A stretch of 64,000 nt of DNA from Haloplanus sp. CK5-1 (GTDB lineage: Archaea; Halobacteriota; Halobacteria; Halobacteriales; Haloferacaceae), in assembly GCF_037201915.1 (NCBI RefSeq), contig NZ_CP147505.1:1736001-1800000 (forward strand). The letters run 5' to 3'. A program made the position numbers and the translations under genes. Below are positions 1 to 64,000 of the stretch, piece by piece; position 1 is the first letter of the stretch; the number at the start of each line of letters is the position of its first letter. The notes below the pieces were generated by a model. That model ran no database searches, was not told the origin of the DNA, and saw nothing but the letters and a program-made list of their open reading frames with translations.

Positions 1-657
1 TTGGACGGCGTCGAGGGCGCCGAGGAACTGGTCGAGCGCCACGAGGCGGTGAGCGATCTGGAGTACGAGCGCGGCCGACTCGACCGGAAACTCGCCGAGG
101 TCGAGGCGGACATCGAGGCCGCCGAGAGCGCCCGGGCCGAGCGCGAGGACCTGCGGGCCGAGCGCGACGACGTGGCGGAGCAACTCGCGACGCTGCGCGG
201 CCGCGTCGAACGGATCGAGCGCGAGACAGTCGAGACGGTCAACGACTGCATGGAGCGGATACTGAATCGGCTCGTCTTCGACGCGGTCGAACGCGTCTGG
301 ATCGAGCGCCGCGAGACCGACGACGGGACGGTCTTCGACCCGCACGTGGTGCGGACGGGGGACGACGGCACCGTCTACCGGGCGTCGGTCGACACCCTCA
401 GCAAGAGCGAGCGCGAGGTGGTCGGACTGGTGATGGCTCTCGCCGGCTACCTGGTGTACGACGTCGCGGACGCAGTCCCGGTCGTCGTTGTCGACGCCGT
501 CGAGATGCTCGACGCCGACCGTGTCCGTGGGCTGCTCGACTTCTTCGACGACCACGCGCGATACGTCGTAGCGGCGGTCCTGCCCGAGGAGGCCGCCCCG
601 CTCCGGGAGTGGTTCGACGCCGTCTCGACCGAAGCGTTCGACCCCGTCCGTTCGTGA
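1..657 (+). CDS. Archaea-specific SMC-related protein, C-terminal part (partial)
   Basis: The reading frame is open at the left edge of the window, so only about the last 218 residues are present and the true start lies outside. The visible part begins with a coiled coil rich in Glu, Arg and Ala (residues 1-80) and ends in a globular domain. That domain has a signature-like LSKSEREVVGLVMALAGYL segment followed by a hydrophobic strand ending in Asp (VPVVVVDAVEMLDADRV), which fits the ATPase tail of SMC/Rad50-like proteins with a relaxed Walker B. Haloarchaea encode a lineage-specific SMC-related family with this layout, and the assignment rests on that resemblance. A role in chromosome structure or DNA repair is inferred. 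It converges on the BCCT gene with 3 bases between the stop codons. Confidence 0.7.
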   Translation: MDGVEGAEELVERHEAVSDLEYERGRLDRKLAEVEADIEAAESARAEREDLRAERDDVAEQLATLRGRVERIERETVETVNDCMERILNRLVFDAVERVWIERRETDDGTVFDPHVVRTGDDGTVYRASVDTLSKSEREVVGLVMALAGYLVYDVADAVPVVVVDAVEMLDADRVRGLLDFFDDHARYVVAAVLPEEAAPLREWFDAVSTEAFDPVRS

Positions 658-660
658 CGG

Positions 661-2505
661 TCAGTCGTCGGGCGGGTCGCCGCCGTCGGTCGCGGCCCGG
701 CGCACCCAGCCGAGGACCGTCGCGTGGCCCCGTTCGTGGCGTCGGAACGTCGCGGCCAAGCCGACGAGGGCGACGAGCGACAGAACCGCGAAGGGGCCGC
801 CGGTCAGTACCGCCGCAGTCTGGAGGGACTGGCCGCCGCCGACGAGCAACACCGCGACGGCGACGAGTCCTTGGAACACACCCCAGAAGACGATGCTCCC
901 AGTGGTCGGGGCGGTGCCCCGCTCGGTCGTCAGAATCGCGACCACGAGGGTCGAGACGTCGGCGGAGGTGACGATGAAGACGACGATAAGTGCGAGAAAG
1001 AGGAAGAGCAGCAGACGGCCGAGAGGGAGCGCCGCGAGGACGGGGAAGCCGGCGACGGCCTCGGAGCCGCCGTGAGCCTCGACCGCCGCGAGCACGTCGG
1101 CACGGCCCGAGCGCTGGAGCGCGAGCGTCGTGCCACCGAGCAGGAGGTGCCAGAGGCCGGAGGCGGCGGACGTGGCGACGACGGCCGTGAAGACGACGGT
1201 CCGGACCTGTCGTCCCTTCGAGAGCGCGGCGAGAAAGAGGCCGGCGAAGGGGGCCCACGAGAACCACCACGACCAGTTCCAGACCGTCCACTCGGCGACC
1301 CAGTCGTCGAGGGTGGGGAGGCTCATCGGGACGAAGTCGGTGACGTACCGCGCGACGGCGACCCGGCTCGCGTCGACGACGGTGCCACGGGGCCCGACGG
1401 CGACGAGGAGGAGCGCAAAGAGGGCGAAGAGGACGAGATTGACGCCGGCGATGCGGCGGACGCCGCGGTGGACGCCGGTCTCGGCGGCGACACTGTAGAC
1501 GACGACCAGACCGGCGACGAACAGCACCGAGCCGACGCCGCCGAACGCGACGCCCCACTGGAAGTCGATGCCGGCGAGGAACTGTCGGCCGACGAACGCG
1601 ACGGAGGTGGCGACCCCGCCGATGGTGGCGAAGACGGCGAGGACGTCGACAAGCGTCGTCCAGGGGCCGTCCAGTCCGTCGACGCCGAGGAAGGGGGCGA
1701 GGACCGTCGAGACGCGGAGTGGCGCGCCGTGTCGGTGTGTGAAGTAGGCGATGGGAAGACCGACGACGAGGTAGGCGCTCCACGCGGAGATCCCCCAGTG
1801 AAACAGGGCGTAGGACAGGGCGACGCCGACGGCACCGGCCGAGCGTGGCGCGACGTCGGCGGCTGGCGGCGGCGACCCGTAGTGGAAGAGCGACTCGGCC
1901 GGCCCCCAGAAGACGACGCCGGCGGCGATGCCGGCGGTGAACACCATCGCGAAGTAGGTGGGGTAGGTGTAGTCGGGGTCGGCGTCGGGGCCACCGAGCG
2001 TGATGCTTCCCCACGGCCCGACGAGCAAGAACAGACAGTACCCCACCGCGAGGAACATCGTGACGAGGAAGAGCCAGCCAGCCTCCCGAAACAGAACGTC
2101 CCGGACGATACCGACGGCCGCGTCGGTCGCACGGGGGGCGACGAGCCACGCGACGAAGAAAAGCGACACGGCGACGACCGGTGCCGCGAACGTGACCGGT
2201 GCCTGCCGGTCGAGAAAGCCAGCGGCCCAGTCCCGGACGGGGACGTGCCTGACTCGCAGCAGGTACGGCGCGGTGGGTCGGTCGGCGGCCTCGCGTCCGG
2301 GGGCGTCGAGAGGGAGCAAAGCGAGATACGTCAGCGCGGAGCCGAAAAACAGGAGCGCGACGGCGAGCCATCCCCGCCCGGGGACGACGGGGCCGACGAT
2401 CCACGGGAAGAAGAAGCCGGCGGCAACGACGGATCCCGAGAGGGCACACACCGGGAGGAGCGCGGCCCGGATCAGCCGCTCGACGACCCCGTCGTGGGAA
2501 TCCAT
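661..2505 (-). CDS. BCCT family transporter (betaine/choline/carnitine type)
   Basis: A 614-residue polytopic membrane protein with about 12 hydrophobic segments. The tryptophan-rich BCCT signature NWSWWFSWAPFAGLF lies near residue 405, and the conserved WGPAESLFHYG segment lies nearer the N-terminus. BCCT carriers import quaternary ammonium solutes such as glycine betaine, usually coupled to sodium or protons. Start chosen at the ATG of MDSHDGVVERL, because upstream in-frame sequence is low-complexity and would overlap the divergent channel gene. It is divergent from that gene across about 110 bases. It is clearly related to, but different from, the second BCCT protein at 5143-6909, so two carriers with different substrates or affinities are likely. 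The precise substrate cannot be read from the sequence. Confidence 0.9.
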   Translation of the reverse strand: MDSHDGVVERLIRAALLPVCALSGSVVAAGFFFPWIVGPVVPGRGWLAVALLFFGSALTYLALLPLDAPGREAADRPTAPYLLRVRHVPVRDWAAGFLDRQAPVTFAAPVVAVSLFFVAWLVAPRATDAAVGIVRDVLFREAGWLFLVTMFLAVGYCLFLLVGPWGSITLGGPDADPDYTYPTYFAMVFTAGIAAGVVFWGPAESLFHYGSPPPAADVAPRSAGAVGVALSYALFHWGISAWSAYLVVGLPIAYFTHRHGAPLRVSTVLAPFLGVDGLDGPWTTLVDVLAVFATIGGVATSVAFVGRQFLAGIDFQWGVAFGGVGSVLFVAGLVVVYSVAAETGVHRGVRRIAGVNLVLFALFALLLVAVGPRGTVVDASRVAVARYVTDFVPMSLPTLDDWVAEWTVWNWSWWFSWAPFAGLFLAALSKGRQVRTVVFTAVVATSAASGLWHLLLGGTTLALQRSGRADVLAAVEAHGGSEAVAGFPVLAALPLGRLLLFLFLALIVVFIVTSADVSTLVVAILTTERGTAPTTGSIVFWGVFQGLVAVAVLLVGGGQSLQTAAVLTGGPFAVLSLVALVGLAATFRRHERGHATVLGWVRRAATDGGDPPDD

Positions 2506-2614
2506 ACCACATGATATCCCTCCGACAGCATAGGTGTGTCGTCGTCGACGACGCCGCGGTGGGCCGGAGCGCACGGAAGCGAGGTTTTTGTCGGCGGCGA
2601 CCGAACGTGATCGC

Positions 2615-3850
2615 GTGGCGAGCGATACCCCCGGGCCGCCGACCGACGCGGCACTCGAAGAACTGTTTCGCCAACCGGAACGGGTCCCACTGGTGTACTG
2701 GCGAGCGTTCTCGGGTGCGTCGACGGCAGTGTTGGCCGTGGGGACCGCGGCCGTCCTCGCATTCCTCACCGGGCTGTCGCATCTGAGTCAGGGGGCTGGT
2801 GCCCCGGCCGGCCCGCTCGCGAGCGTCCTGCCGCCGGGAATCGGCGAGGTCGTTCCCCTCGCGAGCGTCCTCTGGGCGTTCCTGCTGACGGCCACAGCCG
2901 TGGGGTTGCGGGGTGGCTACCGCCTCGCCTGGTACGGCGCACTCCTCCTGTTGCCGTTCCTCCTCGTGGTGCCGCTGGTGACGGGGACGGCGGTGGACGT
3001 CCTCCTGTTCGCCGTCGGCGGGATCGGCCTGCCGCTGGTCGCGAAAAACCGGGCGCAGTTCGATCGGGCGGTCGACCTCTCGCCGTTTCAGACGACGGCG
3101 CTGGTCGCGTTCGTCGCCGTGCAGGTGTACGGCACCGTGGGGACCTACGCCATGCGCGAGAACTTCGTCGGCGTCAACACCGTGACCGACGCGTTCTACT
3201 ACATCATCGTCACCGGAACGACCGTCGGCTACGGCGACGCGACGCCGACCACACAGGTCACGAAACTATTCACGCTGTCGGTGATCGTCCTCGGGACGGG
3301 TGCGTTCACCGTCGCGACGGGGTCGCTGCTCGTCCCCGCACTCGAATCACGCATCTCCAGTGCGTTCGGAACCATGACTGCCTCGGAACTCACACTGCTC
3401 GAGGACCACGTCCTGGTCCTCGGTCACGGCGAACTGACTGAACCGCTCCTCGACGAACTCGCGGCGACGACGGAGGTGGTCGTCGTGACGGGGGACGCCG
3501 ACGCGTCGTTCGGCGACCGGGAGGTGAACGTGTTGACGGCCGACCCGACCGACGAGGAGGCACTCCGCGACGCCCGGATCGACGCGGCGCGGGGCGTCGT
3601 CGTCGCGACGGACGACGATGCCCGGGACGCACTGGCGGTCGTCGCCGCTCGACGGGCCAACCCTGGGGTGCGAATCGTCGCGGCGGCGACAGACCAGCGA
3701 CACGTCGACAAACTCGACACCGTCGGGGCCGACGAGGTGATCAGCCCGGCGGTCATCGGCGGTCGCCTGCTCGGTCGGTCGGTACTCGACGAATCGTCGG
3801 GGTCATTCGGCGGCGTCTTCGAGGACGATGACGAGGACGCGGCGGAGTGA
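2615..3850 (+). CDS. Potassium channel with TrkA-N (RCK-type) regulatory domain
   Basis: 411 residues. The N-terminal half carries hydrophobic segments, then the pore helix and the selectivity filter TGTTVGYGD near residues 199-208, the classic potassium-channel signature. The C-terminal half starts near residue 264 with HVLVLGHGELTEPLLDELA, a Rossmann-like TrkA-N/RCK fold, which binds nucleotides or ions to gate the pore. The start is the GTG at 2615 (ASDTPGPPTD follows). The longer upstream frame begins with an arginine run untypical of haloarchaeal proteins. The next gene encodes a UspA protein, 72 bases downstream, and BCCT osmolyte carriers lie on both sides, so a role in ionic and osmotic balance is a reasonable inference. 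Confidence 0.9.
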   Translation: MASDTPGPPTDAALEELFRQPERVPLVYWRAFSGASTAVLAVGTAAVLAFLTGLSHLSQGAGAPAGPLASVLPPGIGEVVPLASVLWAFLLTATAVGLRGGYRLAWYGALLLLPFLLVVPLVTGTAVDVLLFAVGGIGLPLVAKNRAQFDRAVDLSPFQTTALVAFVAVQVYGTVGTYAMRENFVGVNTVTDAFYYIIVTGTTVGYGDATPTTQVTKLFTLSVIVLGTGAFTVATGSLLVPALESRISSAFGTMTASELTLLEDHVLVLGHGELTEPLLDELAATTEVVVVTGDADASFGDREVNVLTADPTDEEALRDARIDAARGVVVATDDDARDALAVVAARRANPGVRIVAAATDQRHVDKLDTVGADEVISPAVIGGRLLGRSVLDESSGSFGGVFEDDDEDAAE

Positions 3851-3922
3851 TCCCGAGAGCGCGACCCCTCCCCAAAGTTATTTGCTCCCGACATGAGAAC
3901 GCAACCCAAGGGACAAGGAGAC

Positions 3923-4363
3923 ATGTACGACAGCATCCTGCTTCCCTTCGACGGAAGCGACGAGGCACGGAAAGGTGCCAACCACGGACTCGACCTCGCG
4001 TCGACGTGTGGGGCGACGGTCCACGCGATGTACGTCGTCGACCTCCCGGGCGCGCCCCGGACGGTGTACATCCGGGACGACGAGGACGAGATGCGCGAGG
4101 AGTACCGCGAGTACGGCGAGGAGGTCACCGGAGACATCTGTGACCGCGCGACCGAGATGGGCCTCGACTGTGAGACGGTCATCAAGAGCGGGTCGCCGGC
4201 CGAGGAGATCACCGAATACGCCGAGTCCGAGGGAATCGAGGCCATCGTGCTGGGGAGCGCGTACCGGGGGAAGTTCCGCGCGTTGCTGGGAAGCACGGCC
4301 GAGAAGGTGGTCCGCACCTCCGAGGTGCCGGTGGTGACGGTGCGGCAACTGGTGAACGAGTGA
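3923..4363 (+). CDS. UspA family universal stress protein
   Basis: 146 residues, the usual size for a single-domain Usp. It opens with MYDSILLPFDGSDEA, the standard first strand with its ATP-contacting Asp. Near the C-terminus is the Usp ATP-binding motif, seen here as GSAYRGKFRALLGSTAEKVV, ending in a VPVVTV strand. Start taken at 3923 because homologous Usp proteins begin at this Met, and a purine-rich GGACAAGGAG stretch lies just upstream. In archaea Usp proteins often sit beside transporters and channels and may sense adenine nucleotides. A link to the upstream channel gene is inferred from proximity only. Confidence 0.92.
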   Translation: MYDSILLPFDGSDEARKGANHGLDLASTCGATVHAMYVVDLPGAPRTVYIRDDEDEMREEYREYGEEVTGDICDRATEMGLDCETVIKSGSPAEEITEYAESEGIEAIVLGSAYRGKFRALLGSTAEKVVRTSEVPVVTVRQLVNE

Positions 4364-4372
4364 CCGCCACAG

Positions 4373-4561
4373 TCACGCGCCAGTGTCGCTACTCGAGCCC
4401 CGCAGCCACCGCTCGCGGAGGTAGATGAGCAGGCTGGCGCTCAGGAAGCACAGCCCCGCGACGCTCAGTCGATCCGCCGCCATCGTCACCAGTGCGACGG
4501 CGAACAGGACGACGACGAGCGCCGCCAGCGCCGTCGGGACGAACTCGAGCACGGTGGCCAC
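4373..4561 (-). CDS. Small two-helix membrane protein
   Basis: A 62-residue protein with two hydrophobic stretches (LAALVVVLFAVALVTMAA and VAGLCFLSASLLIYL), so probably an inner-membrane hairpin. It begins at a GTG (ATVLEFVPTALAAL follows) located 33 bases after the stop of the zinc-ribbon gene on the same strand, suggesting a two-gene operon. The stop is a TGA 9 bases from the end of the convergent uspA gene. The family was not recognised, and no catalytic residues are visible. A longer reading upstream is possible but would overlap the preceding gene. Confidence 0.6.
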   Translation of the reverse strand: MATVLEFVPTALAALVVVLFAVALVTMAADRLSVAGLCFLSASLLIYLRERWLRGSSSDTGA

Positions 4562-4593
4562 AACGACGTGGGGGCGCAAGGATCTGTCGCCGG

Positions 4594-5043
4594 TCAGTAG
4601 AAGTGTTTGAGCTCCCAGTGGTACTGGCAGTTCCCACACGTCGCCCACTCCGGGACGTCGAAGGTGTGTGGGTGTCGTCGTCCGTGTTGCATGGGGGTCC
4701 GACAGACCGGACAGGTCAGGGTCAGAAGTTCCAGATCGGTGAACCGATCCGACTGGAACTCGGCCGCACACGCCGGACAGTCGATCGGGTCACGCGCGTC
4801 GGCCTGCAGGATTTCGGCCGCACACTCGGGACACCGGACCGTCGCAGGAGGTCGGTGTCCCCACCCGGTGTCGCCGTCGATGGTGGTGGTGTGGGTTTCG
4901 ACGCTCGACAGTCGGAAGGCGTTGGGGTCGTCGGCCGTCCTGAGCGGGGCCACCAGCCGTTCGCCGATCCGGGTGACGAGGTCGACGCCACGGGTGAGCG
5001 CCCGTCGGAGCGTCGCGACCCGATCCCCGGCGTCGTCAGTCAC
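4594..5043 (-). CDS. Zinc-ribbon protein with three CPxC-type knuckles
   Basis: 149 residues beginning at a GTG. The N-terminal third is a plain helical region. The C-terminal part has paired knuckles CPEC, CPAC, CPVC and CGNC, enough for two zinc ribbons. The last residues (HWELKHFY) end just past the final knuckle. Such CPxCG proteins are numerous in haloarchaea and usually have no known function; protein or nucleic acid binding is the common guess. It is followed by a small membrane protein on the same strand. A TATA-like TATAAAT lies a little upstream at about 5064-5070 in the opposite orientation, so the promoter is uncertain. Confidence 0.75.
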   Translation of the reverse strand: MTDDAGDRVATLRRALTRGVDLVTRIGERLVAPLRTADDPNAFRLSSVETHTTTIDGDTGWGHRPPATVRCPECAAEILQADARDPIDCPACAAEFQSDRFTDLELLTLTCPVCRTPMQHGRRHPHTFDVPEWATCGNCQYHWELKHFY

Positions 5044-5142
5044 ACCGGCATTACGCGCGCGTCGATATAAATGACTCGTCGGGGGCAGGTTCTGGTGTGG
5101 GAAGGCGCACGAACGCCCGAACGCGCGGGGCGACCGAAGGGG

Positions 5143-6909
5143 TCAGTCGCCGCTGGCGGCGTCGTCACCCTCCCTGATGTCGGTGACCATCTCGTCGCCG
5201 CTCGTCGTCACGTCGACGTTCTCGCGGTCGGTCAACTCCTCGATCGTCTCGGCGAACTCCTCGGATTCGAGGATCTCGTACTCGTTGTCGAGGCCGAGAT
5301 AGACGGTGTAACACATCAGACAGAGGATGACCGCGAAGGGAAGGCCGGTCGTGATCGCGGCCGTCTGCAGGGCGGTCAGGCCGCCGCCGATCAGCAGGAC
5401 CGACGCGACGCCGCCCTCGGTGACCGCCCAGAAGATGCGCTGGGTCCTCGGCACGTCGTGTTTGCCGCCGGAGGTCAGGTGGTCGATGACCAGCGACCCC
5501 GAGTCGGAGGACGTGACGAAGAAGGTGATCACCAGAAGCGTCGCCAACAGCCCGGACACGACGCCGATCGGGTACTGGTTCAGCGTGACGAACATCCCGA
5601 GCGTCTCGAAGGAGGCGTACCCCAGTTCGGCGTACTGCGTCTGGACGGGACCGCCGCCGATGGCGAGGTTCAGCGCGGCCCCGCCGAAGGTCGACAGCCA
5701 GATGGTCGAGAAGATGGCGGGGAGAAAGAGCACGCCGAGGACGAACTGCCGGATCGTCCGCCCCTTCGAGATGCGGGCGATGAACATCCCGACAAAGGGC
5801 GACCACGCGATCCACCAGCCCCAGTAGAAGACGGTCCACGCAGTCGGCGTGCCGTTGGCCGCGGAGTTGAGCGTCCCGGTGAAGAAGCCGAGGCCGAGGA
5901 TGTTCTGGAGGTACGCACCGAGTCCCTCGACCCAGGTGCCGAGGATGAACACCGTGGGGCCGACGATCAGAAGGAAGCCGAGCAGAACGAACATCAGGTA
6001 GAGGTTCACGGTACTCAGGCGCTTGACGCCGCCGTCGAGGCCCGCCGCGACCGAGAGGGTCGCGATGGCCGTGATGCCGGCGATGAGTAGGACCTGGACG
6101 GTCGTCCCGGTCGGGATGTTCGCCACGCCGAGCATCTCGCTCCCGAAGACGTAGGAGAGCCCGCTGTTCACCTGCGCGACGCCCAACCCCAGCGACGTCG
6201 AGAGACCGAACAGCGTCGCGAACACCGTCACGAGGTCGATGACGTGACCGGGCCAGCCGTAGATGCGGTCGCCGAGCAGCGGCCAGAAGATAGAGCGGAA
6301 GGTGAGCGGGAGGCCACGGTTGAACGAGAAGAAGGCGAGGCCGAGACCCACGAGGCCGTAGACGGCCCACGGGTGGAGCCCCCAGTGGAAGAACGTCTGG
6401 GCCATCGCACTGGCCGCGGCCGCTCCGGTCCCGGCCTCGGCGCCGAAGTACGACGGCGGGGTGTTGAGGTAGAACATCGGTTCGGTGACGCTGAAGAACA
6501 TGAGACCGATCCCCATGCCGGCGCTGAACAGCATCGCCATCCACGAGAAGTCACTGAACTCCTTCTCGGCCTCCACGCCACCGATCTTGATCTTGCCGTA
6601 CTTGCTGAACGCGAAAAAGAGGAGCACGACGATGAAGAGGTTCACCACCAGCAGGTAGAACCAGCCGAAGTTGGTGCCGATGAAGTTGAACAGTGCGGTG
6701 TACGCTTCCGATGCTTGGTCGCCGAGCAGGATCGTCACGGCGATGAACAGTGCGATCAGGACCAGCGCGACCGGAAAGACGACGGGGTGAATGTCGAAGC
6801 CCATCGCCTGGATGTTGGTGTCTCCGGGTTCGCGGTCCGAGTCGGGGTGGAAGAGTTCGACTTGGAGCCCGTCGGACATCTCGCCGGTCGTGTCGTCCGA
6901 TTCAGCCAT
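5143..6909 (-). CDS. BCCT family glycine betaine/choline transporter
   Basis: 588 residues, a typical BCCT length, with about 12 transmembrane segments and acidic N- and C-terminal tails. The substrate-site tryptophan box FYWGWWIAWSPFVGMF is near residue 360, and the early GMGIGLMFFSVTEPMFY motif is also present. These match the BetP/OpuD group better than the first BCCT protein in the window does. The charged C-terminal tail, which in BetP takes part in osmosensing, is about 50 residues here. It lies just downstream of the dimethylglycine dehydrogenase-like and sarcosine oxidase-like genes on the same strand, so import of betaine for catabolism as well as osmoprotection is likely. The exact substrate is inferred. 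Confidence 0.92.
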   Translation of the reverse strand: MAESDDTTGEMSDGLQVELFHPDSDREPGDTNIQAMGFDIHPVVFPVALVLIALFIAVTILLGDQASEAYTALFNFIGTNFGWFYLLVVNLFIVVLLFFAFSKYGKIKIGGVEAEKEFSDFSWMAMLFSAGMGIGLMFFSVTEPMFYLNTPPSYFGAEAGTGAAAASAMAQTFFHWGLHPWAVYGLVGLGLAFFSFNRGLPLTFRSIFWPLLGDRIYGWPGHVIDLVTVFATLFGLSTSLGLGVAQVNSGLSYVFGSEMLGVANIPTGTTVQVLLIAGITAIATLSVAAGLDGGVKRLSTVNLYLMFVLLGFLLIVGPTVFILGTWVEGLGAYLQNILGLGFFTGTLNSAANGTPTAWTVFYWGWWIAWSPFVGMFIARISKGRTIRQFVLGVLFLPAIFSTIWLSTFGGAALNLAIGGGPVQTQYAELGYASFETLGMFVTLNQYPIGVVSGLLATLLVITFFVTSSDSGSLVIDHLTSGGKHDVPRTQRIFWAVTEGGVASVLLIGGGLTALQTAAITTGLPFAVILCLMCYTVYLGLDNEYEILESEEFAETIEELTDRENVDVTTSGDEMVTDIREGDDAASGD

Positions 6910-7131
6910 ACCGTCCCTCCGTCCGGGAGGTGCCGGTCGTCGGTCGTGGTTCGGTCATGTGTCGTATGTGTGATCGTCGGGTCGGTCGTCGGTCGGTACG
7001 GAGCCGTCGACGGCTATCGTGATCATAGGTTCCGCAGCCCATGATACAAACCCACATGCGACCCTACGCGTTCTGTCAAATAAAGATTGGTATTTCCTCG
7101 AACTATTTTCCGACGAAAGGAAAGCGTCGAC

Positions 7132-9687
7132 CTACCGGAGAAGCTTCTCCCGCCCGGGGTCGAACAGCGGTTCGTCGCGCACGGTGGCGTCGTACATCTC
7201 GCCCTCACACAGGAGTTCGACGGCGGTGCCGGCGTCGGCGTACTCGACGGGGAGGTAGGTGTAGGCGACGGACTCGCCGACGCTGTAGCCGTAGTCGCCA
7301 GCCTGCACGTAGCCGAGCGTCTCGCCGTCCTTGCGGACCGGTCGCCCGGCGAGGACGCGGTCGGTCGAGTCGTCGAGCGTCACGGGGGTGATCCGACTGT
7401 CGACGCCCGCCTCGCGTTTCCGTTCGAGGGCGTCGCGGCCGACGAACTCCGTGTCCGTGTCGACGGCGAAGGGAAGGCCCGCGGCGACGGGGTCGGTGTC
7501 GGTGTCGATATCGGTTCCCCAGAGCCGGTACCCCTTCTCCAGGCGCATGGATTCGAGGGCACCGGTCCCCATCGGCCGCACGTCGAGGTCCTGCCCCGCC
7601 TCCCACAGCGTCTCCCACAGCCGCGCGCCGTACTCGGTGGGCGTCCACAGTTCCCACCCGAGTTCGCCGACGTACGACACCCGGAGCGCGATGGCGGGCA
7701 CGTCGCCGACGTAGAGGCGCTTGGCGCCGAAGTAGGGGAACCCCTCGGCGGAGACGTCCGTTTCCGTCACCCGCTGGAGCAGGAGTCGGGACTTGGGCCC
7801 CCACAGCCCGATAGTCGACTTCGCGCCCTCCTCGACGGTGACGGAGACGGTGTCGGGGGCGTGGGACTGCAGCCACGAGCCGTGGATGCCCGGCGAGTTG
7901 CCGCCGCCGGTCGTCACCATGAACTCGTCGTCGTCGAGGCGGACGACGGTCACGTCGGCGAGGATGTTGCCGCCCTCGTTCAACAGGAGGGAGTAGCGAA
8001 CCCGACCCACGTCGACGTCGACGTCGTTGCTACACACCCTCTGGAGGAAGTCGGCCGCGTCCGGGCCCTCCACGGTGATCGACGCGAACGACGTCATGTC
8101 GAACATGGAGACGTGGTCGCGCGTGTGGAGGTGCTCCGCCCCCTCGATGGGCGAGCGGTTGATCGCCGCCCAGCCCTCCTGGTCGGGGATGCGGTCGGCG
8201 TACCGCTCCACGAGGTCGGCGTTGGAGTCGTACCACTTCGGCGACTCCCAGCCCCCCGACTGGGCGAACTCCGCGCCCAGGTCGCGCTGGTGACTGTGGA
8301 AGGGGCTTCGGCGCAGGCCGCGGTGGTCGTCGGGTTGCCAGCCGGGGTCGACGATGCTGTACACCTGGCGGTACTGCGTCGCGCCGCGGTCGACGAAGTA
8401 GGGTTTGCTGCCGGCGTGGGGTTCGAACCGCTCGACGTGGATGCCGCCGGTGGGGACGGGGCCGGAGGGGAGCCGCGGGACGCCGTTCTCCATCCACTCC
8501 GCGAGGAGTTTGCCGTAGCCGCCGGAGTGGGTCCACCAGATGGCGAGGGCGGTCCACAGGCCGTCGACCGCAGACGTCTCGCCGACCAGCGGCATCCCGT
8601 CGGGGGTGAACACGAAGATGCCGTTCTCCGTGGTCTGGAAGTCGAGGTCCTCGGTGACGGGAAGCAGTTCCTCGAAGGCCCGCTTCGCCGACGTGTCGCG
8701 GTCGGGATGGGTCGCTCGCTTCCAGTGGCGATCGGTGAACTCCCGGACCGACGCCTGCCGTCGCTCGGTGTTCGACCCCATCGCGTCGGGGTCGACGGAG
8801 AGCGTCTCGTGGTTGTACGAACCCAGGCCGAGGGCGTCGCCGTGGGTGCGGAAGTACAGCGAGTGGTCCTGATCGCGGCCCACGGGTCGGGAGGGGGTCT
8901 TCCCCATGGCGTCCGCGATGCTCCGGTCGCCGGGCACGTCCATGGCCTCGGTGTCGACGCGGGTCGCCGGGTCGGTGCCGGCCAACTCCGGCACGGGTTC
9001 GGTGACGGCGTACTGGTGTTCGACGGGCGCGATGGGTAAATCGAGGCCGGCCATCTTCCCGGTCTGGTAGCCCCAGTTGTTCGTCGCGATCACACACCGT
9101 TCGCAGTCGATCCGACCGCGGTCGGTCTCGACGGCGGTCACCGTCCCGCCGGTCACGTCGAGGTCGGTCACCGCGGTGTGGCCGTAGAAGTCGGCATCGG
9201 ACTCCCCGATATACCACTGGAGGGCGGCGACGCCGTCGACCCGGCCGTCGGTCGGGGAGTAGTACCCCCCGAGGATCGCGTCCTCGTCGACGAGCGGGAG
9301 GTAGTCGGTGACCTCGGAGGGCGTCAACAGTTCCGGGTCGGGGAGGCCGTACGCCGTCGCGTGCTCGACCCGGCGCTGGAGGAAGTCCATCCGCTCCTCG
9401 GAGCGGGCCGTCTCGATGCCGCCCACCTCGTCGTACACCCCGGCGTCGTCGAGGAGGCGACTCGTGTAGTGGGCCGTCTTCGTCATCAGTTGCGACGGCG
9501 ACGTCTGGAACATGATCCCCGGCGCGTGGGTGGAGGACCCGCCGGTGACGGGCAAGGGCCCCTTATCGACGACGACGACGTTCTCGGCGCCGAGTTCCGA
9601 GAGGTGGTACGCGACGCTACAGCCGACCGCACCGGCCCCGACGACGACGGTCTCCGCGGAGGACGGGAGCGTGGAATCCGTTCGCAT
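7132..9687 (-). CDS. FAD-dependent oxidoreductase/GcvT fusion, dimethylglycine or sarcosine dehydrogenase-like
   Basis: 851 residues, the usual size for dimethylglycine/sarcosine dehydrogenases. Residues 12-45 form a DAO-type FAD-binding fold (VVVGAGAVGCSVAYHLSELG), followed by GGSSTHAPG. The FAD domain spans about 390 residues. The C-terminal half is an aminomethyltransferase (GcvT) fold with SYVGELGWELW and a DxExF-type end. Family members oxidise N-methyl groups on dimethylglycine or sarcosine, and the GcvT half captures the one-carbon unit on tetrahydrofolate. The chosen ATG at 9687 gives the normal MRTDSTLPSSAET start. Divergent or adjacent genes encode sarcosine oxidase, a DmdA-like protein and a Rieske demethylase, so dimethylglycine is the likely substrate. 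Substrate choice between dimethylglycine and sarcosine cannot be settled by eye. Confidence 0.85.
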   Translation of the reverse strand: MRTDSTLPSSAETVVVGAGAVGCSVAYHLSELGAENVVVVDKGPLPVTGGSSTHAPGIMFQTSPSQLMTKTAHYTSRLLDDAGVYDEVGGIETARSEERMDFLQRRVEHATAYGLPDPELLTPSEVTDYLPLVDEDAILGGYYSPTDGRVDGVAALQWYIGESDADFYGHTAVTDLDVTGGTVTAVETDRGRIDCERCVIATNNWGYQTGKMAGLDLPIAPVEHQYAVTEPVPELAGTDPATRVDTEAMDVPGDRSIADAMGKTPSRPVGRDQDHSLYFRTHGDALGLGSYNHETLSVDPDAMGSNTERRQASVREFTDRHWKRATHPDRDTSAKRAFEELLPVTEDLDFQTTENGIFVFTPDGMPLVGETSAVDGLWTALAIWWTHSGGYGKLLAEWMENGVPRLPSGPVPTGGIHVERFEPHAGSKPYFVDRGATQYRQVYSIVDPGWQPDDHRGLRRSPFHSHQRDLGAEFAQSGGWESPKWYDSNADLVERYADRIPDQEGWAAINRSPIEGAEHLHTRDHVSMFDMTSFASITVEGPDAADFLQRVCSNDVDVDVGRVRYSLLLNEGGNILADVTVVRLDDDEFMVTTGGGNSPGIHGSWLQSHAPDTVSVTVEEGAKSTIGLWGPKSRLLLQRVTETDVSAEGFPYFGAKRLYVGDVPAIALRVSYVGELGWELWTPTEYGARLWETLWEAGQDLDVRPMGTGALESMRLEKGYRLWGTDIDTDTDPVAAGLPFAVDTDTEFVGRDALERKREAGVDSRITPVTLDDSTDRVLAGRPVRKDGETLGYVQAGDYGYSVGESVAYTYLPVEYADAGTAVELLCEGEMYDATVRDEPLFDPGREKLLR

Positions 9688-9752
9688 GGTCGCCAATCCG
9701 CCCGAGCGCAGCAAAAACCCCGGGGTTGCTCACCTGCGACGCTTAAAAGGCG

Positions 9753-10895
9753 TCAGTCGAAGCGGTCGAGGCGGAACATCTCGATCGGGTGGTCGGTGTC
9801 GCCGTCGGCAGCCAGGTCCGCGAGCACCTCGCCGATGACGCTCGCGAACTTGAAGCCGTGGCCCGAGAAGCCCGCACCGACGACCACCTGCGGGTGGTCG
9901 GGCAGCGTATCGAGGATGAAGTCCTCGTCGGGGGAGTTCGTGAACATGCAGGTCGCCAGCCGCATCGTCGGTCCCGCGGCCTTCGGGAAGTACTTCTCGG
10001 TGAAATCACGCAGGAGCACTTCGTCGGCCGGGCCGGGGTCGGTATCGTAACTGTCGGGGTCGACTGCCTCGTCGAGGTGGTGGTACTTCCCCAGTTTGAA
10101 CCCCGGCACGTCGTAGATGGGCAGACCGTAGAAGCGGCCCTCGGGGGTTTCGATGTTCCACACGGGAAGCGAGTCCGGTTCGAACAGGGCGGGGGTCTCC
10201 GGCTGGAACCAGGCGAGCACCTGTCGTTCGGGGACCGCGAGGCCGTCGAGTGCGTCGGCGAGTTTGTAGTTCCACGCGCCCGCCGCGAGGACGAGTCGGT
10301 CGGCTTCGTAGGTGTCGTGGTCGGTCCAGACCCGCACACCGCCGTCGGGCGTCTCCGCCCAGTCGTACACGCCCTCGCGGGCGCGAATCTCGGCGCCCGC
10401 CGCCTGGGCCTCCTCGGTGTGGCCGACGATGGCCTGTTCGGGGACGACGAAGCCACCGTCCGGTTGGTAGAGCGCGCGGTAGTCGTCGGGGAGGTCGTAG
10501 CCGGGAAACCGCTCGTTGCACTCCGCGCCCGTCAGCACCTCGTGGGGGATGTCGTGTTCCTCACACGAGCGGCGCGACCCCTCGAAGACGACGTTTCCCT
10601 GCGGGCCGGCGTCGATGGAGCCGGTGCGGTGGATCACCGGCCGATCCGTCTCCTCGGCCAGGTCGTCCCAGAGGTCGTACGCTCGCTCGACCAGTGGGAT
10701 GTACGAGGGATGTTCGTAGTACGCTCTCCGGATGATGCGCGTGATGCCGTGCGAGGAGCCCTGGGTGTGGGGGATGTCGAATCGTTCCAGCCCCAACACG
10801 TCGACCCCTCGCCGTGCGAGGTGGTAGGCGGTCGCACTTCCCATCCCCCCGACCCCGACGACGATCACGTCGCGTCGCTCGTCGCTCAAACCCAT
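9753..10895 (-). CDS. Monomeric sarcosine oxidase-type FAD enzyme
   Basis: 380 residues, matching monomeric sarcosine oxidase and N-methyltryptophan oxidase. It has an N-terminal GxGxxG fold (VIVVGVGGMGSATAYHLARR) and the family hallmark GSSHGITRIIR. Near the end, TCMFTNSPDEDFILDTLP carries Cys316, at the place where the family binds FAD covalently. The end GAGFSGHGFKFASVIGE is also standard. The enzyme would oxidise sarcosine to glycine, formaldehyde and hydrogen peroxide, the last step of betaine breakdown. Start chosen at the ATG of MGLSDERRDVIVVG; the longer frame upstream has no family character. It is divergent from the DmdA-like gene, with 197 bases between them that must hold both promoters. 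Confidence 0.88.
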   Translation of the reverse strand: MGLSDERRDVIVVGVGGMGSATAYHLARRGVDVLGLERFDIPHTQGSSHGITRIIRRAYYEHPSYIPLVERAYDLWDDLAEETDRPVIHRTGSIDAGPQGNVVFEGSRRSCEEHDIPHEVLTGAECNERFPGYDLPDDYRALYQPDGGFVVPEQAIVGHTEEAQAAGAEIRAREGVYDWAETPDGGVRVWTDHDTYEADRLVLAAGAWNYKLADALDGLAVPERQVLAWFQPETPALFEPDSLPVWNIETPEGRFYGLPIYDVPGFKLGKYHHLDEAVDPDSYDTDPGPADEVLLRDFTEKYFPKAAGPTMRLATCMFTNSPDEDFILDTLPDHPQVVVGAGFSGHGFKFASVIGEVLADLAADGDTDHPIEMFRLDRFD

Positions 10896-11092
10896 GCTCG
10901 GCTGTTCGACGGGGATCGTATTGACGTTTGTGACGCTCGGTCCGGCGTCGTGTGAACGGTTCGAGCAGAGAATTAACAGCACTTTACGTGTTATCGTTCG
11001 TGTCGGATGTCGATCACTACTGGACGGTGACTTATACGCCCGAGATAGCTGAGGTCCACCCTTATGTGATCGGAGTGTGACGTTCGTAAGCG

Positions 11093-12460
11093 ATGACGAA
11101 CGACACACACCCGAACCACCCGGAGATCAACCAGTCCGACCGAACGCTCCCGCGGAATCTGCGCCAGACCGGCGACCCGGGCATCGAGATGCTCGTGTCG
11201 ACGCGCGTGCGCAAGTCACCCTTCTTCCACAAGTCGTTCAACGAGGAGGGGGCGTGGCGGTGTACCGTCTACAACCGAATCTACCACCCACGTGGGCTGG
11301 TCGAACCGGAAGACGGCGGTGCGATGGCCGAGTACGAGGCGCTCACGGAGAGCGTGACGCTGTGGGACGTGGCGGTCGAGCGCCAGATTCGCGTGAAGGG
11401 ACCGGACGCGGAGGCGCTCACCAACTACGTCATCACGCGGGACGCGACAGAGATCGAACCGATGCACGGGAAGTACGTCATCCTCTGTAACGAGGACGGC
11501 GGCATCCTGAACGATCCGATCCTCCTGCGGGTCGAGGACGACGAGTTCTGGTTCTCCATCTCGGACTCGACGCTCATGCAGTGGCTGCAGGGCGTCAACG
11601 TCGGCATGGACTTCGACGTCGAGATCGACGAGATCGACGTCGCGCCGATGCAGATCCAGGGGCCGCTGTCGGAGGACGTGATGGTCGAGGTGGTCGGCGA
11701 GGAAGTGTCCGACATCCCCTACTACGGGCTGATGGAGGCCGAGATCAACGGCGCGTCCGTCCTCGTGAGCCAGACCGGATTCTCCGGCGAGAAGGGCTTC
11801 GAGATCTACGTGCGCGACGCGACCGAGAACGCCGAGCGAGTCTGGGACCCCGTGATGGAGACGGTGAAGGACCACGGCGGCCGACAGATCGCGCCGGGAC
11901 ACCACCGCCGGATCGCGGCCGGCATCCTCTCGTGGGGGCAGGACATGGACCACGAGACGTCGCCGTTCCAGGTGAATCTGGGATACCAGGTCCCCGACGA
12001 CAAGGACGCCGACTACGTCGGCAAGGAGGAACTCGAACGCCAGAAGGAGTTGATCGAGGACGGCGAGTACCCGTTCAACCTCAAACTGGTCGGATTGAAG
12101 ATCGCCGGGGAGCCGATCCGTGACTACGCGCCGGACTTCTGGATCGTTTCGGACCCCGACACCGGCGAGGAGTGTGGCTACATGACCTCGCCGTGGTGGA
12201 ATCCGGACCTCGAGACGAACATCGGTCTGGGCTTCGTGCCCGCCGACAAACTGCAAACCGAAACGGACGCGCTCCTGAACGACGAGATCTACGAGGAGAA
12301 TCTGGATCTCGAGTTCGCGGTCCACCTCCCCGACGAGTACGCGGCGGAGTCGGGCGAACCGGCGTTCGCAACGGTCGCGGAGGTGCCGTTCAAGGAGTCG
12401 GTGAACCCCAGCGCCCGCGAGCAGGCGAAACTGAACGCACGACAGGACGCCGAAGAGTAG
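11093..12460 (+). CDS. DmdA-like methyltransferase of the GcvT/aminomethyltransferase superfamily
   Basis: 455 residues. The fold is GcvT-like, with features I associate with DmdA-type demethylases: CTVYNRIYHPRG near residue 58, then VTLWDVAVERQIRVKGPDA, then GGILNDPILLRV and QIQGPLSEDVM. It is longer than a typical DmdA (about 370), mostly through a C-terminal extension. Proteins of this group move a methyl group from a donor (dimethylsulfoniopropionate in DmdA, or other methylated compounds) to tetrahydrofolate, giving 5-methyl-THF. The next gene, 55 bases downstream, is a MetF-like reductase that would oxidise 5-methyl-THF. The donor here may be betaine, dimethylglycine, DMSP or something else; context favours a betaine-related compound. 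Confidence 0.75.
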   Translation: MTNDTHPNHPEINQSDRTLPRNLRQTGDPGIEMLVSTRVRKSPFFHKSFNEEGAWRCTVYNRIYHPRGLVEPEDGGAMAEYEALTESVTLWDVAVERQIRVKGPDAEALTNYVITRDATEIEPMHGKYVILCNEDGGILNDPILLRVEDDEFWFSISDSTLMQWLQGVNVGMDFDVEIDEIDVAPMQIQGPLSEDVMVEVVGEEVSDIPYYGLMEAEINGASVLVSQTGFSGEKGFEIYVRDATENAERVWDPVMETVKDHGGRQIAPGHHRRIAAGILSWGQDMDHETSPFQVNLGYQVPDDKDADYVGKEELERQKELIEDGEYPFNLKLVGLKIAGEPIRDYAPDFWIVSDPDTGEECGYMTSPWWNPDLETNIGLGFVPADKLQTETDALLNDEIYEENLDLEFAVHLPDEYAAESGEPAFATVAEVPFKESVNPSAREQAKLNARQDAEE

Positions 12461-12515
12461 CTCCCCGACAGCCATAACCGCCACGCGACCCAACCGTCTA
12501 CGATTCCGACCCGAC

Positions 12516-13370
12516 ATGTCACTCACCAAGTCGACCCCCACCGACAGCGCGTCGAGCCTGCTCACCGACCCCCGGTTCGAACTGATGCCGTTCGACAGCT
12601 TCGAGGGGCAGATGGAGCGGCTTCCGGAGGGGGCGGAAATCGCCGTCACGGCCTCGCCACAGTTGGGGCTAGAGGCGACCGTAGAGTGGTCGGAGCGGGC
12701 CGCCGACCGCGGGTACGAGCCCGTCCCGCACGTCGCCGCGCGGTACGTCCGCGACGCCGACCACCTCGACGAGGTAGCCGGCCGACTCGTCGACGCTGGG
12801 ATCACCGACGTCTTCGTCCCGGGTGGCGACCGCGAGGACCCGGTGGGTGAGTTCGAGTCGGCCCACGACCTGCTCGTGGCACTCGACGACCTCGGGTACG
12901 CGTTCGAGGACGTGGGCATCACCGGCTATCCGGAGGGCCACGACTTCCTCGACGACCGGACCCTGGCCGACGCGATGGCGAAGAAGGCACCCCACGCGAC
13001 GTACGTCACGACACAGCTCTGTTACGATCCCGAGGCGATCCTGGAGTGGATAGAGACGATCCGCGACCGCGGGATCGACCTCCCCGTCGAGGTCGGGATC
13101 CCCGGGGTCATGAAGTACCAGAAACTACTGAACATCTCACAGAAGGTGGGCGTCGGCGACTCGGTGCGCTTCCTGCGGAAGACGAGCGGGATCCTGGGAT
13201 TCGTCCGCCAACTCGTCGGGTCCCGCGGGAAGTACACACCCGACGACCTCGTCGACGGACTGGCTCCCTACGCGGCCGACTCCGAGTACGCGATCCGGGG
13301 ACTCCACATCTACACCTTCAACCAGGCGGCCGACACCGAGGCGTGGCGGCGCGCTCGACTCGGCGAGTAG
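12516..13370 (+). CDS. Methylenetetrahydrofolate reductase-like protein (MetF family)
   Basis: 284 residues with the TIM-barrel layout of MetF. Segments include IAVTASPQLGLEATVEWSE, YEPVPHVAARYV, ITDVFVPGGDREDP, VGITGYPEGHDF and a late IRGLHIYTFNQ, which is the family's C-terminal strand. MetF interconverts 5,10-methylene-THF and 5-methyl-THF using a flavin. Bacterial MetF normally runs towards methyl-THF, but linked to a demethylase it would run oxidatively. It is co-directional with the DmdA-like gene 55 bases upstream and probably in one operon. The reversed direction is inferred from the neighbourhood, not visible in the protein. Confidence 0.82.
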   Translation: MSLTKSTPTDSASSLLTDPRFELMPFDSFEGQMERLPEGAEIAVTASPQLGLEATVEWSERAADRGYEPVPHVAARYVRDADHLDEVAGRLVDAGITDVFVPGGDREDPVGEFESAHDLLVALDDLGYAFEDVGITGYPEGHDFLDDRTLADAMAKKAPHATYVTTQLCYDPEAILEWIETIRDRGIDLPVEVGIPGVMKYQKLLNISQKVGVGDSVRFLRKTSGILGFVRQLVGSRGKYTPDDLVDGLAPYAADSEYAIRGLHIYTFNQAADTEAWRRARLGE

Positions 13371-13472
13371 GCAGGATTCGAGCCGAAATCGAATCATTTT
13401 GGCAATTCTGCGGCCGAAACAGATGCGTTCGTGTTCTATTCTGTCGTGTTAGGCTCCGAACATCAAAGATAG

Positions 13473-13479
13473 TATTTAA
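13473..13479 (+). promoter_or_regulatory. Probable TATA box for the Rieske oxygenase operon
   Basis: The 166-base gap between metF and the Rieske gene contains a TATTTAA core preceded by purines (AAAGATAG), the expected form of an archaeal BRE/TATA pair. It is about 60 bases before the ATG, so either the transcript carries a short leader or another start point is used. No other AT-rich element is seen in the gap. Confidence 0.5.
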
Positions 13480-13536
13480 TCACCACACGTGAGACAGGTC
13501 AGGGACTTTGTGCCCCCATCGGCCACGTAGAGGCAC

Positions 13537-14679
13537 ATGACCCGGTGGAACGACGGCGCCGATCGCGTGAGCGCCGTGAGCCCCGACATCACGGACGAGA
13601 CGAACGCCCTCCCGGCGAAGTACTTCACCGATCCGGACGTGTGGGAGATGGAAAAGGAGAAGGTCTTCTCGCGGTACTGGGTGTACGCGGGCCACGAGAA
13701 CTGCATTCCCGAGGCGGGCGACTACTTCACCCGGACCGTCGGCGACAAACAGGTGATCGTCGCACGGGACGAGGACGGCGACGTGCGCGCGTTCTACAAC
13801 GTCTGTGCCCACCGCGGCTCGAAGATGGTCGACGACACGCCGATGACCGATCCGGGCAACATGGGTCGGATCCAGTGTCCGTACCACCTCTGGACGTACG
13901 ACCTCGACGGCGACCTGCGGAGTACGCCACGGAGTTTCGAAGAGACGGGGCTCAACCCGGACCTCGACGATTCGGACGTGTCGGGACTCGACCCCGACGA
14001 GAACGGGTTGATGGCGGTCAACACCGATAGCATCGGACCGCTGGTCTTTCTCAACTTCGCGGACGACCCGCCGCTGTCGCTCGCCGAACAGGCCGGGAAG
14101 CTGAAATCCAGGTTGGAGTCGCTCCCGCTCGAAGAGTACCAACACGCCCGACGGTACGTCTCGGAGGTCGAGTGCAACTGGAAGACCTTCGGCGGCAACT
14201 ACTCCGAGTGTGACCACTGCGAGGCGAACCACCAAGACTGGATCACGGGGATCCAACTCGACGAGTCGGAACTGGAGGTCAACGACTACCACTGGGTACT
14301 CCACTACACCCACGAGGAAGACGTCGAGGACGGACTCCGAATCCACGACGAACACGAGGCCCAGTTCCACTACTTCTGGCCGAACTTCACCGTCAACATG
14401 TACGGGACCGCGGACGGCTACGGCACGTACATCATCGACCCCATCGACGAGGAACGGTTCCAGTTGATCGCCGACTACTACTTCGCGGCCCCGGAGCTCA
14501 GCGAGGACGAGGAGGAGTTCGTCCACACCAGCCGCCAACTCCAGGAGGAGGACTTCGAACTGGTCGAACGCCAGTACGAAGGATTGCAGTCCGGTGCGCT
14601 CGCACAGGGTCAACTCGGTCCCAACGAGCACACGCTCCACCGGTTCCACCGGCTGGCACAGGAGGCGTACAACGCGTGA
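13537..14679 (+). CDS. Rieske non-heme iron oxygenase, glycine betaine demethylase (GbcA)-like
   Basis: 380 residues. The Rieske [2Fe-2S] ligands are Cys90-x-His92 (CAHRG) and Cys114-x2-His117 (CPYHLW). The catalytic iron site is in NYSECDHCEANH (His227 and His232), a pattern typical of the glycine betaine and quaternary-ammonium Rieske monooxygenases. The enzyme would hydroxylate a methyl group of glycine betaine, releasing formaldehyde and dimethylglycine. Neighbouring dimethylglycine dehydrogenase-like, sarcosine oxidase-like and BCCT genes support this substrate. No GbcB-type ferredoxin reductase is visible in the window, so electrons must come from elsewhere. Carnitine or stachydrine are alternative substrates. 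Confidence 0.85.
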   Translation: MTRWNDGADRVSAVSPDITDETNALPAKYFTDPDVWEMEKEKVFSRYWVYAGHENCIPEAGDYFTRTVGDKQVIVARDEDGDVRAFYNVCAHRGSKMVDDTPMTDPGNMGRIQCPYHLWTYDLDGDLRSTPRSFEETGLNPDLDDSDVSGLDPDENGLMAVNTDSIGPLVFLNFADDPPLSLAEQAGKLKSRLESLPLEEYQHARRYVSEVECNWKTFGGNYSECDHCEANHQDWITGIQLDESELEVNDYHWVLHYTHEEDVEDGLRIHDEHEAQFHYFWPNFTVNMYGTADGYGTYIIDPIDEERFQLIADYYFAAPELSEDEEEFVHTSRQLQEEDFELVERQYEGLQSGALAQGQLGPNEHTLHRFHRLAQEAYNA

Positions 14680-15017
14680 CACGGACCACGAGCGCGTTCG
14701 TCGCGGCGTGTCCGGACTGTGCGGAACGAGTCACCACGGACGATCCCAACGACGTCGTGGCGTTCTACCGACGTCACCACGCGGTCACCGGCCACGACGT
14801 GACGTGGGAGCGAACCCCGGACGTGCCGGCGACGACAGAACTCACCGACGCAATCGACCGACTCGCCGACGACGCGAGTGGGGTGTCCCTCGGTGCCGTC
14901 AGCGCCGCCATGAGCGACCGCGGGTGGAGCGTGGGCGAGACGCTCTCGGCGGTCCACGACCGGCGGCTGACCGGCGACCTCTGGGAGCCACGAGACGATC
15001 ACGTCGCCGTCGTTTGA
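14676..15017 (+). CDS. Small protein with CPDC and His-rich motif, coupled to the Rieske gene
   Basis: 113 residues starting at a GTG that overlaps the TGA of the Rieske gene (GTGA), so translation is probably coupled. The N-terminus has ACPDCAERV followed by FYRRHHAVTGHD, a candidate C2H-type metal site. The C-terminal 60 residues (LGAVSAAMSDRGWSVGETLSAVHDRRL) look like a small winged-helix fold. The family was not recognised. Tight coupling suggests it serves the demethylase, perhaps as an accessory or regulator; this is inference. AT-rich TATATATA stretches follow its stop and then the IS element begins. Confidence 0.7.
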   Translation: MTRTTSAFVAACPDCAERVTTDDPNDVVAFYRRHHAVTGHDVTWERTPDVPATTELTDAIDRLADDASGVSLGAVSAAMSDRGWSVGETLSAVHDRRLTGDLWEPRDDHVAVV

Positions 15018-15129
15018 ACGTATATATACTACGGGAAGAGGTAGCGTGTGGTCGGACGATTCGGGTGCTTCCTGGTATATATGTGATGCGACGATCGAAC
15101 GGAATCCGTCAGAGCGACGCCTATTCATC

Positions 15130-16202
15130 ACGAGGGTGTCATAGAACTCTTCTCACACCGTGATGATTGTGCTTCCCGGATTGTCTCCGCGTTCGTAGTT
15201 GGTGATTGCGACGACGAGGCGCAGACACAACGCGAGGAACACCTGCGCTCGTGCATGGACGCGGCCTCGGGCGTGCGTTCGCCCGAGGCCGCAGCCCTTG
15301 ACTGATTCGTTGGTTCGTTCGACGCCACTCCGGCGGTTGTACGTCTCGTCTAGCGTTGATTGCTTCAGCTGAACGTCGTTGCTGTGTTTTTCAATGCGGT
15401 CTTCTACCCTGTACTCGATATCTTTCGGGTCGTCGGTGTTTCGTGGATTGTACGGAGCGACTGGCACGACCCCTGCGGCCAGCAGGTGGTCGTGCCAGTC
15501 GAGCGTGTCGTAGGCACTGTCTCCAAGCATCCACATCGGTTTCCCGACGGCGAGCGCGTCACGCGTGACGCGCATCGCCGTCTCTTCTGGTGCTTGTTTG
15601 CTCTCGGTGAACTCGGCTGCAATCGGGATCTTTTGCCCGGTTGAGACGATCGTGCAGCCGTAGCCGTAGTAGTACTCGTCATCGGTTGGATCATAGCACT
15701 TCGATGCGTCTGGATCGGCGGGCATCGCTCTCACGTCGGTTGAATCGATAGAATACGTCAAGTCGAGCAGGCCCCGCAAGGCGGCCTGCTCGACGAGATG
15801 GTCGAAGACCCGGTCAACAACGTGCTCAAGATCAGTGAGGAATCGATCGACCGCGTCTCTCGACGGCGGTCGATCGAAGCTACAGCTGAGCCAGACAACG
15901 GTGTTGTTCAGTTCTCGTGCAACCGGACGGATACCGTAGATGTTCTTGTAATAGCAATGGAGAAAGCCACGCATCATCTCGGGCGGCTCAAGATCTCGTG
16001 TTCGCCCCGTCTCCGCCGGGGCGAACACGTCGAACCCTTCAAGAAACTCGAAGGAGAGGTGCTCGAACAACGCCAACGTCTCCGTTTCCACGGCATTGAA
16101 GAACGATTCTACCGAAGGATCATCTTGCAGGGTCGCTGAACGCATTCCACCTCAGCGTTCACCCTGCTCTTTGGTATGCGAACTGTTCTATGACACCCTC
16201 GT
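15130..16202. mobile_element. IS element (IS4/IS5-like) with 18-bp terminal inverted repeats
   Basis: ACGAGGGTGTCATAGAAC at 15130-15147 is repeated as its exact reverse complement at 16185-16202. The 1.07-kb segment holds one full-length DDE transposase. No clear target-site duplication is visible at the outer edges, so the copy may be old or the ends have recombined. It sits at the junction between the GC-rich metabolic region and the lower-GC replicon region. Confidence 0.85.
15153..16145 (-). CDS. IS transposase (IS4/IS5-type DDE)
   Basis: 330 residues, intact. DDE-type catalytic elements can be placed: SIDSTDVRAMPAD for the first Asp, MLGDSAYDTLDWHD for the second, and RSGVERTNESVKGCGLGR for the Glu region. 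This order is typical of IS4/IS5-group transposases with an internal H-x3-Y-like stretch (DDEYYYGYGCTIVS). The gene fills the element between its inverted repeats, with its start 40 bases inside the right repeat and its stop 6 bases past the left repeat. No frameshift or stop interrupts it, so the element may still be mobile. Confidence 0.88.
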   Translation of the reverse strand: MRSATLQDDPSVESFFNAVETETLALFEHLSFEFLEGFDVFAPAETGRTRDLEPPEMMRGFLHCYYKNIYGIRPVARELNNTVVWLSCSFDRPPSRDAVDRFLTDLEHVVDRVFDHLVEQAALRGLLDLTYSIDSTDVRAMPADPDASKCYDPTDDEYYYGYGCTIVSTGQKIPIAAEFTESKQAPEETAMRVTRDALAVGKPMWMLGDSAYDTLDWHDHLLAAGVVPVAPYNPRNTDDPKDIEYRVEDRIEKHSNDVQLKQSTLDETYNRRSGVERTNESVKGCGLGRTHARGRVHARAQVFLALCLRLVVAITNYERGDNPGSTIITV

Positions 16203-16211
16203 TACCTCCAG

Positions 16212-16356
16212 ACACCCCGTGTGAGTAATGAATTGACTGACTGGTTGAGAGTGAGGACACACCGTGTGCGAAGTGAAATATTGCGTACCGTTGTCAGACA
16301 CATCTAGTCAAGCTAACAACACTCTCGGTGGAATCACCCCCCGTGTGCGAAATGAA
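16212..16356 (+). repeat. Three origin-recognition-box-like repeats downstream of orc1/cdc6
   Basis: Three copies of the motif CACCCC-CGTGTGCGAAATGAA occur in the same orientation: 16212-16234 (variant GTGTGAGTAATGAA), 16257-16282 (CCGTGTGCGAAGTGAA) and 16335-16356 (CCCCCCGTGTGCGAAATGAA). A C-run followed by a dyad-like core and an AT-rich tail is the form of haloarchaeal ORBs (G-string plus core, read on the other strand), which Orc1/Cdc6 binds. They match the copies on the other side of the initiator gene. Confidence 0.75.
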
Positions 16357-16385
16357 TTCAGCGCCGGAGTCAGTGATTCTTGGCG

Positions 16386-17732
16386 TTACTTCCCTTCGAA
16401 GAAATCGTCTATCTGTGCGTTGACAACAGATTCGACGAGATTCTCCTCGTGTTCAGCTTGTTCGAGTCGGATGTCGGCCTGAAGGGTCTCAGCGACCACC
16501 TCCGGATCATCAATGAAGGTGTACTCTTTGTGGACACCACTGCCGTAGCCACGTCCCCGTTTCTCCGACGTGACGAAATTGTAGGTCTCAGCCTCACTCA
16601 TGTATCGCAGGTAGGAGTCTCGGGATTTCTCATCGGCATCGAGAAGGTCGGTGAGATACTGATACACCCGGTACGCTACCGTACTAGGAACGGCGTTCAG
16701 ATTTCGCTGAGCGTGGACCGGGACGATCGCGGTGGCGTATAGCGAGAGCTTCTTTTGTGTCGAGAGACCCTGCATCTGGGTCAGCGTCCGGTCCCGCTCA
16801 GCTTCTTTCTGCGCATCGCGAACGTGCTTTTCACAAACTGTGTCTTCTCCTTCCCGATCCGCGATTTCACCAGCTTTCCGGAACAGATCGATTGCCTTCC
16901 GAGCGTCACCGTGATCCTGGGCCGCGAATGCAGCACTGAGCGGAATAATACTATCCTCGAGGACATCGTCTTGGTATGCATCGCGACGGCGTTCGAGAAT
17001 CGCCTGCAGTTGGTTCGCATCGTAGTCGGGGAAGACGACGTCCTGCGGATTAAACGAACTCTCCGCCCGACCATCGAGATCCTCCATGAATCGAGGATCG
17101 TTCGTGAGCGCAGCGACGGAAACGTGGCCCTCGATGCGACCGAGCTGTGACGCTCGCGAAAGCTGGTAGAGGAGTTTCGAATACGCCGGCTCGTCGTTCG
17201 GATCTCGTTGCCGACCCACGAGAAGATCGACCTCGTCGAGGATGATGATGACCGAGTCGAAGTTATTGGTCAGAATCTCGTAGAACCGATCGAGCTTCTG
17301 GTCGGTCGAAATCCCGCTCTCAGGGACGCCGATGTCGACACCGGCTTCATTTGCTGCGTTCTTCACGAGCCGATAGACAGCTCGGTCGTGCGATTTGATC
17401 GTCTGGCAGTTGATCTTGATTACGCCGAACCGATCTCCCTGGGAGTTCGCGAGCTCGAGAACCTGCTGGCACACCGCGTTGATGATGAGTGACTTTCCAG
17501 TCCCCGACGGACCGTAGAGAAGCATATTGGGCGGGCGGTTGCCTTGTAATGCCGGTCGAAGGTAGGTGATGATGTCGTCCAGCTGATTATCACGCCCCAC
17601 GATCCGGTCCTCGTCGATGACGGCATCCGGGTCGAGAAGTCCCTTATCACGGAAAACAGAATTTTGAACCCCCTCCTGGAGGCGGCCTTTGATAGATTGT
17701 GAGAGGGATTGTTGATCGTCGCCGTCAGCCAT
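16386..17732 (-). CDS. orc1/cdc6: Orc1/Cdc6 family replication initiator
   Basis: 448 residues. The AAA+ domain has Walker A YGPSGTGKSLI near residue 72 and Walker B VIIILDEVDLLVG near residue 162; VSVAALTNDPRF is the sensor-1 region and DARKAIDLFRKAG the sensor-2 helix. A C-terminal winged-helix domain follows, ending in IDDFFEGK. The protein recognises origin boxes and loads MCM. ORB-like repeats lie on both sides of the gene, as expected for an origin adjacent to its own initiator. A TATA-like TTTATTTATGG lies about 20-30 bases upstream (about 17752-17763). The divergence from typical chromosomal Orc1 and the accessory neighbours suggest a plasmid or secondary-origin initiator. Confidence 0.92.
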   Translation of the reverse strand: MADGDDQQSLSQSIKGRLQEGVQNSVFRDKGLLDPDAVIDEDRIVGRDNQLDDIITYLRPALQGNRPPNMLLYGPSGTGKSLIINAVCQQVLELANSQGDRFGVIKINCQTIKSHDRAVYRLVKNAANEAGVDIGVPESGISTDQKLDRFYEILTNNFDSVIIILDEVDLLVGRQRDPNDEPAYSKLLYQLSRASQLGRIEGHVSVAALTNDPRFMEDLDGRAESSFNPQDVVFPDYDANQLQAILERRRDAYQDDVLEDSIIPLSAAFAAQDHGDARKAIDLFRKAGEIADREGEDTVCEKHVRDAQKEAERDRTLTQMQGLSTQKKLSLYATAIVPVHAQRNLNAVPSTVAYRVYQYLTDLLDADEKSRDSYLRYMSEAETYNFVTSEKRGRGYGSGVHKEYTFIDDPEVVAETLQADIRLEQAEHEENLVESVVNAQIDDFFEGK

Positions 17733-17770
17733 AGTTGCGCAGTTAGGTCGAAACCATAAATAAATATGGG

Positions 17771-18448
17771 TGCCGTGTGCGAGGTTAAATCAGCCGAATT
17801 CAGCCGATAGAGACGATCTATGAGAGGGCAATAGGTAGAGAACGGTAACCGCGGGCGAAATCAATTGGTCGTAGTGACCCCCCGTGTGCGATATGAAATG
17901 CCGGATAGCTCATCGAACAGGCATCGTTATCGAGGCGAATCAGAAGAACTCGGTGAAGCCACCCTCCGTGTGCAAGATGAAAGGGTGGACGTAGTCTCGA
18001 TCCGGATAGTACCGAGCATGTGGCTCAACGATTCCGAGTGAGACGCGATCGCGTCGGTAAGCCACCCCCACACCCCGTGTGCGATATGAAATCGGGAAAA
18101 CGGGAGGAGGGGGTGATTAAGGAGGGAGACTACGAAACACCGGAAACCCACGATTTCACGGAGAAGAGGTCTCAAATACAGCGATGTCAAGATGGACTAT
18201 ATCTCAGGGAAATCTTTACATAGGTGCACTGTCAACCAGAGCCGCACTAGCACTAGAGTCGGTCAAAACGAAACAGTACGTTTCGTGATACGAATGCACT
18301 CGTCCGTGGCTTTCTTCCTCGTGGATTGAGCGTCTTCGCCGACTCTACGTCTTCTCGTGGACTCTCTCACTGAATCCTGTGATCTTCGGATCGTTCGTCC
18401 CTGCCTACCCTCTCGCCAAATTCATATCGCACACGGGGTGTGGGGGTT
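17771..18448. other. Putative replication origin: ORB repeats around an AT-richer segment
   Basis: ORB-like repeats occur at 17771-17790 (weak), 17877-17899, 17960-17983 and 18068-18092, all on the plus strand. One at 18421-18448 is on the minus strand. The last two share an extended CACCCCGTGTGCGATATGAA core and face each other across about 330 bases. Between them lies the palindrome ACGAAAC-N5-GTTTCGT (18268-18286) and AT-rich stretches that could unwind. Inverted ORBs flanking a duplex-unwinding element next to orc1/cdc6 is the standard haloarchaeal origin design. No protein-coding gene is convincing here. Confidence 0.8.
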
Positions 18449-18465
18449 CGACCTCGAGGGAATCG

Positions 18466-18513
18466 TGATTAACCAACAAATCCACTCCGGACGACTCTCG
18501 TGTTGGTTAATCA
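18466..18513. repeat. Inverted repeat TTAACCAAC-N24-GTTGGTTAA, copy 1
   Basis: Arms TGATTAACCAACA (18466-18478) and TGTTGGTTAATCA (18501-18513) are perfectly complementary over 13 bases. The 9-base core halves are separated by exactly 24 bases. The right arm overlaps the polB stop codon, and the left arm is 18 bases beyond the inverted ORB. Two further copies with the same spacing are at 25861-25902 and 43142-43183. Confidence 0.85.
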
Positions 18514-20672
18514 TTCTCCGTGTTCGCGTACGCCGCCAACTCCGGGACCAGCGTCTCCGTGAGTTCTCGACGGATCTTCGACCGATCCCAGTCTATCGGC
18601 GACAGAAGACTTTCGACAGCTCTGATGAGTTTCGTTTCATAGTACGACGCATCGTACGACTCGATCTCCTCGTGAGCCAACGCGACCCGCTCTCGTGAGG
18701 TTTTCTCGTCGTCGACAACTACGTACTCGATGTCCTGTCCCGGGTGGACCGCGAGATCCTGATCGTGAGCGCGTTGCAGCGCGGCTACGTTTTGTGTCTG
18801 ATTAGTATACCCTTCGAGTGGCTTGGAGACACGATTCCGTTCGACGAGCTGCTCAACCGGCACCGTTCCAGCGTGGAGGCGCTTGATCGCGTCCTGAAGA
18901 CAGTCGAGTACGGCGTCCGGAGACCGAGTCGCGTCGAGCCGTTCGAGGCAGTCTCGCTGGATGTCTTCGATGAACGCCGGGGTCGACCGCTGGCGAGCCT
19001 CGATACCGCGTATCTTGAACTCGTCGTCGCCAGCCACTTTGCCGAAGTACTTCGTTAACGCGCCGGCGTCGCTCTCGCGCTGCGGTACGAACGCCACCCA
19101 GTCATAGTGGGCTTCGTGTTCGAGCCGAATCTCGACGCATTCCGTAATCTCCGTCGCGAGCATCTCGAGCTCTTCACGATCATCGTCGTTGACGTCGGGG
19201 TTCGGAGTCACCCAGATCGAATCAACGATGCCGTGGACGACACGCCAGCCGCCGGCTTCTAGGCGTTGTTTCGCCGTCAGCAGAATCTCGCGAGCGAATG
19301 CATTGATCGCCTCGTGGCACTCGATCCGGCCGAACTTCGCGTTGCTGAACCCCTGATACCCGAAGCAGGCGACGAGGATCCACTTCAGCGCTCCCGACCG
19401 TCCCTCGAGTTCCGCTAAGCGGTCCTCGTCGGGGTCGTTCCGTTCCTTCTCGCGACGGATGGCCGCCTTGATCTCGTCGCGTGCGTCGATGATCGGCTGC
19501 AGCACGTCGACGAGGTAGCCCCGGTCGTCGCAGATCGAGTACCCGAGGCCGGGGACGTCCTCGCGGTCGCTGTGGCAGCTACACCGGATGACGTCCGGCG
19601 AGACGTTCCGGGTACAGATGATGTTCGGATACAACGAGGAGAAGTCAAGTTCGTGGACGTTCTCGTGGAGGCCGACCTCGGGCGCGAAGATGAACCCGCC
19701 GCGGTCGGCATCGTGGAGCGTCCCCATCGGCTTGTAGAACTCGTGGCGCCAGGAGTTCCACGGGACGAGGACGCCGCGGTCGTGGGCCTCACAGATCTGG
19801 ATCGCGGTGAGGACGTTCCCGATCGATGCCCACGCAAGCTCTTGGACGGGCTTTTTCGAGCGCGACACGAGATCGAGGATGCCGTCGAGGTTCGTCTCCC
19901 CGTAGAAGAACGTGTTCGACTCGTCGATGATCGCCCGGCCGGGAACGTTGTATCGCGCCGGCGAGTGGCCGACGCGGCCGTAACTCGAGTACGTCGACCG
20001 ACTCGCGAGCTGCTGATAGTCGACGTCCGGCCACCGACTCAGCGAGAGGTCGTCGACGCCGGCGTCCGTCGCCATCTCGTGGAGGGTCGGGACGATCTCG
20101 CTCGTCGAGCAGACCAGGACGTCCGGATCGTGTGCGTCGAGCGCCCCTTGGACAGCGGTCAGAAGATCCGTCGGCGAGCCGGTGACGGTGTCGCCGTCGA
20201 CGGACAGCTCCCCATAGACGCCATTACTTGTTTCGGTCACCGGAACGCTAAGCCGGAGCGTCGACAGCTCGCTCGCGGGTGTCGGATCGGCGCCGGTCTC
20301 CAGACAGTACCGGAACTCTCGCGAGAAGTCGACGTTGAAACAGGCGAGATCCCCGACTGGATAGGCCGACAGCTGGCGTGCCTGCCGGGCGAGTGGGGTG
20401 ACGCGGTCGATGTGGGCAACGTCGACCGCAAGAACGGCCTCCTCATCTCGTCGAAAGCCCGGCCGTCGCGCAATCATCTCGGTTGCGACGACATCCGGGT
20501 GCTGGTCGTACACTGACTGGAGCGTCGTGAGGTCGAGGTCGGACGCTGGGTCGCGAGCAGCGACGTAGAAGCGCGGCGAGTAGTCTTCGTGCTCGGTCGC
20601 GACGGCGCCGTCAGCGGTTGTCTCCCACTCCAGTACGCGGCCGTCGTCCAGAAAGTCGATGCTCAACGCCAT
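18507..20672 (-). CDS. polB: Family B DNA polymerase with altered motif C (PolB2-like)
   Basis: 721 residues. Motif A is DFSSLYPNII near residue 342. Motif B is the KWILVACFGYQGFSNAKFG segment near 427. Motif C reads HGIVDSIWV near 480, where the usual first Asp of DTD is Val/Ile, although the second Asp is kept. The N-terminal region lacks a recognisable DIE exonuclease motif, so proofreading is probably absent. These are features of the divergent PolB2-type group found on archaeal accessory elements. A separately encoded DnaQ-like exonuclease lies at 23796-24440 behind a matching promoter. A role in element replication or translesion synthesis is plausible. Whether the enzyme is active is uncertain. 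Confidence 0.88.
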   Translation of the reverse strand: MALSIDFLDDGRVLEWETTADGAVATEHEDYSPRFYVAARDPASDLDLTTLQSVYDQHPDVVATEMIARRPGFRRDEEAVLAVDVAHIDRVTPLARQARQLSAYPVGDLACFNVDFSREFRYCLETGADPTPASELSTLRLSVPVTETSNGVYGELSVDGDTVTGSPTDLLTAVQGALDAHDPDVLVCSTSEIVPTLHEMATDAGVDDLSLSRWPDVDYQQLASRSTYSSYGRVGHSPARYNVPGRAIIDESNTFFYGETNLDGILDLVSRSKKPVQELAWASIGNVLTAIQICEAHDRGVLVPWNSWRHEFYKPMGTLHDADRGGFIFAPEVGLHENVHELDFSSLYPNIICTRNVSPDVIRCSCHSDREDVPGLGYSICDDRGYLVDVLQPIIDARDEIKAAIRREKERNDPDEDRLAELEGRSGALKWILVACFGYQGFSNAKFGRIECHEAINAFAREILLTAKQRLEAGGWRVVHGIVDSIWVTPNPDVNDDDREELEMLATEITECVEIRLEHEAHYDWVAFVPQRESDAGALTKYFGKVAGDDEFKIRGIEARQRSTPAFIEDIQRDCLERLDATRSPDAVLDCLQDAIKRLHAGTVPVEQLVERNRVSKPLEGYTNQTQNVAALQRAHDQDLAVHPGQDIEYVVVDDEKTSRERVALAHEEIESYDASYYETKLIRAVESLLSPIDWDRSKIRRELTETLVPELAAYANTEND

Positions 20673-20697
20673 CTAGGTCTCTCTGATGTTCGAGTCG

Positions 20698-20730
20698 CCG
20701 ATAAGGTGTGGCGTGTCGTTTCCGGATTTC
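20698..20730 (-). promoter_or_regulatory. Promoter block of polB, shared with the RecA-like/exonuclease operon
   Basis: The plus strand reads CCGATAAG, then GGCGTG, then CG-N-TTCCG and TTTC. The same arrangement occurs at 25727-25759 with 26 of 33 positions identical by my count. On the coding (minus) strand it gives GAAA...CGGAA...CACGCC...CTTATCGG: a BRE-like start and a CTTATCG TATA-like element about 28 bases before the ATG. Its distance to the start codon is nearly the same in both places. Confidence 0.65.
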
Positions 20731-20904
20731 AATGTATGGCCCCAAGAACGACTCTACTGGTGTTTTCTGACCGTTTGTCTGTGTTCCACTACTTCTGGAA
20801 CGATTTCCGGAATTCATCTGGGTGGATTCAGCCGGTGTACTCACCACTGGGGGAACATAGGAATTTGCCAAAAAACTATATTCCTCTGAGTCGTGCGTTT
20901 CTAT

Positions 20905-21495
20905 ATGAACGACCGAAGCCCACCAGATGAGTTTGCAGACGTCAACGAAGCGGTCGGCGAGGAATGGGAAGCGGAAACGACACCCTACGAGCGCATTCGA
21001 CACGTCGTTGCGCATACGTACAGCCCTGTCTCAGCTGATACCGTAGCTGACGATGCACGAACTGCTTCAAAGACCGCCCGAAAGCACCTGAACACACTCG
21101 CAGACGAGGGGTTTGTCGAGACGACACCCGGCGAACATGGCGGAACGCTCTATCGGCGCTCACCCGAATCACTCGTCGTCGAACAGGCTGTTGACATCCT
21201 CGAGCACGTTTCGACTGACGAACTTGTGACGCGAATCCAGGAGATGTGTGAGCAACTCACCGAGTATCGGTCCGAATTCGGCGTCGAATCACCCGAGGAG
21301 TTGGTTGTTGATCAGACGAATCAGACGCTCTCCGAATCCGGGTCTCCAGAGGACGAGATCGACTTAGAGACGATTCGTGAGTGGAAGACGCTCCGCCGAA
21401 ACCTCGCGTTCGCGAACGCTGCGATCTCGATCGGCAATGCCGAGCAATTCGTCGGCACCGGCCATCGCTCAATCGGCGATAGCGGTCTTGCCTGA
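20905..21495 (+). CDS. Winged-helix DNA-binding protein (DUF7342-like)
   Basis: 196 residues. The first 85 residues form a winged helix (VSADTVADDARTASKTARKHLNTLADEGFVETT). The rest is helical and ends in LRRNLAFANAAISIGNAEQF, a tail shared with the protein at 22617-23228. Start chosen at 20905: a TATA-like ACTATATTC lies about 25 bases upstream and fits leaderless transcription. An AGGAAT...ATTCCT inverted repeat (20859-20885) covers this TATA box and may be an autoregulatory operator. Unlike the next two HTH genes it has no small partner gene directly behind it. It is probably a repressor or antitoxin. Confidence 0.8.
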   Translation: MNDRSPPDEFADVNEAVGEEWEAETTPYERIRHVVAHTYSPVSADTVADDARTASKTARKHLNTLADEGFVETTPGEHGGTLYRRSPESLVVEQAVDILEHVSTDELVTRIQEMCEQLTEYRSEFGVESPEELVVDQTNQTLSESGSPEDEIDLETIREWKTLRRNLAFANAAISIGNAEQFVGTGHRSIGDSGLA

Positions 21496-21598
21496 GTGAG
21501 CAAACTGGGTGGGGCTGTCGACCTGACAGTATGGGAAGACAAAAGAATATATTTTGGTCAGAGAAAGAAATATGTGGTCTTAGTCCGTTGGTCGAAGT

Positions 21599-22117
21599 AT
21601 GTCAGATGACGCCCGTCGCGACGGACCGCCGTCATTCGACCGGCCATTCGAAGGCCAGGACACGAAACAGCGCGTGTACGGCGCGGTCCTCCATGCGCGG
21701 GAGCCGATGACGGCCGCCGAGATTGCCGAGCGTGCGGACTGCTCCGAAGAGTCCGCACGGACGCATCTGTCCTTCTACGCTGACCTTGGCATCGTTATCC
21801 ACCACGATGGCCGTCCAGCTCGGTACGAGCGCAACGACGACTACTTCGAGTGGCGCCGAGTGAATGAGTTGGCGAACGTACACACCGTCGAAGAACTACA
21901 GGCCCGGGTCTCGGAGTTCACCGACCAAATCGAAGCATACCGCGAGGAGTACGACGCTGACTCGCCCGGTGACGTCGATGTTCTCGAATTCGACGCCGAG
22001 CGCGTTGACGACGTGTATGCGGACCTCGGGGACTGGGCGACCGCAATCGAGGAGCGCCGGCTCCACGAGCGTGCCCGCCAGAAGGAGACTAGCTCCACAG
22101 CACCCTCCCACGGCTGA
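21599..22117 (+). CDS. Winged-helix protein, likely antitoxin/repressor of a two-gene module
   Basis: 172 residues. A winged helix spans about 20-80 (MTAAEIAERADCSEESARTHLSFYADLGIVIHHDG) and a helical region follows (VEELQARVSEFTDQIEAYREEY) with the same spacing as in the neighbouring HTH proteins. The next gene begins 2 bases after the stop. A promoter-like AAAGAATATATTTTGG lies about 50 bases upstream. The arrangement of a DNA-binding protein followed at once by a small RW/HF-motif protein is repeated at 22617-23707, which points to a toxin-antitoxin-like or regulator/effector unit. This role is inferred from gene order. Confidence 0.78.
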   Translation: MSDDARRDGPPSFDRPFEGQDTKQRVYGAVLHAREPMTAAEIAERADCSEESARTHLSFYADLGIVIHHDGRPARYERNDDYFEWRRVNELANVHTVEELQARVSEFTDQIEAYREEYDADSPGDVDVLEFDAERVDDVYADLGDWATAIEERRLHERARQKETSSTAPSHG

Positions 22118-22119
22118 CA

Positions 22120-22551
22120 ATGGTACCGTCCGACGACGGCGCGAGTCCCGCGCCACTGGACCGTGCGGTGTTAGAGCGGATACAGTCTCGATTCGCTGGC
22201 CATCAGATGTTCAAAGCAGTGGACCTCGTCGAGGAAGGGAAGTTGTATCTCCGTGTCGAACTCGCCGGTGATTACTACCCGGGTGATGTGTCTGCTCGGT
22301 TTGAGATTCGATGGTATCGCAACGACGATTTCACCGTTCACTATCAAGAAGAGCACCAAGAGAGCGTGTGGAAGTGTCGGTGGGATCGTCACCTCAGCAG
22401 TCACAACGAACGAGATCACTTTCATCCGTCGCCGGACGCAAGTCGTCCCGACGCAGAAGACGCACAGTGGCCCCAAGACCATCGTGACGTCTGCCGCCTT
22501 GCCCTCGATTACGTCGAAGAGCGAATCGAAACTCTGTGGGAACAGCAGTGA
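22120..22551 (+). CDS. Small RWY/HYQEEH/DHFHP protein, TumE-like candidate toxin
   Basis: 143 residues. A β-rich middle has FEIRWYRNDDFTVHYQEEH and then CRWDRHLSSHNERDHFHPSP, with conserved Arg, His and Asp residues that could form a ribonuclease-like active site. The end is a helix (HRDVCRLALDYVEERIETLWE). The same layout occurs in the protein at 23225-23707. The pattern recalls the DUF6516/TumE toxin family, which also ends in a His-rich strand and pairs with an HTH antitoxin. I cannot confirm homology without a profile search. It is two bases behind the HTH gene and surely co-transcribed. Confidence 0.7.
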   Translation: MVPSDDGASPAPLDRAVLERIQSRFAGHQMFKAVDLVEEGKLYLRVELAGDYYPGDVSARFEIRWYRNDDFTVHYQEEHQESVWKCRWDRHLSSHNERDHFHPSPDASRPDAEDAQWPQDHRDVCRLALDYVEERIETLWEQQ

Positions 22552-22616
22552 ATAGCCAGGTTAACAAAATACTATCCCACAGATTATTATGCTGTCCTCG
22601 CATTGTTTAGCATATC

Positions 22617-23228
22617 ATGTCCGAAGAGATGCCCTCGCCCTATCGAATGGTCTCGGATGGCGGGACCGAACACCGCGACGTAAACGATGTCGTCGAAGAA
22701 GAATGGCTTGAGGAGACGACGCCGTTTGAACGAGTGTACGAAATCATCCGCACTACCTACGACCCTGCATCCGCCGGAGAGATCGCCGACCGTGCTCGCG
22801 TCTCGGCAACCACGGCGCGAAAGCACCTGCGAACGCTCGAAAGCGCTGGCGAAGTAACAACCTCCCAAGACGGGCAGACGACGTGTTACCGACGATCGGA
22901 AACGGCGATTGTCACTGAACATGCACAGTCGCTCCTCGCGGAACTGTCCCCCGAAGAGATCTCGTCCGGTATTGCTGATATGAAGGCACAGATACAGGAG
23001 TGGCGTGAGGAGTATGGTGTCGATTCCCCCGAAGAATTCGCCCGTGAACTAGACGTCGACGACGTCGACAGCGACTACGGTGCCCTCCTCACAGAATGGC
23101 AAACGACGCGACGCAACCTCACACTCGCACAAGCAACACTCGCAATCGGTGAAGCAAGCAATACTGGCCATCTTACTGACACAGATACCGACGATGAGGG
23201 TGATAGCGATGCATCCATCGTCGTATGA
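22617..23228 (+). CDS. Winged-helix protein (DUF7342-like), second module
   Basis: 203 residues. N-terminal NDVVEEEWLEETTPFERVYEIIRTTY and the winged helix SAGEIADRARVSATTARKHLRTLESAGEV align well with 20905-21495. The end TRRNLTLAQATLAIGEAS is the same helical tail. The start ATG at 22617 has a TATGCT...AGCATA inverted repeat just upstream (about 22590-22615), a possible operator. Its stop overlaps the start of the next gene (ATGA), a sign of translational coupling. Probably the repressor/antitoxin half of the pair. Confidence 0.8.
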   Translation: MSEEMPSPYRMVSDGGTEHRDVNDVVEEEWLEETTPFERVYEIIRTTYDPASAGEIADRARVSATTARKHLRTLESAGEVTTSQDGQTTCYRRSETAIVTEHAQSLLAELSPEEISSGIADMKAQIQEWREEYGVDSPEEFARELDVDDVDSDYGALLTEWQTTRRNLTLAQATLAIGEASNTGHLTDTDTDDEGDSDASIVV

Positions 23229-23707
23229 CCAACGACAAGACCCCTTCTCAACATTCGCAGCCGGTCGAGCAATCGGAGGTGTTTGGACCTATTGACGCCG
23301 GGGCGTTGCGTGAGATTCGAGACCTGATCCTAGAGCAGGAGCCGCTGGCCGAGACAGCATCACTAGATGACCCGTTGAATCCACAGACGCTCTCGGTCGA
23401 ACTGTCCGATGGAGTCGGTGCAGCGTCAACTGCTCGAATCGACATCCGGTGGAGTCTAACCGAAAACTATGCGATCCACTACACGGACGACCGGCATCAG
23501 AATTTCCGGTTCGATTGTCACCCGAAACCGGACGCGCCGAGACGACACTTCCATCCACCACCCGACGCTCCGAGTCGTCCCGTCGAGAAATCCTGTATTG
23601 CTGTGTCTGAGACCGGCCTTGTGACGCGAGCGATTCTTCAACGGTGGCGATACGCCTATGCTCACGAGACGTTCGAAGGAATCAACGACGCTGAGAACCC
23701 ACCATAG
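23225..23707 (+). CDS. Small RW/HYTDD/HFHPPP protein, second TumE-like candidate
   Basis: 160 residues. The core has IDIRWSLTENYAIHYTDDRH, then FRFDCHPKPDAPRRHFHPPPD, matching the motif order of 22120-22551 although overall identity is low. The N-terminal 60 residues are variable. The start overlaps the stop of the upstream winged-helix gene by ATGA. Two diverged but parallel modules in tandem suggest separate acquisition or an old duplication, and effectors under diversifying selection. Toxin activity is inferred only. Confidence 0.68.
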   Translation: MTNDKTPSQHSQPVEQSEVFGPIDAGALREIRDLILEQEPLAETASLDDPLNPQTLSVELSDGVGAASTARIDIRWSLTENYAIHYTDDRHQNFRFDCHPKPDAPRRHFHPPPDAPSRPVEKSCIAVSETGLVTRAILQRWRYAYAHETFEGINDAENPP

Positions 23708-23795
23708 CCCGACTCGTTGACGACAGGCGTGTTCTCCTTGTCTTACAGCGGTGGATGGCGGGGACTCGTGTTTTCGGGACGGATACAACTTGCTC

Positions 23796-24440
23796 TCAAA
23801 CGACTGGTTCGAGTGACTTCATCGAAAAATCTGACTTCGAGCAATACCGTTCTGCAAGCTCCATCAACGCTCGGGTCCGTCGAATATCGGCGACGTTGTG
23901 GATGATAAGTGGCTCGTAGGCACCCTTCTCCCATACGGTGACTGCCTCGCTACTGTCGGTGAATGGATCACGCTCGTTCAATCCGGCACCGATCAGTTCC
24001 TCGTAGACGCCACTCAGTGTGTCTTCACTCGTATTGAAGCGTGTCTCGAAGACGTCCATCACGTCGACGTATGGCAACGTGCCAAACGGCCACTCAAGCC
24101 CGTGCGTACAGAGCCGTGTGCGGAGGAACGGGAGGTCGAATCCTCCGTTCCACCGTTCACCGTTGTACGCAACGAGCTTTGCATCACGTTGGGTGAGTGT
24201 CGACGTGACAAACGTCGCCAGTTCGTTCAGGAGTTCCTGTTCGCTGTCGTGGAGTGAGAGCTGTACAGGTGTCTGGAGTGTGTCGTTGAGCCGATTTGCG
24301 AGGCCTGTTTGTGGTGCCGTTCCGGTATGGAGAAACACTCGCGACGAGACCGGCGAGTCGAACCCAACTACTGTGAGTTCACCATCGGCCTGAAATCCCG
24401 TCGTTTCGATATCGAAGGCAATCGTCGTCAACCCCGTCAT
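23796..24440 (-). CDS. DnaQ/RNase H-like 3'-5' exonuclease
   Basis: 214 residues with the three exonuclease motifs: Exo I FDIETTGFQ (residues 9-17), Exo II YNGERWNGGFDLPFL near 95, and Exo III HNVADIRRTRAL near 180, so all catalytic acidic residues are present. It resembles the exonuclease part of family B polymerases. It is the last gene of a three-gene minus-strand operon, overlapping the upstream gene by 4 bases. The element's PolB seems to lack proofreading motifs and shares a promoter block with this operon, so this protein could supply exonuclease activity in trans. That partnership is inferred. Confidence 0.8.
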   Translation of the reverse strand: MTGLTTIAFDIETTGFQADGELTVVGFDSPVSSRVFLHTGTAPQTGLANRLNDTLQTPVQLSLHDSEQELLNELATFVTSTLTQRDAKLVAYNGERWNGGFDLPFLRTRLCTHGLEWPFGTLPYVDVMDVFETRFNTSEDTLSGVYEELIGAGLNERDPFTDSSEAVTVWEKGAYEPLIIHNVADIRRTRALMELAERYCSKSDFSMKSLEPVV

Positions 24441-24757
24441 TCCACACCTCCAGTGTCACCTTCGGCAGACGATTGCTGCTGTTCGCCCACAGTTTCCGAA
24501 AGCCGTTGCTCAAGCTCTGCTAGGCGCTCTTCGTGGTCGTCGAGGCGGGCCTCCTGTTCGAGATCGACGCTGAGTAGCGCCGGCAGCAGCGGATTCTGGT
24601 GGTTCAACAGCCCGCTCGCGTCGGCGTGCTCGCGGGCGTACTCGAACAGCCGGTCAAAGCGCGGCTGGTCGCGACGCCGCAGTGCCCGCCGGAACGCCGC
24701 CCAGCGCTCTTCGATGGCCCGGAGCGCATCCCGGTACGTCGGGTTCGTGCGCCCCAT
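24437..24757 (-). CDS. Helical/coiled-coil hypothetical protein in the exonuclease operon
   Basis: 106 residues. The start MGRTNPTYRDALRAIEERW is the ATG at 24757, two bases after the stop of the RecA-like gene; a longer frame upstream would overlap that gene. It is mostly helical, with FRRALRRRDQPRFDRLFEYAREHADA in the first half and a coiled coil in the second (ARLDDHEERLAELEQRLSETV). It probably bridges proteins. The family was not recognised. It overlaps the exonuclease start by 4 bases. Confidence 0.72.
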   Translation of the reverse strand: MGRTNPTYRDALRAIEERWAAFRRALRRRDQPRFDRLFEYAREHADASGLLNHQNPLLPALLSVDLEQEARLDDHEERLAELEQRLSETVGEQQQSSAEGDTGGVE

Positions 24758-24759
24758 CG

Positions 24760-25704
24760 CTATCGGCCTCCTGTACCGCTCGCCGTCCACGCATCGAGCA
24801 GGGGGTCCGCGGTGGCCGACACCGTCTCACCGTCAGCTGTGACGCCCGTCCCGACATCCTCCGGGGTCGGCGTCGACGCCGCCGGCGTCGTCGGTTCCAC
24901 GCCGACCTGCGTGGCGCGTGCCGCGAGCAGCTGCCGCCAGTACGCGAACGTCGTCTGGTAGTACGCGCCGTCGTCGACGGGATAGACGAGCGTCTCGAAG
25001 TCCTCGCCGACGACCCGTGGCCCCATTCGAGTCTGCTCGCACTCCAGGTGATGATCGGCGACCGTCGCGATCGGTTCGGTGAATTCGTTTCGTTCGTTTC
25101 GCGTAACGAGCACCGGGATGTCGTACCCATCGGCGTAGGTCGCCAACCGGGCGAGAGTTCGGGCCTGGAGGGTTTTCGCGTAGGTCTCGCCGAGGGTATC
25201 GTCGGCGCGGTACTGGGCGTCCACGGCCGGCGCAACGATGAGGGCGGGTGTGTGGGGGGATGTGTCCTCGTCACGGCCTGATCCCCCTCGACCGGCCGCC
25301 CCGACGTCGGTGGTGGACATCTGGATCGACTTGTTCACTGCCGTCGGGAGATCACAGACGGCGCCGTAGTGCTGGTAGGCGGTGAATCCGCGTGCCACGT
25401 GGATTCGGTTGAGCAACCGTTGACTGGGCGCGATCTGAGCGAGTGTCGTCGTCGTCGCGTGTCCGTTTGCGTCGACCCAGAAGGCGGGCCCGTCGTGCAG
25501 GAGGAGATGGTCGAGCACGAGCGACTGCAGGATCGGGACGCCGCGGCCCCCCTCGACGTCGAGCAGCGTGATGCCGTCGTCGAGCTGCGGCAACAACATC
25601 TCGTTCGTAGCCGGATCGGCCTGGTCAGCGAGGGACCGATTGCGGTCAGCGCCCCGAGTTGGCTGGTCCACCGCCAATCGGTTCGCCGTTGAGTGTTCTC
25701 CCAT
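24760..25704 (-). CDS. RecA/RadA-like fold protein lacking the Walker A lysine
   Basis: 314 residues. LLDVEGGRGVPILQSLVLDHLL (residues 46-67) sits where RadA/KaiC proteins have GxxxxGKS, but the Lys and Ser/Thr are missing. It is followed by PAFWVDANGHATTTTLAQIAP and, later, PALIVAPAVDAQYR, where the Walker B strand would be. The middle is RecA-like in strand order (TYADGYDIPVLVTRNERNEF). This suggests a nucleotide-binding-deficient RecA paralogue, perhaps a structural or recombination-mediator subunit. It is the first gene of the operon with the 106-residue protein and the DnaQ-like exonuclease. The fold assignment is my reading and is less certain than the operon. Confidence 0.68.
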   Translation of the reverse strand: MGEHSTANRLAVDQPTRGADRNRSLADQADPATNEMLLPQLDDGITLLDVEGGRGVPILQSLVLDHLLLHDGPAFWVDANGHATTTTLAQIAPSQRLLNRIHVARGFTAYQHYGAVCDLPTAVNKSIQMSTTDVGAAGRGGSGRDEDTSPHTPALIVAPAVDAQYRADDTLGETYAKTLQARTLARLATYADGYDIPVLVTRNERNEFTEPIATVADHHLECEQTRMGPRVVGEDFETLVYPVDDGAYYQTTFAYWRQLLAARATQVGVEPTTPAASTPTPEDVGTGVTADGETVSATADPLLDAWTASGTGGR

Positions 25705-25726
25705 ACTCGACTAGAGGACTATATTC

Positions 25727-25759
25727 CCGATAAGCCGCGGCGTGGCGCTTCCGCGTTTC
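25727..25759 (-). promoter_or_regulatory. Promoter block of the RecA-like/exonuclease operon
   Basis: Plus-strand CCGATAAG-N2-G-N-GGCGTG-N-CG-N-TTCCG-N2-TTTC, 33 bases, 26 identical to 20698-20730 upstream of polB. The TATA-like CTTATCGG (coding strand) lies about 23-30 bases before the ATG at 25704. A shared element of this length implies common control of polymerase and exonuclease operons. Confidence 0.65.
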
Positions 25760-25860
25760 AGGAAACTCGACTTGGTCTCCTCCAATCCCGGTACAGTCCC
25801 GAGTAATCCCTGTTTGTATCCCGTTTCCGAGAATAGTTCCTGAATCAAGCGTTCTCCGTG

Positions 25861-25902
25861 TTAACCAACTCCCGCCCGTATTGCTGGCGGTGTGTTGGTT
25901 AA
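25861..25902. repeat. Inverted repeat TTAACCAAC-N24-GTTGGTTAA, copy 2
   Basis: Left arm 25861-25869 and right arm 25894-25902, perfectly complementary over 9 bases with a 24-base spacer. It lies about 100 bases upstream of the RecA-like operon promoter block. The spacer also contains a small CCGCC...GGCGG dyad. Confidence 0.85.
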
Positions 25903-25950
25903 TACTTCACAGCTGAAGTTCATTCATATCCGGCCGGAAGGCCGGGCCGC

Positions 25951-26178
25951 CTAGTTGTCGGACCTCACCCGGTTGTAGCTCCCGTCGGGGCTGGACCCGC
26001 GACCTCGTCTACACTGACTCTGGCCGCCTCTAAGAGGCGTCAACCGTTCGACGGACTTGTCTTCATATCCCGCAGATGCGGGGGCGGTTGATGTAGACGG
26101 TCCATCGGCAGGGAGGGCCGCCATACCGGCCGCCAATCCGGAGTCAGGCAGGTTATAGGGGGTCAGAGGACCGGTCAT
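25951..26178 (-). CDS. Possible small protein behind a strong leaderless promoter
   Basis: 75 residues starting MTGPLTPYNLPDSG at an ATG exactly 25 bases after a strong TATA box (TATATATTTAAA on the coding strand, about 26199-26210). The N-terminal half is Gly/Ala/Pro-rich, and the C-terminal half is Arg/Ser-rich (QSQCRRGRGSSPDGSYNRV), unlike the acidic neighbours. The DNA is rich in short GC dyads (for example GGCCGGAAGGCCGGGCC near 25931), so the transcript could instead be a structured RNA. The promoter is more convincing than the protein. Confidence 0.4.
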   Translation of the reverse strand: MTGPLTPYNLPDSGLAAGMAALPADGPSTSTAPASAGYEDKSVERLTPLRGGQSQCRRGRGSSPDGSYNRVRSDN

Positions 26179-26258
26179 CCTATCTCCCAACCCTAGTTTA
26201 AATATATAATCCTCCGGTCGTCGCACAAGCTATAAGACAAATTCCTGGGAAATTGCAC

Positions 26259-27775
26259 TATCGCTAGTTGTCCACTCTATCGATAGCGCCGGTGGCAAGA
26301 GTCCGGTTTAACACGATAAGAAGGCCGAAACGAGACGAATTCCACTCCTGACGCTGCACCGAGTTAGAAAAATATCAAATACTTGGCTGTTGTCCGCTGT
26401 GGCAGTTATTTCGACGACCGTCAAAAGATAGCTGTCGCTGTTCGCCAGCCTCGCTTCAGCCGAAGCGAGGCGGCTCAGCCGAGTCCGTGCTCGTATCCTG
26501 GTGGTAACCCTTCACTGTTTGTCCGATGCTTTTGCTTCCAGCCGAGCTCATCGTCTAACACCTGCTCGATCCCGTGGAGAAACCCATCACTGAACGTGAA
26601 ATCTGTCGGGAGTGCTCGCCCGCCACGCCGTGGCCGGGCGAGCACTGCCCATTGCAACACGAGCCACAACTGCTCCAACAGGAACCCGACACCCACGTAG
26701 AAGAGCCGAATTATCGTCGATGGCGTCGTTGTCAAAGCACGCGCTTCGCGGAACTTCTCATAGCTCTTCTCGATCCGTGACCGATGGTTGTAGACCTGCG
26801 CCACTTGCTGCGGCGTGCGGTCTTCCAGACCGTACGCCGCGTAGCCCGTTTGTTTGAGCCCTGATTTTCCACGATCACCGTTCTGGTAGGTGACGTTCAC
26901 TGCCAGCGGATACGTCTGTTCGTACTCTTTGTCTTCACAGACCGTCTCTTCTGTCATATGCGAAGCAGTGACAGCAAGTTTCTCCCGGAGCGAGTCTTTC
27001 CGGGTTATGACCGGAAAGACTGGCGGTGCTGTCTCCCGAAGAACACCGATTAACTCCCCGACGAAGGCGTCTCTGTCCATGAGGATCTGGTCGGTCTCGA
27101 ATGGATATGTCTCGACGCGGGCGAGCACGCGCTCGACCGCGTCGGCCTTGCTGTCCTCGCCATCAACTGGTTCAACTGCCAGTGTTAGTGGCTTTCCCTG
27201 CGCGATGACGAACGCAGTACAGTACCGGTGACACTTCGTGGTTCCGTCCCGTGCTTCCATTCTCCTGAACTCGTCCTCGTCGTCTGGATGACCGTGGAAC
27301 GGATTGTCCATGAAGTCCAGACAGATGGTTCTCGACCCGCCGCGGTCGAGAACCGTCATTGCCACCAGTGCGAGGATATCGTTGACAGCATCGAGCATCG
27401 GCTCTTTCTCCAGGGTGTGCAACCAGTCCATCACTGGCTCGCGGTTTGGCGTGTCCTCAGTATTCGTTGTGACGCCGTTGACTGAGGTTGTGTCAACAGC
27501 AGCTCGTAAGACGACTTCCATGATCTCCTCGGAATCGAGGCCAGAGCCCTCGATTCCTTCCATCGGTATCAGCTCAAGCAACTCCATGCTAAGAGACTTC
27601 AACTGGCTGTTCGAAATGTACTCGTCCGGATCTGTGAGGATGCGTTTGAGTTTTGGTAGCCTCATCACGCATCCATCCGGACGGCGGCTGAATCAGGCGA
27701 CTGATTCAGTCGCGTCATTCTGATCACTACGTGTCAGCAACTGGTCTCTTGAGCCAGAGTGGACAACTAGCGATA
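26259..27775. mobile_element. ISH3-type insertion sequence with 20-bp terminal inverted repeats
   Basis: TATCGCTAGTTGTCCACTCT (26259-26278) recurs as its exact reverse complement at 27756-27775. The 1.5-kb segment contains one intact transposase gene. No obvious 5-base target duplication was found at the flanks. It separates the replication/TA region from the herA-nurA-mre11-rad50 operon. Confidence 0.85.
26475..27668 (-). CDS. ISH3-family transposase
   Basis: 397 residues, intact. The catalytic DDE pattern can be followed in CLDFMDNPFHG (first Asp), ILMDRDAFVGELI (second Asp) and YNHRSRIEKSYEKFREA (Glu). The end TTTPSTIIRLFYVGVGFLLEQLWLVLQW then ARPRRGGRALP matches the C-terminus I associate with ISH3-type haloarchaeal transposases. 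The gene lies 88 bases inside the right inverted repeat and ends about 200 bases inside the left one; that stretch appears non-coding. No interruptions, so it may be active. Confidence 0.88.
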   Translation of the reverse strand: MMRLPKLKRILTDPDEYISNSQLKSLSMELLELIPMEGIEGSGLDSEEIMEVVLRAAVDTTSVNGVTTNTEDTPNREPVMDWLHTLEKEPMLDAVNDILALVAMTVLDRGGSRTICLDFMDNPFHGHPDDEDEFRRMEARDGTTKCHRYCTAFVIAQGKPLTLAVEPVDGEDSKADAVERVLARVETYPFETDQILMDRDAFVGELIGVLRETAPPVFPVITRKDSLREKLAVTASHMTEETVCEDKEYEQTYPLAVNVTYQNGDRGKSGLKQTGYAAYGLEDRTPQQVAQVYNHRSRIEKSYEKFREARALTTTPSTIIRLFYVGVGFLLEQLWLVLQWAVLARPRRGGRALPTDFTFSDGFLHGIEQVLDDELGWKQKHRTNSEGLPPGYEHGLG

Positions 27776-27952
27776 TTGATATCGTCGGTTAGTGGCTGTG
27801 CTAAGCGAACAGAACTATTCGTGGCTGCCTCTCGGTATGAATCGTCGAAATGTTCGGCATTGTTCGCCCGATTCCTGACGAGGTTTCCATACACCACGGG
27901 ATAACGCCGACACGGTGGATTCAAACGGACGGCCCAGAACTACTCAACGAGG

Positions 27953-28816
27953 ATGGTCTCGCAGGCCGAGATTGACCGCCTCAGGCTGGAAGCAGACACG
28001 ATTATGACGCGCTACCAGCAGGTCGAAAAAGCGCTGGATCAGGCCCGATCCAAGTCTGGCGACCATTGGGACACAGGCGAACTGACGGTGAAACTCGACA
28101 CACCCCAGGGAGAAGCAATCGACGTCACCTTGGATCTCGATTCCGATCCAGCGAGCAACGCACAATCACGGTACGAGCGGGCCAAAGTTCTCGAAGCCGA
28201 ACTCGAACGCGAACAAGAGATCGTCGGCCAATTGGCCCCGCTCCCAGCCGATCCAGTCGCCTACCTAATCTGCTATCACCTTGACGCCGTTGAGGGGAAC
28301 TATCCACGATCGATGGCTGGCCATCTCGATGCGCAGCGCGAGCACGTCGAATCGTTGTGCGAGGACATGGAAACAGCTGGACTGCTCGAACGCGTCGAGT
28401 CAGGCACGGTGAAACAGCGCCGCGTCAAAGCCAAGCAGGCCGACGAAGTGCGCCAGCACCACACCTACTACCGGCTCTCCCGGGAGGGTGACCATCTCCT
28501 GCGATTTCTCGATGAACCCGACGGACAGCTGAACGTCCTGCGTCACCTTCCCGACGGGCACACGCTCGTTCGACGGCTGGCGCGTGGCGGACCAGATTAC
28601 CCTCGGATGACCGCCGAGGAACTGGACATGGAGTTCGAATACGTCCGCCACCTCTACCGCGCGCTTCGACAGGTCGGCCTAGTCACCGAATACGAGGGTT
28701 CCACAATCAAAGGAACCGAGCGGAAGCTGAAGCCAAAGGATGAAACTCATCGGAAGCACACGTACTACGTTACGACCGATCGTGGCGACAAGATGCTCCG
28801 ACGGTTAGAGGAGTGA
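27953..28816 (+). CDS. Duplicated winged-helix protein (DUF2250-like) with N-terminal coiled coil
   Basis: 287 residues. Residues 1-85 contain heptad-rich helices (EIDRLRLEADTIMTRYQQVEKALDQ). Two winged-helix units follow: the first ends KQRRVKAKQADEVRQHHTYYRLSREGDHLLRFL, the second TERKLKPKDETHRKHTYYVTTDRGDKMLRRL, clearly an internal duplication. Archaeal DUF2250-type proteins have this fold and are thought to be regulators. It faces the end of the herA operon (convergent, 207 bases apart). It could regulate that operon or be unrelated. The start is the ATG at 27953. Confidence 0.8.
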   Translation: MVSQAEIDRLRLEADTIMTRYQQVEKALDQARSKSGDHWDTGELTVKLDTPQGEAIDVTLDLDSDPASNAQSRYERAKVLEAELEREQEIVGQLAPLPADPVAYLICYHLDAVEGNYPRSMAGHLDAQREHVESLCEDMETAGLLERVESGTVKQRRVKAKQADEVRQHHTYYRLSREGDHLLRFLDEPDGQLNVLRHLPDGHTLVRRLARGGPDYPRMTAEELDMEFEYVRHLYRALRQVGLVTEYEGSTIKGTERKLKPKDETHRKHTYYVTTDRGDKMLRRLEE

Positions 28817-29023
28817 CGTGATTCTATCTTTCGAGTTGCGCCCAGATCATCCGCAACGGTTCCGAGACCATAGGGAGTAGACCGATTCGGTAGGAAGAAT
28901 GGCTATTTGCTGAGCGTTGGTACTCCGGTAGAGGGCCAAGGAGTGCCCGCAATTGGCTGGAGTCTCAGGATCAAAAACTAAGCGTATCTTTGAGAGATAA
29001 CCAACCATTCACATACTCCTCGA

Positions 29024-30667
29024 TCAGTCCAAGTCTTGCACTCCTGTCGAACCACCCTCACCGAAATCAGCCCCTTCTGATCGTGTCGGTTCGCGCTGCC
29101 GTTCATCGTAGGCATCATGCCACTCTTCGATGACTGGCCGGCTTCCAGCTCCGTGGGGTGTGCGTCGCTGTCGAACCTGGATCAAGGCTGGCGTGTTCAT
29201 CGCATCCCCTGAGACGACTGCTTGCCCGGGCGTCAATCCTGGAAGTTCTCTGAGAACATCTTCGCCGGCGGCTTCGACAGAATTCTTGATCGCGTCTTGG
29301 TCGTTCGGGTTCTGGATTTGCATCGAGATCTGCGTCCCACACTGCGATAGTACGTCTTGATCGATTTTCGACGGTCGTTGACTGATAATTCCGAGTCCGA
29401 ACCCGAACTTGCGGCCTTCGGATGTGATCGTCCGCATGATTCGTAACGACGGAGCATCACCAGAGGCCGGGGCAAACCGATGACCTTCCTCAAAGAGCGC
29501 GAATATCGGATGGTCGATTGCAGACTCGCGGTCCCGTACGTCATCGAGTCGCTCTCGATACATCCGTCGTAAGAGAACGGTGGTAATGAGTTGCTGATCC
29601 CATCGATCCAGCGTGTCCATCTGAAGCACTGTACACTGTCCTGGATCCACAATCTCGTCCAACGGGACGTTTTCTTCGGGATGGAAGAGATCATTCCGCT
29701 CGATCGACCGTCGGAGTCGCCACTCTAAGGCACCAACACTTGCGTCATCGTCACCGTAAATCCGCTCCATTTCGGCAATGAGTTCGTCTACGCCCCACGT
29801 CCGACTTTCCTGTCTCTGCATCGCGCGCCACGCCGTCGAAAGCCGCTCTTGCATCCGATTACTCGGATTGTCCAAGATCGCCATCACGTCGCCGATCTCC
29901 AGTTCAGAGATGCGAACGCGAAGTCGCTCCGGGTCATAGTACACGATATCCGGCTCGTACCCATCTTCATCCCGGAAGGCCGCCTCGCCCTGCATGTCAG
30001 CCAAGGTATCGTACTCGCCATGCGGATCGAACACGAGTAGTGATGCGCGTGCACTCGGCCGCATCATCTCCTCGATCAAGACAGACGCGGTGTAGGATTT
30101 CCCGCTACCAGTCGATGCGAGGATCGCCAAGTGTGTCGAGGCGAACTCCTCGATTGGGATGTGAATGTTCGTCGCTTCAGCGGGACGGTTCAACAGCCAC
30201 CCGACGTGCGCGATGCCGTCCAGGTCAGCCACATCCGTACTGTCCGTTTCACACCCGAGATTCGGAAGCACCGTTTCGAGTTGCTGATCCGGTGCAATCG
30301 ACAGCGTTGTTCCCGGGTCCGGGAGCTGTCGCGGATTGGCGAACGTAGTCATGTCGGTGTCGTAGTATCCGATGACCGTTGCCGTCAGCCGGTACAACTC
30401 GGTGTCATCGGTCGGCACACCGAGTGTCGCCGCGACCGTCTCCGGGCCGACTTCTGGATCGGCGAGGAACCCCTCCGGCAAGCCTCTGATCAGTTCGCGG
30501 TTCGTGACACGGGCAAAGACCGACCGCTCGCCGCCATCGGCCGAGACGGTGTACGTGATGAACTCGCCCGTCTTGATCGACCGGTCCGATGGGGTTACGA
30601 ACACGAATTCGTTCGGATCTTCACCCGGTCCAGCGACGGTCCCGACGACGTCCGAGCGGCCAGCCAT
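29024..30667 (-). CDS. herA: HerA-type bipolar DNA translocase/helicase
   Basis: 547 residues. The N-terminal 130 residues form a HAS-barrel (VGTVAGPGEDPNEFVFVT). Walker A is ASTGSGKSYTA near residue 181, and Walker B is the HerA-type IFALFEEGHRFAP near 385, where the EEGH replaces the usual DExH. LRIMRTITSEGRKFGFGLGIISQRPSKID follows, with the sensor and arginine-finger region. HerA forms a hexamer that pumps DNA for the NurA nuclease during end resection. The start is ATG 30667, whose A is the last base of the previous stop (TAATG). Last gene of the mre11-rad50-nurA operon. Confidence 0.92.
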   Translation of the reverse strand: MAGRSDVVGTVAGPGEDPNEFVFVTPSDRSIKTGEFITYTVSADGGERSVFARVTNRELIRGLPEGFLADPEVGPETVAATLGVPTDDTELYRLTATVIGYYDTDMTTFANPRQLPDPGTTLSIAPDQQLETVLPNLGCETDSTDVADLDGIAHVGWLLNRPAEATNIHIPIEEFASTHLAILASTGSGKSYTASVLIEEMMRPSARASLLVFDPHGEYDTLADMQGEAAFRDEDGYEPDIVYYDPERLRVRISELEIGDVMAILDNPSNRMQERLSTAWRAMQRQESRTWGVDELIAEMERIYGDDDASVGALEWRLRRSIERNDLFHPEENVPLDEIVDPGQCTVLQMDTLDRWDQQLITTVLLRRMYRERLDDVRDRESAIDHPIFALFEEGHRFAPASGDAPSLRIMRTITSEGRKFGFGLGIISQRPSKIDQDVLSQCGTQISMQIQNPNDQDAIKNSVEAAGEDVLRELPGLTPGQAVVSGDAMNTPALIQVRQRRTPHGAGSRPVIEEWHDAYDERQREPTRSEGADFGEGGSTGVQDLD

Positions 30668-31332
30668 TAGACCACCCCTCGGCGTTCTCGTGCTTGCCAC
30701 TGCACGTTCTGTTCAACGACATCAAGGACCCGCTGGTTCGGGTCATCCTCCGGAAGGAGTTCCCGTAACCGATCAATGAGTGTGACGATGACCTCCGCAC
30801 CGAGGTCTCCTGCGATATCCAACAGTCGATCCATGTACGCCAGCTGAATCTGGTCGTCGATTGAGTGGAAGGAGCGCGTGATTTCATCCGGACAGTGGAA
30901 GACGGTATCATCGACTTCCAACGTCCACCGCGGCATCTGATGCGTCGGATTCGTGATCGTCCGGTCATCAGTGATGACGGCAGTCCCGAGCAGTGCGACA
31001 CCGGCGAGTGTCGTGCGTTCCTCGATGTAACCCGGGGTGAATTGCGCCTGATCGTCTTGAGCTAATCGTGGGCCAGTACGACCCTGGTCAGGATCGATCA
31101 GTTGCGTATCGTAGATCACGCCCATGACCGCGTGCTCGGTCCCGTCGATGGTTTTCTCGATGAAGACTGGTTGGCCGAACTCGCGTTCGTGGAGTTCCGG
31201 TGGTCGCTCACAGTCTCGTTCCTTGTAGACCTCGACGACATAATCTAAGTGACTATTCGAAGAGACGACACTGCCAATCTGAACGCACGAATCGAGGTCT
31301 AACTGGTCGCCGGCTGTCGAGTGATCGGTCAT
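30667..31332 (-). CDS. HAS-barrel-like accessory protein between nurA and herA
   Basis: 221 residues. The first 120 residues resemble a HAS-barrel: QIGSVVSSNSHLDYVVEVY, AVMGVIYDTQLIDPDQGRTGPRL, FTPGYIEERTTLAGVALLGTAV. The rest is helical (QIQLAYMDRLLDIAGDLGAEVIVTLIDRLREL). No nuclease or ATPase motif is seen. HAS-barrels in HerA mediate contact with NurA, so a free-standing copy could be an adaptor in the same complex. The stop overlaps the herA start by one base, and the gene follows nurA by 73 bases. The homology call is by eye. Confidence 0.7.
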   Translation of the reverse strand: MTDHSTAGDQLDLDSCVQIGSVVSSNSHLDYVVEVYKERDCERPPELHEREFGQPVFIEKTIDGTEHAVMGVIYDTQLIDPDQGRTGPRLAQDDQAQFTPGYIEERTTLAGVALLGTAVITDDRTITNPTHQMPRWTLEVDDTVFHCPDEITRSFHSIDDQIQLAYMDRLLDIAGDLGAEVIVTLIDRLRELLPEDDPNQRVLDVVEQNVQWQARERRGVV

Positions 31333-31405
31333 TGGGTTCCTCCTGTCCTGTTAGGTAGTGCTGCAGCGGTGTCTCTGGTTGGTGAACTGCTGGTGTTGTG
31401 GTGAA

Positions 31406-32671
31406 TCATCGTCGTCGAAGCTCCTTGCTGAGTGCTTTGGCGTTCCATTCGAGCGGCACGTCGTTCGAGTCAGCCCACCGTTGGACGACTCGCTGGAACT
31501 GCTGGCGGTCCTGATGGTCTAACACGGCGTCGCTATCGACCTGTTGCAGGATTTCGGGGTACCCCCGCCCGATCCCTGCTTCTGCCCGGACAATGTCGAC
31601 GGTGTACTCGTACATCGAGTCGTAGGCGTCAGGCCCGTCACTGCGGCAGAGCCAGCCAGGGAACTCGATCCGGTCGAGTCCAGCGCCTGGCGGTACATTC
31701 AGGTACGAGAACAGGATGTCGTCGCGGAATTCGTACGCTTCCCCGTCGTACGTTGCCTGCAACGCGTCGATGCTCCCGTCGCGTTTCGAGATGAATGGAA
31801 TCGTCGTGTCGCCCCACGGACTCATCAGCTCGGTCAGTACGTGGGCGTCGGGAATAACGCGATCAGTATCGAATTCATCGGGCAAGAGCAGTCGCGTCAT
31901 TTTCACGAGTTCGGTGGCGGACGACCCGGCAACGTACCCGACCAGCGGAACCTCGTGGTGTTGACTCGCCGCGATGACGCGACTCAGCGTCGAGATGTAC
32001 CGCTCTCTGGTCTCCGGCTTCAGCGGGTTCGCAAACGATGCGATCAACGGTCCGTCGTAGAACGCGACCGGCGTGTGGTCGATGTCACCTGCATCACGCG
32101 CATCGGCTATGGCCGAGAGTTGGTCAATGAGGAGCTGGCCTTCGTGCTCGAACCGGTGATGGCCGACGAGTTGGGAATCAACGAACCGGTAGTCACCGTC
32201 GCTCGATTCTTGCGTGACCTCGTCAGGCGTCAAGAGTCGTCCCTCAACGCCGCGGTCGAGCCGTCCCTCGGCGTGATGATGGTTGACTGCCCACGCCGCT
32301 TGAACGTACGCGAGCGGGACATTGAATTGTGTTGTCGGCGGGAGCTGTGACCCATCGACAGCCAGCACCGGGACGTCACGAATAATCTCCCGCGCCCATT
32401 TGTTGACCTCCTCGTGATTCTCCCACCCGTCACTCTCCGGGTACGGGACAATGATGCTGTCCACGGCATCAAACTCGCCCGTCGGAGACGCCCCTGGATA
32501 TGATGCATCCTGCAGCGCCGCGCGAATGTCATCGGACGTCCACTCGTCGGGCAATCGCTGAAACGCATCTCGATATCGCTCAACGATCCCCGTATCGTCT
32601 TCGAGATACGACTCGATCGTCTCAACGTTCGCCTCCAATTCGGACGCAACACCGCGTTTATCGATCGGCAT
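31406..32671 (-). CDS. nurA: NurA 5'-3' nuclease
   Basis: 421 residues. The NurA catalytic start VLAVDGSQLPP is near residue 102, with its metal-binding Asp. Later segments PVAFYDGPLIASFANPLKPE (second acidic site) and VPLVGYVAGSSATELV belong to the family core. The N-terminal 100 residues are an added helical region. NurA works with HerA, Mre11 and Rad50 to make 3' overhangs for recombination. The stop lies 73 bases before the HAS-barrel gene, and the start overlaps the rad50 stop (TAATG). Confidence 0.88.
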   Translation of the reverse strand: MPIDKRGVASELEANVETIESYLEDDTGIVERYRDAFQRLPDEWTSDDIRAALQDASYPGASPTGEFDAVDSIIVPYPESDGWENHEEVNKWAREIIRDVPVLAVDGSQLPPTTQFNVPLAYVQAAWAVNHHHAEGRLDRGVEGRLLTPDEVTQESSDGDYRFVDSQLVGHHRFEHEGQLLIDQLSAIADARDAGDIDHTPVAFYDGPLIASFANPLKPETRERYISTLSRVIAASQHHEVPLVGYVAGSSATELVKMTRLLLPDEFDTDRVIPDAHVLTELMSPWGDTTIPFISKRDGSIDALQATYDGEAYEFRDDILFSYLNVPPGAGLDRIEFPGWLCRSDGPDAYDSMYEYTVDIVRAEAGIGRGYPEILQQVDSDAVLDHQDRQQFQRVVQRWADSNDVPLEWNAKALSKELRRR

Positions 32672-35382
32672 TAATTGACCGATACCTCCGACGTCTGCCG
32701 GTCTTTCTCGACGGTGATCGTGTAGTCAGTCATCGAATCGAACGTCTGGTCGTGACTAATGACCGTGAGTTGCTCGAAGCTATCCAGCTGTTTGAGCTGA
32801 GAGACGAGATTCCGTTTCTTTTGCCGGTCGAGATTCGCCGTTGGTTCATCTAGGAATGCGACGCCGACTGATGCCAACTGCTCTAAGATCGCCAGCCGCA
32901 CGGCGAGTGCAGCCGCCATCTTCTCCCCACCACTCAACGTCGAAAACGACTTCTGAACATCTGCGTCGTGCACGACGATCTCGTAATCGCTCGTCCACTC
33001 CAGCGTCTCAGCCGACGCGCCGCGAATCGAGCGGAACAACTCATTCGCCCGGGATCCAATCCGGTCGGTGATGATCTCCCGCATCTTCGGCCCGGCTTCC
33101 CGGACGTTCTCTCGCACCCACTCGGCGAACTGCTGATCCGCTTTGAGTTCTTTCAGTTGTTGGAGTTTCTTCTGACGCTCCTTTAGCTTCGTCTCCAATT
33201 CCGCGATTTCCTCGCGCTCTTTCCGCAAGTTCTCCTCCTTCTCATCAAGCGTCCCTTTAGCCCGCTGGATCTCTCGCTTGAGGTCCTCGATTTCTGACTC
33301 TAGCGTCTCGAATCGCTCCTCATCGAACGACGCTTTCGTTTCCTCCAGTTCTGCCTCTGTTTCCTCGAGATTCGCTTCGAGGTCCGCAAGCTTGCTCTCC
33401 AGTTCGTCGACTCTCTCCTGCCGCTCTTCCACCTGCGACGCCTGCTGCTCGTGCTTGATATACGTCTGATACGCCGATTCCGTCTCCTCCAGCGTCTCCT
33501 TGGCCTCCGCCAACTCTTCATCTAGGCCGTCAAACTGCTCCAACTCGTCTTTGATCTCCACGAGCGCCGACTGTTCCTCCTCCAATTTGGTGCGCTTTTC
33601 GTCCAACTCTGCAGGTACATCAGCATGGTCGTCGACCCGGAACTCGGCAGTCTGGTACTCATTGTACGTCTCCTCTAAGTCGTCTCGCTCGGCTTCGAGA
33701 TCAGGGAGGGCCGTCAATTCGTCTTCCAAGTCCGCTAACTCCACTTCTTTCTCTTCCTTCTCGGCTCGCAGGTTTTCGATCTCATTCTCCAACGATTCGA
33801 TTTTGTCTCGATGAACAGGCAGCTTATCGGCACGCTGCTTGACTTCCCTCGCCGCCTCACGCTGCTCACGAAACTCAGCTAGTTCTTCAGCCAGTTCCTC
33901 GCGTTCCGTCTCAATCTCCTCGATCCGGGCTTCACGCTGTCCGATTGCCTCCGACCGATGGTCTTCGTCTAACGGCCGGTCACACGTTGGGCACGGCGCA
34001 TCAACATCCGTATCACGCAACCGATCCAGTTGATCTTCAAGTCGCTCGCGCTCGCTTGCCAGCTGCTTCCGGCGCGCCTCCCGGTCGTTGATCTCACCGG
34101 AGAGCGTTTCCGGATCCGTTGTTTCCTCCCACTCCGCTTCTATCTCCGCGATCGTTTCCTCTACCGACGCGATTTCCTCTTCCCTCTCTTCAATCTCCTC
34201 GACCAACTGTTCGATGTCTTCCTCCAACGCATCAACGTCGTCCTCACCGTCTTTCAGCGATTTGATGCGCTCATCGAGTTCCTCGTACCGCTCCTTCTCC
34301 GCTTCACGCGCCTCCAGTGTCTCCCGGGCGTCTTCCAGTTCTTCCGAGTCCTCTTCCAGTTGTTCGACCTCGAATCTGATTTCCTTGACCGTGTCTTCCT
34401 GTGCGTCGTGTTTCTCAGCCAGCTTGTCTCGTTCAGCCTCTCGTTCCTCTAATTCTTCCTGCCGCTGGCTCGCTTGCTTGTACTCACGGTACCCCTCACG
34501 ATTCGCCTCGCATTTCTCCTGTGCCTCTTCGGCCGCTGCGAGTTCCTCCTTCGCCGTCTCCAAATTGCTCTCCGTCGAGTCGATGTCCCGCTCCAGCGAG
34601 TCAACCTCTTGATCAAGCCCTTCGATTTCCTCTTCGACAGCCTCCAGTTCTTCGTGCTCAGCCTCCTTCTCCGACAATTCACTTGATTTCCGCTCGATAC
34701 GCGCCTCAATCGCCGAAACGTCATCGGCCAGTGATTCCGCTTCCGCTCGCTTGTCCGGCAGCCCCTGTACCTCGCCGGTGAGCGTATCGATGTCGCTACG
34801 AAGATCCTGTTGCTGGCTCTCGATCGCGTCCGGGATGTCCTTGAGCGTCTTCCACGATTCCTCGTACGCGTCCAGATTCAGCAGCGCATCGAACGTTGCC
34901 TTGCGATTCTTGGGCGTTTGCGAGAAGTCAGATAGGAACCGTGTCTGAGGCACCCCGATACTAGAACTCCAGAGACTGCTCAACTCGTCCCCATCTTCAA
35001 CATCGAAGCGCGCGCACAACCAGTCCACAAGCCCCTTCTTGGAATCGATATCCTGATCCACCCACTCGTTAGCATCCGGATCATACCGGTGGACGCCGTA
35101 CTTCGATCGGCCAACCGATCGAACAACCCTGTACCGTTCCGTTCCATTCTGCGTGTCTTGCTCGAACGTGATTTCGACGGTGCCCGAACTCGCGCCTTCC
35201 CGCACGAACTCCTTGTTGTTGAACGGGAGCGAGTCGAACAACGCGAACCCGATAGCCTCCTGTATCGTCGATTTCCCGGCACCGTTCTCACCGAGAATCG
35301 CCGTTACGCCGCCTTCGATCGGCACGACGGTCCGGTCGGCGTACGACTTGATGTCTTCCAACGCGACCTCGGTGATTCTCAT
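32671..35382 (-). CDS. rad50: Rad50-like SMC ATPase
   Basis: 903 residues. Walker A GENGAGKST is at 31-39. Two very long acidic coiled coils run from about 170 to 790 and meet at a zinc hook CPTCDRPL near residue 464. The ABC signature TLSGGEKMA is near 815 and Walker B VGVAFLDEPTANLD near 845. The first residues MRITEVALEDIKSYADRTV are typical of Rad50. It pairs with Mre11 to tether and process broken DNA. Its start overlaps the mre11 stop by 4 bases, so both subunits are translationally coupled. Confidence 0.93.
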   Translation of the reverse strand: MRITEVALEDIKSYADRTVVPIEGGVTAILGENGAGKSTIQEAIGFALFDSLPFNNKEFVREGASSGTVEITFEQDTQNGTERYRVVRSVGRSKYGVHRYDPDANEWVDQDIDSKKGLVDWLCARFDVEDGDELSSLWSSSIGVPQTRFLSDFSQTPKNRKATFDALLNLDAYEESWKTLKDIPDAIESQQQDLRSDIDTLTGEVQGLPDKRAEAESLADDVSAIEARIERKSSELSEKEAEHEELEAVEEEIEGLDQEVDSLERDIDSTESNLETAKEELAAAEEAQEKCEANREGYREYKQASQRQEELEEREAERDKLAEKHDAQEDTVKEIRFEVEQLEEDSEELEDARETLEAREAEKERYEELDERIKSLKDGEDDVDALEEDIEQLVEEIEEREEEIASVEETIAEIEAEWEETTDPETLSGEINDREARRKQLASERERLEDQLDRLRDTDVDAPCPTCDRPLDEDHRSEAIGQREARIEEIETEREELAEELAEFREQREAAREVKQRADKLPVHRDKIESLENEIENLRAEKEEKEVELADLEDELTALPDLEAERDDLEETYNEYQTAEFRVDDHADVPAELDEKRTKLEEEQSALVEIKDELEQFDGLDEELAEAKETLEETESAYQTYIKHEQQASQVEERQERVDELESKLADLEANLEETEAELEETKASFDEERFETLESEIEDLKREIQRAKGTLDEKEENLRKEREEIAELETKLKERQKKLQQLKELKADQQFAEWVRENVREAGPKMREIITDRIGSRANELFRSIRGASAETLEWTSDYEIVVHDADVQKSFSTLSGGEKMAAALAVRLAILEQLASVGVAFLDEPTANLDRQKKRNLVSQLKQLDSFEQLTVISHDQTFDSMTDYTITVEKDRQTSEVSVN

Positions 35383-36887
35383 TCCTCCACCACCCCCTCC
35401 GTTTCAGCGTCTGCGTCGCCACGGGCCGTGTCACCCGACGTCTCCTCGTCCGTTTCAGCATCGGCGAACGGATCCTCTTCTATATCCAAAACCACGTCGT
35501 CCGCCAACTCCGGGAACAATTCCTGTCGCGCTGAACTCACCGCGTCACGGATATCCTCGACTGCTTCGTCGGCCTGCGCCATCTGGTGGGCGTTCCCTAA
35601 CACGTCAGCGACATCGGCTGCGCTGTCATCGTAGATCGATTCCTTCGCAACCGTCTCGAAAACGCGGTGTTCCAGCGCAGCCGTGTTCAACTGCCCATCT
35701 TTGAACACCTCGTCCTCATCGATTTCCGAGATGAGTTGCTGCACGTTCGCCGTCCGAATTCCCGTATTCACCTGTACGTGCAGCGCATCGCACGCATCTT
35801 CCACCCACGCCGCGAGTTCATCCGTTCGGAGATCTCCACGGCTGAACTGCAACGTCCCGGTGAATCGGAGGTCGATAATCGGCGCTCGCGGCTCACCCCG
35901 TGCCATGAACGCGTCCTGACTGCAGTACTCCGTCATATCAGCCTGCACGTCTTTTACATGTTCCTGAAACGCAGTTTCGAGGTCTCCGGGTGACTCGTGG
36001 GCGGTCACCTCGAATTCAATCCGGTAGTACGGCCGTCGCTTCGTTGGGTAATGCTCCACCTCAAACTCGGAGGTGTCACTACCGGCATCGGCTCCGCCAA
36101 TGTCGAGTGTGACTGAGTAGTAGCCGTGTTCCCACTCGGCTCGCCCTTCGCGGGTGTTATGTGCTTCCGGTGACCCGGGGTTGTAGATCCACCCACCAGA
36201 CTCGTACCGCTTGTGAATGTGTCCAAGTGCTAGGTAATCCACGACGTCCTTCAATTCCCGTAGCTCGCCGTGGGTTACCGTCCCGCCGAGTGTCGGGACC
36301 TCATCTTCAATCCCGAAATGCGCCAACAACACGGTCCATGCCGGCTCACCATGCATCTCATTCGTCTCCTGGATTCCATTCGCCACTTGCTGGAGCGCCT
36401 GGCCCGTCTTCGCGCCGCGCCACTGCAAGCCGAATACGCGAATCGGCCGGTCCAAGTCCGCGACATCGATATCATAAAACCCTGCAGACTGCCCCGGTTC
36501 GTCCGGATCGTACGGGTTGAACCACGCTGTCTCTGGATCCGCATTCAGTTCGGCCTTCAGGAACACTATGTGCCCGCGCTGATGCAGGTAATTCAACCAC
36601 GTCACGTCCCGCGGCGTCAGGTTTTCGTCGTGATTGCCACGCGAGACTAACACTGGCACCTCATCAGGGATCCGTTCGAGTTCTTGTTCGACCTGATGCA
36701 GGATCTTTGGCCGCAAATCACGCGAGTGGAACAGGTCACCCGGTAACAGAATCGCATCGGTCCCGCGCTCCTCGATCATCTCTTGGAACGCAGCACGTGT
36801 GGTTGATACCATGTCGTCCTCGCGTTGTTTCAACCCGTACTGTCGATGGCCGAGATGTGTATCGGCGATGTGCGTGAGCGTCAACAT
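35379..36887 (-). CDS. mre11: Mre11-like nuclease
   Basis: 502 residues. Metallophosphoesterase motifs are in order: ADTHLGHRQYG (residues 8-18), LLPGDLFHSRD (46-56), SRGNHDENL (81-89), VLLAHFG near 175 and LGHIHKRYE near 220. All metal ligands are present. The C-terminal 200 residues are acidic and include a long disordered tail (EEDPFADAETDEETSGD). First gene of the five-gene operon mre11-rad50-nurA-HAS-herA. An upstream TATTTAATA (about 36977-36985) may be its promoter, giving a leader of roughly 70 bases. Confidence 0.93.
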   Translation of the reverse strand: MLTLTHIADTHLGHRQYGLKQREDDMVSTTRAAFQEMIEERGTDAILLPGDLFHSRDLRPKILHQVEQELERIPDEVPVLVSRGNHDENLTPRDVTWLNYLHQRGHIVFLKAELNADPETAWFNPYDPDEPGQSAGFYDIDVADLDRPIRVFGLQWRGAKTGQALQQVANGIQETNEMHGEPAWTVLLAHFGIEDEVPTLGGTVTHGELRELKDVVDYLALGHIHKRYESGGWIYNPGSPEAHNTREGRAEWEHGYYSVTLDIGGADAGSDTSEFEVEHYPTKRRPYYRIEFEVTAHESPGDLETAFQEHVKDVQADMTEYCSQDAFMARGEPRAPIIDLRFTGTLQFSRGDLRTDELAAWVEDACDALHVQVNTGIRTANVQQLISEIDEDEVFKDGQLNTAALEHRVFETVAKESIYDDSAADVADVLGNAHQMAQADEAVEDIRDAVSSARQELFPELADDVVLDIEEDPFADAETDEETSGDTARGDADAETEGVVEE

Positions 36888-36976
36888 GATCAGTAACTCT
36901 TGGAGGGTATCTATTCAGCTAAGCGTGCTACCAGATCACGCAGCTGAGAGTGTATGCCCACGTATAATCGGACGGA

Positions 36977-36985
36977 TATTAAATA
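36977..36985 (-). promoter_or_regulatory. Candidate TATA box of the mre11 operon
   Basis: On the coding strand GGTATTTAATATCC is the only strong AT element within 130 bases of the mre11 ATG. It is about 90 bases upstream, so it would give a leadered transcript. A GCGTGAT...AGCACGC partial dyad lies between it and the ATG (about 36925-36945) and could be an operator. Confidence 0.4.
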
Positions 36986-37129
36986 CCAGTCAACCAGAGT
37001 GAAAGTGGATCTCAAACCGTCTGAGCAAAGACTAATTCCAATTCGATAACATCGAATACGAGCCGAAAGAATGCGGCAGCGACGTTGAGCGCGTTGCAGG
37101 GGGCAACCTGAAGGTCTTGAATACCCGAC

Positions 37130-37357
37130 ATGAGTATGAAAGGAAGAGATTCAAACCGTGGTGAGCGTGGGTTGTACGTCTTTGAAGGCTGCGAGTTGGT
37201 CGCCAACAGAGACCTGAACATGACGGAGAATGCGCGAGCGAAGGCAACTCCGAATCCTACCCGGGATAGGAGTAACGGCTGTTTGGCACAGCCATCGGTA
37301 CGCTTGTTGGATAAGTCAACGGATAAAGTCGCCCCAGAAGAACAGGTTGTCCTGTAG
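37130..37357 (+). pseudogene. C-terminal remnant of an IS605/IS1341-type TnpB protein
   Basis: About 75 codons remain. GLYVFEGCELVANRDLNMTENARAK recalls the final zinc-ribbon and RuvC-III part of haloarchaeal TnpB proteins (CxxC-x-NADLNGAENIR). DRSNGCLAQPSVRLL then APEEQVVL is their usual end. The second Cys of the ribbon and all upstream catalytic domains are missing. No TnpA is present. The right-end RNA segment follows directly at 37368-37412. The element is dead. Confidence 0.65.
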
Positions 37358-37367
37358 ACGGTAATAT

Positions 37368-37412
37368 CCCAACGTGGGAATCCCAAGGCTGAAGCCGCGG
37401 GAGGATGTCAAG
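37368..37412 (+). ncRNA. Residual right end/omega-RNA scaffold of the TnpB element
   Basis: GTGGGAATCCCAAGGCTGAAG then CCGCGGGAGGATGTCAA follows the TnpB remnant. Haloarchaeal IS605/IS1341 elements end with such a hairpin and a GGATGTCAA terminus, where the guide RNA scaffold is transcribed from the 3' end of tnpB. The stem here (GGCTGAAGCC with CCAAG/CGCGGG flanks) is partly mismatched, in keeping with decay. Whether an RNA is still made is unknown. Confidence 0.5.
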
Positions 37413-37578
37413 AGCTACTTGAGCTATCGGAGTCATCACGTCGCGCAACGACAATGCCCGCGACGAACAATACTACCCCGAGTCCAATGAGGGCAATGGT
37501 GAGAACTCTGCCGGACAATAACAGTCCCGCCCCGACCAGTACCGCCGCAGATGCGTGGAGTATCGCGGTTGGGTTCAC
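37408..37578 (-). CDS. Small two-helix membrane protein (possibly truncated)
   Basis: 56 residues from a GTG: NPTAILHASAAVLVGAGLLL, then ILTIAL-type helix VLTIALIGLGVVLFVAGIVV, then the charged tail ARRDDSDSSSSS. Two hydrophobic segments indicate a membrane hairpin. Upstream in-frame sequence (IFVYRLPYEGV) is also coding-like but has no start before a TAG, so the N-terminus may have been lost. The last three codons coincide with the end of the TnpB element, so the tail could have been altered by that insertion. Confidence 0.5.
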   Translation of the reverse strand: MNPTAILHASAAVLVGAGLLLSGRVLTIALIGLGVVLFVAGIVVARRDDSDSSSSS

Positions 37579-37817
37579 ACCCTCATACGGGAGTCGGTAG
37601 ACAAAAATGAGTCGGACAGCCCGTGGATTCTAGATAGTGTACTCCCAGAGCTCGTCTCATTCGGGCAGTGTCGTGTCATCCTTAACACCGGTACTCCCAG
37701 CGGGTGACGCCGCCGCTACGGTGTCCGACAGCGCCGGAACCCCAAGGTAACAAAGCTTTGGACGGCTGTCCGACCCCGGTCACCAACCGTGGTACCAGCC
37801 GGTCCGTGCTGACCTTG

Positions 37818-38030
37818 CTACTGCGGGCGGTTCTCGTCGTCGGTGACGGGCTTGAACACCACACCGTCGACGAGATACCCTTTGGGGTGATCCTCAACTG
37901 TGACGTTCGGGTCCTTTTGAGACGCCATAGCGACCTGCGCGAACGATAGTTCCTCCCCGTCAGTACTGACATACTGCGTTGTCGTGTCGTGTTCCTGGGC
38001 TATCGTACGGGTTAGTAGTCTTTCATTCAC
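37818..38030 (-). CDS. Small hypothetical protein
   Basis: 70 residues, acidic and compact: QVAMASQKDPNVTVEDHPKG then YLVDGVVFKPVTDDENRPQ, with a hydrophobic pattern fitting a small β-domain. The composition is normal for a haloarchaeal protein and no reading in another frame looks better. No family was recognised. Neighbours are remnants of mobile elements. It may start internally at MASQKDPN. Confidence 0.45.
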   Translation of the reverse strand: MNERLLTRTIAQEHDTTTQYVSTDGEELSFAQVAMASQKDPNVTVEDHPKGYLVDGVVFKPVTDDENRPQ

Positions 38031-38182
38031 CGTGGCTCAGCGTAGGCGTTTTGTCCGTCCACAAATGGATCTTCCTCAACAGATCGTCCGCAACCCCTTT
38101 TATATTCCACTTACTGGGCTTGAAACGGTCGAAATCGACATCTTGAGATCAGGGGTTTGAGCCTTGGTTCGAATCAGCAAAC

Positions 38183-38389
38183 ATGAGTTTCGAACCAATA
38201 GAATCGGACACTGCGCTTGAAATGTATATTGAACATAGGGAAAGTAGTATGTCCGAGGTGACGGTCTACTCACGTCAGTCCCGTGTCGGACACTTCGCCC
38301 GGTGGTGCGCTGACGAAAGGATTACGAACTTGAACGAATTGACTGGACGGAAGCTGCATCGATTTCGGCGAGTCACTATATTGTCCTAA
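38183..38389 (+). pseudogene. N-terminal fragment of a tyrosine recombinase (XerC/integrase)
   Basis: 68 codons. LEMYIEHRESSMSEVTVYSRQSRVGHFARWC then ITNLNELTGRKLHRF is the core-binding SAM-like domain of haloarchaeal integrases. The frame ends at a stop right after it, and no catalytic domain (R-HxxR-Y) follows. The DNA after it is AT-rich and holds an unrelated gene. It is a leftover from an earlier integration event. Confidence 0.65.
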
Positions 38390-38432
38390 TATTGGCATAA
38401 TCTTATTTGTCTACAGCGACCGTGGATGATAT

Positions 38433-38741
38433 ATGGATGATACCGAGTACCGTGACATTGCAGAGTCTTTAGAAATAGGAGACAAAATCACTCTTGAAGC
38501 TGTAGAATTTGACTTTATTGTGTCAGAATTTGTTAGAGATCCTAATCTTGAGTGTCTGATCGTATTCGGGAAAAAAGACCACTATCCCGAACGTGGGAAT
38601 TTTACCAAAGTGATGTTTTGTGGCGACAACCCTGACTCCAAGCCTGCCATTGCAGTCGATGTATACGCTGAAGAAGACCATGGAAATCAAGTAGGAAAAA
38701 GCACATACGATGAAATTAGAGACATTTCAGTGGTAGAGTAA
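38433..38741 (+). CDS. Hypothetical acidic protein, low-GC gene
   Basis: 102 residues beginning MDDTEYRDIAESLEIGDKITLEAVEFDFIVSEF. Predominantly β-strand pattern with no catalytic motif recognised. The ATG is preceded by AT-rich sequence (CTATATTGTCC and ATCTTATTTG) suitable for a promoter. Codon use is much more AT-rich than in the surrounding genes, a sign of separate origin. The function is unknown. Confidence 0.65.
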   Translation: MDDTEYRDIAESLEIGDKITLEAVEFDFIVSEFVRDPNLECLIVFGKKDHYPERGNFTKVMFCGDNPDSKPAIAVDVYAEEDHGNQVGKSTYDEIRDISVVE

Positions 38742-39059
38742 GCACTTCGATTCCAGCTTAATTTCGTGATAGGTAGCGTAAAACGTACCCGGACAGGCCG
38801 GATCAGGGGCTATTCACTTCTTCCGTATCAAGCCGGATGAAAAAGACAACAACTCGGCCACAGAATCCATCTCTCACAGGCCCTACGTCACGACTATGTA
38901 TATCTTCACGAAGTTCCACTTGGCGCTGTCTCCGGTTGTCGGTGTTGTATAACTCACCAGTGCAGACTCTTTCTGGACCCTGCTGCCAGTTCAGATCCGT
39001 AATCTCTCACTCTGGCGGACAGCCGAGCATACATTCGGCCGGCCCTATCGATAACATGG
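38742..39059. other. Intergenic stretch without a recognisable gene
   Basis: About 320 bases between the low-GC hypothetical gene and the GNAT pseudogene. Short frames exist on both strands but none has protein-like composition or a convincing start. No repeats or promoter elements stand out apart from the region just before 39060. Confidence 0.5.
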
Positions 39060-39641
39060 ATGCTGATAATCCGCCCGCTGACAGCGGCCGATCGGGAGCT
39101 GGTCAAGTCGATTATCACGGCACACTTCACCGGCGGCGGGTCGTACAACGTCCCGACGAACAACGAGGGGAACGGGACCTTCGTCCGCGTCGCAGAGAGG
39201 AATGGTGCCCTCCTTGGCGTCATAGCGCTGAGCACGTACACGGCCCCGGCACAACTCTGCGAGGCGATGCACCTCATCGACACGCCCGACCCGGTAGACG
39301 CAACGTGGTACGGCCATGTCCACGCGGGCTACGCCGCGCCAGCACACACCGGTGAGGGAATCGGAAGCCGACTGCTTTAGCGCGTACACGCCATCGACGA
39401 ACGCGACGACGTTGACGTATTCGTCGTCGATGCGTGGTTCCACGGTGGGGTCGACTCACCGGCTCGGCTCCTGCGGACACACGACTACGAGGTCGTCCAC
39501 ACGCACTCGTTCGCCGGTCACGCCGACGGATCGTGCCCGAAGTGTGGACAGTCGTGTGTCTGTGAAGCCGCCCTTGCCGTCCGGCCGCACGACTCGGGTG
39601 AGCGCAGGACTACTCGCAATCTATCCGAACCGCCATCTTGA
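39060..39641 (+). pseudogene. GNAT acetyltransferase interrupted by an in-frame TAG
   Basis: From MLIIRPLTAADRELVKSII to the GNAT motif YGHVHAGYAAPAHTGEGIGSRLL the frame is normal, then a TAG (39378-39380) interrupts it. The same frame continues without shift as RVHAIDERDDVDVFVVDAWF, then RLLRTHDYEVVHTHSF and a CPKCGQSCVC zinc knuckle, ending at a TGA at 39639. The TAG falls where GNAT helices usually carry Gln (LLQR), so a CAG-to-TAG change is the simplest cause. Everything else is well conserved, so inactivation is recent, or the stop is read through. Confidence 0.75.
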
Positions 39642-39822
39642 GGTACAACATGGATAGAACAGTGAAGGGCACTAAATTTGAGGCTTAACACAATTACCTG
39701 CGAATCTAGACTACATCGAATGGCCCGACAACGGCACAACTCGCACCGACTTCAGTTAACCCACAAATCGGATAGTCCGGATATATGTGGTAACCTCTGA
39801 TATTGCTGTCTACTGCTGTGAG

Positions 39823-39975
39823 TTATTCCTGAGGACTCACGACTTCGTCACAGATCGGGCACTCTGCCCAGATCCCAGTCGTTCCGTCTTCTTTCTCGTA
39901 TTCGACCAAGACGTGTGCGCCAGAGAGCCCCTCACCACACTTCGGACAGCTTCCGAGTGGTGGATCGCCGGTCAT
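39823..39975 (-). CDS. Small zinc-ribbon protein (DUF7837-like)
   Basis: 50 residues from the ATG of MTGDPPLGSCPKCGEGLSGA. It has two CPxC knuckles (CPKC, CPIC) separated by AHVLVEYEKEDGTTGIWAE, a spacing common in haloarchaeal zinc-ribbon micro-proteins. A longer version starting at MSHAPFPPL (40002) is possible. The function is unknown. It is divergent from the next small zinc-ribbon gene. Confidence 0.65.
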   Translation of the reverse strand: MTGDPPLGSCPKCGEGLSGAHVLVEYEKEDGTTGIWAECPICDEVVSPQE

Positions 39976-40132
39976 TAGGGGAGGGAAGGGAGCGTGTGAC
40001 ATATCCCTTCCATCGGCATATGGGGTAATGATTTGGTGTAAGCTTTGTGTGATATCGTGTTGACGATGCACCGCAGTCGGTGGATTCGGCTCAGTCGCCA
40101 CAACTAATTCCCTCGCAGCTGACTTTCAGACG

Positions 40133-40288
40133 ATGGGTCTCCGGACAGTACTCACTCGAGTCCTGTTTGAGACCGACTCAACGGTCATCGTTGAGTGCCG
40201 TCACTGTGGGCTGACTGTCTCCCTAGAGACTGACTCGTGTCCAGCCTGCGGGGCGACGGACTTCTGTTGTTACGAGATACCCGAATAG
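40133..40288 (+). CDS. Small CxxC zinc-ribbon protein
   Basis: 51 residues: MGLRTVLTRVLFETDSTVIV, then CRHCGLTVS and CPACGATDFCCYEIPE. Two CxxC pairs give a complete zinc ribbon, and the ending YEIPE is a frequent form among haloarchaeal small zinc proteins. It is too short for routine gene finding. The function is unknown. The upstream 30 bases have no clear TATA box. Confidence 0.65.
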   Translation: MGLRTVLTRVLFETDSTVIVECRHCGLTVSLETDSCPACGATDFCCYEIPE

Positions 40289-40457
40289 GGAGTTCTGTCG
40301 AAATTCTCGGCAACTGAGACGACCCTCTTGCTGAATATAGAGGGTGTACTCAGTGGACCGTCGGATCTGGGTCGTTAGATAGAATCGGACTGGCTGTTCG
40401 GAACGACGGAGGAAGGTCGTACTCGGCGAGGCTACAGGCGCAGGGGGCGACCTGTCG

Positions 40458-40688
40458 TTACGTTGCCTGAGAGCCTTCGGCGGGCGCGTACATGACCGTG
40501 ACCACGAACTCGCCCTCGAAATCGGTGAACTGGTGGTCTGTCCCGGGACGGAGATGTACAACGTCACCCGGCTCAACCTCGACTGACTCGTCGTCGGTCA
40601 TGAGCGTCGCCTCGCCCATGTCGATACGGTAAATTTCCTCCTCGGCGTGCGCGTGCATCGGGTCCTCGTCGCCCAGCTTAAAGCGCAC
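40458..40688 (-). pseudogene. Cupin-fold protein, N-terminally shortened
   Basis: 76 residues from a GTG: RFKLGDEDPMHAHAEEEIYRI, GEATLMTDDE, VEPGDVVHLRPGTDHQF. The His-x-His and later His residues of cupin motifs 1 and 2 are present, so the metal site may be intact. Related small cupins usually have 20-30 more residues before this point, but an in-frame TAG sits directly before the GTG. It may be a shortened but folding protein or a decayed gene; I lean to the latter because the next fragment is also broken. Confidence 0.55.
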
Positions 40689-40719
40689 CTACGGCACTAA
40701 TTCAAAGCGACGTCTTCTT

Positions 40720-40812
40720 CTAGCCGAGCCGTTCGGCAAGGTTGACCGTAGTGAAGATCACAAGAAAGCCGAGTGCGTACCCAATGAAGTGGACGTAGAG
40801 GTTCAGCACGCC
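40720..40812 (-). pseudogene. C-terminal fragment of a membrane protein (rhomboid-like?)
   Basis: About 30 codons: LNLYVHFIGYALGFLVIFTTV then NLAERLG and stop. A final transmembrane helix with His and Gly spacing resembles the end of rhomboid-type proteases, but the fragment is too short to be sure. Nothing upstream continues it. Confidence 0.35.
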
Positions 40813-40918
40813 ACTTTCCGAAGATGGAGACGGTAACCCTGCGACTCCCAGTCCCGTTCGCATTACGGGAGCCCACGGGCGAGGTTGCGAGCGGCGGGGT
40901 GAGGACCGCGGCGGCCGA

Positions 40919-41284
40919 CTACTGGTCGGCGTACTCTGTCGGGTCGACGTACTCGCGTGCCCAGGCGTCAAGTTCATCGAACACCGGTTTGAGTGCAGTC
41001 CCCTTCTCGGTCAGCGAGTAGTAGGTCGCGACCGGCGCGGCCTCCTCCATGCGCTTCTCGACGAGACCCGCTGCTTTCAGCGCGTCGAGCGATTGCGAGA
41101 GCGTCCGCGAACTCGCACCGGTCGATTCCTTGAGTTCGTTGAACCGCATCTCCCCCTCGTCTACCAGGTCGTGGAGCACGTTGAGTCGCCACTGCGTCCC
41201 GATGACCTCCAGTGACTCCGCGGTGGGACAGGCCTGCGGGTCGACGTCTGCGAACGGGTCGTTAGGGTCGTTCGTCTGCATCAT
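40919..41284 (-). CDS. HxlR-family transcriptional regulator
   Basis: 121 residues. CPTAESLEVIGTQWRLNVLHDLVDEGEMRFNELKESTGASSRTLSQSLDALKAAGLVEKR is the HxlR winged helix with the initial Cys that many members use as a redox sensor. The wing and ending YSLTEKGTALKPVFDELDAW are typical. It lies divergent to the DoxX and glutathione-transferase genes, which it probably controls. The start could be either of two adjacent Met codons. Confidence 0.88.
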   Translation of the reverse strand: MMQTNDPNDPFADVDPQACPTAESLEVIGTQWRLNVLHDLVDEGEMRFNELKESTGASSRTLSQSLDALKAAGLVEKRMEEAAPVATYYSLTEKGTALKPVFDELDAWAREYVDPTEYADQ

Positions 41285-41510
41285 CTCCAGTTTCGGAAAT
41301 TCAACTCAAAAATCTCCCGCTCCGACACGTCCCGGTACACCGCGGTATACCCGGTCCCGCGTACCCAACCCGATATAACATAATTTACCTGACATTTATG
41401 CCGTTGTCGACGGAAGTCGGTGATGCGATGACCGCAACCAACGCATTCGGACGCATCGACGCGGAACAGGATTGGTCGAGTACGACCGCGAGTGGGGAGG
41501 TGTCGGCCTA

Positions 41511-41927
41511 ATGGTCTTTGAGTCGACGGTCGCCGGACTCGCTCTGCTGGTCGGCCGCGGGCTGTTCGCGGCCGTGCTGGGTTACCTCGCGCTTGGCAAT
41601 CTCCGCGACCTCGAGGGGACTGTCGAGTACGCCGCACACAAGGGCGCGCCGGCCCCGCAGTTGCTGGTCCCGCTGTCGAGCCTCACGCTGGTCGCGGGGG
41701 CAGCGTCGATACTGCTCGGTGTCTTCCCGCTGGTCGGCGCGCTCCTCGTCATTGGGTTCCTCGTCGGCGTCACGCCGATGATGCACGATTTCTGGGCCCA
41801 AGAGGGGATGGACCGCGAGAACGAGCAGGTCCACTTCCTCAAGAACGTAGGGCTTGCCGGCGCGGCGCTGGTCTTCCTCGCGTTGTCGTCGACCGACTGG
41901 CCGTACGCGGTCGGGCTCACGCTCTGA
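41511..41927 (+). CDS. DoxX-family membrane protein
   Basis: 138 residues with four hydrophobic segments (GLALLVGRGLFAAVLGYLAL, LTLVAGAASILLGVFPLVGALLVIGFLVG, AGAALVFLAL). It has the DoxX landmark MMHDFWAQEG and the following NEQVHFLKN. DoxX/DoxD-like proteins are linked to quinone or thiol redox processes at the membrane. Start taken at ATG 41511. It is the first gene after the divergent HxlR regulator and is followed 38 bases later by a glutathione-transferase-type gene. Confidence 0.85.
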   Translation: MVFESTVAGLALLVGRGLFAAVLGYLALGNLRDLEGTVEYAAHKGAPAPQLLVPLSSLTLVAGAASILLGVFPLVGALLVIGFLVGVTPMMHDFWAQEGMDRENEQVHFLKNVGLAGAALVFLALSSTDWPYAVGLTL

Positions 41928-41965
41928 ACCGGATACGAACTGATACACCACACGATTCCATACCA

Positions 41966-42907
41966 ATGGGACGACTCATCAACGGCGACTGGCTAAGTGA
42001 CGTATCGAACGACGCGCGCACGAACTTCGACTACGAGGAGACCGCGTTCCGCGACGAGATCGGAACCGACCGGCACCCGGCGGACCCGAATCGGTACCAC
42101 CTGTACGTCTCCTGGGCCTGCCCGTGGGCCCATGGGACACTCATGACGAGGGAACTGCTTGGACTGAACGACGCCATCGGTATCAGCGTCGTTGACCCCC
42201 ACCGCCGGGACGACGGCTGGGAGTTCACTCCCAAGAAAGAGGGATGCACGCCCGACCACGTCCACGGCCACGACTACCTGCACGAGGTGTACACCGAGGC
42301 CGCCCCGGAGTACACCGGTCGTGTCTCCGTTCCCGTTCTCTGGGACGAGCGAGCCGGAACCATCGTCAACGAAGAGTCCGACGAGATCATGCGGACGCTC
42401 GCCGACGCCTTCGGCGACGACAGGGACGTCGGCCTGTATCCCGAGGGCCGCCGCGAGGCGATCGACAACTACATCGGCGAACTCTACCGGCCGCTCAACC
42501 GCGGCGTCTACGACGCAGGCTTCGCGGAGACCCAAGACGAGTACGAGGTAGCCGTCGAAACGGTCTTCGACGCACTCGACCGCTGGGAAGCCCACCTCTC
42601 TGACCAACGGTACCTTCTCGGCGACCATCTCACGCTCGCGGACCTCCGACTGTTCGCCACGCTGGTCCGCTTCGATGCGGTCTACCACACCCACTTCAAT
42701 TGTAGCGTCCGTCGCCTCGTGGATTACGAGCATCTCTGGGGGTACACGCAGGACGTCTATCAGACCGGGGGAATTGCCGACACGGTGGCTCTCGACCATA
42801 TCAAGGAACACTACTACCGGAGTCACGAGGACGTGCATCCGACGGGGCTAGTCCCCCTCGGGCCTGATATCGACTTCCAGGCGCCCCACGACCGCGACGA
42901 CCTGTAA
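41966..42907 (+). CDS. Glutathionyl-hydroquinone reductase-like glutathione transferase
   Basis: 313 residues. The N-terminal thioredoxin fold has the Xi-class active site SWACPWAHGTLM with Cys52. FTPKKEGCTPDHVHGHDYLHEVY follows, and then SVPVLWDERAGTIVNEESDEIMRTL with the cis-Pro. The C-terminal helical domain ends HIKEHYYRSHEDVHPTGLVPLGP, typical of YqjG/ECM4-type enzymes that reduce glutathionyl-hydroquinones. Haloarchaea use γ-glutamylcysteine rather than glutathione, so the true thiol substrate is open. Together with DoxX and HxlR it forms a quinone/electrophile detoxification unit. Confidence 0.9.
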   Translation: MGRLINGDWLSDVSNDARTNFDYEETAFRDEIGTDRHPADPNRYHLYVSWACPWAHGTLMTRELLGLNDAIGISVVDPHRRDDGWEFTPKKEGCTPDHVHGHDYLHEVYTEAAPEYTGRVSVPVLWDERAGTIVNEESDEIMRTLADAFGDDRDVGLYPEGRREAIDNYIGELYRPLNRGVYDAGFAETQDEYEVAVETVFDALDRWEAHLSDQRYLLGDHLTLADLRLFATLVRFDAVYHTHFNCSVRRLVDYEHLWGYTQDVYQTGGIADTVALDHIKEHYYRSHEDVHPTGLVPLGPDIDFQAPHDRDDL

Positions 42908-43141
42908 GGTTTGATCGCTGGTCCCGACGGGTCATCCATCATAGCTCACGAGGTCGAGGCAGACGTAGGTCATGTTCACATATTTCAGACACTATAGACC
43001 ACCACTAAACGTGGGCTTGTCAGTGGACTCCCGGTTCTGGCCACTAGAATGAGGCATGGACCGGACAGGCGACCTCAGAGTCGGATGTGTGCCTAGGCTC
43101 GCCACGGTCTAAGTCTCGAGTATCGCCAGTGCTCTGCATTA
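42908..43141. other. Intergenic stretch upstream of repeat copy 3
   Basis: After the glutathione-transferase stop there is no frame of protein-like composition. The stretch is unremarkable until the inverted repeat at 43142. Confidence 0.5.
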
Positions 43142-43183
43142 TTAACCAACGGACTGCAAGGAAGCCCGAGGTATGTTGGTTAA
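43142..43183. repeat. Inverted repeat TTAACCAAC-N24-GTTGGTTAA, copy 3
   Basis: Left arm 43142-43150 and right arm 43175-43183 are exact complements with a 24-base spacer, as in copies 1 and 2. The spacer sequences of the three copies differ, so only the halves and their distance are conserved. It lies about 580 bases before the parA gene. Confidence 0.85.
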
Positions 43184-43657
43184 GACTGTGTCCCACCACA
43201 ACCCCGATGCCAGTCTCGATCGGAAGTCCTTCCGCGCTGGCGAGCCGTGAGTCGATGCCGATTGGCCAACAATCCACCTAGGGCCACCAGATACATCGTG
43301 TGCCCAACAGTTCCAACCAGATTGACACCGGTCGGATGACATAGATCGAGAGCAAGTTGAACCCATGAGAAACCTCCCGGAAGCGGTGGGACACGAGAGA
43401 GTGGAGAGACTGCAAAGCCTGTCTTCCCAGTACTTGAGATTCTTTGTTTTTAATCGAAGGTAGATGTCAGTCTACCTACTGTGAACTCCGAGACGTGATG
43501 CGAGAGGTCTCTAGTTACGTTGATTTCAATGTTTACACCCCGATCCGACTCCATCAGGACTCTTTCAAACATGGCCGGTGACGCCTTGCCCGACTCACGA
43601 ACGTACCTTGAGCTGTACTAAGTAACTGATCTGAACAGTTATACTATATTGTTAATT
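43184..43657. other. Intergenic stretch between repeat copy 3 and the partition region
   Basis: About 470 bases with only short frames of unconvincing composition. GC falls towards the parA side. Nothing was identified. Confidence 0.5.
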
Positions 43658-43697
43658 GGTATAGCTAGAAAGTCCAGCTATACTTTGTAGCTATACC
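43658..43697. promoter_or_regulatory. Iteron-like TATAGCT sites upstream of parA (candidate centromere/operator)
   Basis: GGTATAGCT at 43658-43666, AGCTATAC at 43676-43683 and AGCTATACC at 43689-43697 are direct and inverted copies of one 8-9 base unit. They sit in a very AT-rich block running to the parA TATA box (TTTATA at 43736-43741). Partition systems often have such repeats as the site where the DNA-binding partner assembles and represses the operon. Confidence 0.55.
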
Positions 43698-43765
43698 ATT
43701 TAGATATACCTACTAACTATATCGTCTGACTTAGCTTTATAATGGACCCACCGCTTGTAGTGCTC

Positions 43766-44605
43766 ATGTTAGCTTATACGACGTACTCGGAGGCTGGGGG
43801 CGTGGGCAAGTCCACGCTCGCGGCCAATCTGGCAGTCGCCGATGCACGGGAAGATCGAGACGTACTCGTCATCGATCTCGATCCACAGGAAGCGTCGGTT
43901 TCTCATCTCTTGGACGTCGGCACGCACAGAGACGATCCCAAGGCCGACTCACTGGTTCGGCATATGGTCGAACGGAAGCGCGGACCGTTCGAGGAGCTCG
44001 TTGAATCGAGCGAAGGGGTCGATGTGATCCCCGCTCACAACAGCCTCGAACGTCTAAACAAGCACCTCGCCAGGCGTGAAGAAGAGGCCAACGACTTCGG
44101 CGAGAACTGGAATCGCAACGTCCAGTTGCTTCGTGTCCTCCGAGAGAACGACATCCACGAACGATACGACACCCTGATTGTGGATCCCCCAGCGACGGCA
44201 GACGTTAAACTGTATAACGCTATACACACCACGCGATCACTCATCGTTCCGTTCGAACCGTCTGGAAAAGGGCGCAAGTCGGTTGACGGACTGGAAGATC
44301 TCGTCCCTGGGTTGGAGAAGAACCTCGACATCAATGTGGGCGTACTCGCTATCGTCCCGAACCGATTCAAAGGGACCAACGACCAGCAGGACATGCTCAA
44401 CGAGATGCGGTCACACGAGTACGACATCCCGGTCGTACTGAAAGAACGCGGGTCTCTCTTCGAAGGTTGTTGGCGACAGCAGTGCTCTGCATTCAAATAC
44501 GTTGAGGAACACCGTGATAGACAGAGAGACTACGAATCGGAGACATTGGAGCGCTTGGAAACGCTGGCTGATCACCTGCGAAAGACAGTGGAGGCCCCAG
44601 CATGA
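43766..44605 (+). CDS. parA: ParA-type partition ATPase
   Basis: 279 residues from the ATG of MLAYTTYSEAGGVGKSTLAANLA, which is 25 bases after a TTTATA box. The deviant Walker A is SEAGGVGKST, where the usual signature Lys is Glu, as in other haloarchaeal ParA/Soj proteins I recall. VLVIDLDPQEASVSHLL and DTLIVDPPATADVKLYNAI are the switch regions. ParA uses ATP on DNA to move plasmid copies apart. The next gene overlaps by 4 bases and encodes its probable partner. An upstream start at 43742 would add 8 residues and overlap the promoter. Confidence 0.9.
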   Translation: MLAYTTYSEAGGVGKSTLAANLAVADAREDRDVLVIDLDPQEASVSHLLDVGTHRDDPKADSLVRHMVERKRGPFEELVESSEGVDVIPAHNSLERLNKHLARREEEANDFGENWNRNVQLLRVLRENDIHERYDTLIVDPPATADVKLYNAIHTTRSLIVPFEPSGKGRKSVDGLEDLVPGLEKNLDINVGVLAIVPNRFKGTNDQQDMLNEMRSHEYDIPVVLKERGSLFEGCWRQQCSAFKYVEEHRDRQRDYESETLERLETLADHLRKTVEAPA

Positions 44606-45003
44606 AATCCGGTGCCGGAGACGACCCATTCGCAGAAGATAGTTCTCTGGACGAGAGTAGCGATATGTCCGATAGGGACGACGAACCATTAGATGACGAC
44701 GGGACGTCGGAATCTTCGGCTGAGGAGAAAAGTGCAATAGCATCTCGAAGGCAGACTCAAACTCAGACTCTCCCTTATAAATACCAGCGCGACTCAGTCA
44801 AGCAGGGACGAAATCAACAACCAGTCTTTCTCCAGTCTTCCACGGAGGATCTAATCGAAGAGACGATAGACAACATCGAAGGTCGATTCGACGAAGACAT
44901 CTACAAGACTGATGTCGTTGAGGCGATGTTGGTAGCTGGTGGTGAAGGGACGACTCCAGAGGCTGTACTCCAACGGTGGGGATACGGAATGAAGAATCGC
45001 TGA
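44602..45003 (+). CDS. ParA partner protein, probable ribbon-helix-helix-type DNA binder
   Basis: 133 residues overlapping parA by ATGA. The first 50 residues are an acidic disordered tail. The second half, LPYKYQRDSVKQGRNQQPVFLQ followed by EETIDNIEGRFDEDIYKTDVVEAMLVAG, looks like a small dimeric DNA-binding domain. Haloarchaeal plasmids commonly have such a protein directly after ParA in place of a true ParB. It likely binds the TATAGCT sites upstream. Not recognised as a named family. Confidence 0.72.
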   Translation: MKSGAGDDPFAEDSSLDESSDMSDRDDEPLDDDGTSESSAEEKSAIASRRQTQTQTLPYKYQRDSVKQGRNQQPVFLQSSTEDLIEETIDNIEGRFDEDIYKTDVVEAMLVAGGEGTTPEAVLQRWGYGMKNR

Positions 45004-45293
45004 CTCGGCCAGTCTAACGCAGACCCGGTCAAAATCTGGAATTCCAATATGTAACTGCGCCGTTCTTTGACCGAAGCTGCGAACAACTTGCGACTCGATC
45101 ACCGGTGATGAGTATTCGGAAGACGCGTCTTAGCTTTGATATAGCTTTATATGGTTTATATTCTTGAATATAAGCGATACAACCCATAGAACCGGTGAAA
45201 TCAGCTAATTAGAGCTTTGATGATTTACTATGTCTTAGCCCACAAAGACACACTAAATTGAAGTAGGTACCCGCCGTCCGTGACTCCAACTCA
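45004..45293. other. AT-rich gap after the partition operon
   Basis: No gene is seen. The stretch contains TAGCTTTGATATAGCTTTATATGG at about 45132-45155, related to the TATAGCT sites upstream of parA, and could be a second partner-binding region. Confidence 0.45.
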
Positions 45294-46427
45294 ATGACCA
45301 TCGACAAGAGTGGGTGTTCAACCGCCGGAATTGACCTCGAAACTGCTATCGAGGCTCGACTGGCCAGTCTCGACTCGGGCAACTACCGAGCGAACAACCG
45401 GCTCATCCTCAGCACCTTCGCGGAGTACCTAAGGAATCACCGTGACGTCACGGCTCTCGCGGACTTGGAGGTCATCGACTGCCGCCGATACGCTCAGCAC
45501 CTCCGAGAGCGTGTCCATAATGAGGGGGACGACCTCTCGGCGGCCTCGGCTCACGCGAACGGGCCCTACTTCACGATCGTCCGGGCATTCCTCGGTTGGT
45601 GCGTTGACGACGAGCGCATTGAGTCAAACCCTGCTCGACCGAACCGTGTCAAGGAGGCACTCCCAGAATACCACGGGGATCACGACCGACAGTTCTGGTC
45701 GGTAGAGGCTCGGGAAGCGCTGCTCAACTTCGTAAGCGAACGGGCGCACGCCGCGCTCAACGAGTCAGCGGACGCCCGCGAACAAGCCTTCCGAGATCGA
45801 GCTATCGTGACGATGCTCGCTCTCACGGGTGCCCGTGGAGCGGAACTGTTCGCCGATCCTCGCGACGACCATCGGAGCGGCCTCAAGTGGAACCATGTCG
45901 ACCTCGAAAAGGGGATTGCTACCGTCTTCGGCAAGACACGGGAACGCCAGCCGATACCTCTCACTGATCGCGTCGTCGAGAGTCTTGAGCAGTATCAAAA
46001 AGTGCTTGACCCAGCCACCGAGGATTGGCCGGTGTTTCCGACTCGTCACCATGCTTCGCTCGCGAGAGCAGCTGAGGAGGGTCTCGAAGCCCAAGGATGG
46101 AGTGCGGATGATATCGAGGCGAAGCTAGCGGCCTCAACGTCAATGGAGACCATCCGGGAGCATGAAATCGCGCCGCCAGCGCTTTCCAAAAATGGAGTAC
46201 GATCGTTGATGAAGCGTCTCTGTGACGCTGCTGACATTGATATCGACGGCGAGTATCTCAAGCCACATGGTGGTCGACGTGGACTGGGGAGTGATCTCTA
46301 CGCACGGGATGCCGAACTCGCACAAGAGCTTCTCCGGCACGAATCGATCGAGACTACCCACGAGTCCTATCGGGAGCAGAACGTCATTGAACGGCGAGAG
46401 AGACTAGAACGGGCGCTCAACGAGTAG
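45294..46427 (+). CDS. Tyrosine recombinase (XerC/integrase family)
   Basis: 377 residues. The core-binding SAM-like domain fills about 1-130 (NYRANNRLILSTFAEYLRNH). The catalytic domain has TGARGAELF for Arg I, KPHGGRRGLG for HxxR and LLRHESIETTHESYREQ for the last His and the Tyr nucleophile, so the catalytic set is complete. Such enzymes integrate plasmids or resolve their dimers. It follows the partition genes, which favours a resolution role. It is only distantly related to the two integrases at 53.5 and 56.2 kb. An inverted repeat follows its stop. Confidence 0.9.
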   Translation: MTIDKSGCSTAGIDLETAIEARLASLDSGNYRANNRLILSTFAEYLRNHRDVTALADLEVIDCRRYAQHLRERVHNEGDDLSAASAHANGPYFTIVRAFLGWCVDDERIESNPARPNRVKEALPEYHGDHDRQFWSVEAREALLNFVSERAHAALNESADAREQAFRDRAIVTMLALTGARGAELFADPRDDHRSGLKWNHVDLEKGIATVFGKTRERQPIPLTDRVVESLEQYQKVLDPATEDWPVFPTRHHASLARAAEEGLEAQGWSADDIEAKLAASTSMETIREHEIAPPALSKNGVRSLMKRLCDAADIDIDGEYLKPHGGRRGLGSDLYARDAELAQELLRHESIETTHESYREQNVIERRERLERALNE

Positions 46428-46457
46428 CCAGAACCCCGCGTCAGTGTTTTCAAATTT

Positions 46458-46498
46458 AGTTACCCCACAAATGAGATTGTACGCTTCGTGGGGTAACT
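46458..46498. repeat. Inverted repeat AGTTACCCCAC-N19-GTGGGGTAACT after the integrase
   Basis: Perfect 11-base arms (46458-46468 and 46488-46498) separated by 19 bases, 30 bases after the integrase stop. The location fits a recombination core site or a transcription end. The arms loosely resemble TTAACCAAC but the spacing differs. Confidence 0.6.
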
Positions 46499-46824
46499 CA
46501 GAAATTTCGGCAAGGATGTCGTCATTACCGGCTCAATAGAGCGTGCTCATTAGATAAGATGTGTTTGAGTTCGAACGTCTCGCCATCGCGAACCGAGTCG
46601 ACATTCCACTGCCTGCAGTATCGAAGTATGAGACCATGCCTGGAAGTCCTCGATATGAGGTGTGACTGCCTCTCCATAATTCGGACAACAGGTCGCGACC
46701 AGCAGGTTTTGGAGCACTGACTGCCCATCGGCCTGGTGCAAAACACAGGCTCGATCACCGTGTGGGTGCTACCCTGCCAAGCATAGGAGGTCAGTCGTCA
46801 TGAGGAGGTCTTGTAGGCCAATAG
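46499..46824. other. Intergenic stretch without a recognisable gene
   Basis: Several short frames overlap on the minus strand, but none has a consistent protein-like composition. The region is probably debris between the integrase and the small membrane protein operon. Confidence 0.45.
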
Positions 46825-46986
46825 ATGGTGGCGGCTGGGTCATACAGCGAAGTCAACATACCGCTCTGGCTTCGGGGCCGAGTTCAAGAAACTCAGTCGG
46901 AGATTTTCGAGCTCCGTCGCCTCGTTGCGGCCCTCGTGCTCTTGGGTCTCGTCTTCGTGGCGCTCGCAATCCTCCTTCTGGCATGA
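46825..46986 (+). CDS. Small single-helix membrane protein coupled to the XseB-like gene
   Basis: 53 residues: MVAAGSYSEVNIPLWLRGRV, a helical RVQETQSEIFELRRL segment, then one transmembrane helix VAALVLLGLVFVALAILLLA at the end. Its TGA overlaps the ATG of the next gene (ATGA). The upstream start is uncertain; the hydrophobic end and the overlap make it likely to be real. The function is unknown. Confidence 0.5.
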   Translation: MVAAGSYSEVNIPLWLRGRVQETQSEIFELRRLVAALVLLGLVFVALAILLLA

Positions 46987-47162
46987 TCGACGACATCGAC
47001 GCCAAGATCGACCGCTTCGGGTGGATCATCGACCAACTCGAACACGACAACGTCCCGCTCAAGGGTACCACGGAATTCCACGACGAGGGCCGCGAGATGC
47101 TGGCCGAACTCAACGCGGCGCTTGCACTTGACGACGAGACTGCCGACGAGGGCCTCAACTGA
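46983..47162 (+). CDS. Exonuclease VII small subunit-like protein (XseB)
   Basis: 59 residues. IDDIDAKIDRFGWIIDQLEH then FHDEGREMLAELNAALALDD has the two-helix XseB pattern (a LExIVxxLE-type helix, a turn, and a GxxLLxxCxxxL-type helix). XseB binds and supports the XseA nuclease subunit, but no xseA is present here. Instead it overlaps a small membrane protein gene. It may be an orphan subunit or a protein that borrowed the fold. Confidence 0.55.
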   Translation: MIDDIDAKIDRFGWIIDQLEHDNVPLKGTTEFHDEGREMLAELNAALALDDETADEGLN

Positions 47163-47281
47163 GTCTGACCGCTGCCCCTACCGTGGTCGAACCGGTGTGC
47201 TGGGGGACACCCACCGCAGACTGTGCCGTCACACGATGAGTGTGGGTTGCTCCGAGCACCCACCGGGACTGCGGTGGAACA

Positions 47282-47617
47282 TTATGGGGTGTCGTCGGCG
47301 CCGACGTCGACAGCGCCGTCGTCGGGCGCCTCGTCCTCGGCATCGGCCGCCGTTACCGCAATGTCGTCGATCGTGTAATCCTTCCGGCTGAGGCGCTCGG
47401 CGATCAGCCACTTCCGGAGGCGATCGAGCTGGTCCCAGTGGAGGTGGGCCGGTGGGTCCGCGGCCAGCGCGTCGAACTGCTCGACGACGACGGTATTGGC
47501 GAAGCGCGTGGATTTGTCGCACACCGGGCAGGTTCGGGAGAGGTGTGACACGTCGAATTCACGCGTCACTCTTTCCTCCAGACACTCGATACAGCGATAC
47601 TCTGAGGAGCGACTCAC
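47282..47617 (-). CDS. Zinc-finger protein of a haloarchaeal plasmid-associated family
   Basis: 111 residues from a GTG (SRSSEYRCIECLEERVTREF follows). Two CxxC pairs, CIEC and CPVC, form one zinc finger with HLSRT between them. The second half is acidic, ending in AEDEAPDDGAVDVGADDTP. I have the impression of similar proteins on haloarchaeal plasmids, with VNTAVYEQF-like text after the finger as here (ANTVVVEQFDAL). The function is unknown. Confidence 0.65.
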   Translation of the reverse strand: MSRSSEYRCIECLEERVTREFDVSHLSRTCPVCDKSTRFANTVVVEQFDALAADPPAHLHWDQLDRLRKWLIAERLSRKDYTIDDIAVTAADAEDEAPDDGAVDVGADDTP

Positions 47618-47885
47618 ACACGCTGTACGGACCCAACGGGCTTGTATGCCGGGATGTTGTCGTGTGTATCTTGGTACGCCGTCGGGATCGGACACGAGCG
47701 CCGTGTGCTCGTGGACCAGCCAGCACACGTCGTCGGCTGCTGCTGCGTCGCGTCCTAGGTGAGGCCTGCGTGGGTGGCGTCGCACCTGTCGCCACCCGAC
47801 ATTAGTGTGTGGAGACGTACCATAACACGAGATGCGATTCAATCCCGGCCGGACGCTCCGCGGCCTCTACAGACGGGTCAACCCC

Positions 47886-48512
47886 ATGACGCTCACCCCA
47901 GCAACCATCCGCGACTACGATGCGCAGGCGGCTGACCGCGAGACGACCGACACGGCGACGTTCGGCCTCGGCTGTTTCTGGGGGCCGGATGCGCGGTTCG
48001 GTGCGATGGACGGCGTGGTCCGCACACGTGTCGGGTACGCCGGGGGGACGACATCCGACCCCTCGTATCACGCGCTCGGTGATCACACGGAGGTCGTGCA
48101 GGTTGACTTCGATCCGGCCGTGGTCTCGTATCGCACCCTCGTCGAAACCGTGTGTCAGCACCACCCTCTGCACACACAGCCACAGAAACCGCAGTACCAA
48201 CATCTCGTCCTCCCGTCCACACCCAGCCAGCGGGCGACCATCGGCGCGGTCCTTGCGGACCTCGGCGAAACCGCCACAAGCGTCGACACGCGGATCGAAC
48301 GCCTCTCGCAATTCTATCCGGCTGAGACCTATCATCAGAAGTATCGCCTTCGCTCGGCGACGGCGTTCGTGGATGCGTTCGACGCGGCGAGGTACACCGA
48401 CGAGGATTTTCGTGACTCCCCCATCGCGGCGACGCTGAACGGGTACGTCGCAGGACATAACGTCAACCTTGATGTGGAGCTGCCGCCCCCCGACCAACAC
48501 GCGTCGGGATGA
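47886..48512 (+). CDS. msrA: Peptide methionine sulfoxide reductase MsrA
   Basis: 208 residues. The catalytic GCFWGPDARF (Cys30) is followed by VGYAGGTTSDPSYHALGDHTE, and the usual QFYPAETYHQKY segment is seen near 150. The enzyme repairs oxidised methionine using thioredoxin. No resolving Cys is obvious in the C-terminal tail. The start at 47886 is typical; an upstream in-frame ATG at 47832 would add an Arg-rich stretch untypical of MsrA. It is divergent from the zinc-finger gene. Confidence 0.9.
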   Translation: MTLTPATIRDYDAQAADRETTDTATFGLGCFWGPDARFGAMDGVVRTRVGYAGGTTSDPSYHALGDHTEVVQVDFDPAVVSYRTLVETVCQHHPLHTQPQKPQYQHLVLPSTPSQRATIGAVLADLGETATSVDTRIERLSQFYPAETYHQKYRLRSATAFVDAFDAARYTDEDFRDSPIAATLNGYVAGHNVNLDVELPPPDQHASG

Positions 48513-48588
48513 CCCATACCCTCTCCTGAGTTAGCTGCTGGGCCGCAGACAGCACGTCACGTACTCTCTAGAGGTGGACCAACTACGA

Positions 48589-49722
48589 CTATCCGGACGT
48601 CTCCAGTTGCTGATCGGCGCACCATTCGTACAACTCGTCTTTGAGTTCCTCCGACGTCGCACCGAATAGTGTCCCGAGCCGCCAGCCAAGGTTTTCCCAC
48701 GTCAGCCGACGTAACACGTCGTCGCCCATCTCCGTACCATCGACAGCGTTCTGCCACCCGACCTTGAACCGTCCTCGACGGTAGTTTGCGTCCGGATCGA
48801 CGGTTCGGACATCGTCCTCGTAGACCAACGCCGAAACCGACTGGGAAGGACTCGATGCCTCGACTGACGCACTCTCGGATGGAGTGAAGCGACTGCGGTC
48901 GAGTGCGTCGGCCTCCGCATGCAACCCACCCTGCGGGGTAAAGATGACTTCCAGTGGCGTGTGGTCCGAGAGGTCGTCGTACTCGTGGAGATACGTCGCC
49001 TCGGTGGCGTTTAATTGCTGACTGGCGAAGACGTGATCGAACCGCCGTGGGAACTCGTTGCCTTGATTGGTGGCCACCCAGCTGTACGCGTCGTCACCAT
49101 ACCCGTTGACATCCCGATACGCATCCGTGAGATCGTACGCTGCTAAGTCAACCATCACACTCCGTTCCGCTTTGATCCAGGCGTCGTCGCTACCCCAGAC
49201 CGTCACGTCACCTGTCTCACTTTCTTCCTTCGGGGAATTGAAATCACCGCAGAGAAATCGGTAGTCCGGTGGATCCTCAACGGCGAGTCGGTCGTGGATC
49301 GCCCTGAACATCTCGGGTTTTGTCTCTCCGTACTGACTCCCCGGAAGGATGTGCACGGTGTGGCCTTCGACGCGGCCGAACGGAGTGAAAAACTCCGCGG
49401 AGAGTGCCTGATGCTGATACGGCATCTCGAAGGTTTCGGGTGGCAACACTCGGAACGGCCACCGACTGGCGAACGCACAGCCGGACCCGTTCCCCGGGTC
49501 GTCACGCCGAAACTCGTGACTATGCGCGGTGTATTCGAATCCGTGCTGGCGTAGCAGTTGCCGTGGTCGACGACTCGCTTTCACACCGACTTCTTGTAAT
49601 GCGACGATATCCGGCTCCCGGTCTTGGAGGGCCGTCAGTTGGTCCGTGAAGCGACTGATTGACGCCCGTTCGACGTTCCACGTGACGAGCCGCAATTGGT
49701 CATCTACCTCGTCGCGAGTCAT
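48589..49722 (-). CDS. Endonuclease/exonuclease/phosphatase family protein
   Basis: 377 residues. EEP motifs: VTWNVERAS (residues 13-21), IVALQEVG, FLCGDFNSPKEES and LSDHTPLEVIF, all with their metal or catalytic residues. The C-terminal 110 residues are an extra acidic helical domain after the nuclease (FKVGWQNAVDGTEMGDDVLRRLTWENLGWRLG). Possible roles are nucleic acid repair or phosphodiester cleavage of a small substrate. The C-terminal region resembles a DNA/ligand-binding accessory domain that I cannot name. Confidence 0.82.
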   Translation of the reverse strand: MTRDEVDDQLRLVTWNVERASISRFTDQLTALQDREPDIVALQEVGVKASRRPRQLLRQHGFEYTAHSHEFRRDDPGNGSGCAFASRWPFRVLPPETFEMPYQHQALSAEFFTPFGRVEGHTVHILPGSQYGETKPEMFRAIHDRLAVEDPPDYRFLCGDFNSPKEESETGDVTVWGSDDAWIKAERSVMVDLAAYDLTDAYRDVNGYGDDAYSWVATNQGNEFPRRFDHVFASQQLNATEATYLHEYDDLSDHTPLEVIFTPQGGLHAEADALDRSRFTPSESASVEASSPSQSVSALVYEDDVRTVDPDANYRRGRFKVGWQNAVDGTEMGDDVLRRLTWENLGWRLGTLFGATSEELKDELYEWCADQQLETSG

Positions 49723-50310
49723 ACCGCGAGTGATTCACCGAAGCCTCAAAGAAATCATCCCGACCGGTGGTGGGAACAGTCGCGCTCTGTCCCACGCCAG
49801 CCATGTCTTCGACTGGGGAGATGCGTGGCATCACTTAATTCACCCAGCGGCAACCGCTCCGCTCGCGGCCATGTATCGTTGAGACTTGACGACAGCTGAA
49901 CTGGTCCCACTCCTGACTCCTGCTCCCGCACGAACGACCTCACCAACCACTACTCGCGGAGCCCGCAACTACTATGACCGTACATTCGTGAGCCGCGTAT
50001 CCCGCTGATCGGGTGGCGCCTTGCAGTGACACAGATTGGGAGTGCCAATCAATCGAAGAAATCGGTCCGAGTGCTGGATTGGCCTGGATACGTGTCACAC
50101 GCGGTGTACACACAGTGCAGGGCGGTTGCGTACACCGAGTGTGAACCGATTCTGAGTGGTGAAAAAACACGATACGTAGATTTAATCTGCTTATTTGACT
50201 CACGACTGTCTGTGGTGTGCTTCATCAATTCTCCGCCACACGACAGGGTAACACTGTGGAGATACGACTGCCTCGATTGACAACGAGAGCTCCGACCTGA
50301 TCCCTCCAAA
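49723..50310. other. Intergenic stretch without a recognisable gene
   Basis: About 590 bases with only short, low-quality frames. A GTGTACAC-rich imperfect dyad lies near 50100-50140. Nothing was identified with confidence. Confidence 0.45.
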
Positions 50311-50320
50311 CGACTTTTTA
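50311..50320 (+). promoter_or_regulatory. TATA box of the DUF429 gene
   Basis: TTTTTATTTA at 50311-50320 lies about 25 bases before the ATG at 50343, as expected for leaderless haloarchaeal transcripts. Confidence 0.6.
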
Positions 50321-50342
50321 TTTACGAATAATGCTCCGTCAC

Positions 50343-51149
50343 ATGACCGACAAACCGTGGCAACACGTCGGCGTCGACTGGGCGAACGGCGCGTGGGTCG
50401 CCGTCGGGTATCCGGTAACTGGCCTACCCGAGACGACAGTCTACGAGACCATCGAAGCGTGCTGGGATGCCCACGGCGACGACGCCGATCGGATCGTCGT
50501 CGACATTCCGATCGGGCTGTGCAGCAACGACGGTGACGAGCCGTGTTGTGACGTCATCGACGGCGAACGCTCTCGTCGGTGTGATGACCAAGCCCGCTCG
50601 ATTCTTGGCCTGCGGTGGGCGTCCGTCTTCACCGCCCCGAGTCGGGAGGCCGCCAATCTCGCAACCGATGACGACGTCGAGTACAGTGATATCTCAGACA
50701 GGAACCGAGCCGTGACCGGGAAGGGACTGAGCCGGCAATCGGCTAACATCGCCCCAGCAATCGCCGCCGTGGATGACCTCCTCAGAAACGGTGACGCGGA
50801 GTCAGACGTACTGATCGAAGGTCATCCCGAAGTGTGTTTTCGGGCGTTTGCCGACGAACCGCTCCAACACGCCAAACGAACCGCGCCCGGTGTCGCTACG
50901 CGGTTGGTGGCACTCGACGCGCTGTCTGACTACGACGAGGGCACATGGCGTAAGCTCGCTACGGATCTCGCCGATCAAGAGTATCGAATCGATCTCGATG
51001 ACTTGCTAGACGCACTCGCTCTCGCACTGACGGCCCGAGCCGACGAGGACGACTTCCACCGCTTGCCCTCGGCTGAGCCACCGAGCGACGCAGCAGGCCT
51101 TCCGATGCAGATGGTGTATCGGAGAGCAGAGCCGTTTGGATCTGACTGA
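50343..51149 (+). CDS. DUF429 family protein (RNase H-like fold)
   Basis: 268 residues. HVGVDWANGAWVAVGY at the start is the first RNase H-like strand with its Asp. DRIVVDIPIGLC and IEGHPEVCFRAFAD are the DUF429 core motifs, and RIDLDDLLDALALALTAR closes the fold with its Asp. The family is presumed to be a nuclease or nucleotide-binding enzyme with unknown substrate. DUF429 genes are frequent on mobile elements and near defence genes. A broken DUF6884 gene follows at once, so the two may once have been a unit. Confidence 0.85.
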   Translation: MTDKPWQHVGVDWANGAWVAVGYPVTGLPETTVYETIEACWDAHGDDADRIVVDIPIGLCSNDGDEPCCDVIDGERSRRCDDQARSILGLRWASVFTAPSREAANLATDDDVEYSDISDRNRAVTGKGLSRQSANIAPAIAAVDDLLRNGDAESDVLIEGHPEVCFRAFADEPLQHAKRTAPGVATRLVALDALSDYDEGTWRKLATDLADQEYRIDLDDLLDALALALTARADEDDFHRLPSAEPPSDAAGLPMQMVYRRAEPFGSD

Positions 51150-51158
51150 GCCAGACGT

Positions 51159-51400
51159 ATGCCCACCACCGAAATCGGTCTCGTCGGCTGGACGAAACCG
51201 AAGCGAGATATCCCGGTGACGCCGTGAGAGCTGTACGACACGTCCGCCCTGTTCCTGAAGGCGTCGGCAGACTGTGACCAAACACACGACGCGTGGTGCA
51301 TGCTATCCGGCAAATACGGTCTCTCGAACCTGATGAACTGGTGATTGGGCCGTACAATGAGACGCCTATCGATGCGAGGACAGATGAACAGGGGCAATGA
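51159..51400 (+). pseudogene. DUF6884-like protein, disrupted
   Basis: MPTTEIGLVGWTKPKRDIPV begins as in DUF6884 proteins (a signal-like IGLVSCTKxK start). A TGA occurs at codon 24 (after VTP), then ELYDTSALFLKASADCDQTH and WCMLSGKYGLSN continue in the same frame. After that a frameshift is needed to read ELVIGPYNETPID, where the family has its PYD/E-type motif. At least two lesions, so the gene is dead. It directly follows DUF429. Confidence 0.7.
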
Positions 51401-51472
51401 GCAGGTCGTACCGTCACACAACTCGGCGATATCCACGAATCAAAGACCAATCACAGCAGGAATCAAACGCAG

Positions 51473-51730
51473 TTAGATGACTTTCTTCAAATCGGCTTCA
51501 ATGACTTCGGACTCTTTTGCTGTCTCCGAGTCTTTTTTGTCCAGGAAATACCCGATACTGCTCCCAACCGTGGCCCCAGCAACGGCACCTGCAGGTCCAA
51601 AGGCGACTGCGCCGACGGTGACTCCTGCATAATTCAACTTAATCGTCTTCGGAGCATTCTCCTTCGCCTTTGATCTGAAATTCTTTGCGTACTCAATCAG
51701 TTCGTCTTTGCTGAAATTGGGGATGTTCAT
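51473..51730 (-). CDS. Small glycine-zipper protein
   Basis: 85 residues. A charged N-terminus (FSKDELIEYAKNFRSKAKEN) is followed by a Gly/Ala-rich hydrophobic hairpin, VTVGAVAFGPAGAVAGATVGSS, and a charged tail. Glycine-zipper hairpins of this kind occur in membrane-inserting small proteins. It lies 14 bases after the stop of the upstream gene on the same strand. Lower GC than the neighbours. No family recognised. Confidence 0.65.
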   Translation of the reverse strand: MNIPNFSKDELIEYAKNFRSKAKENAPKTIKLNYAGVTVGAVAFGPAGAVAGATVGSSIGYFLDKKDSETAKESEVIEADLKKVI

Positions 51731-51743
51731 CGTACTACTATGA

Positions 51744-52022
51744 TTACTCGGTTGAACCGATGTGGCCCTGTGCGATGAAAGCTATCGCGATCATGAGGGC
51801 TGCCGTACAGACCGTCATTACAGTCTTCACGATCGTTCTCATCAATTTCTCAAACTTCTCGGCTCCCTCATGAACCGCCGCCCCTACTGTATCCACCGTC
51901 GCTTCGATATCGATGTGTTGTCCGAATCCGTCCCACGAAAGGGAGAATCCCCCGTGAAATTCAGAATCGTTGCTGTGTTGCTGGTACGCCTCTGCAGTCT
52001 CGTACTCGTCCGCTTGGGACAT
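51744..52022 (-). CDS. Small tail-anchored membrane protein
   Basis: 92 residues from an ATG preceded by GGAGGTG nine bases upstream, an unusually good ribosome-binding site for this genome. The N-terminal 60 residues are soluble and acidic (QHIDIEATVDTVGAAVHEGAEKFEKL) and one hydrophobic helix, TVMTVCTAALMIAIAFIAQG, is near the end. First gene of a two-gene unit with the glycine-zipper protein. The family was not recognised. Possible roles include membrane stress or a toxin-like function, which is speculation. Confidence 0.65.
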   Translation of the reverse strand: MSQADEYETAEAYQQHSNDSEFHGGFSLSWDGFGQHIDIEATVDTVGAAVHEGAEKFEKLMRTIVKTVMTVCTAALMIAIAFIAQGHIGSTE

Positions 52023-52278
52023 GGTCTTGGACACCTCCGCCGATGAAGCTTCCCGCGCACCGGCGTAGCTAATATGTTATACTGAATCCACTTAATATCT
52101 TGTATTGCACAATAAAATCCCATAGTGCGAGTCAAATTCATCTAATAGGTTCCTGTTCGCGCTCACTGGATATTGACTGTGCAAAATGGGGTTAGAATAT
52201 CCATCCAGTGGGCGAAACATTTTTTATATGCGCATATCAACCCACATACTCAATAGGCCGTGGCAGATAGTATGGAGT

Positions 52279-52563
52279 ATGCCAAAACAGCTATCGAACG
52301 AGCAACGACGTGAGATACTCCTGCTTAGGGCTATGGACTACACGAAACAGGATATCGCTGATGAAGTGGATGTCTCGCGTAACACTGTCAGTCGGCATTT
52401 GACGGAGATGCGTGAAGAGATTGAAAATAGTGAACATCGGGAGATGGCGTTGGCAGAAATCCTTTTTGAACCAGATGACTTGTTGCCATTCGTTCTAGAA
52501 CAAGCCGGCATATCACTTTCAGACCTGAACGAGGATGTCCTACAGCGCCTCGTATCGAAATGA
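52279..52563 (+). CDS. Small helix-turn-helix DNA-binding protein
   Basis: 94 residues. LSNEQRREILLLRAMDYTKQDIADEVDVSRNTVSRHLTEMREEI is a clear HTH of the sigma-region-4/homeodomain-like type. The C-terminus (FEPDDLLPFVLEQAGISLSD) may be a small partner domain. It is divergent from the two small membrane-associated genes across about 250 bases and may regulate them. The start is the ATG at 52279; an upstream Met would add a sequence without HTH character. Confidence 0.78.
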   Translation: MPKQLSNEQRREILLLRAMDYTKQDIADEVDVSRNTVSRHLTEMREEIENSEHREMALAEILFEPDDLLPFVLEQAGISLSDLNEDVLQRLVSK

Positions 52564-52781
52564 TCCAATAGGCAAGGAAACTTCATTGACGGCTTAAGCG
52601 GGGCTAATTCGAGATAGTTACCACTATCATTGAATCTGTCGAGACTGAGCGTAACCCTCCCGCCTCTCTACTCGCCTCATCTGTTTATTGTTGCCACTTT
52701 CTGTATGAAGAGGATCACGGCAGGTCCTGGTCCGTTCGCACTCAGCGACCACGCCGTTGCTGACATTTTAGCGCCTCCTAT
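52564..52781. other. Intergenic stretch
   Basis: Nothing convincing; a TCCTATATGAG element just before 52782 could be a promoter for the following short frame. Confidence 0.4.
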
Positions 52782-53036
52782 ATGAGCATACACGCAGCCG
52801 CGACATCTCCGCCGACAACGATGTCACACGATGCGTCAGATGCCGACTGTCGTCAGTACCTCCGCATCCAGCCGGCCACCGACACATTGCCCGAGACCGT
52901 CCACACCCATTGTCGACGGCTACGCGCGCCCGGGACATCAAAGAACTGCCGATCGATAATCGTCGAAAGAAACGATAGCGACGATGTCGAAGAGGCAGTC
53001 AGCTTTGACTCCACTGTGACCGAGGCGGTACGGTAA
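52782..53036 (+). CDS. Doubtful small protein
   Basis: 84 residues: ATSPPTTMSHDASDADCRQY then SIIVERNDSDDVEEAVSFDS. Composition is acidic in the second half and acceptable for a haloarchaeon, but there is no motif and the first half is Pro/Thr/Ser-rich. It may be real, perhaps from an internal start, or a remnant. Confidence 0.3.
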   Translation: MSIHAAATSPPTTMSHDASDADCRQYLRIQPATDTLPETVHTHCRRLRAPGTSKNCRSIIVERNDSDDVEEAVSFDSTVTEAVR

Positions 53037-53138
53037 TTCGCGGTTGAGTACGACCCAAAAGTCGAACTACAACTATATCAATGAAGTCGTATAGTCTCGG
53101 TAAATTATAACATCTTCTAATATAAATCGATACTAAAT

Positions 53139-53495
53139 ATGCCCATCTCAAAAGACGAGCTCCACCCTATCGACAAGGGCGAGCCCCCACACTCAGGCCT
53201 CGCGCCGGACACCACCCAAGGAGCTGTGTATCGCTTCCTCCTCGAGCACGCCAATCAGGCGTTTCGCCAGCAAGAGTTCGTCGATGCGGTCGACGTGCCC
53301 GAGAGGAGTGTCGGCCCCACACTAGAGCGTCTTGAGGAACATGGCCTCGTCAAGCAGCGCGATCGATTCTGGACGGTTGCAGACGCCGAACATACGGTCG
53401 CTTCGGCAGAGATCGGTCACCGACGAGTTCACCGAACAGGTCACGTCGGCTACAATGTCCAACTCGGACAACTCGGAGCTTCTAATTCCGCATGA
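53139..53495 (+). pseudogene. Antitoxin-type winged-helix protein fused to toxin debris by deletion
   Basis: Residues 1-88 (MPISKDELHPIDKGEPPHSG, TTQGAVYRFLLEHANQAFRQ, RFWTVADAEHTVASA) match the antitoxin at 55484-55882 closely. After that the sequence (EIGHRRVHRTGHVGYNVQLG) is out of frame with respect to the toxin end of the intact module: the correct frame of the same DNA reads SVTDEFTEQVTSATMSNSDN, the C-terminus of the MazF-like toxin. So most of the toxin and the antitoxin end have been deleted. The protein may still bind the promoter. Confidence 0.75.
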
Positions 53496-54733
53496 TCGAC
53501 GATACAACCGGTCAAGAGCCCGAAACGCGACCGTTGCGAAGCTCCTTCGAGCTCTATCTTCAAGACAAGAGCAAGGGTAGCGATGGTGAAGGCGGGAACT
53601 ACCGTCGGAACGTCGCACGCGAACTCGAACGGTTCGTCGAGTGGGCCGCCGGCAAGCGCGGCAACGAGGACTGGACCGGGATCATTCCTGAGGCTGCCAA
53701 CCGCAACCCGAGCTTCGCTGACCTCAACGAGCGAGTCTTCCGCGAGTACGCTCGCCACCTTTCTGGTGACCGGGAACTCAAGCAGAACACAGTTCAGACC
53801 TACTACGCCTACATCTCGGCGTGGTGTGGTTGGTGTGTCAGTGAGGGATATCTCGAAACACACTACGCTCAGCGGGCGCAAGCAACTGCGCCTCTCCCCG
53901 AGGACGACGGGCGCAGACCGGGTGATCAGCAGGCTTGGACGTCCGAGCAGCGCCACGCTATCACCCGGCATGTCGACGAGCAGGCGCGTGAGGCCATCGA
54001 GGAATACACCGATCTTTCCGATGACGTGGACGCACTCGATAAGCAACGAGCGCGGTACACGGCGCTAAAGGCGGCCCGTGACCGGGCTCTCGTGGTTGTT
54101 TTCGCGTACACGGCTGTCCGCGGGGGCGAGCTCCTCCGTGACCCCAACGACCCGCGCCGCCGTGGTGTGCGGTGGGAAGACATCAACTTTGAGGACGGAG
54201 GGATGGAGGTCTATCGGAAGAAACAGCGGTGGGACGTTGCTTCTCTCCCCGATCCGGTTATTTCACCGTTGCGAAGCTACCGAAAACTGATGGACCCGCC
54301 AACGAATCGGTGGCCTGTATTCCCGACTCTCGACCAGTGGACCCTTTCAGGACTTGTGCAGGAGGAGTTAGCCGATCGGGGAAAGCAACCGGATGCAATT
54401 GATGAGCGACGTGATGAGTACGTTCGCGACCTCCTGCTGGCGCTTAATGATGACATCCGCCCGCCATCGATCACTACGGACGGCGCCCGCTCGATTCTCA
54501 AGCGACTCACGGAAGCCGCAGAGGTTGAAATCAACCATCAGAAACACGACTACCTCTCACCCCACGGTGGACGCCGCGGGATGGGAGAGGTTCTCGTCAG
54601 AGCATTCGGGTACACCACGGCTGCGCGATATCTCGATAATTCAGAGGAGATGATTCGTGAGCAATACTCACACATCGAGGCCGGTGAACTCGGAGATATG
54701 GCCGCTGAAGCCATCGAAGAAATTGATGAGTGA
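53492..54733 (+). CDS. Tyrosine recombinase, copy in the damaged cassette
   Basis: 413 residues, closely similar to 56242-57495 over the full length. Catalytic residues: YTAVRGGELLRD for Arg I, SPHGGRRGMG for HxxR, and YLDNSEEMIREQYSH, where the usual late His is Asn in LDNS and the Tyr nucleophile follows. The N-terminal SAM-like core-binding domain is complete. It starts 4 bases before the end of the upstream truncated frame. Both integrases share the Asn substitution, so it is a trait of the subfamily rather than damage. Confidence 0.88.
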   Translation: MIDDTTGQEPETRPLRSSFELYLQDKSKGSDGEGGNYRRNVARELERFVEWAAGKRGNEDWTGIIPEAANRNPSFADLNERVFREYARHLSGDRELKQNTVQTYYAYISAWCGWCVSEGYLETHYAQRAQATAPLPEDDGRRPGDQQAWTSEQRHAITRHVDEQAREAIEEYTDLSDDVDALDKQRARYTALKAARDRALVVVFAYTAVRGGELLRDPNDPRRRGVRWEDINFEDGGMEVYRKKQRWDVASLPDPVISPLRSYRKLMDPPTNRWPVFPTLDQWTLSGLVQEELADRGKQPDAIDERRDEYVRDLLLALNDDIRPPSITTDGARSILKRLTEAAEVEINHQKHDYLSPHGGRRGMGEVLVRAFGYTTAARYLDNSEEMIREQYSHIEAGELGDMAAEAIEEIDE

Positions 54734-54872
54734 AAAACCAGTAGACGTGTATGGCGGAGGCACCAGATACTGATCGGTAGGCGGTCGAACCTGAGGCGGG
54801 AGAAGTCCCAAGCGTGTCGCAGCTGAATGATTGGATTGCATCGGTCGTTGGGGACCCGCCTGCCCTTGACGG
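54734..54872. other. Short gap between the integrase and the resolvase remnant
   Basis: Nothing was identified; it may hold decayed sequence of the resolvase gene. Confidence 0.4.
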
Positions 54873-55064
54873 TCACGGCCCCATCATCTCGTGATACCGA
54901 CTCCGCTCGGCATTCGTCCCTGTCGGCTTGTCTCGGTAGGTGTCAACGGTCACGGAGTCGGCGCCGAGGCTGTCGGTGTCATAGTCGCTGGGAGCTTGTA
55001 GCTGCCGATCAGAATTTCTGTCAACGGTCGAAACACGGGCGTAACAAGCGACGTTCACGTACAC
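54873..55064 (-). pseudogene. N-terminal fragment of a serine recombinase (resolvase)
   Basis: About 63 codons: VACYARVSTVDRNSDRQLQA then DTYRDKPTGTNAERSRYHEM. The catalytic Ser region YARVSTVD and the TGTNxxR pattern are typical of resolvase/IS607-type recombinases. The frame ends after MMGP and no DNA-binding domain follows. It lies between the two integrase cassettes. Confidence 0.7.
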
Positions 55065-55483
55065 ATATTCGCGTTTTAAAAACGGCAGTCTATTGAGGAA
55101 CGCCTGTTCGTGAGGGCGTTCCGAATGAGACTAGGAAAATAAATCGTACAAGACCCCTGCAGTTTCGCGCTTCAATCTATCCATGACCGCCGCTCCAGCA
55201 AGTGGAATTTTAAAACAACGTTTCAGCATATTCAGACAAATAGGAGACCCAATTTTATATCAAATATTATATATAGAAAGTATAGTTTCTACTGAACATG
55301 ATTAGCGTGATAATCACGCCCACTTTGAAGTACCCCGCCGCCGTCGGGGAAGCACGAAACGTGGAACCGCACGAAGAAGGCCTCGACCCCGGGGAAAAGC
55401 CGGCGAACACCGCCATCCTCAAGTCCGTGTCGAGAGCCTTGTCGATAAGACCTAATAGCTTCTAATACATACTAATACCAAAG
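55065..55483. other. AT-rich gap before the intact TA-integrase cassette
   Basis: About 420 bases. The middle (55230-55310) is strongly AT-rich with TATATATAG runs and an AATAGGAGACC stretch. A short frame from about 55306 to 55461 (TLKYPAAVGEARNVEPHEEG, ending before the antitoxin) has coding-like composition and could be a remnant, but no family is recognisable. Confidence 0.4.
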
Positions 55484-55882
55484 ATGCCCATCTCGAAAGA
55501 CGAGTTCCGCTCAATCGACGAGGACGGGCCCTCGCTCCCCGACCTCGCGCCGGACACCACACAGGGTGCGGTGTATCGCTTCCTCCTAGAGCACGCGGAC
55601 CGGGCGTTTCGCCAGCGGGAGATCGTCGACGCCGTCGACGTACCCGAAGGGAGCGTCGGTCCCACGCTGAAGCGCCTCGAAGAACACGGCCTCGTCGAAC
55701 ACCGCGACCGGTTCTGGACGATCGCCGACGCCGAGCACGCGGTCGCATCGGCAGGGCTTCACGGCGCCGCCACAGCCGACGACATCGACGGCGGGTTCTC
55801 CGACGACGACGTCGAGGCGTGGATGGAGACTGCCGTCGATCCCATCGACTCAACAACCGACCAGGCCGACGAGGAGTCGTGA
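55484..55882 (+). CDS. Winged-helix antitoxin of a MazF-like module
   Basis: 132 residues. TTQGAVYRFLLEHADRAFRQREIVDAVDVPEGSVGPTLKRLEEHGLVEHRDRFWTIADAEHA is a MarR-like winged helix. The acidic tail (DGGFSDDDVEAWMETAVDPI) is in a form often used by antitoxins to wrap the toxin. The toxin gene follows after 6 bases and the integrase overlaps that in turn, so all three are one operon. A CTTCTAATACATACTAATACC element lies just upstream. Pairing is inferred from gene order and the known MazF family. Confidence 0.82.
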   Translation: MPISKDEFRSIDEDGPSLPDLAPDTTQGAVYRFLLEHADRAFRQREIVDAVDVPEGSVGPTLKRLEEHGLVEHRDRFWTIADAEHAVASAGLHGAATADDIDGGFSDDDVEAWMETAVDPIDSTTDQADEES

Positions 55883-56162
55883 TCCCGGATGGCTGACCGC
55901 GGAACTGTCGTCTGGGCTCCTGATCCGTTCAAAACGGGTGGTGGGAACCCCCGGCCGTGGCTGGTCATCTCCGGCGAGCGGATGCCCTATCCCGACGAGG
56001 AGTCGATCGCCGTCGCGTTCACGACGCAATCCCACCACGCCGGCAGCTTCGCCGTGCCGAGCGAAGCGTGGGTTCGCGGGGAACCGGGCCAACAGAGCTA
56101 CGTCCTCCCTTGGACTCTCGCCACACTGAAAGACGACCTCCACGTCGTCGGCCGGCAGGGCT
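55749..56162. repeat. 10-bp direct repeats CGGCAGGGCT spanning the toxin gene
   Basis: CGGCAGGGCT occurs at 55749-55758 (in the antitoxin) and 56153-56162 (near the end of the toxin), 404 bases apart. In the damaged cassette at 53.4 kb the two sides are joined at a CGGCAG sequence, exactly what recombination between these repeats would give. 404 is not a multiple of three, which explains the frame change there. Confidence 0.75.
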
Positions 56163-56245
56163 CGGTCACCGACGAGTTCACCGACCAGGTTACGACGGCC
56201 ACGATCTCCTACTTGGACAATTCGGAGGGTTCTGACTCCGCATGA
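55889..56245 (+). CDS. MazF/PemK-like toxin
   Basis: 118 residues. GTVVWAPDPFKTGGGNPRPWLVISGERMPYPDEESIAVAFTTQ has the PemK/MazF β-barrel pattern (the GxVVxxxxPF...RPxLVIS start). SYVLPWTLATLKDDLHVVGRQGSVTDEFTDQV is the second strand set with the usual Leu-Lys-Asp-Asp run. Family members are endoribonucleases cutting mRNA. It is 6 bases after the antitoxin and its stop overlaps the integrase ATG (ATGA). The intact copy contrasts with the deleted one at 53.4 kb. Confidence 0.8.
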   Translation: MADRGTVVWAPDPFKTGGGNPRPWLVISGERMPYPDEESIAVAFTTQSHHAGSFAVPSEAWVRGEPGQQSYVLPWTLATLKDDLHVVGRQGSVTDEFTDQVTTATISYLDNSEGSDSA

Positions 56246-57495
56246 TCGACGACACCACCGGCCAAGAGCCCGCAGCACGGCCGTTGCGGAGTTCCTTCGA
56301 CCGCTATCTTCAGGACAAGGGTAAGGGTCGTGGCGGCGAGGGTGGGAACTACCGTCGGAACGCCGCCCGCGAACTCGAACGGTTCGTCGAGTGGGCCGCC
56401 GGCGAGCGCGGCGACGAGGACTGGACCGGGATCACTCCCGAGGAGGCCGACCGCGATCCGACTTTCGCCGACCTCGACGAGCGAGTCTTCCGCGAGTACG
56501 CTCGGCACCTTTCTGGTGACCGGGGACTCAAGCAGAACACGGTCCAGACGTACTACGCCTACATCTCGGCGTGGTGTGGCTGGTGCGTCAACGAGGGGTA
56601 TCTCGAAGCACACTACGCTCAGCGAGCGAGCGCGACCGCGCCGCTCCCCGAAGACGACGGGCGGAAGCCTGGCGATCAGCAGGCCTGGACACCCGAACAG
56701 CGCCACGCGCTCACCCGACACGTCGACGAGCAGGCGCGTGAGGCCATCGAGGCATACACCACCCTTCCCGATGACGTGGATACACCCGATAAGCAACGGG
56801 CCCGGTACGCGGCGCTGAAGGCGGCCCGAGACCGGGCGCTCGTGGTCGTCCTCGCGTACACAGCTGTTCGGGTCGGTGAGCTCCTCCGAGACCCTGACGA
56901 CCCGCGCCGCCGTGGCGTGCGGTGGGAGGATATCGACCTTGAGGATGGAAGCATGGACGTCTATCGGAAGAAACAACAGTGGGATGCTGCGTCCCTCCCC
57001 GATCCTGTAATCTCCCCGTTGCGGAGCTATCGGAAGTTGATGGACCCACCAACGGACCGGTGGCCTGTGTTCCCGACACTCGACCAGCGGAGCCTGGCGA
57101 ACGTAGTTCGAGAGGAATTGACTGATCGGGGCACTCAACCCGAAACTATACAGGAACGACGGGACGCCTATGTGAGGGATTTGCTATTGGCGCTTGAAGA
57201 GGATATCCGCCCGGCGTCGATTACCACCGATGGCGCTCGCTCGATTCTTCGGCGGCTCACGGATGCAGCTGGTATCGATATCGACCACCCGAAACACGAC
57301 TATCTCGCACCGCACGGCGGTCGCCGGGGGATGGGTGAAGTTCTCGTCCGAGCATTCGGATATACTGTGGCTGCCCGTTACCTCGACAACTCGGAGGAGA
57401 TGGTTCGTGAGCGGTATTCATATATTGAGGCGGGTGAGTTGGGAGACGTTGCTACAGAGGCACTTTCCGAGGTGGATGGCGTGGGGCAGCGATAG
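56242..57495 (+). CDS. Tyrosine recombinase coupled to the MazF-like module
   Basis: 417 residues. Core-binding domain with GNYRRNAARELERFVEWAAG, then the catalytic domain: YTAVRVGELLRD, APHGGRRGMG and YLDNSEEMVRERYSY. The His before the Tyr is replaced by Asn as in the paralogue. The ATG overlaps the toxin stop, so the integrase would be translated together with the toxin. This links maintenance of the cassette to its recombinase. Both integrases are closely alike in DNA sequence for most of their length. Confidence 0.9.
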   Translation: MIDDTTGQEPAARPLRSSFDRYLQDKGKGRGGEGGNYRRNAARELERFVEWAAGERGDEDWTGITPEEADRDPTFADLDERVFREYARHLSGDRGLKQNTVQTYYAYISAWCGWCVNEGYLEAHYAQRASATAPLPEDDGRKPGDQQAWTPEQRHALTRHVDEQAREAIEAYTTLPDDVDTPDKQRARYAALKAARDRALVVVLAYTAVRVGELLRDPDDPRRRGVRWEDIDLEDGSMDVYRKKQQWDAASLPDPVISPLRSYRKLMDPPTDRWPVFPTLDQRSLANVVREELTDRGTQPETIQERRDAYVRDLLLALEEDIRPASITTDGARSILRRLTDAAGIDIDHPKHDYLAPHGGRRGMGEVLVRAFGYTVAARYLDNSEEMVRERYSYIEAGELGDVATEALSEVDGVGQR

Positions 57496-57511
57496 ATTTG
57501 GAGGCGATCTG

Positions 57512-58255
57512 TTATCGGGTTGTGACGTGATTTTTGAGGGTGGCTGACTTCCTCGACTTCCTCAACTTCCTCGACTCCACTTCGACAATATCGCCTTCAT
57601 TTATGTGGTCGGGTCCATACGGTGTTCCGCTGGCGATGATGTCACCAGGTTCGAGCGTAATGAGTTCCGATACCTCGGACACGAGTTCTTCAATTGGAAA
57701 TATCATTATATCTATCGAGGGTTCTTGCTTGTTCTCCCCGTTATGACGGAGTTTGAGTTTAATAGGCACTTCGGTTAGTGTCGCGAGTACGGGTCCCATC
57801 GGAAGTGAGCCGTCAAAATCCTTGCCTCGGACCCAATTGCGCTCCTCCTTCTGGTCATCGCGGTTTGAGATATCGTTACAGGTAAATCCTTCGACGACAT
57901 CCACCGCATCTTTCTCTGAAACATCCCGGCATTGCTCGCCATTAACGATGCCGAGCTCGGCCTCAAACTCGACCACGTCCCTCCCTAGAGGAAGTTCCAC
58001 ACCACAACCCGGTCCGACGACATAGTTGGGTGTCTTCACAAACAGCTCCGGCCGGTCGGGTAGATTATCTAGGCCCGATTCCTCGCGGTGATCGATATAT
58101 CCGTTTGATTGACAGATAATTTTCGTGGGATCGCTCGGAGGAAGAAATGAAATTTCTTCCGCGTCGTACGTCTCGTTTCCGGTGTCAATACTGCCGCTGT
58201 TCTACTCTCCCGTCCGGACGTACTCGGGCTGATCTCTAAAACGAGCGAAGTACAT
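57512..58255 (-). pseudogene. FAH-family (fumarylacetoacetate hydrolase-like) protein interrupted by a TAG
   Basis: The frame from ATG 58255 reads MYFARFRDQPEYVRTGE, then TAG (58202-58204, codon 18), then NSGSIDTGNETYDAEEISFL and on to the FAH core: ELFVKTPNYVVGPG, EFEAELGIV, NWVRGKDFDGSLPMGP, IMIFPIEELVSEVS and LEPGDIIASGTPYGP. Without the stop the length is 247 codons, right for FAH-type hydratases or hydrolases in sugar-acid catabolism. TGG to TAG is the simplest origin, because related starts read VRTGEW. A shortened product starting at a downstream GTG (58039) would lack part of the fold. Confidence 0.75.
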
Positions 58256-58444
58256 GGTTTCCGATCAGTCGTTGCTACCACAGCATATACTTTCGGTTGG
58301 CTGCCCGGAATGAGGAACTGGTTTATCAAGCTTTCTGTACCGAAAATATACACTTCCTGTCGTAGGAAATATGTATCTTGTCGGGACCAACGAAATAGAA
58401 TCGTCTAGTCTACACAGTTCTGCCGAACGGGTCCAACTGGTGTG

Positions 58445-59524
58445 TTACTTCTGGACGCTGGTCCCAACGTCGACGTCAGCCCACATTCCGGATTCGGCAG
58501 ATTCGTATACTGCGTCAAGAACATAGAGGGCGGTCAGCGCATCGTGCATATCAGCCGGGACATCAACGTCTTTTGAGACTCTAGCCTCCAAAAACTGATT
58601 CATAAAGTCAAGCCCGTATCCGCCGCCGTACCCCGGCATCGGTTCGTAATCGTACGTAAGATACCGACGGGGTGTGCTCGCGTACTCTTCGCGTACTGAC
58701 TCGAACTCGACGGTGGTTTCGTCATCGAACCCAAAGTAATCGCCCATCGGGTCCCATAAAGCACGACCGTCCGTGCCCGTTATTGAGAGTTCCGTCTCAT
58801 ATCGGCTCTCTCGTAGGTAGTAACCACACTCGAGAGTCCCGATAGCTCCGGAGGCGAGCTCGAATTGTAGAACAGCTCCGTCCTCGATATCGACTTCAGA
58901 TGTCCCGTATGAGAGACTCGCGTTCACCCTCACGATAGGATCACCGAGCATCCACGGGAGGAGGTCGAGCCAGTGGATACCCAGCCACTGGGTGATCCCC
59001 CCACGGCTTGCCTCGCGGTCGAACAGGTGGTGATCCACGTCCCGGTACGCGAGTTGTGAGGCTAGGAAGCGAGCCCCGACTGACCGGACATTTCCGAAGA
59101 ATCCTGCTTCCGACCGGGAACGGAGTTCACGGGAAGCCGGATGGCCACGCCAGATGTAGGAGACGCAGACGCTTGCATCGCTCTCATCAATCGTGTCGAC
59201 AACTGGTTTGAGTTCAGCTGCAGTTCGTGCCGCCGTTTTCTCAGTATAAACGTCAATCCCACGCTCGACGGCTGCCTCAATGACTTCGGGTGTGTCGCGG
59301 TTCGACAGCGTAATCCAGAGCACGTCGAGGTCCTCACCGTCCAGTAGCCCCTCAGTATCGGAGTACAGCGGGATGTCACCAAGTCCGGTCACGTCGTTGG
59401 CGTGGAGTTCTCCATCTGGTTTGCACGCGGCCGTAAGCCTAGCCGGCAGTTCGGCGATACTCTCGAGGTACGGCTCTGCGTGGTGGTGGTTCAACCCTAC
59501 GTATCCGATTGTTGGGACGCTCAT
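58445..59524 (-). CDS. Gfo/Idh/MocA family oxidoreductase
   Basis: 359 residues, intact. The N-terminal half is a Rossmann-type fold: IGYVGLNHHHAEPYLESIAE, then DVLWITLSNRDTP, then GIDVYTEKTAARTAAEL, where EK is the family's conserved pair. WLGIHWLDLLPWMLGD holds the catalytic His region. The β-sheet C-terminal domain is complete. Members oxidise sugars or sugar derivatives with NAD(P). The glycine-rich loop is a variant (GLNHHH rather than GxGxxG). Neighbouring FAH, Gfo and epimerase genes suggest sugar or sugar-acid catabolism. Confidence 0.87.
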   Translation of the reverse strand: MSVPTIGYVGLNHHHAEPYLESIAELPARLTAACKPDGELHANDVTGLGDIPLYSDTEGLLDGEDLDVLWITLSNRDTPEVIEAAVERGIDVYTEKTAARTAAELKPVVDTIDESDASVCVSYIWRGHPASRELRSRSEAGFFGNVRSVGARFLASQLAYRDVDHHLFDREASRGGITQWLGIHWLDLLPWMLGDPIVRVNASLSYGTSEVDIEDGAVLQFELASGAIGTLECGYYLRESRYETELSITGTDGRALWDPMGDYFGFDDETTVEFESVREEYASTPRRYLTYDYEPMPGYGGGYGLDFMNQFLEARVSKDVDVPADMHDALTALYVLDAVYESAESGMWADVDVGTSVQK

Positions 59525-59902
59525 AATGTATCAAAACGCGAAGTGGCTGTTTCATCGAAACGTTCGGTGTACTGGAACGTCGTACTATGTGATTGTCTGG
59601 GCGACTGTATCCGCAAACAGACTCGGTTGGTACAGAAATCATCGTCCGTACGGAATTTGGTATATTGCTCCAATGAACTGAAAATCATATTTATGACTCC
59701 CATACTCCGGATTTTTGTTCGACATTCCTGCCTGTCACAGGTTGGGTAAGAATACCTAGAGTGGACATCGGTTTCTTTGACCAAGAGGCATTATTACTGG
59801 GCATTCACGCTTAAGGAGGTTCTGATGAGTAATAATTCTATGAGGTGGCTGAGAGCTGGACCTCGAGTACCGAATAGAGCCATATGTCAATGATCGACAG
59901 TG
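59525..59902. other. Intergenic stretch without a recognisable gene
   Basis: About 380 AT-rich bases. A TAAGGAGGT sequence near 59812-59820 looks like a strong ribosome-binding site but is followed only by a short frame (ATGAGTAATAATTCTATGAGG) that ends quickly. It may be the start of a decayed gene. Confidence 0.4.
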
Positions 59903-60634
59903 TCAGTAGTAGGGTTCGTACTCATCGACGAACGGCTTTCCCTCGATGACCCACTCAGAGAGCAGCCGGCTGTCGGGAGTAATCGGGCGGTCGTTATTCG
60001 ATGCTGCGTGAACACCAACGAGGAGTTTGGCAAGGTTTAGCGGTCGAGTATCAGATCCCCGTCCCTCAGTGGCAATGTCGAGGAACGTGTCGATGTAAGT
60101 ACGATACATATCGTCCATTTCGGCTGGATCGTTTCCGATCTCGATCACCATCGACCGTTCGCAGACGTTCAGGAACACGAATTGCTGTGCAACGTCCGGA
60201 CCATCGAGTCAAAGATTCGCGTACGTCCCCTCCTCGAAAACAATATCAACGGTATGCCAGGGGTTGTTTGACGGCGAGACTGTCACCCATTCCTTGTCGA
60301 CGATATTGCATACGGTATCAACGAGGTGGCCGGCACAATAGAACGGATCGTCGTAGCCAACACAGTGGAGCGACCGATCTCCGCGGCTGGAGTGCATCGA
60401 CTGGACGGCCGAGTCGGTCGGCACCGCTGATCCACCGAAGAACGGCGTTCCACTCGCGGCGTCTTCGATAGCCTGGATGTCTTTGAGGTTACCTGCAATT
60501 GGTTTATCGATTATTGTGGGGACATCACGGTCTAAGAACGGGAGCTTACCAGCTATCATGTTACCAAAATGAAATGACATTCGCCCGTCGTAGTTTCGTA
60601 TATGCCGATTGATTTGCGTGATTTCGACCTCCAT
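59903..60634 (-). pseudogene. Gfo/Idh/MocA-like protein interrupted by a TGA and N-terminally truncated
   Basis: From MEVEITQINRHIRNYDG the frame runs through FLDRDVPTIIDKPIAGNLKD (the DKPIA pair of the family), FFGGSAVPTDSAVQ and WHTVDIVFEEGTYANL, then a TGA (60209-60211). It continues in the same frame as LDGPDVAQQFVFLNVCERSM and VIEIGNDPAEMDDMY to the end EWVIEGKPFVDEYEPYY. The Rossmann start with the dinucleotide loop is missing at the front. TGG to TGA is the simplest reading. Confidence 0.7.
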
Positions 60635-60861
60635 AATATGAATTACCCGCAAATAGTGAAATAGAGGTAGGTGCTGGGTGTTGCAGAATAACCATTTCAA
60701 CGTTCTACTCCGGTCTCTCGAATCATATCGTGGGCTAAGGGTGACTTCTGTCTGCATAGTCGGAGTTGTTTTGTGCAAGATTGGACTATGATTTTACCAC
60801 TCAAGAGTTGCTGACAGACCCAATGCGAATACCGACAACAGATGAAATCCGACTACTCACA

Positions 60862-60871
60862 CAATATTTAT
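60862..60871 (+). promoter_or_regulatory. TATA box of the Nramp-like transporter gene
   Basis: AATATTTATATG at about 60861-60872 lies 25-30 bases before the ATG at 60897, the normal leaderless spacing. Confidence 0.6.
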
Positions 60872-60896
60872 ATGTAGATATTTTGTGGGGTGGCAT

Positions 60897-62144
60897 ATGG
60901 GACGCGATACTAAGTCGTTAAGAGATCGATTAGAAGCTGTAGGACCGGCACTCCTTCTCGCGGCGGTCGTTGTAGGGCCCGGAAGTATTGCGTTATCAAC
61001 CATCACTGGTGGGACATACGGGTACACACTACTCTGGGTTCCAGTCGCTGCCACTCTGTTTATGATCACGTACACGTGGATGGCCGCTCGCATCGGCCTC
61101 GTCACGGGAAAGACCTTCTTCGGGGCGACACGCGAGAGATATGGTGACACAGTCGCTAAAGTCGGCGGTGTTTTCGGATTTCTCACTATCCTTGCCTTTC
61201 AGGCCGGGAACAACGCGGGTATTGGCTTTGCGTCAGCTGCGCTCTTCGGCGTTGGTGACCCCGTACTGTGGGCTATCGTGTTCACGGTCTTAGCGGCGGC
61301 GTTCCTTTGGCTCCCCTCACTGTACGACAAAGTGGAAACTTTGGTTCGTGTGGTAGTCGGTATTATGCTCGTGTCGTTCGTCGCAACGCTGTTGATCGTC
61401 GGTGTTGACTTCTCCGCGGCCGCGCGGGGTCTTGTTCCGTCGTTCCCCGACCAAGCGTCAGTACTCCTGTCGTTAGGACTTGCAGCGACGAATTTCTCAA
61501 TTGTTGCCGTTGTCTATCAGACGAATCTTATGAAAGAAAATGACTGGGGCCCCGAGAAACTAGCCGACGAAGGTCTTGATTCACTCCTTGGTATCGCTAT
61601 TCTCGGGATTATTGTGATGACGATCCTTCTGACTAGCGCTGCGGCCATTTTTGGTACTGACGCACAGGCGTTCTCTGCACAAGAGATGGCAGTACAACTC
61701 CGTCCATTCGCCGGTCCAGCAGCATTCTATCTCTTCACAATCGGGTTTTTCTTCGCGTCGCTGTCGTCGCTCGTCGTCAACGCTCTTATCGGTGGAGCAC
61801 TGCTAACTGACGGTTTCGACAAAGATCCCTCGATGGACTCCCGTCCAGTCAAACTCACCGCGACGGGCGCGATGATCATTGGTACTGTCGCCATTCTGCT
61901 CTCCCAGGGAGCCGGGTCGCCGACCGAACTGCTCCGTGCTGCACAAGCACTCGCCGTCGTGGCGTTCCCGCTTCTCGGTTTCCTGATCCTCACTATTGCT
62001 CGTGACAGATCAATGATGGGAGAGTATACGAACCCTTGGTACGTTAACGTCTTGGGGGGGCTCGGATACCTCGTTATTATTGGTATCATCGTCAACTACC
62101 TCCAGACGGTGCTTGCCGAGTTTGGCATCAACCTTCTGGGATAG
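60897..62144 (+). CDS. Nramp-like transporter with altered metal-site motifs
   Basis: 415 residues with about 11 transmembrane helices. VVGPGSIALSTITGG occupies the TM1 position, where Nramp metal carriers have DPGN: here it is GPGS, without the metal-binding Asp. The TM6 segment LAATNFSIVAVVYQTNLMKE also lacks the usual MPH motif. This indicates a member of the Nramp superfamily that does not carry Mn or Fe, and perhaps an organic or other solute. The flanking sugar-catabolism genes would support that. The start is the second ATG, placed by its TATA box. Confidence 0.82.
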   Translation: MGRDTKSLRDRLEAVGPALLLAAVVVGPGSIALSTITGGTYGYTLLWVPVAATLFMITYTWMAARIGLVTGKTFFGATRERYGDTVAKVGGVFGFLTILAFQAGNNAGIGFASAALFGVGDPVLWAIVFTVLAAAFLWLPSLYDKVETLVRVVVGIMLVSFVATLLIVGVDFSAAARGLVPSFPDQASVLLSLGLAATNFSIVAVVYQTNLMKENDWGPEKLADEGLDSLLGIAILGIIVMTILLTSAAAIFGTDAQAFSAQEMAVQLRPFAGPAAFYLFTIGFFFASLSSLVVNALIGGALLTDGFDKDPSMDSRPVKLTATGAMIIGTVAILLSQGAGSPTELLRAAQALAVVAFPLLGFLILTIARDRSMMGEYTNPWYVNVLGGLGYLVIIGIIVNYLQTVLAEFGINLLG

Positions 62145-62211
62145 TACGGGTATCGTTCGATTCAGTCCAATCTTCGAGTTGTTTCACCACCCTGTACGCA
62201 GTTATGCATCT

Positions 62212-62981
62212 ATGTGGCTTCGAACAGCCTGTTTGACGCCAGAGGACCACTTGGAGGCTTACAAGCTCGCGCCGGCCGTCGTCTGGAATCAGACCAAGGA
62301 GGATTGGCAGCGATTATTTGACCTGTACCCCGAGAACTGCTTTGGCGGATACGTCGACGGGGAACTCGTTGCAACGAGTACGCTTGCAACTTATGAGAAC
62401 CGACTGGCCTATGTCGGGATGGTCCTCGTCGCCCCGGATCATCGCAGATAAGGCTATGGGAGTATGATGTTTTAAAAACATTAAACATAGGCTTGGAGGC
62501 TGATCTTGATATCATCGGTATCGATGCTACTGATGCCGGCCGAAATGTCTACGAGGCGTACGGGTTCGAACGTATCGAGGGAATAGACCGCCTTCGAGGT
62601 ACGCCCTCGGCGTCAGATTTCGATATATCGGCTGGATCGGTTTCGAATGTTGACGCCGTCGTCGAGTTCGATATCGGCCGATCGGGAACAATCAGAGAGC
62701 GGCTGTTCGAACGTTTGTACGATGCCAAGATAGTGCCTTGTCTACGTGTACCCGCCGATGGGGAACTACGCGGCTTCGCCGCCGTGCGGCCGGGTCGAAC
62801 CTGCCCAAAAGTGGGTCCAATCGTCGTGAGTGATGGGAACGCATTTGAAGACTTGCTCGCCGCTGTCGGAGCTCACGTCGACAGCGAGGTTGTTGTCGAT
62901 GCGCTTGACCGTGACCAGTTCGGTGGGCTTCTCGAACGGGCGTGGCTGTCGGTCAGCCGACCCCTGCACAGGATGATATAG
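62212..62981 (+). pseudogene. GNAT acetyltransferase broken by a stop and a frameshift
   Basis: MWLRTACLTPEDHLEAYKL to YVGMVLVAPDHRR is a normal GNAT N-terminal half. A TAA (62449) then interrupts the acetyl-CoA loop (RxxGYGSMM), and a frameshift is required near 62475 to read KTLNIGLEADLDIIGIDATD. The rest continues to GRNVYEAYGFERIEGIDRL and a second domain ending ERAWLSVSRPLHRMI. The gene has at least two lesions. Confidence 0.75.
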
Positions 62982-63019
62982 GAAGAGACGATTCCGGGGC
63001 TCGTTGGCGTCGGGGACCA

Positions 63020-63166
63020 ATAACTGATCTAAACTTAAATATTTCTGGCGCAATCAGCATCATTGGTCCGACGAGCTGGATGGGCGAGAGCCGGTTTTAT
63101 AATGAGCTTCCGGATGTGATCACGAAAATTGTCAAAATTATTGAAAACAACGCAACATCTATTTGA
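63020..63166 (+). pseudogene. C-terminal fragment of an IclR-type regulator
   Basis: About 48 codons: NISGAISIIGPTSWMGESRF then ELPDVITKIVKIIENNATS. This is the final strand and helix of the IclR effector domain (GAISVxGPxxRM...). Nothing upstream provides the DNA-binding domain. Probably the old regulator of the sugar-acid genes. Confidence 0.55.
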
Positions 63167-63427
63167 AGACGGGAGAGGTTATACAGTGTTCGTCCACCAA
63201 AGGAGAAGGCATTCCCAGCGGTTGCTAGTTCGTATTCAGTTTGGAGCGGTGAATCGGTGACAACCACCTGACGCCGATCTCAACAGTCATAGTCTCATAG
63301 TGACTGATACAGCACGACTCAATCGGGAAAAAACCTAATTACAGGCCCCGTTTCTATAGTTCCTGTTGCGGATGTAATACCGGGTAAAACGGTCGATGAC
63401 CCAACAAATCCCGGCTCCAAACATAAT
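63167..63427. other. Intergenic gap upstream of the epimerase gene
   Basis: Nothing was identified apart from AT-rich stretches near 63330-63350 (GGGAAAAAACCTAATTAC) that could serve as a promoter region. Confidence 0.4.
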
Positions 63428-64000
63428 ATGACCGAAAAACCCCTACAATCAATCAGCACGGAAGCAGAATTGTCCGACAGCCTCTCGGAGCCTTACCCCG
63501 AAGATATCGAGTTTGCTGGAGAGCTTGACGGAGACGTGATGGTCCTCGGAGCAGCAGGGAAGATGGGACCGACGCTGATTAAACGGATTATGCGTGCGAG
63601 CGACCGAGCTGGGGTCGACCGGAGGGTATACGCTGTCTCCCGATACTCTAATCCGGATGACAAGTCGAAGCTTGAGTCGCTAGGCGCCGAGACGGTCAAG
63701 ATGGACCTTCTAGAAGAGGGGGCACTGGATTCGCTACCAGACTGTGAGAACGTAATTTATATGGTCGGTATGAAGTTCGGAGCATCCGGGCGAGAGCCCC
63801 AAACGTGGGCTATCAATTCTTACCTTCCGGGAGAGGTCGCCCGACGATTTTCGGATTCGCAGATAGTAGCTTTTTCTACCGGAAACGTGTACCCCCCAGT
63901 TTCGGTCGATTCAGGAGGGTGTACTGAGTCTGACGATGCTGGGCCAGTTGGAGAATACGGCCAATCGTGTCTGGGCAGGGAACGTGTCTTCCAATACTTT
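63428..64000 (+). CDS. NAD-dependent epimerase/dehydratase-like protein (partial at window end)
   Basis: 191 codons are visible and the frame runs off the right edge. GDVMVLGAAGKMGPTLIKRI is the glycine-rich NAD loop of extended short-chain dehydrogenases. YAVSRYSN with a conserved Asp in VKMDLLEE and VIYMVGMKFG follow. At the place of the YxxxK motif the sequence is EYGQSCLGRERVFQYF, so the Lys is not obvious. The ATG at 63428 is the first possible start. It probably acts on a sugar or sugar acid, like its neighbours. Confidence 0.8.
   Translation, partial: MTEKPLQSISTEAELSDSLSEPYPEDIEFAGELDGDVMVLGAAGKMGPTLIKRIMRASDRAGVDRRVYAVSRYSNPDDKSKLESLGAETVKMDLLEEGALDSLPDCENVIYMVGMKFGASGREPQTWAINSYLPGEVARRFSDSQIVAFSTGNVYPPVSVDSGGCTESDDAGPVGEYGQSCLGRERVFQYF

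What the first reader, a model, noticed from the sequence alone, without database searches (positions are those of the whole stretch)
29024..36887. Compact mre11-rad50-nurA-HAS-herA operon on accessory DNA of a halophile
Five overlapping or nearly touching genes encode the complete end-resection set. Linked herA, nurA, mre11 and rad50 genes are known as a hallmark of thermophilic archaea. Finding them in one operon in a plasmid-like region of a haloarchaeon, with an extra HAS-barrel-like gene between nurA and herA, is unusual. The set could be a repair module of the replicon, or an anti-phage or anti-plasmid nuclease system.
Basis: partly seen in the sequence, partly recalled or inferred. Interest (0 to 1): 0.66.

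Follow-up and report, generated by a model that had tools for sequence, protein, structure and literature searches.

The report
Wandering DNA-end processing operon in haloarchaea
Five genes for a complete machine that handles broken DNA ends, of the type found in relatives of methane-making archaea, move between salt-loving archaea as a unit, often beside antiviral genes, and in some species are the only such set left.

Summary
On the minus strand, mre11-rad50-nurA-HAS-herA form one tight operon with all catalytic motifs. The window lies in a 3.24 Mb contig, in a low-GC island rather than a plasmid; the canonical haloarchaeal mre11-rad50 lies elsewhere in the same genome.

The refuting condition is not met. 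The module's NurA occurs in 40 of 391 Halobacteria. All five genes are consecutive in 39 of 43 loci; three of the others are cut by record ends and one has a broken mre11. The contexts differ, and the module tree mixes host families, so it moves horizontally as a unit.

Two readings change. The HAS gene is not an oddity: the same order is the resident operon in non-halobacterial genomes of the phylum, and the predicted structure is a HerA-type HAS barrel. And the module is not simply a defence system: five genomes have no other Mre11-Rad50, so it can take over the housekeeping role, although 19 of 42 loci border known defence genes (Argonaute, Shango, Tiamat, GmrSD, McrB-like).

Most likely it is a mobile, methanogen-type DNA-end processing machine, able both to resect breaks and to degrade foreign DNA ends. 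Recent papers call nurA and herA 'not apparent' in halophiles. Activity is untested.

The parts
35379..36887 (-). mre11 (502 aa): phosphoesterase nuclease; all Mre11 metal-site motifs present (D9, H11, D51, N85/H86/D87, H190, H223, H225)
   Evidence: >=97% invariant across 41 copies
32671..35382 (-). rad50 (903 aa): Walker A G31-T39, zinc hook C464-P-T-C467, signature S817-G-G-E820, Walker B D845-E846, H877
   Evidence: >=97% invariant across 43 copies
31406..32671 (-). nurA (421 aa): NurA nuclease; D106-G-S and Y205-D206-G motifs invariant
   Evidence: PF09376 80 bits; invariance
30667..31332 (-). stand-alone HAS-barrel protein (221 aa): HerA-like N-terminal barrel plus two long C-terminal helices, no ATPase domain
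   Evidence: AF2 model pLDDT 82.3, pTM 0.79; the 25 best VIA-align entries are all HerA or the related TdpA, Z 9.2-13.0, then F1-ATPases
29024..30667 (-). herA (547 aa from the conserved ATG): hexameric DNA-translocase ATPase with its own N-terminal region; K190 (Walker A), E393/E394
   Evidence: DUF87 125 bits; start by conservation; motif invariance

Best explanation
The operon encodes a complete methanogen-type DNA-end processing machine that moves horizontally through Halobacteria as one five-gene cassette. Proposed working: Rad50-Mre11 binds a DNA end and trims or opens it; the HerA hexamer, with the separate HAS-barrel protein as an extra adaptor at its HAS face, pumps duplex DNA into the NurA dimer, which degrades it. 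The result is resection for recombination at the cell's own breaks, or degradation of DNA with free ends (linear foreign DNA, or DNA cut by neighbouring defence nucleases), much as bacterial RecBCD serves both purposes. Shown here: gene content, order, intact motifs, co-inheritance, horizontal transfer, phylogenetic link to the resident operon of non-halobacterial relatives, and genomes in which it is the only Mre11-Rad50. Inferred: enzyme activities, the adaptor role of the HAS protein, and any defence role.
For: Same five-gene order, consecutive on one strand, in 39 of 43 loci. Pairwise identities of the five proteins correlate at r 0.955-0.986. Catalytic and metal-binding residues invariant in nearly all copies, at least 97%. 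Mre11+Rad50 tree: module and non-halobacterial operon proteins form one side (100) against canonical haloarchaeal Mre11-Rad50 (100), module itself one clade (99). In non-halobacterial genomes of the phylum the same operon order occurs and the operon-type Mre11 is the only full-length Mre11. Host families interleave on the module tree, 14 label changes against a minimum of 5. Five module genomes have no other Mre11 or Rad50, which argues for a general DNA-end function. PMC7599335 independently inferred loss of nurA and replacement of herA and mre11 at the base of the haloarchaeal lineage.
Against: No biochemical or genetic data exist for this set. The patchy spread, plasmid locations and defence neighbours in many loci would also fit a dedicated defence system. 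Some haloarchaea tolerate loss of mre11 and rad50 (summarised in PMC12977600), so being the only Mre11-Rad50 does not prove an important housekeeping role. The adaptor role of the HAS protein rests on fold similarity alone. The tree is a quick search with some long branches.
Confidence: 0.62

Rival explanations
1. Dedicated anti-virus or anti-plasmid system: the five genes act mainly as an immune nuclease that senses free or cut DNA ends of invaders, alone or as the degradation arm of neighbouring systems such as long Argonaute with PLD nucleases.
For: About 10% patchy distribution, plasmid copies, horizontal transfer. 19 of 42 loci have a recognised defence gene close by: pAgo-type proteins in 8, GmrSD in 3, Shango in 2, Tiamat in 2, plus OLD, McrB-like and Eco57I/SNF2 genes; PLD proteins sit near 15 loci. 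Random control loci gave fewer PADLOC families (64 against 248). Rad50 resembles Lamassu LmuB.
Against: The same operon is the resident set in relatives and the only Mre11-Rad50 in five haloarchaea. No single partner gene is constant. This copy has no recognised defence neighbour. Genome-level co-occurrence with Piwi is not raised (about 5 of 40 against 41 of 351 by the same search, although that search misses some pAgos).
Confidence: 0.27
2. Replication/recombination module of the mobile replicon that carries it: it processes ends or stalled forks of the island or plasmid.
For: In this window it lies about 11 kb from Orc1/Cdc6 and PolB genes and near ParA and integrases; several relatives are on plasmids.
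Against: The Orc/PolB neighbours are not conserved at other loci; many copies lie in main chromosomes; it is the only Mre11-Rad50 in some genomes.
Confidence: 0.08
3. Ordinary resident operon inherited vertically in Halobacteria and repeatedly lost, not a mobile module.
For: It derives from the same ancestral operon type as in the sister lineages, and within one genus (Halococcus by named relatives) flanks such as the MutY-like gene c15 are conserved.
Against: Copies 91-93% identical in different families, while copies within the window's own genus are as low as 60% and 42% identical; 14 family changes on the tree; unrelated flanks.
Confidence: 0.05

Closest known systems
Archaeal mre11-rad50-herA-nurA operon (Constantinesco 2002, 2004, as cited in PMC7776575 and PMC12977600; HerA-NurA of Thermococcus kodakarensis)
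   Same: Same four enzymes in one operon with intact active sites; HerA related to NF040819 (172 bits, below its 970-bit cut-off)
   Different: Has a fifth, stand-alone HAS-barrel gene; order mre11-rad50-nurA-HAS-herA; in Halobacteria it is accessory, mobile and usually second to another Mre11-Rad50
Resident operon of non-halobacterial genomes in the same GTDB phylum (L160-L167 here)
   Same: Same five genes in the same order, including the HAS gene; nearest in the Mre11-Rad50 tree
   Different: There the operon-type Mre11 is the single full-length Mre11 of the genome; in Halobacteria it is patchy and horizontally moved
Canonical haloarchaeal Mre11-Rad50 (NF041030, NF041035)
   Same: Same enzyme pair
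   Different: Separate deep branch, no nurA or herA beside it, only about 25-35% partial identity to the module proteins
SIR2-HerA and HerA-DUF4297 antiphage systems
   Same: HerA hexamer with HAS barrels coupled to an effector enzyme
   Different: Effector here is NurA plus Mre11-Rad50; no SIR2 or DUF4297 gene; HerA far below the antiphage HerA cut-offs (106 and 103 bits against 850 and 800)

Membership tests
Archaeal HerA-NurA-Mre11-Rad50 end-resection operon | mre11, rad50, nurA and herA linked in one transcription-direction cluster | tested here: met
Archaeal HerA-NurA-Mre11-Rad50 end-resection operon | Intact catalytic motifs in all four enzymes | tested here: met
   Invariant columns over 41-43 copies
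Archaeal HerA-NurA-Mre11-Rad50 end-resection operon | Common descent with the operon-type Mre11-Rad50 of other archaea | tested here: met
   Tree of 40 Mre11+Rad50 pairs groups it with non-halobacterial operon copies, support 100; thermophile sequences were not in the tree
Archaeal HerA-NurA-Mre11-Rad50 end-resection operon | End-resection activity | not testable with these tools
   Needs biochemistry
HAS-barrel (HerA-ATP synthase barrel) fold, 221-aa protein | Fold match to HerA N-terminal HAS barrels | tested here: met
   The 25 best VIA-align entries are HerA or TdpA, Z 9.2-13.0, followed by F1-ATPases; sequence-profile comparison alone was inconclusive
Canonical haloarchaeal Mre11-Rad50 (NF041030, NF041035) | Score over the curated cut-off | tested here: not met
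   46 bits against 550; 132 bits against 1000
HerA antiphage systems (NF042943, NF042944; SIR2-HerA, HerA-DUF4297) | HerA over the antiphage cut-off and a SIR2/DUF4297 partner gene | tested here: not met
   106 and 103 bits against 850 and 800; no such partner in the operon
Lamassu (LmuB) | LmuB with an LmuA effector partner | tested here: not met
   Rad50 hits LmuB at 1.7e-36, but no LmuA among the neighbours scanned

The most novel reading that the evidence does not exclude
In Halobacteria the ancestral resection operon, lost from the main lineage, lives on as a mobile immune module: a five-subunit, RecBCD-like machine whose stand-alone HAS-barrel protein couples Mre11-Rad50 end sensing to the HerA-NurA DNA pump and which destroys DNA opened by co-located systems such as Argonaute-PLD, while still able to take over chromosomal repair.
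Probability: 0.25. Interest if true: 0.75.

Novelty: new variant of a known kind. Interest (0 to 1): 0.5.

Why it matters
Reviews and a 2026 study state that nurA and herA are absent or not apparent in halophilic archaea (PMC7776575 for H. volcanii; PMC12977600). A complete linked set is in fact present in about one tenth of sampled Halobacteria, and in some it is the only Mre11-Rad50. That offers natural replacement experiments for an open question: what HerA-NurA does together with Mre11-Rad50 in living archaea, and whether DNA-end processing is recruited for immunity. It also adds a conserved stand-alone HAS-barrel subunit that the in vitro HerA-NurA work read here did not include.

Tried and rejected
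1) HAS as a relative of HerA by sequence: hhalign gave no significant score and a profile search of solved structures gave only a weak match to 2dla (E 0.024), treated as chance; structure comparison settled it. 2) Viral origin: no HAS homologue in viral contigs, no NurA in phage records. 3) Simple insertion of the island: the two flanks are far apart in other genomes of the genus, so no clean empty site could be shown. 4) Genome-level association with Argonaute by Pfam Piwi: not enriched, but the loose first look missed pAgos seen directly in at least four genomes (G095, G151, G224, G373), so it is inconclusive. 5) PADLOC on neighbours against random control loci: more and stronger defence families beside the module, but the counts are per family, not per protein, so no p-value is claimed. 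6) The Halanaerobiaceae MAG hit (L094) was set aside as a mis-binned haloarchaeal contig; the cyanobacterial hit (L119) is a stand-alone gene without the operon. 7) Papers describing this module as a defence system: none found, within an open-access library only.

Full report
What is there. On the minus strand the window holds mre11 (35379-36887), rad50 (32671-35382), nurA (31406-32671), a 221-aa gene (30667-31332) and herA. Pfam and NCBIfam identify four of them clearly; the 221-aa protein has no family. Gene junctions overlap by 1-4 nt except for 73 nt between nurA and the 221-aa gene. In most relatives HerA is 547 aa, so its start is the ATG at 30667, not the GTG at 30700.

The fifth gene. 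A profile comparison with HerA was inconclusive. An AlphaFold2 model built from 25 homologues (pLDDT 82.3) matched HerA N-terminal barrels: the Foldseek hits with E below 0.001 are HerA or HerA-complex entries, and the 25 best entries by VIA-align are HerA or TdpA (Z 9.2-13.0), followed by F1-ATPase barrels, as expected for a HerA-ATP synthase (HAS) barrel. It is a HAS barrel with C-terminal helices and no ATPase domain. In solved HerA-NurA complexes the HAS barrels are the NurA docking face (PMC9960219), so an adaptor or extra-ring role is the simplest guess; that is inference.

Not the canonical set. The window is G000:C1:1736001-1800000 of a 3.24 Mb contig. The canonical haloarchaeal Mre11 is elsewhere (1,000,284, 592 bits), followed by its Rad50. 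The window's Mre11 and Rad50 score far below the haloarchaeal cut-offs (46/550 and 132/1000). A second, unlinked NurA-domain gene (2,867,092) and a HerA-like gene (2,876,820) also exist.

Distribution and movement. The window NurA has relatives in 40 of 391 sampled Halobacteria, spread over several families, and on plasmids of Natrinema, Halobaculum, Halorussus and strain DL31. Of 43 neighbourhoods, 39 have the five genes consecutive in the same order on one strand; three of the others are cut by record or contig ends and one (L058) has a broken mre11. Pairwise identities of the five proteins correlate at r 0.955-0.986. The module tree needs 14 changes of host family where 5 are the minimum: 91-93% identical copies sit in different families, while copies in the window's own genus are as low as 60% and 42% identical. 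The module is inherited as a unit and moves horizontally.

Where it came from. A phylum-wide search with the HAS alignment found homologues in 14 genomes outside Halobacteria. Their loci show the same order, complete in L161, L164, L165, L166 and L167 by my ORF calls, and in L160 and L162 with mre11 located directly upstream by a separate search. In those genomes the operon-type Mre11 is the only full-length one. A tree of 40 Mre11+Rad50 pairs puts the haloarchaeal module (one clade, 99) with these sequences (100) and apart from canonical haloarchaeal Mre11-Rad50 (100). A published reconstruction infers loss of nurA and replacement of herA and mre11 on the way to haloarchaea (PMC7599335). Together: the ancestral-type operon was displaced in the main line and is now found as a wandering cassette. 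The genomes from the phylum search are unnamed here; calling them methanogen relatives rests on their place in the phylum and on that paper.

Replacement. Canonical Mre11 is over the cut-off in 32 of 39 other module-bearing genomes, but in G002, G073, G157, G236 and G253 the module holds the only Mre11 and the only Rad50. In genus g41 (Halococcus, going by named relatives at the same contig positions), four genomes have only a divergent canonical Mre11, one has both, and five show only a module-type Mre11, one of these on an incomplete genome. So the cassette can stand in for the resident pair.

Company it keeps. Within a few kb of the module: long Argonautes in 6 loci (PADLOC pAgo E 0) and a divergent pAgo (4.5e-51) in two more; a PLD-nuclease-like protein in 15 loci (compare the haloarchaeal Argonaute-PLD systems of PMC11442185); a BrxC/D-type ATPase scoring as Shango SngB (2.8e-172) in two; TmtA in two; GmrSD in three; OLD, McrB-like and Eco57I/SNF2 genes in others. 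By my count 19 of 42 loci have such a gene nearby. The system names Shango and Tiamat for the PADLOC codes Sng and Tmt are from memory. Random loci from the same genomes gave fewer PADLOC families. None of 13 of these proteins has a hit in the 184 kb around the window copy, which instead lies in an island with Orc1/Cdc6, PolB, ParA, integrases and transposases.

Interpretation. The intact motifs, the resident role in relatives and the replacement cases point to a general DNA-end processing machine. The mobility and the company point to selection on mobile and defence islands. A machine that pumps and degrades duplex DNA from ends serves both, as RecBCD does in bacteria (established knowledge); I rank this above a purely defensive or purely replicon-serving role. 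No activity has been shown.

Noticed in passing
L075:6419-8707, L077:11186-13423: Divergent Argonaute-like protein (PADLOC pAgo 4.5e-51) upstream of mre11 with the c9-c10 pair that elsewhere accompanies long pAgo; not listed for these genomes in the Pfam Piwi genome search.
   Followed up: partly
L049, L050, L051, L053 (upstream of mre11): Conserved divergent block DEAD helicase - HHH/RNase_H_2 nuclease - long pAgo - small protein - c9 (unknown 239 aa) - AAA/wHTH protein, next to the module in genomes of three families (c10 missing in L050).
   Followed up: partly
G000:C1:2867092-2868024 and 2876820-2877530: Second NurA-domain gene and a HerA-like gene, about 10 kb apart and not in an operon; Pfam NurA also rings in Haloferax volcanii although a review states NurA is absent there.
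   Followed up: partly
L119:4875-5564: Stand-alone relative of the HAS protein (32-34% identity) in a filamentous cyanobacterium, with no herA, nurA, mre11 or rad50 among the called genes on its 11.6 kb contig.
   Followed up: partly
L094: 3 kb contig filed as a Halanaerobiaceae MAG carries HAS and herA of haloarchaeal type (82% HAS identity); probably mis-binned.
   Followed up: no
L058 (Halorubrum vacuolatum, G347:C20): mre11 of the module appears broken into two frames while the other four genes are intact.
   Followed up: no
window 53492-54733 and 56242-57495: Two highly similar integrase genes in tandem, plus a third integrase at 45294-46427, in the same island.
   Followed up: no
window 16386-25704: Orc1/Cdc6, PolB, wHTH genes, an RNase_H_2 exonuclease and a 314-aa protein without family: a plasmid-like replication cassette.
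   Followed up: partly
L087:12265-12353: About 88-bp palindromic element found many times at 83-90% identity in genomes of the genus; no Rfam family.
   Followed up: partly
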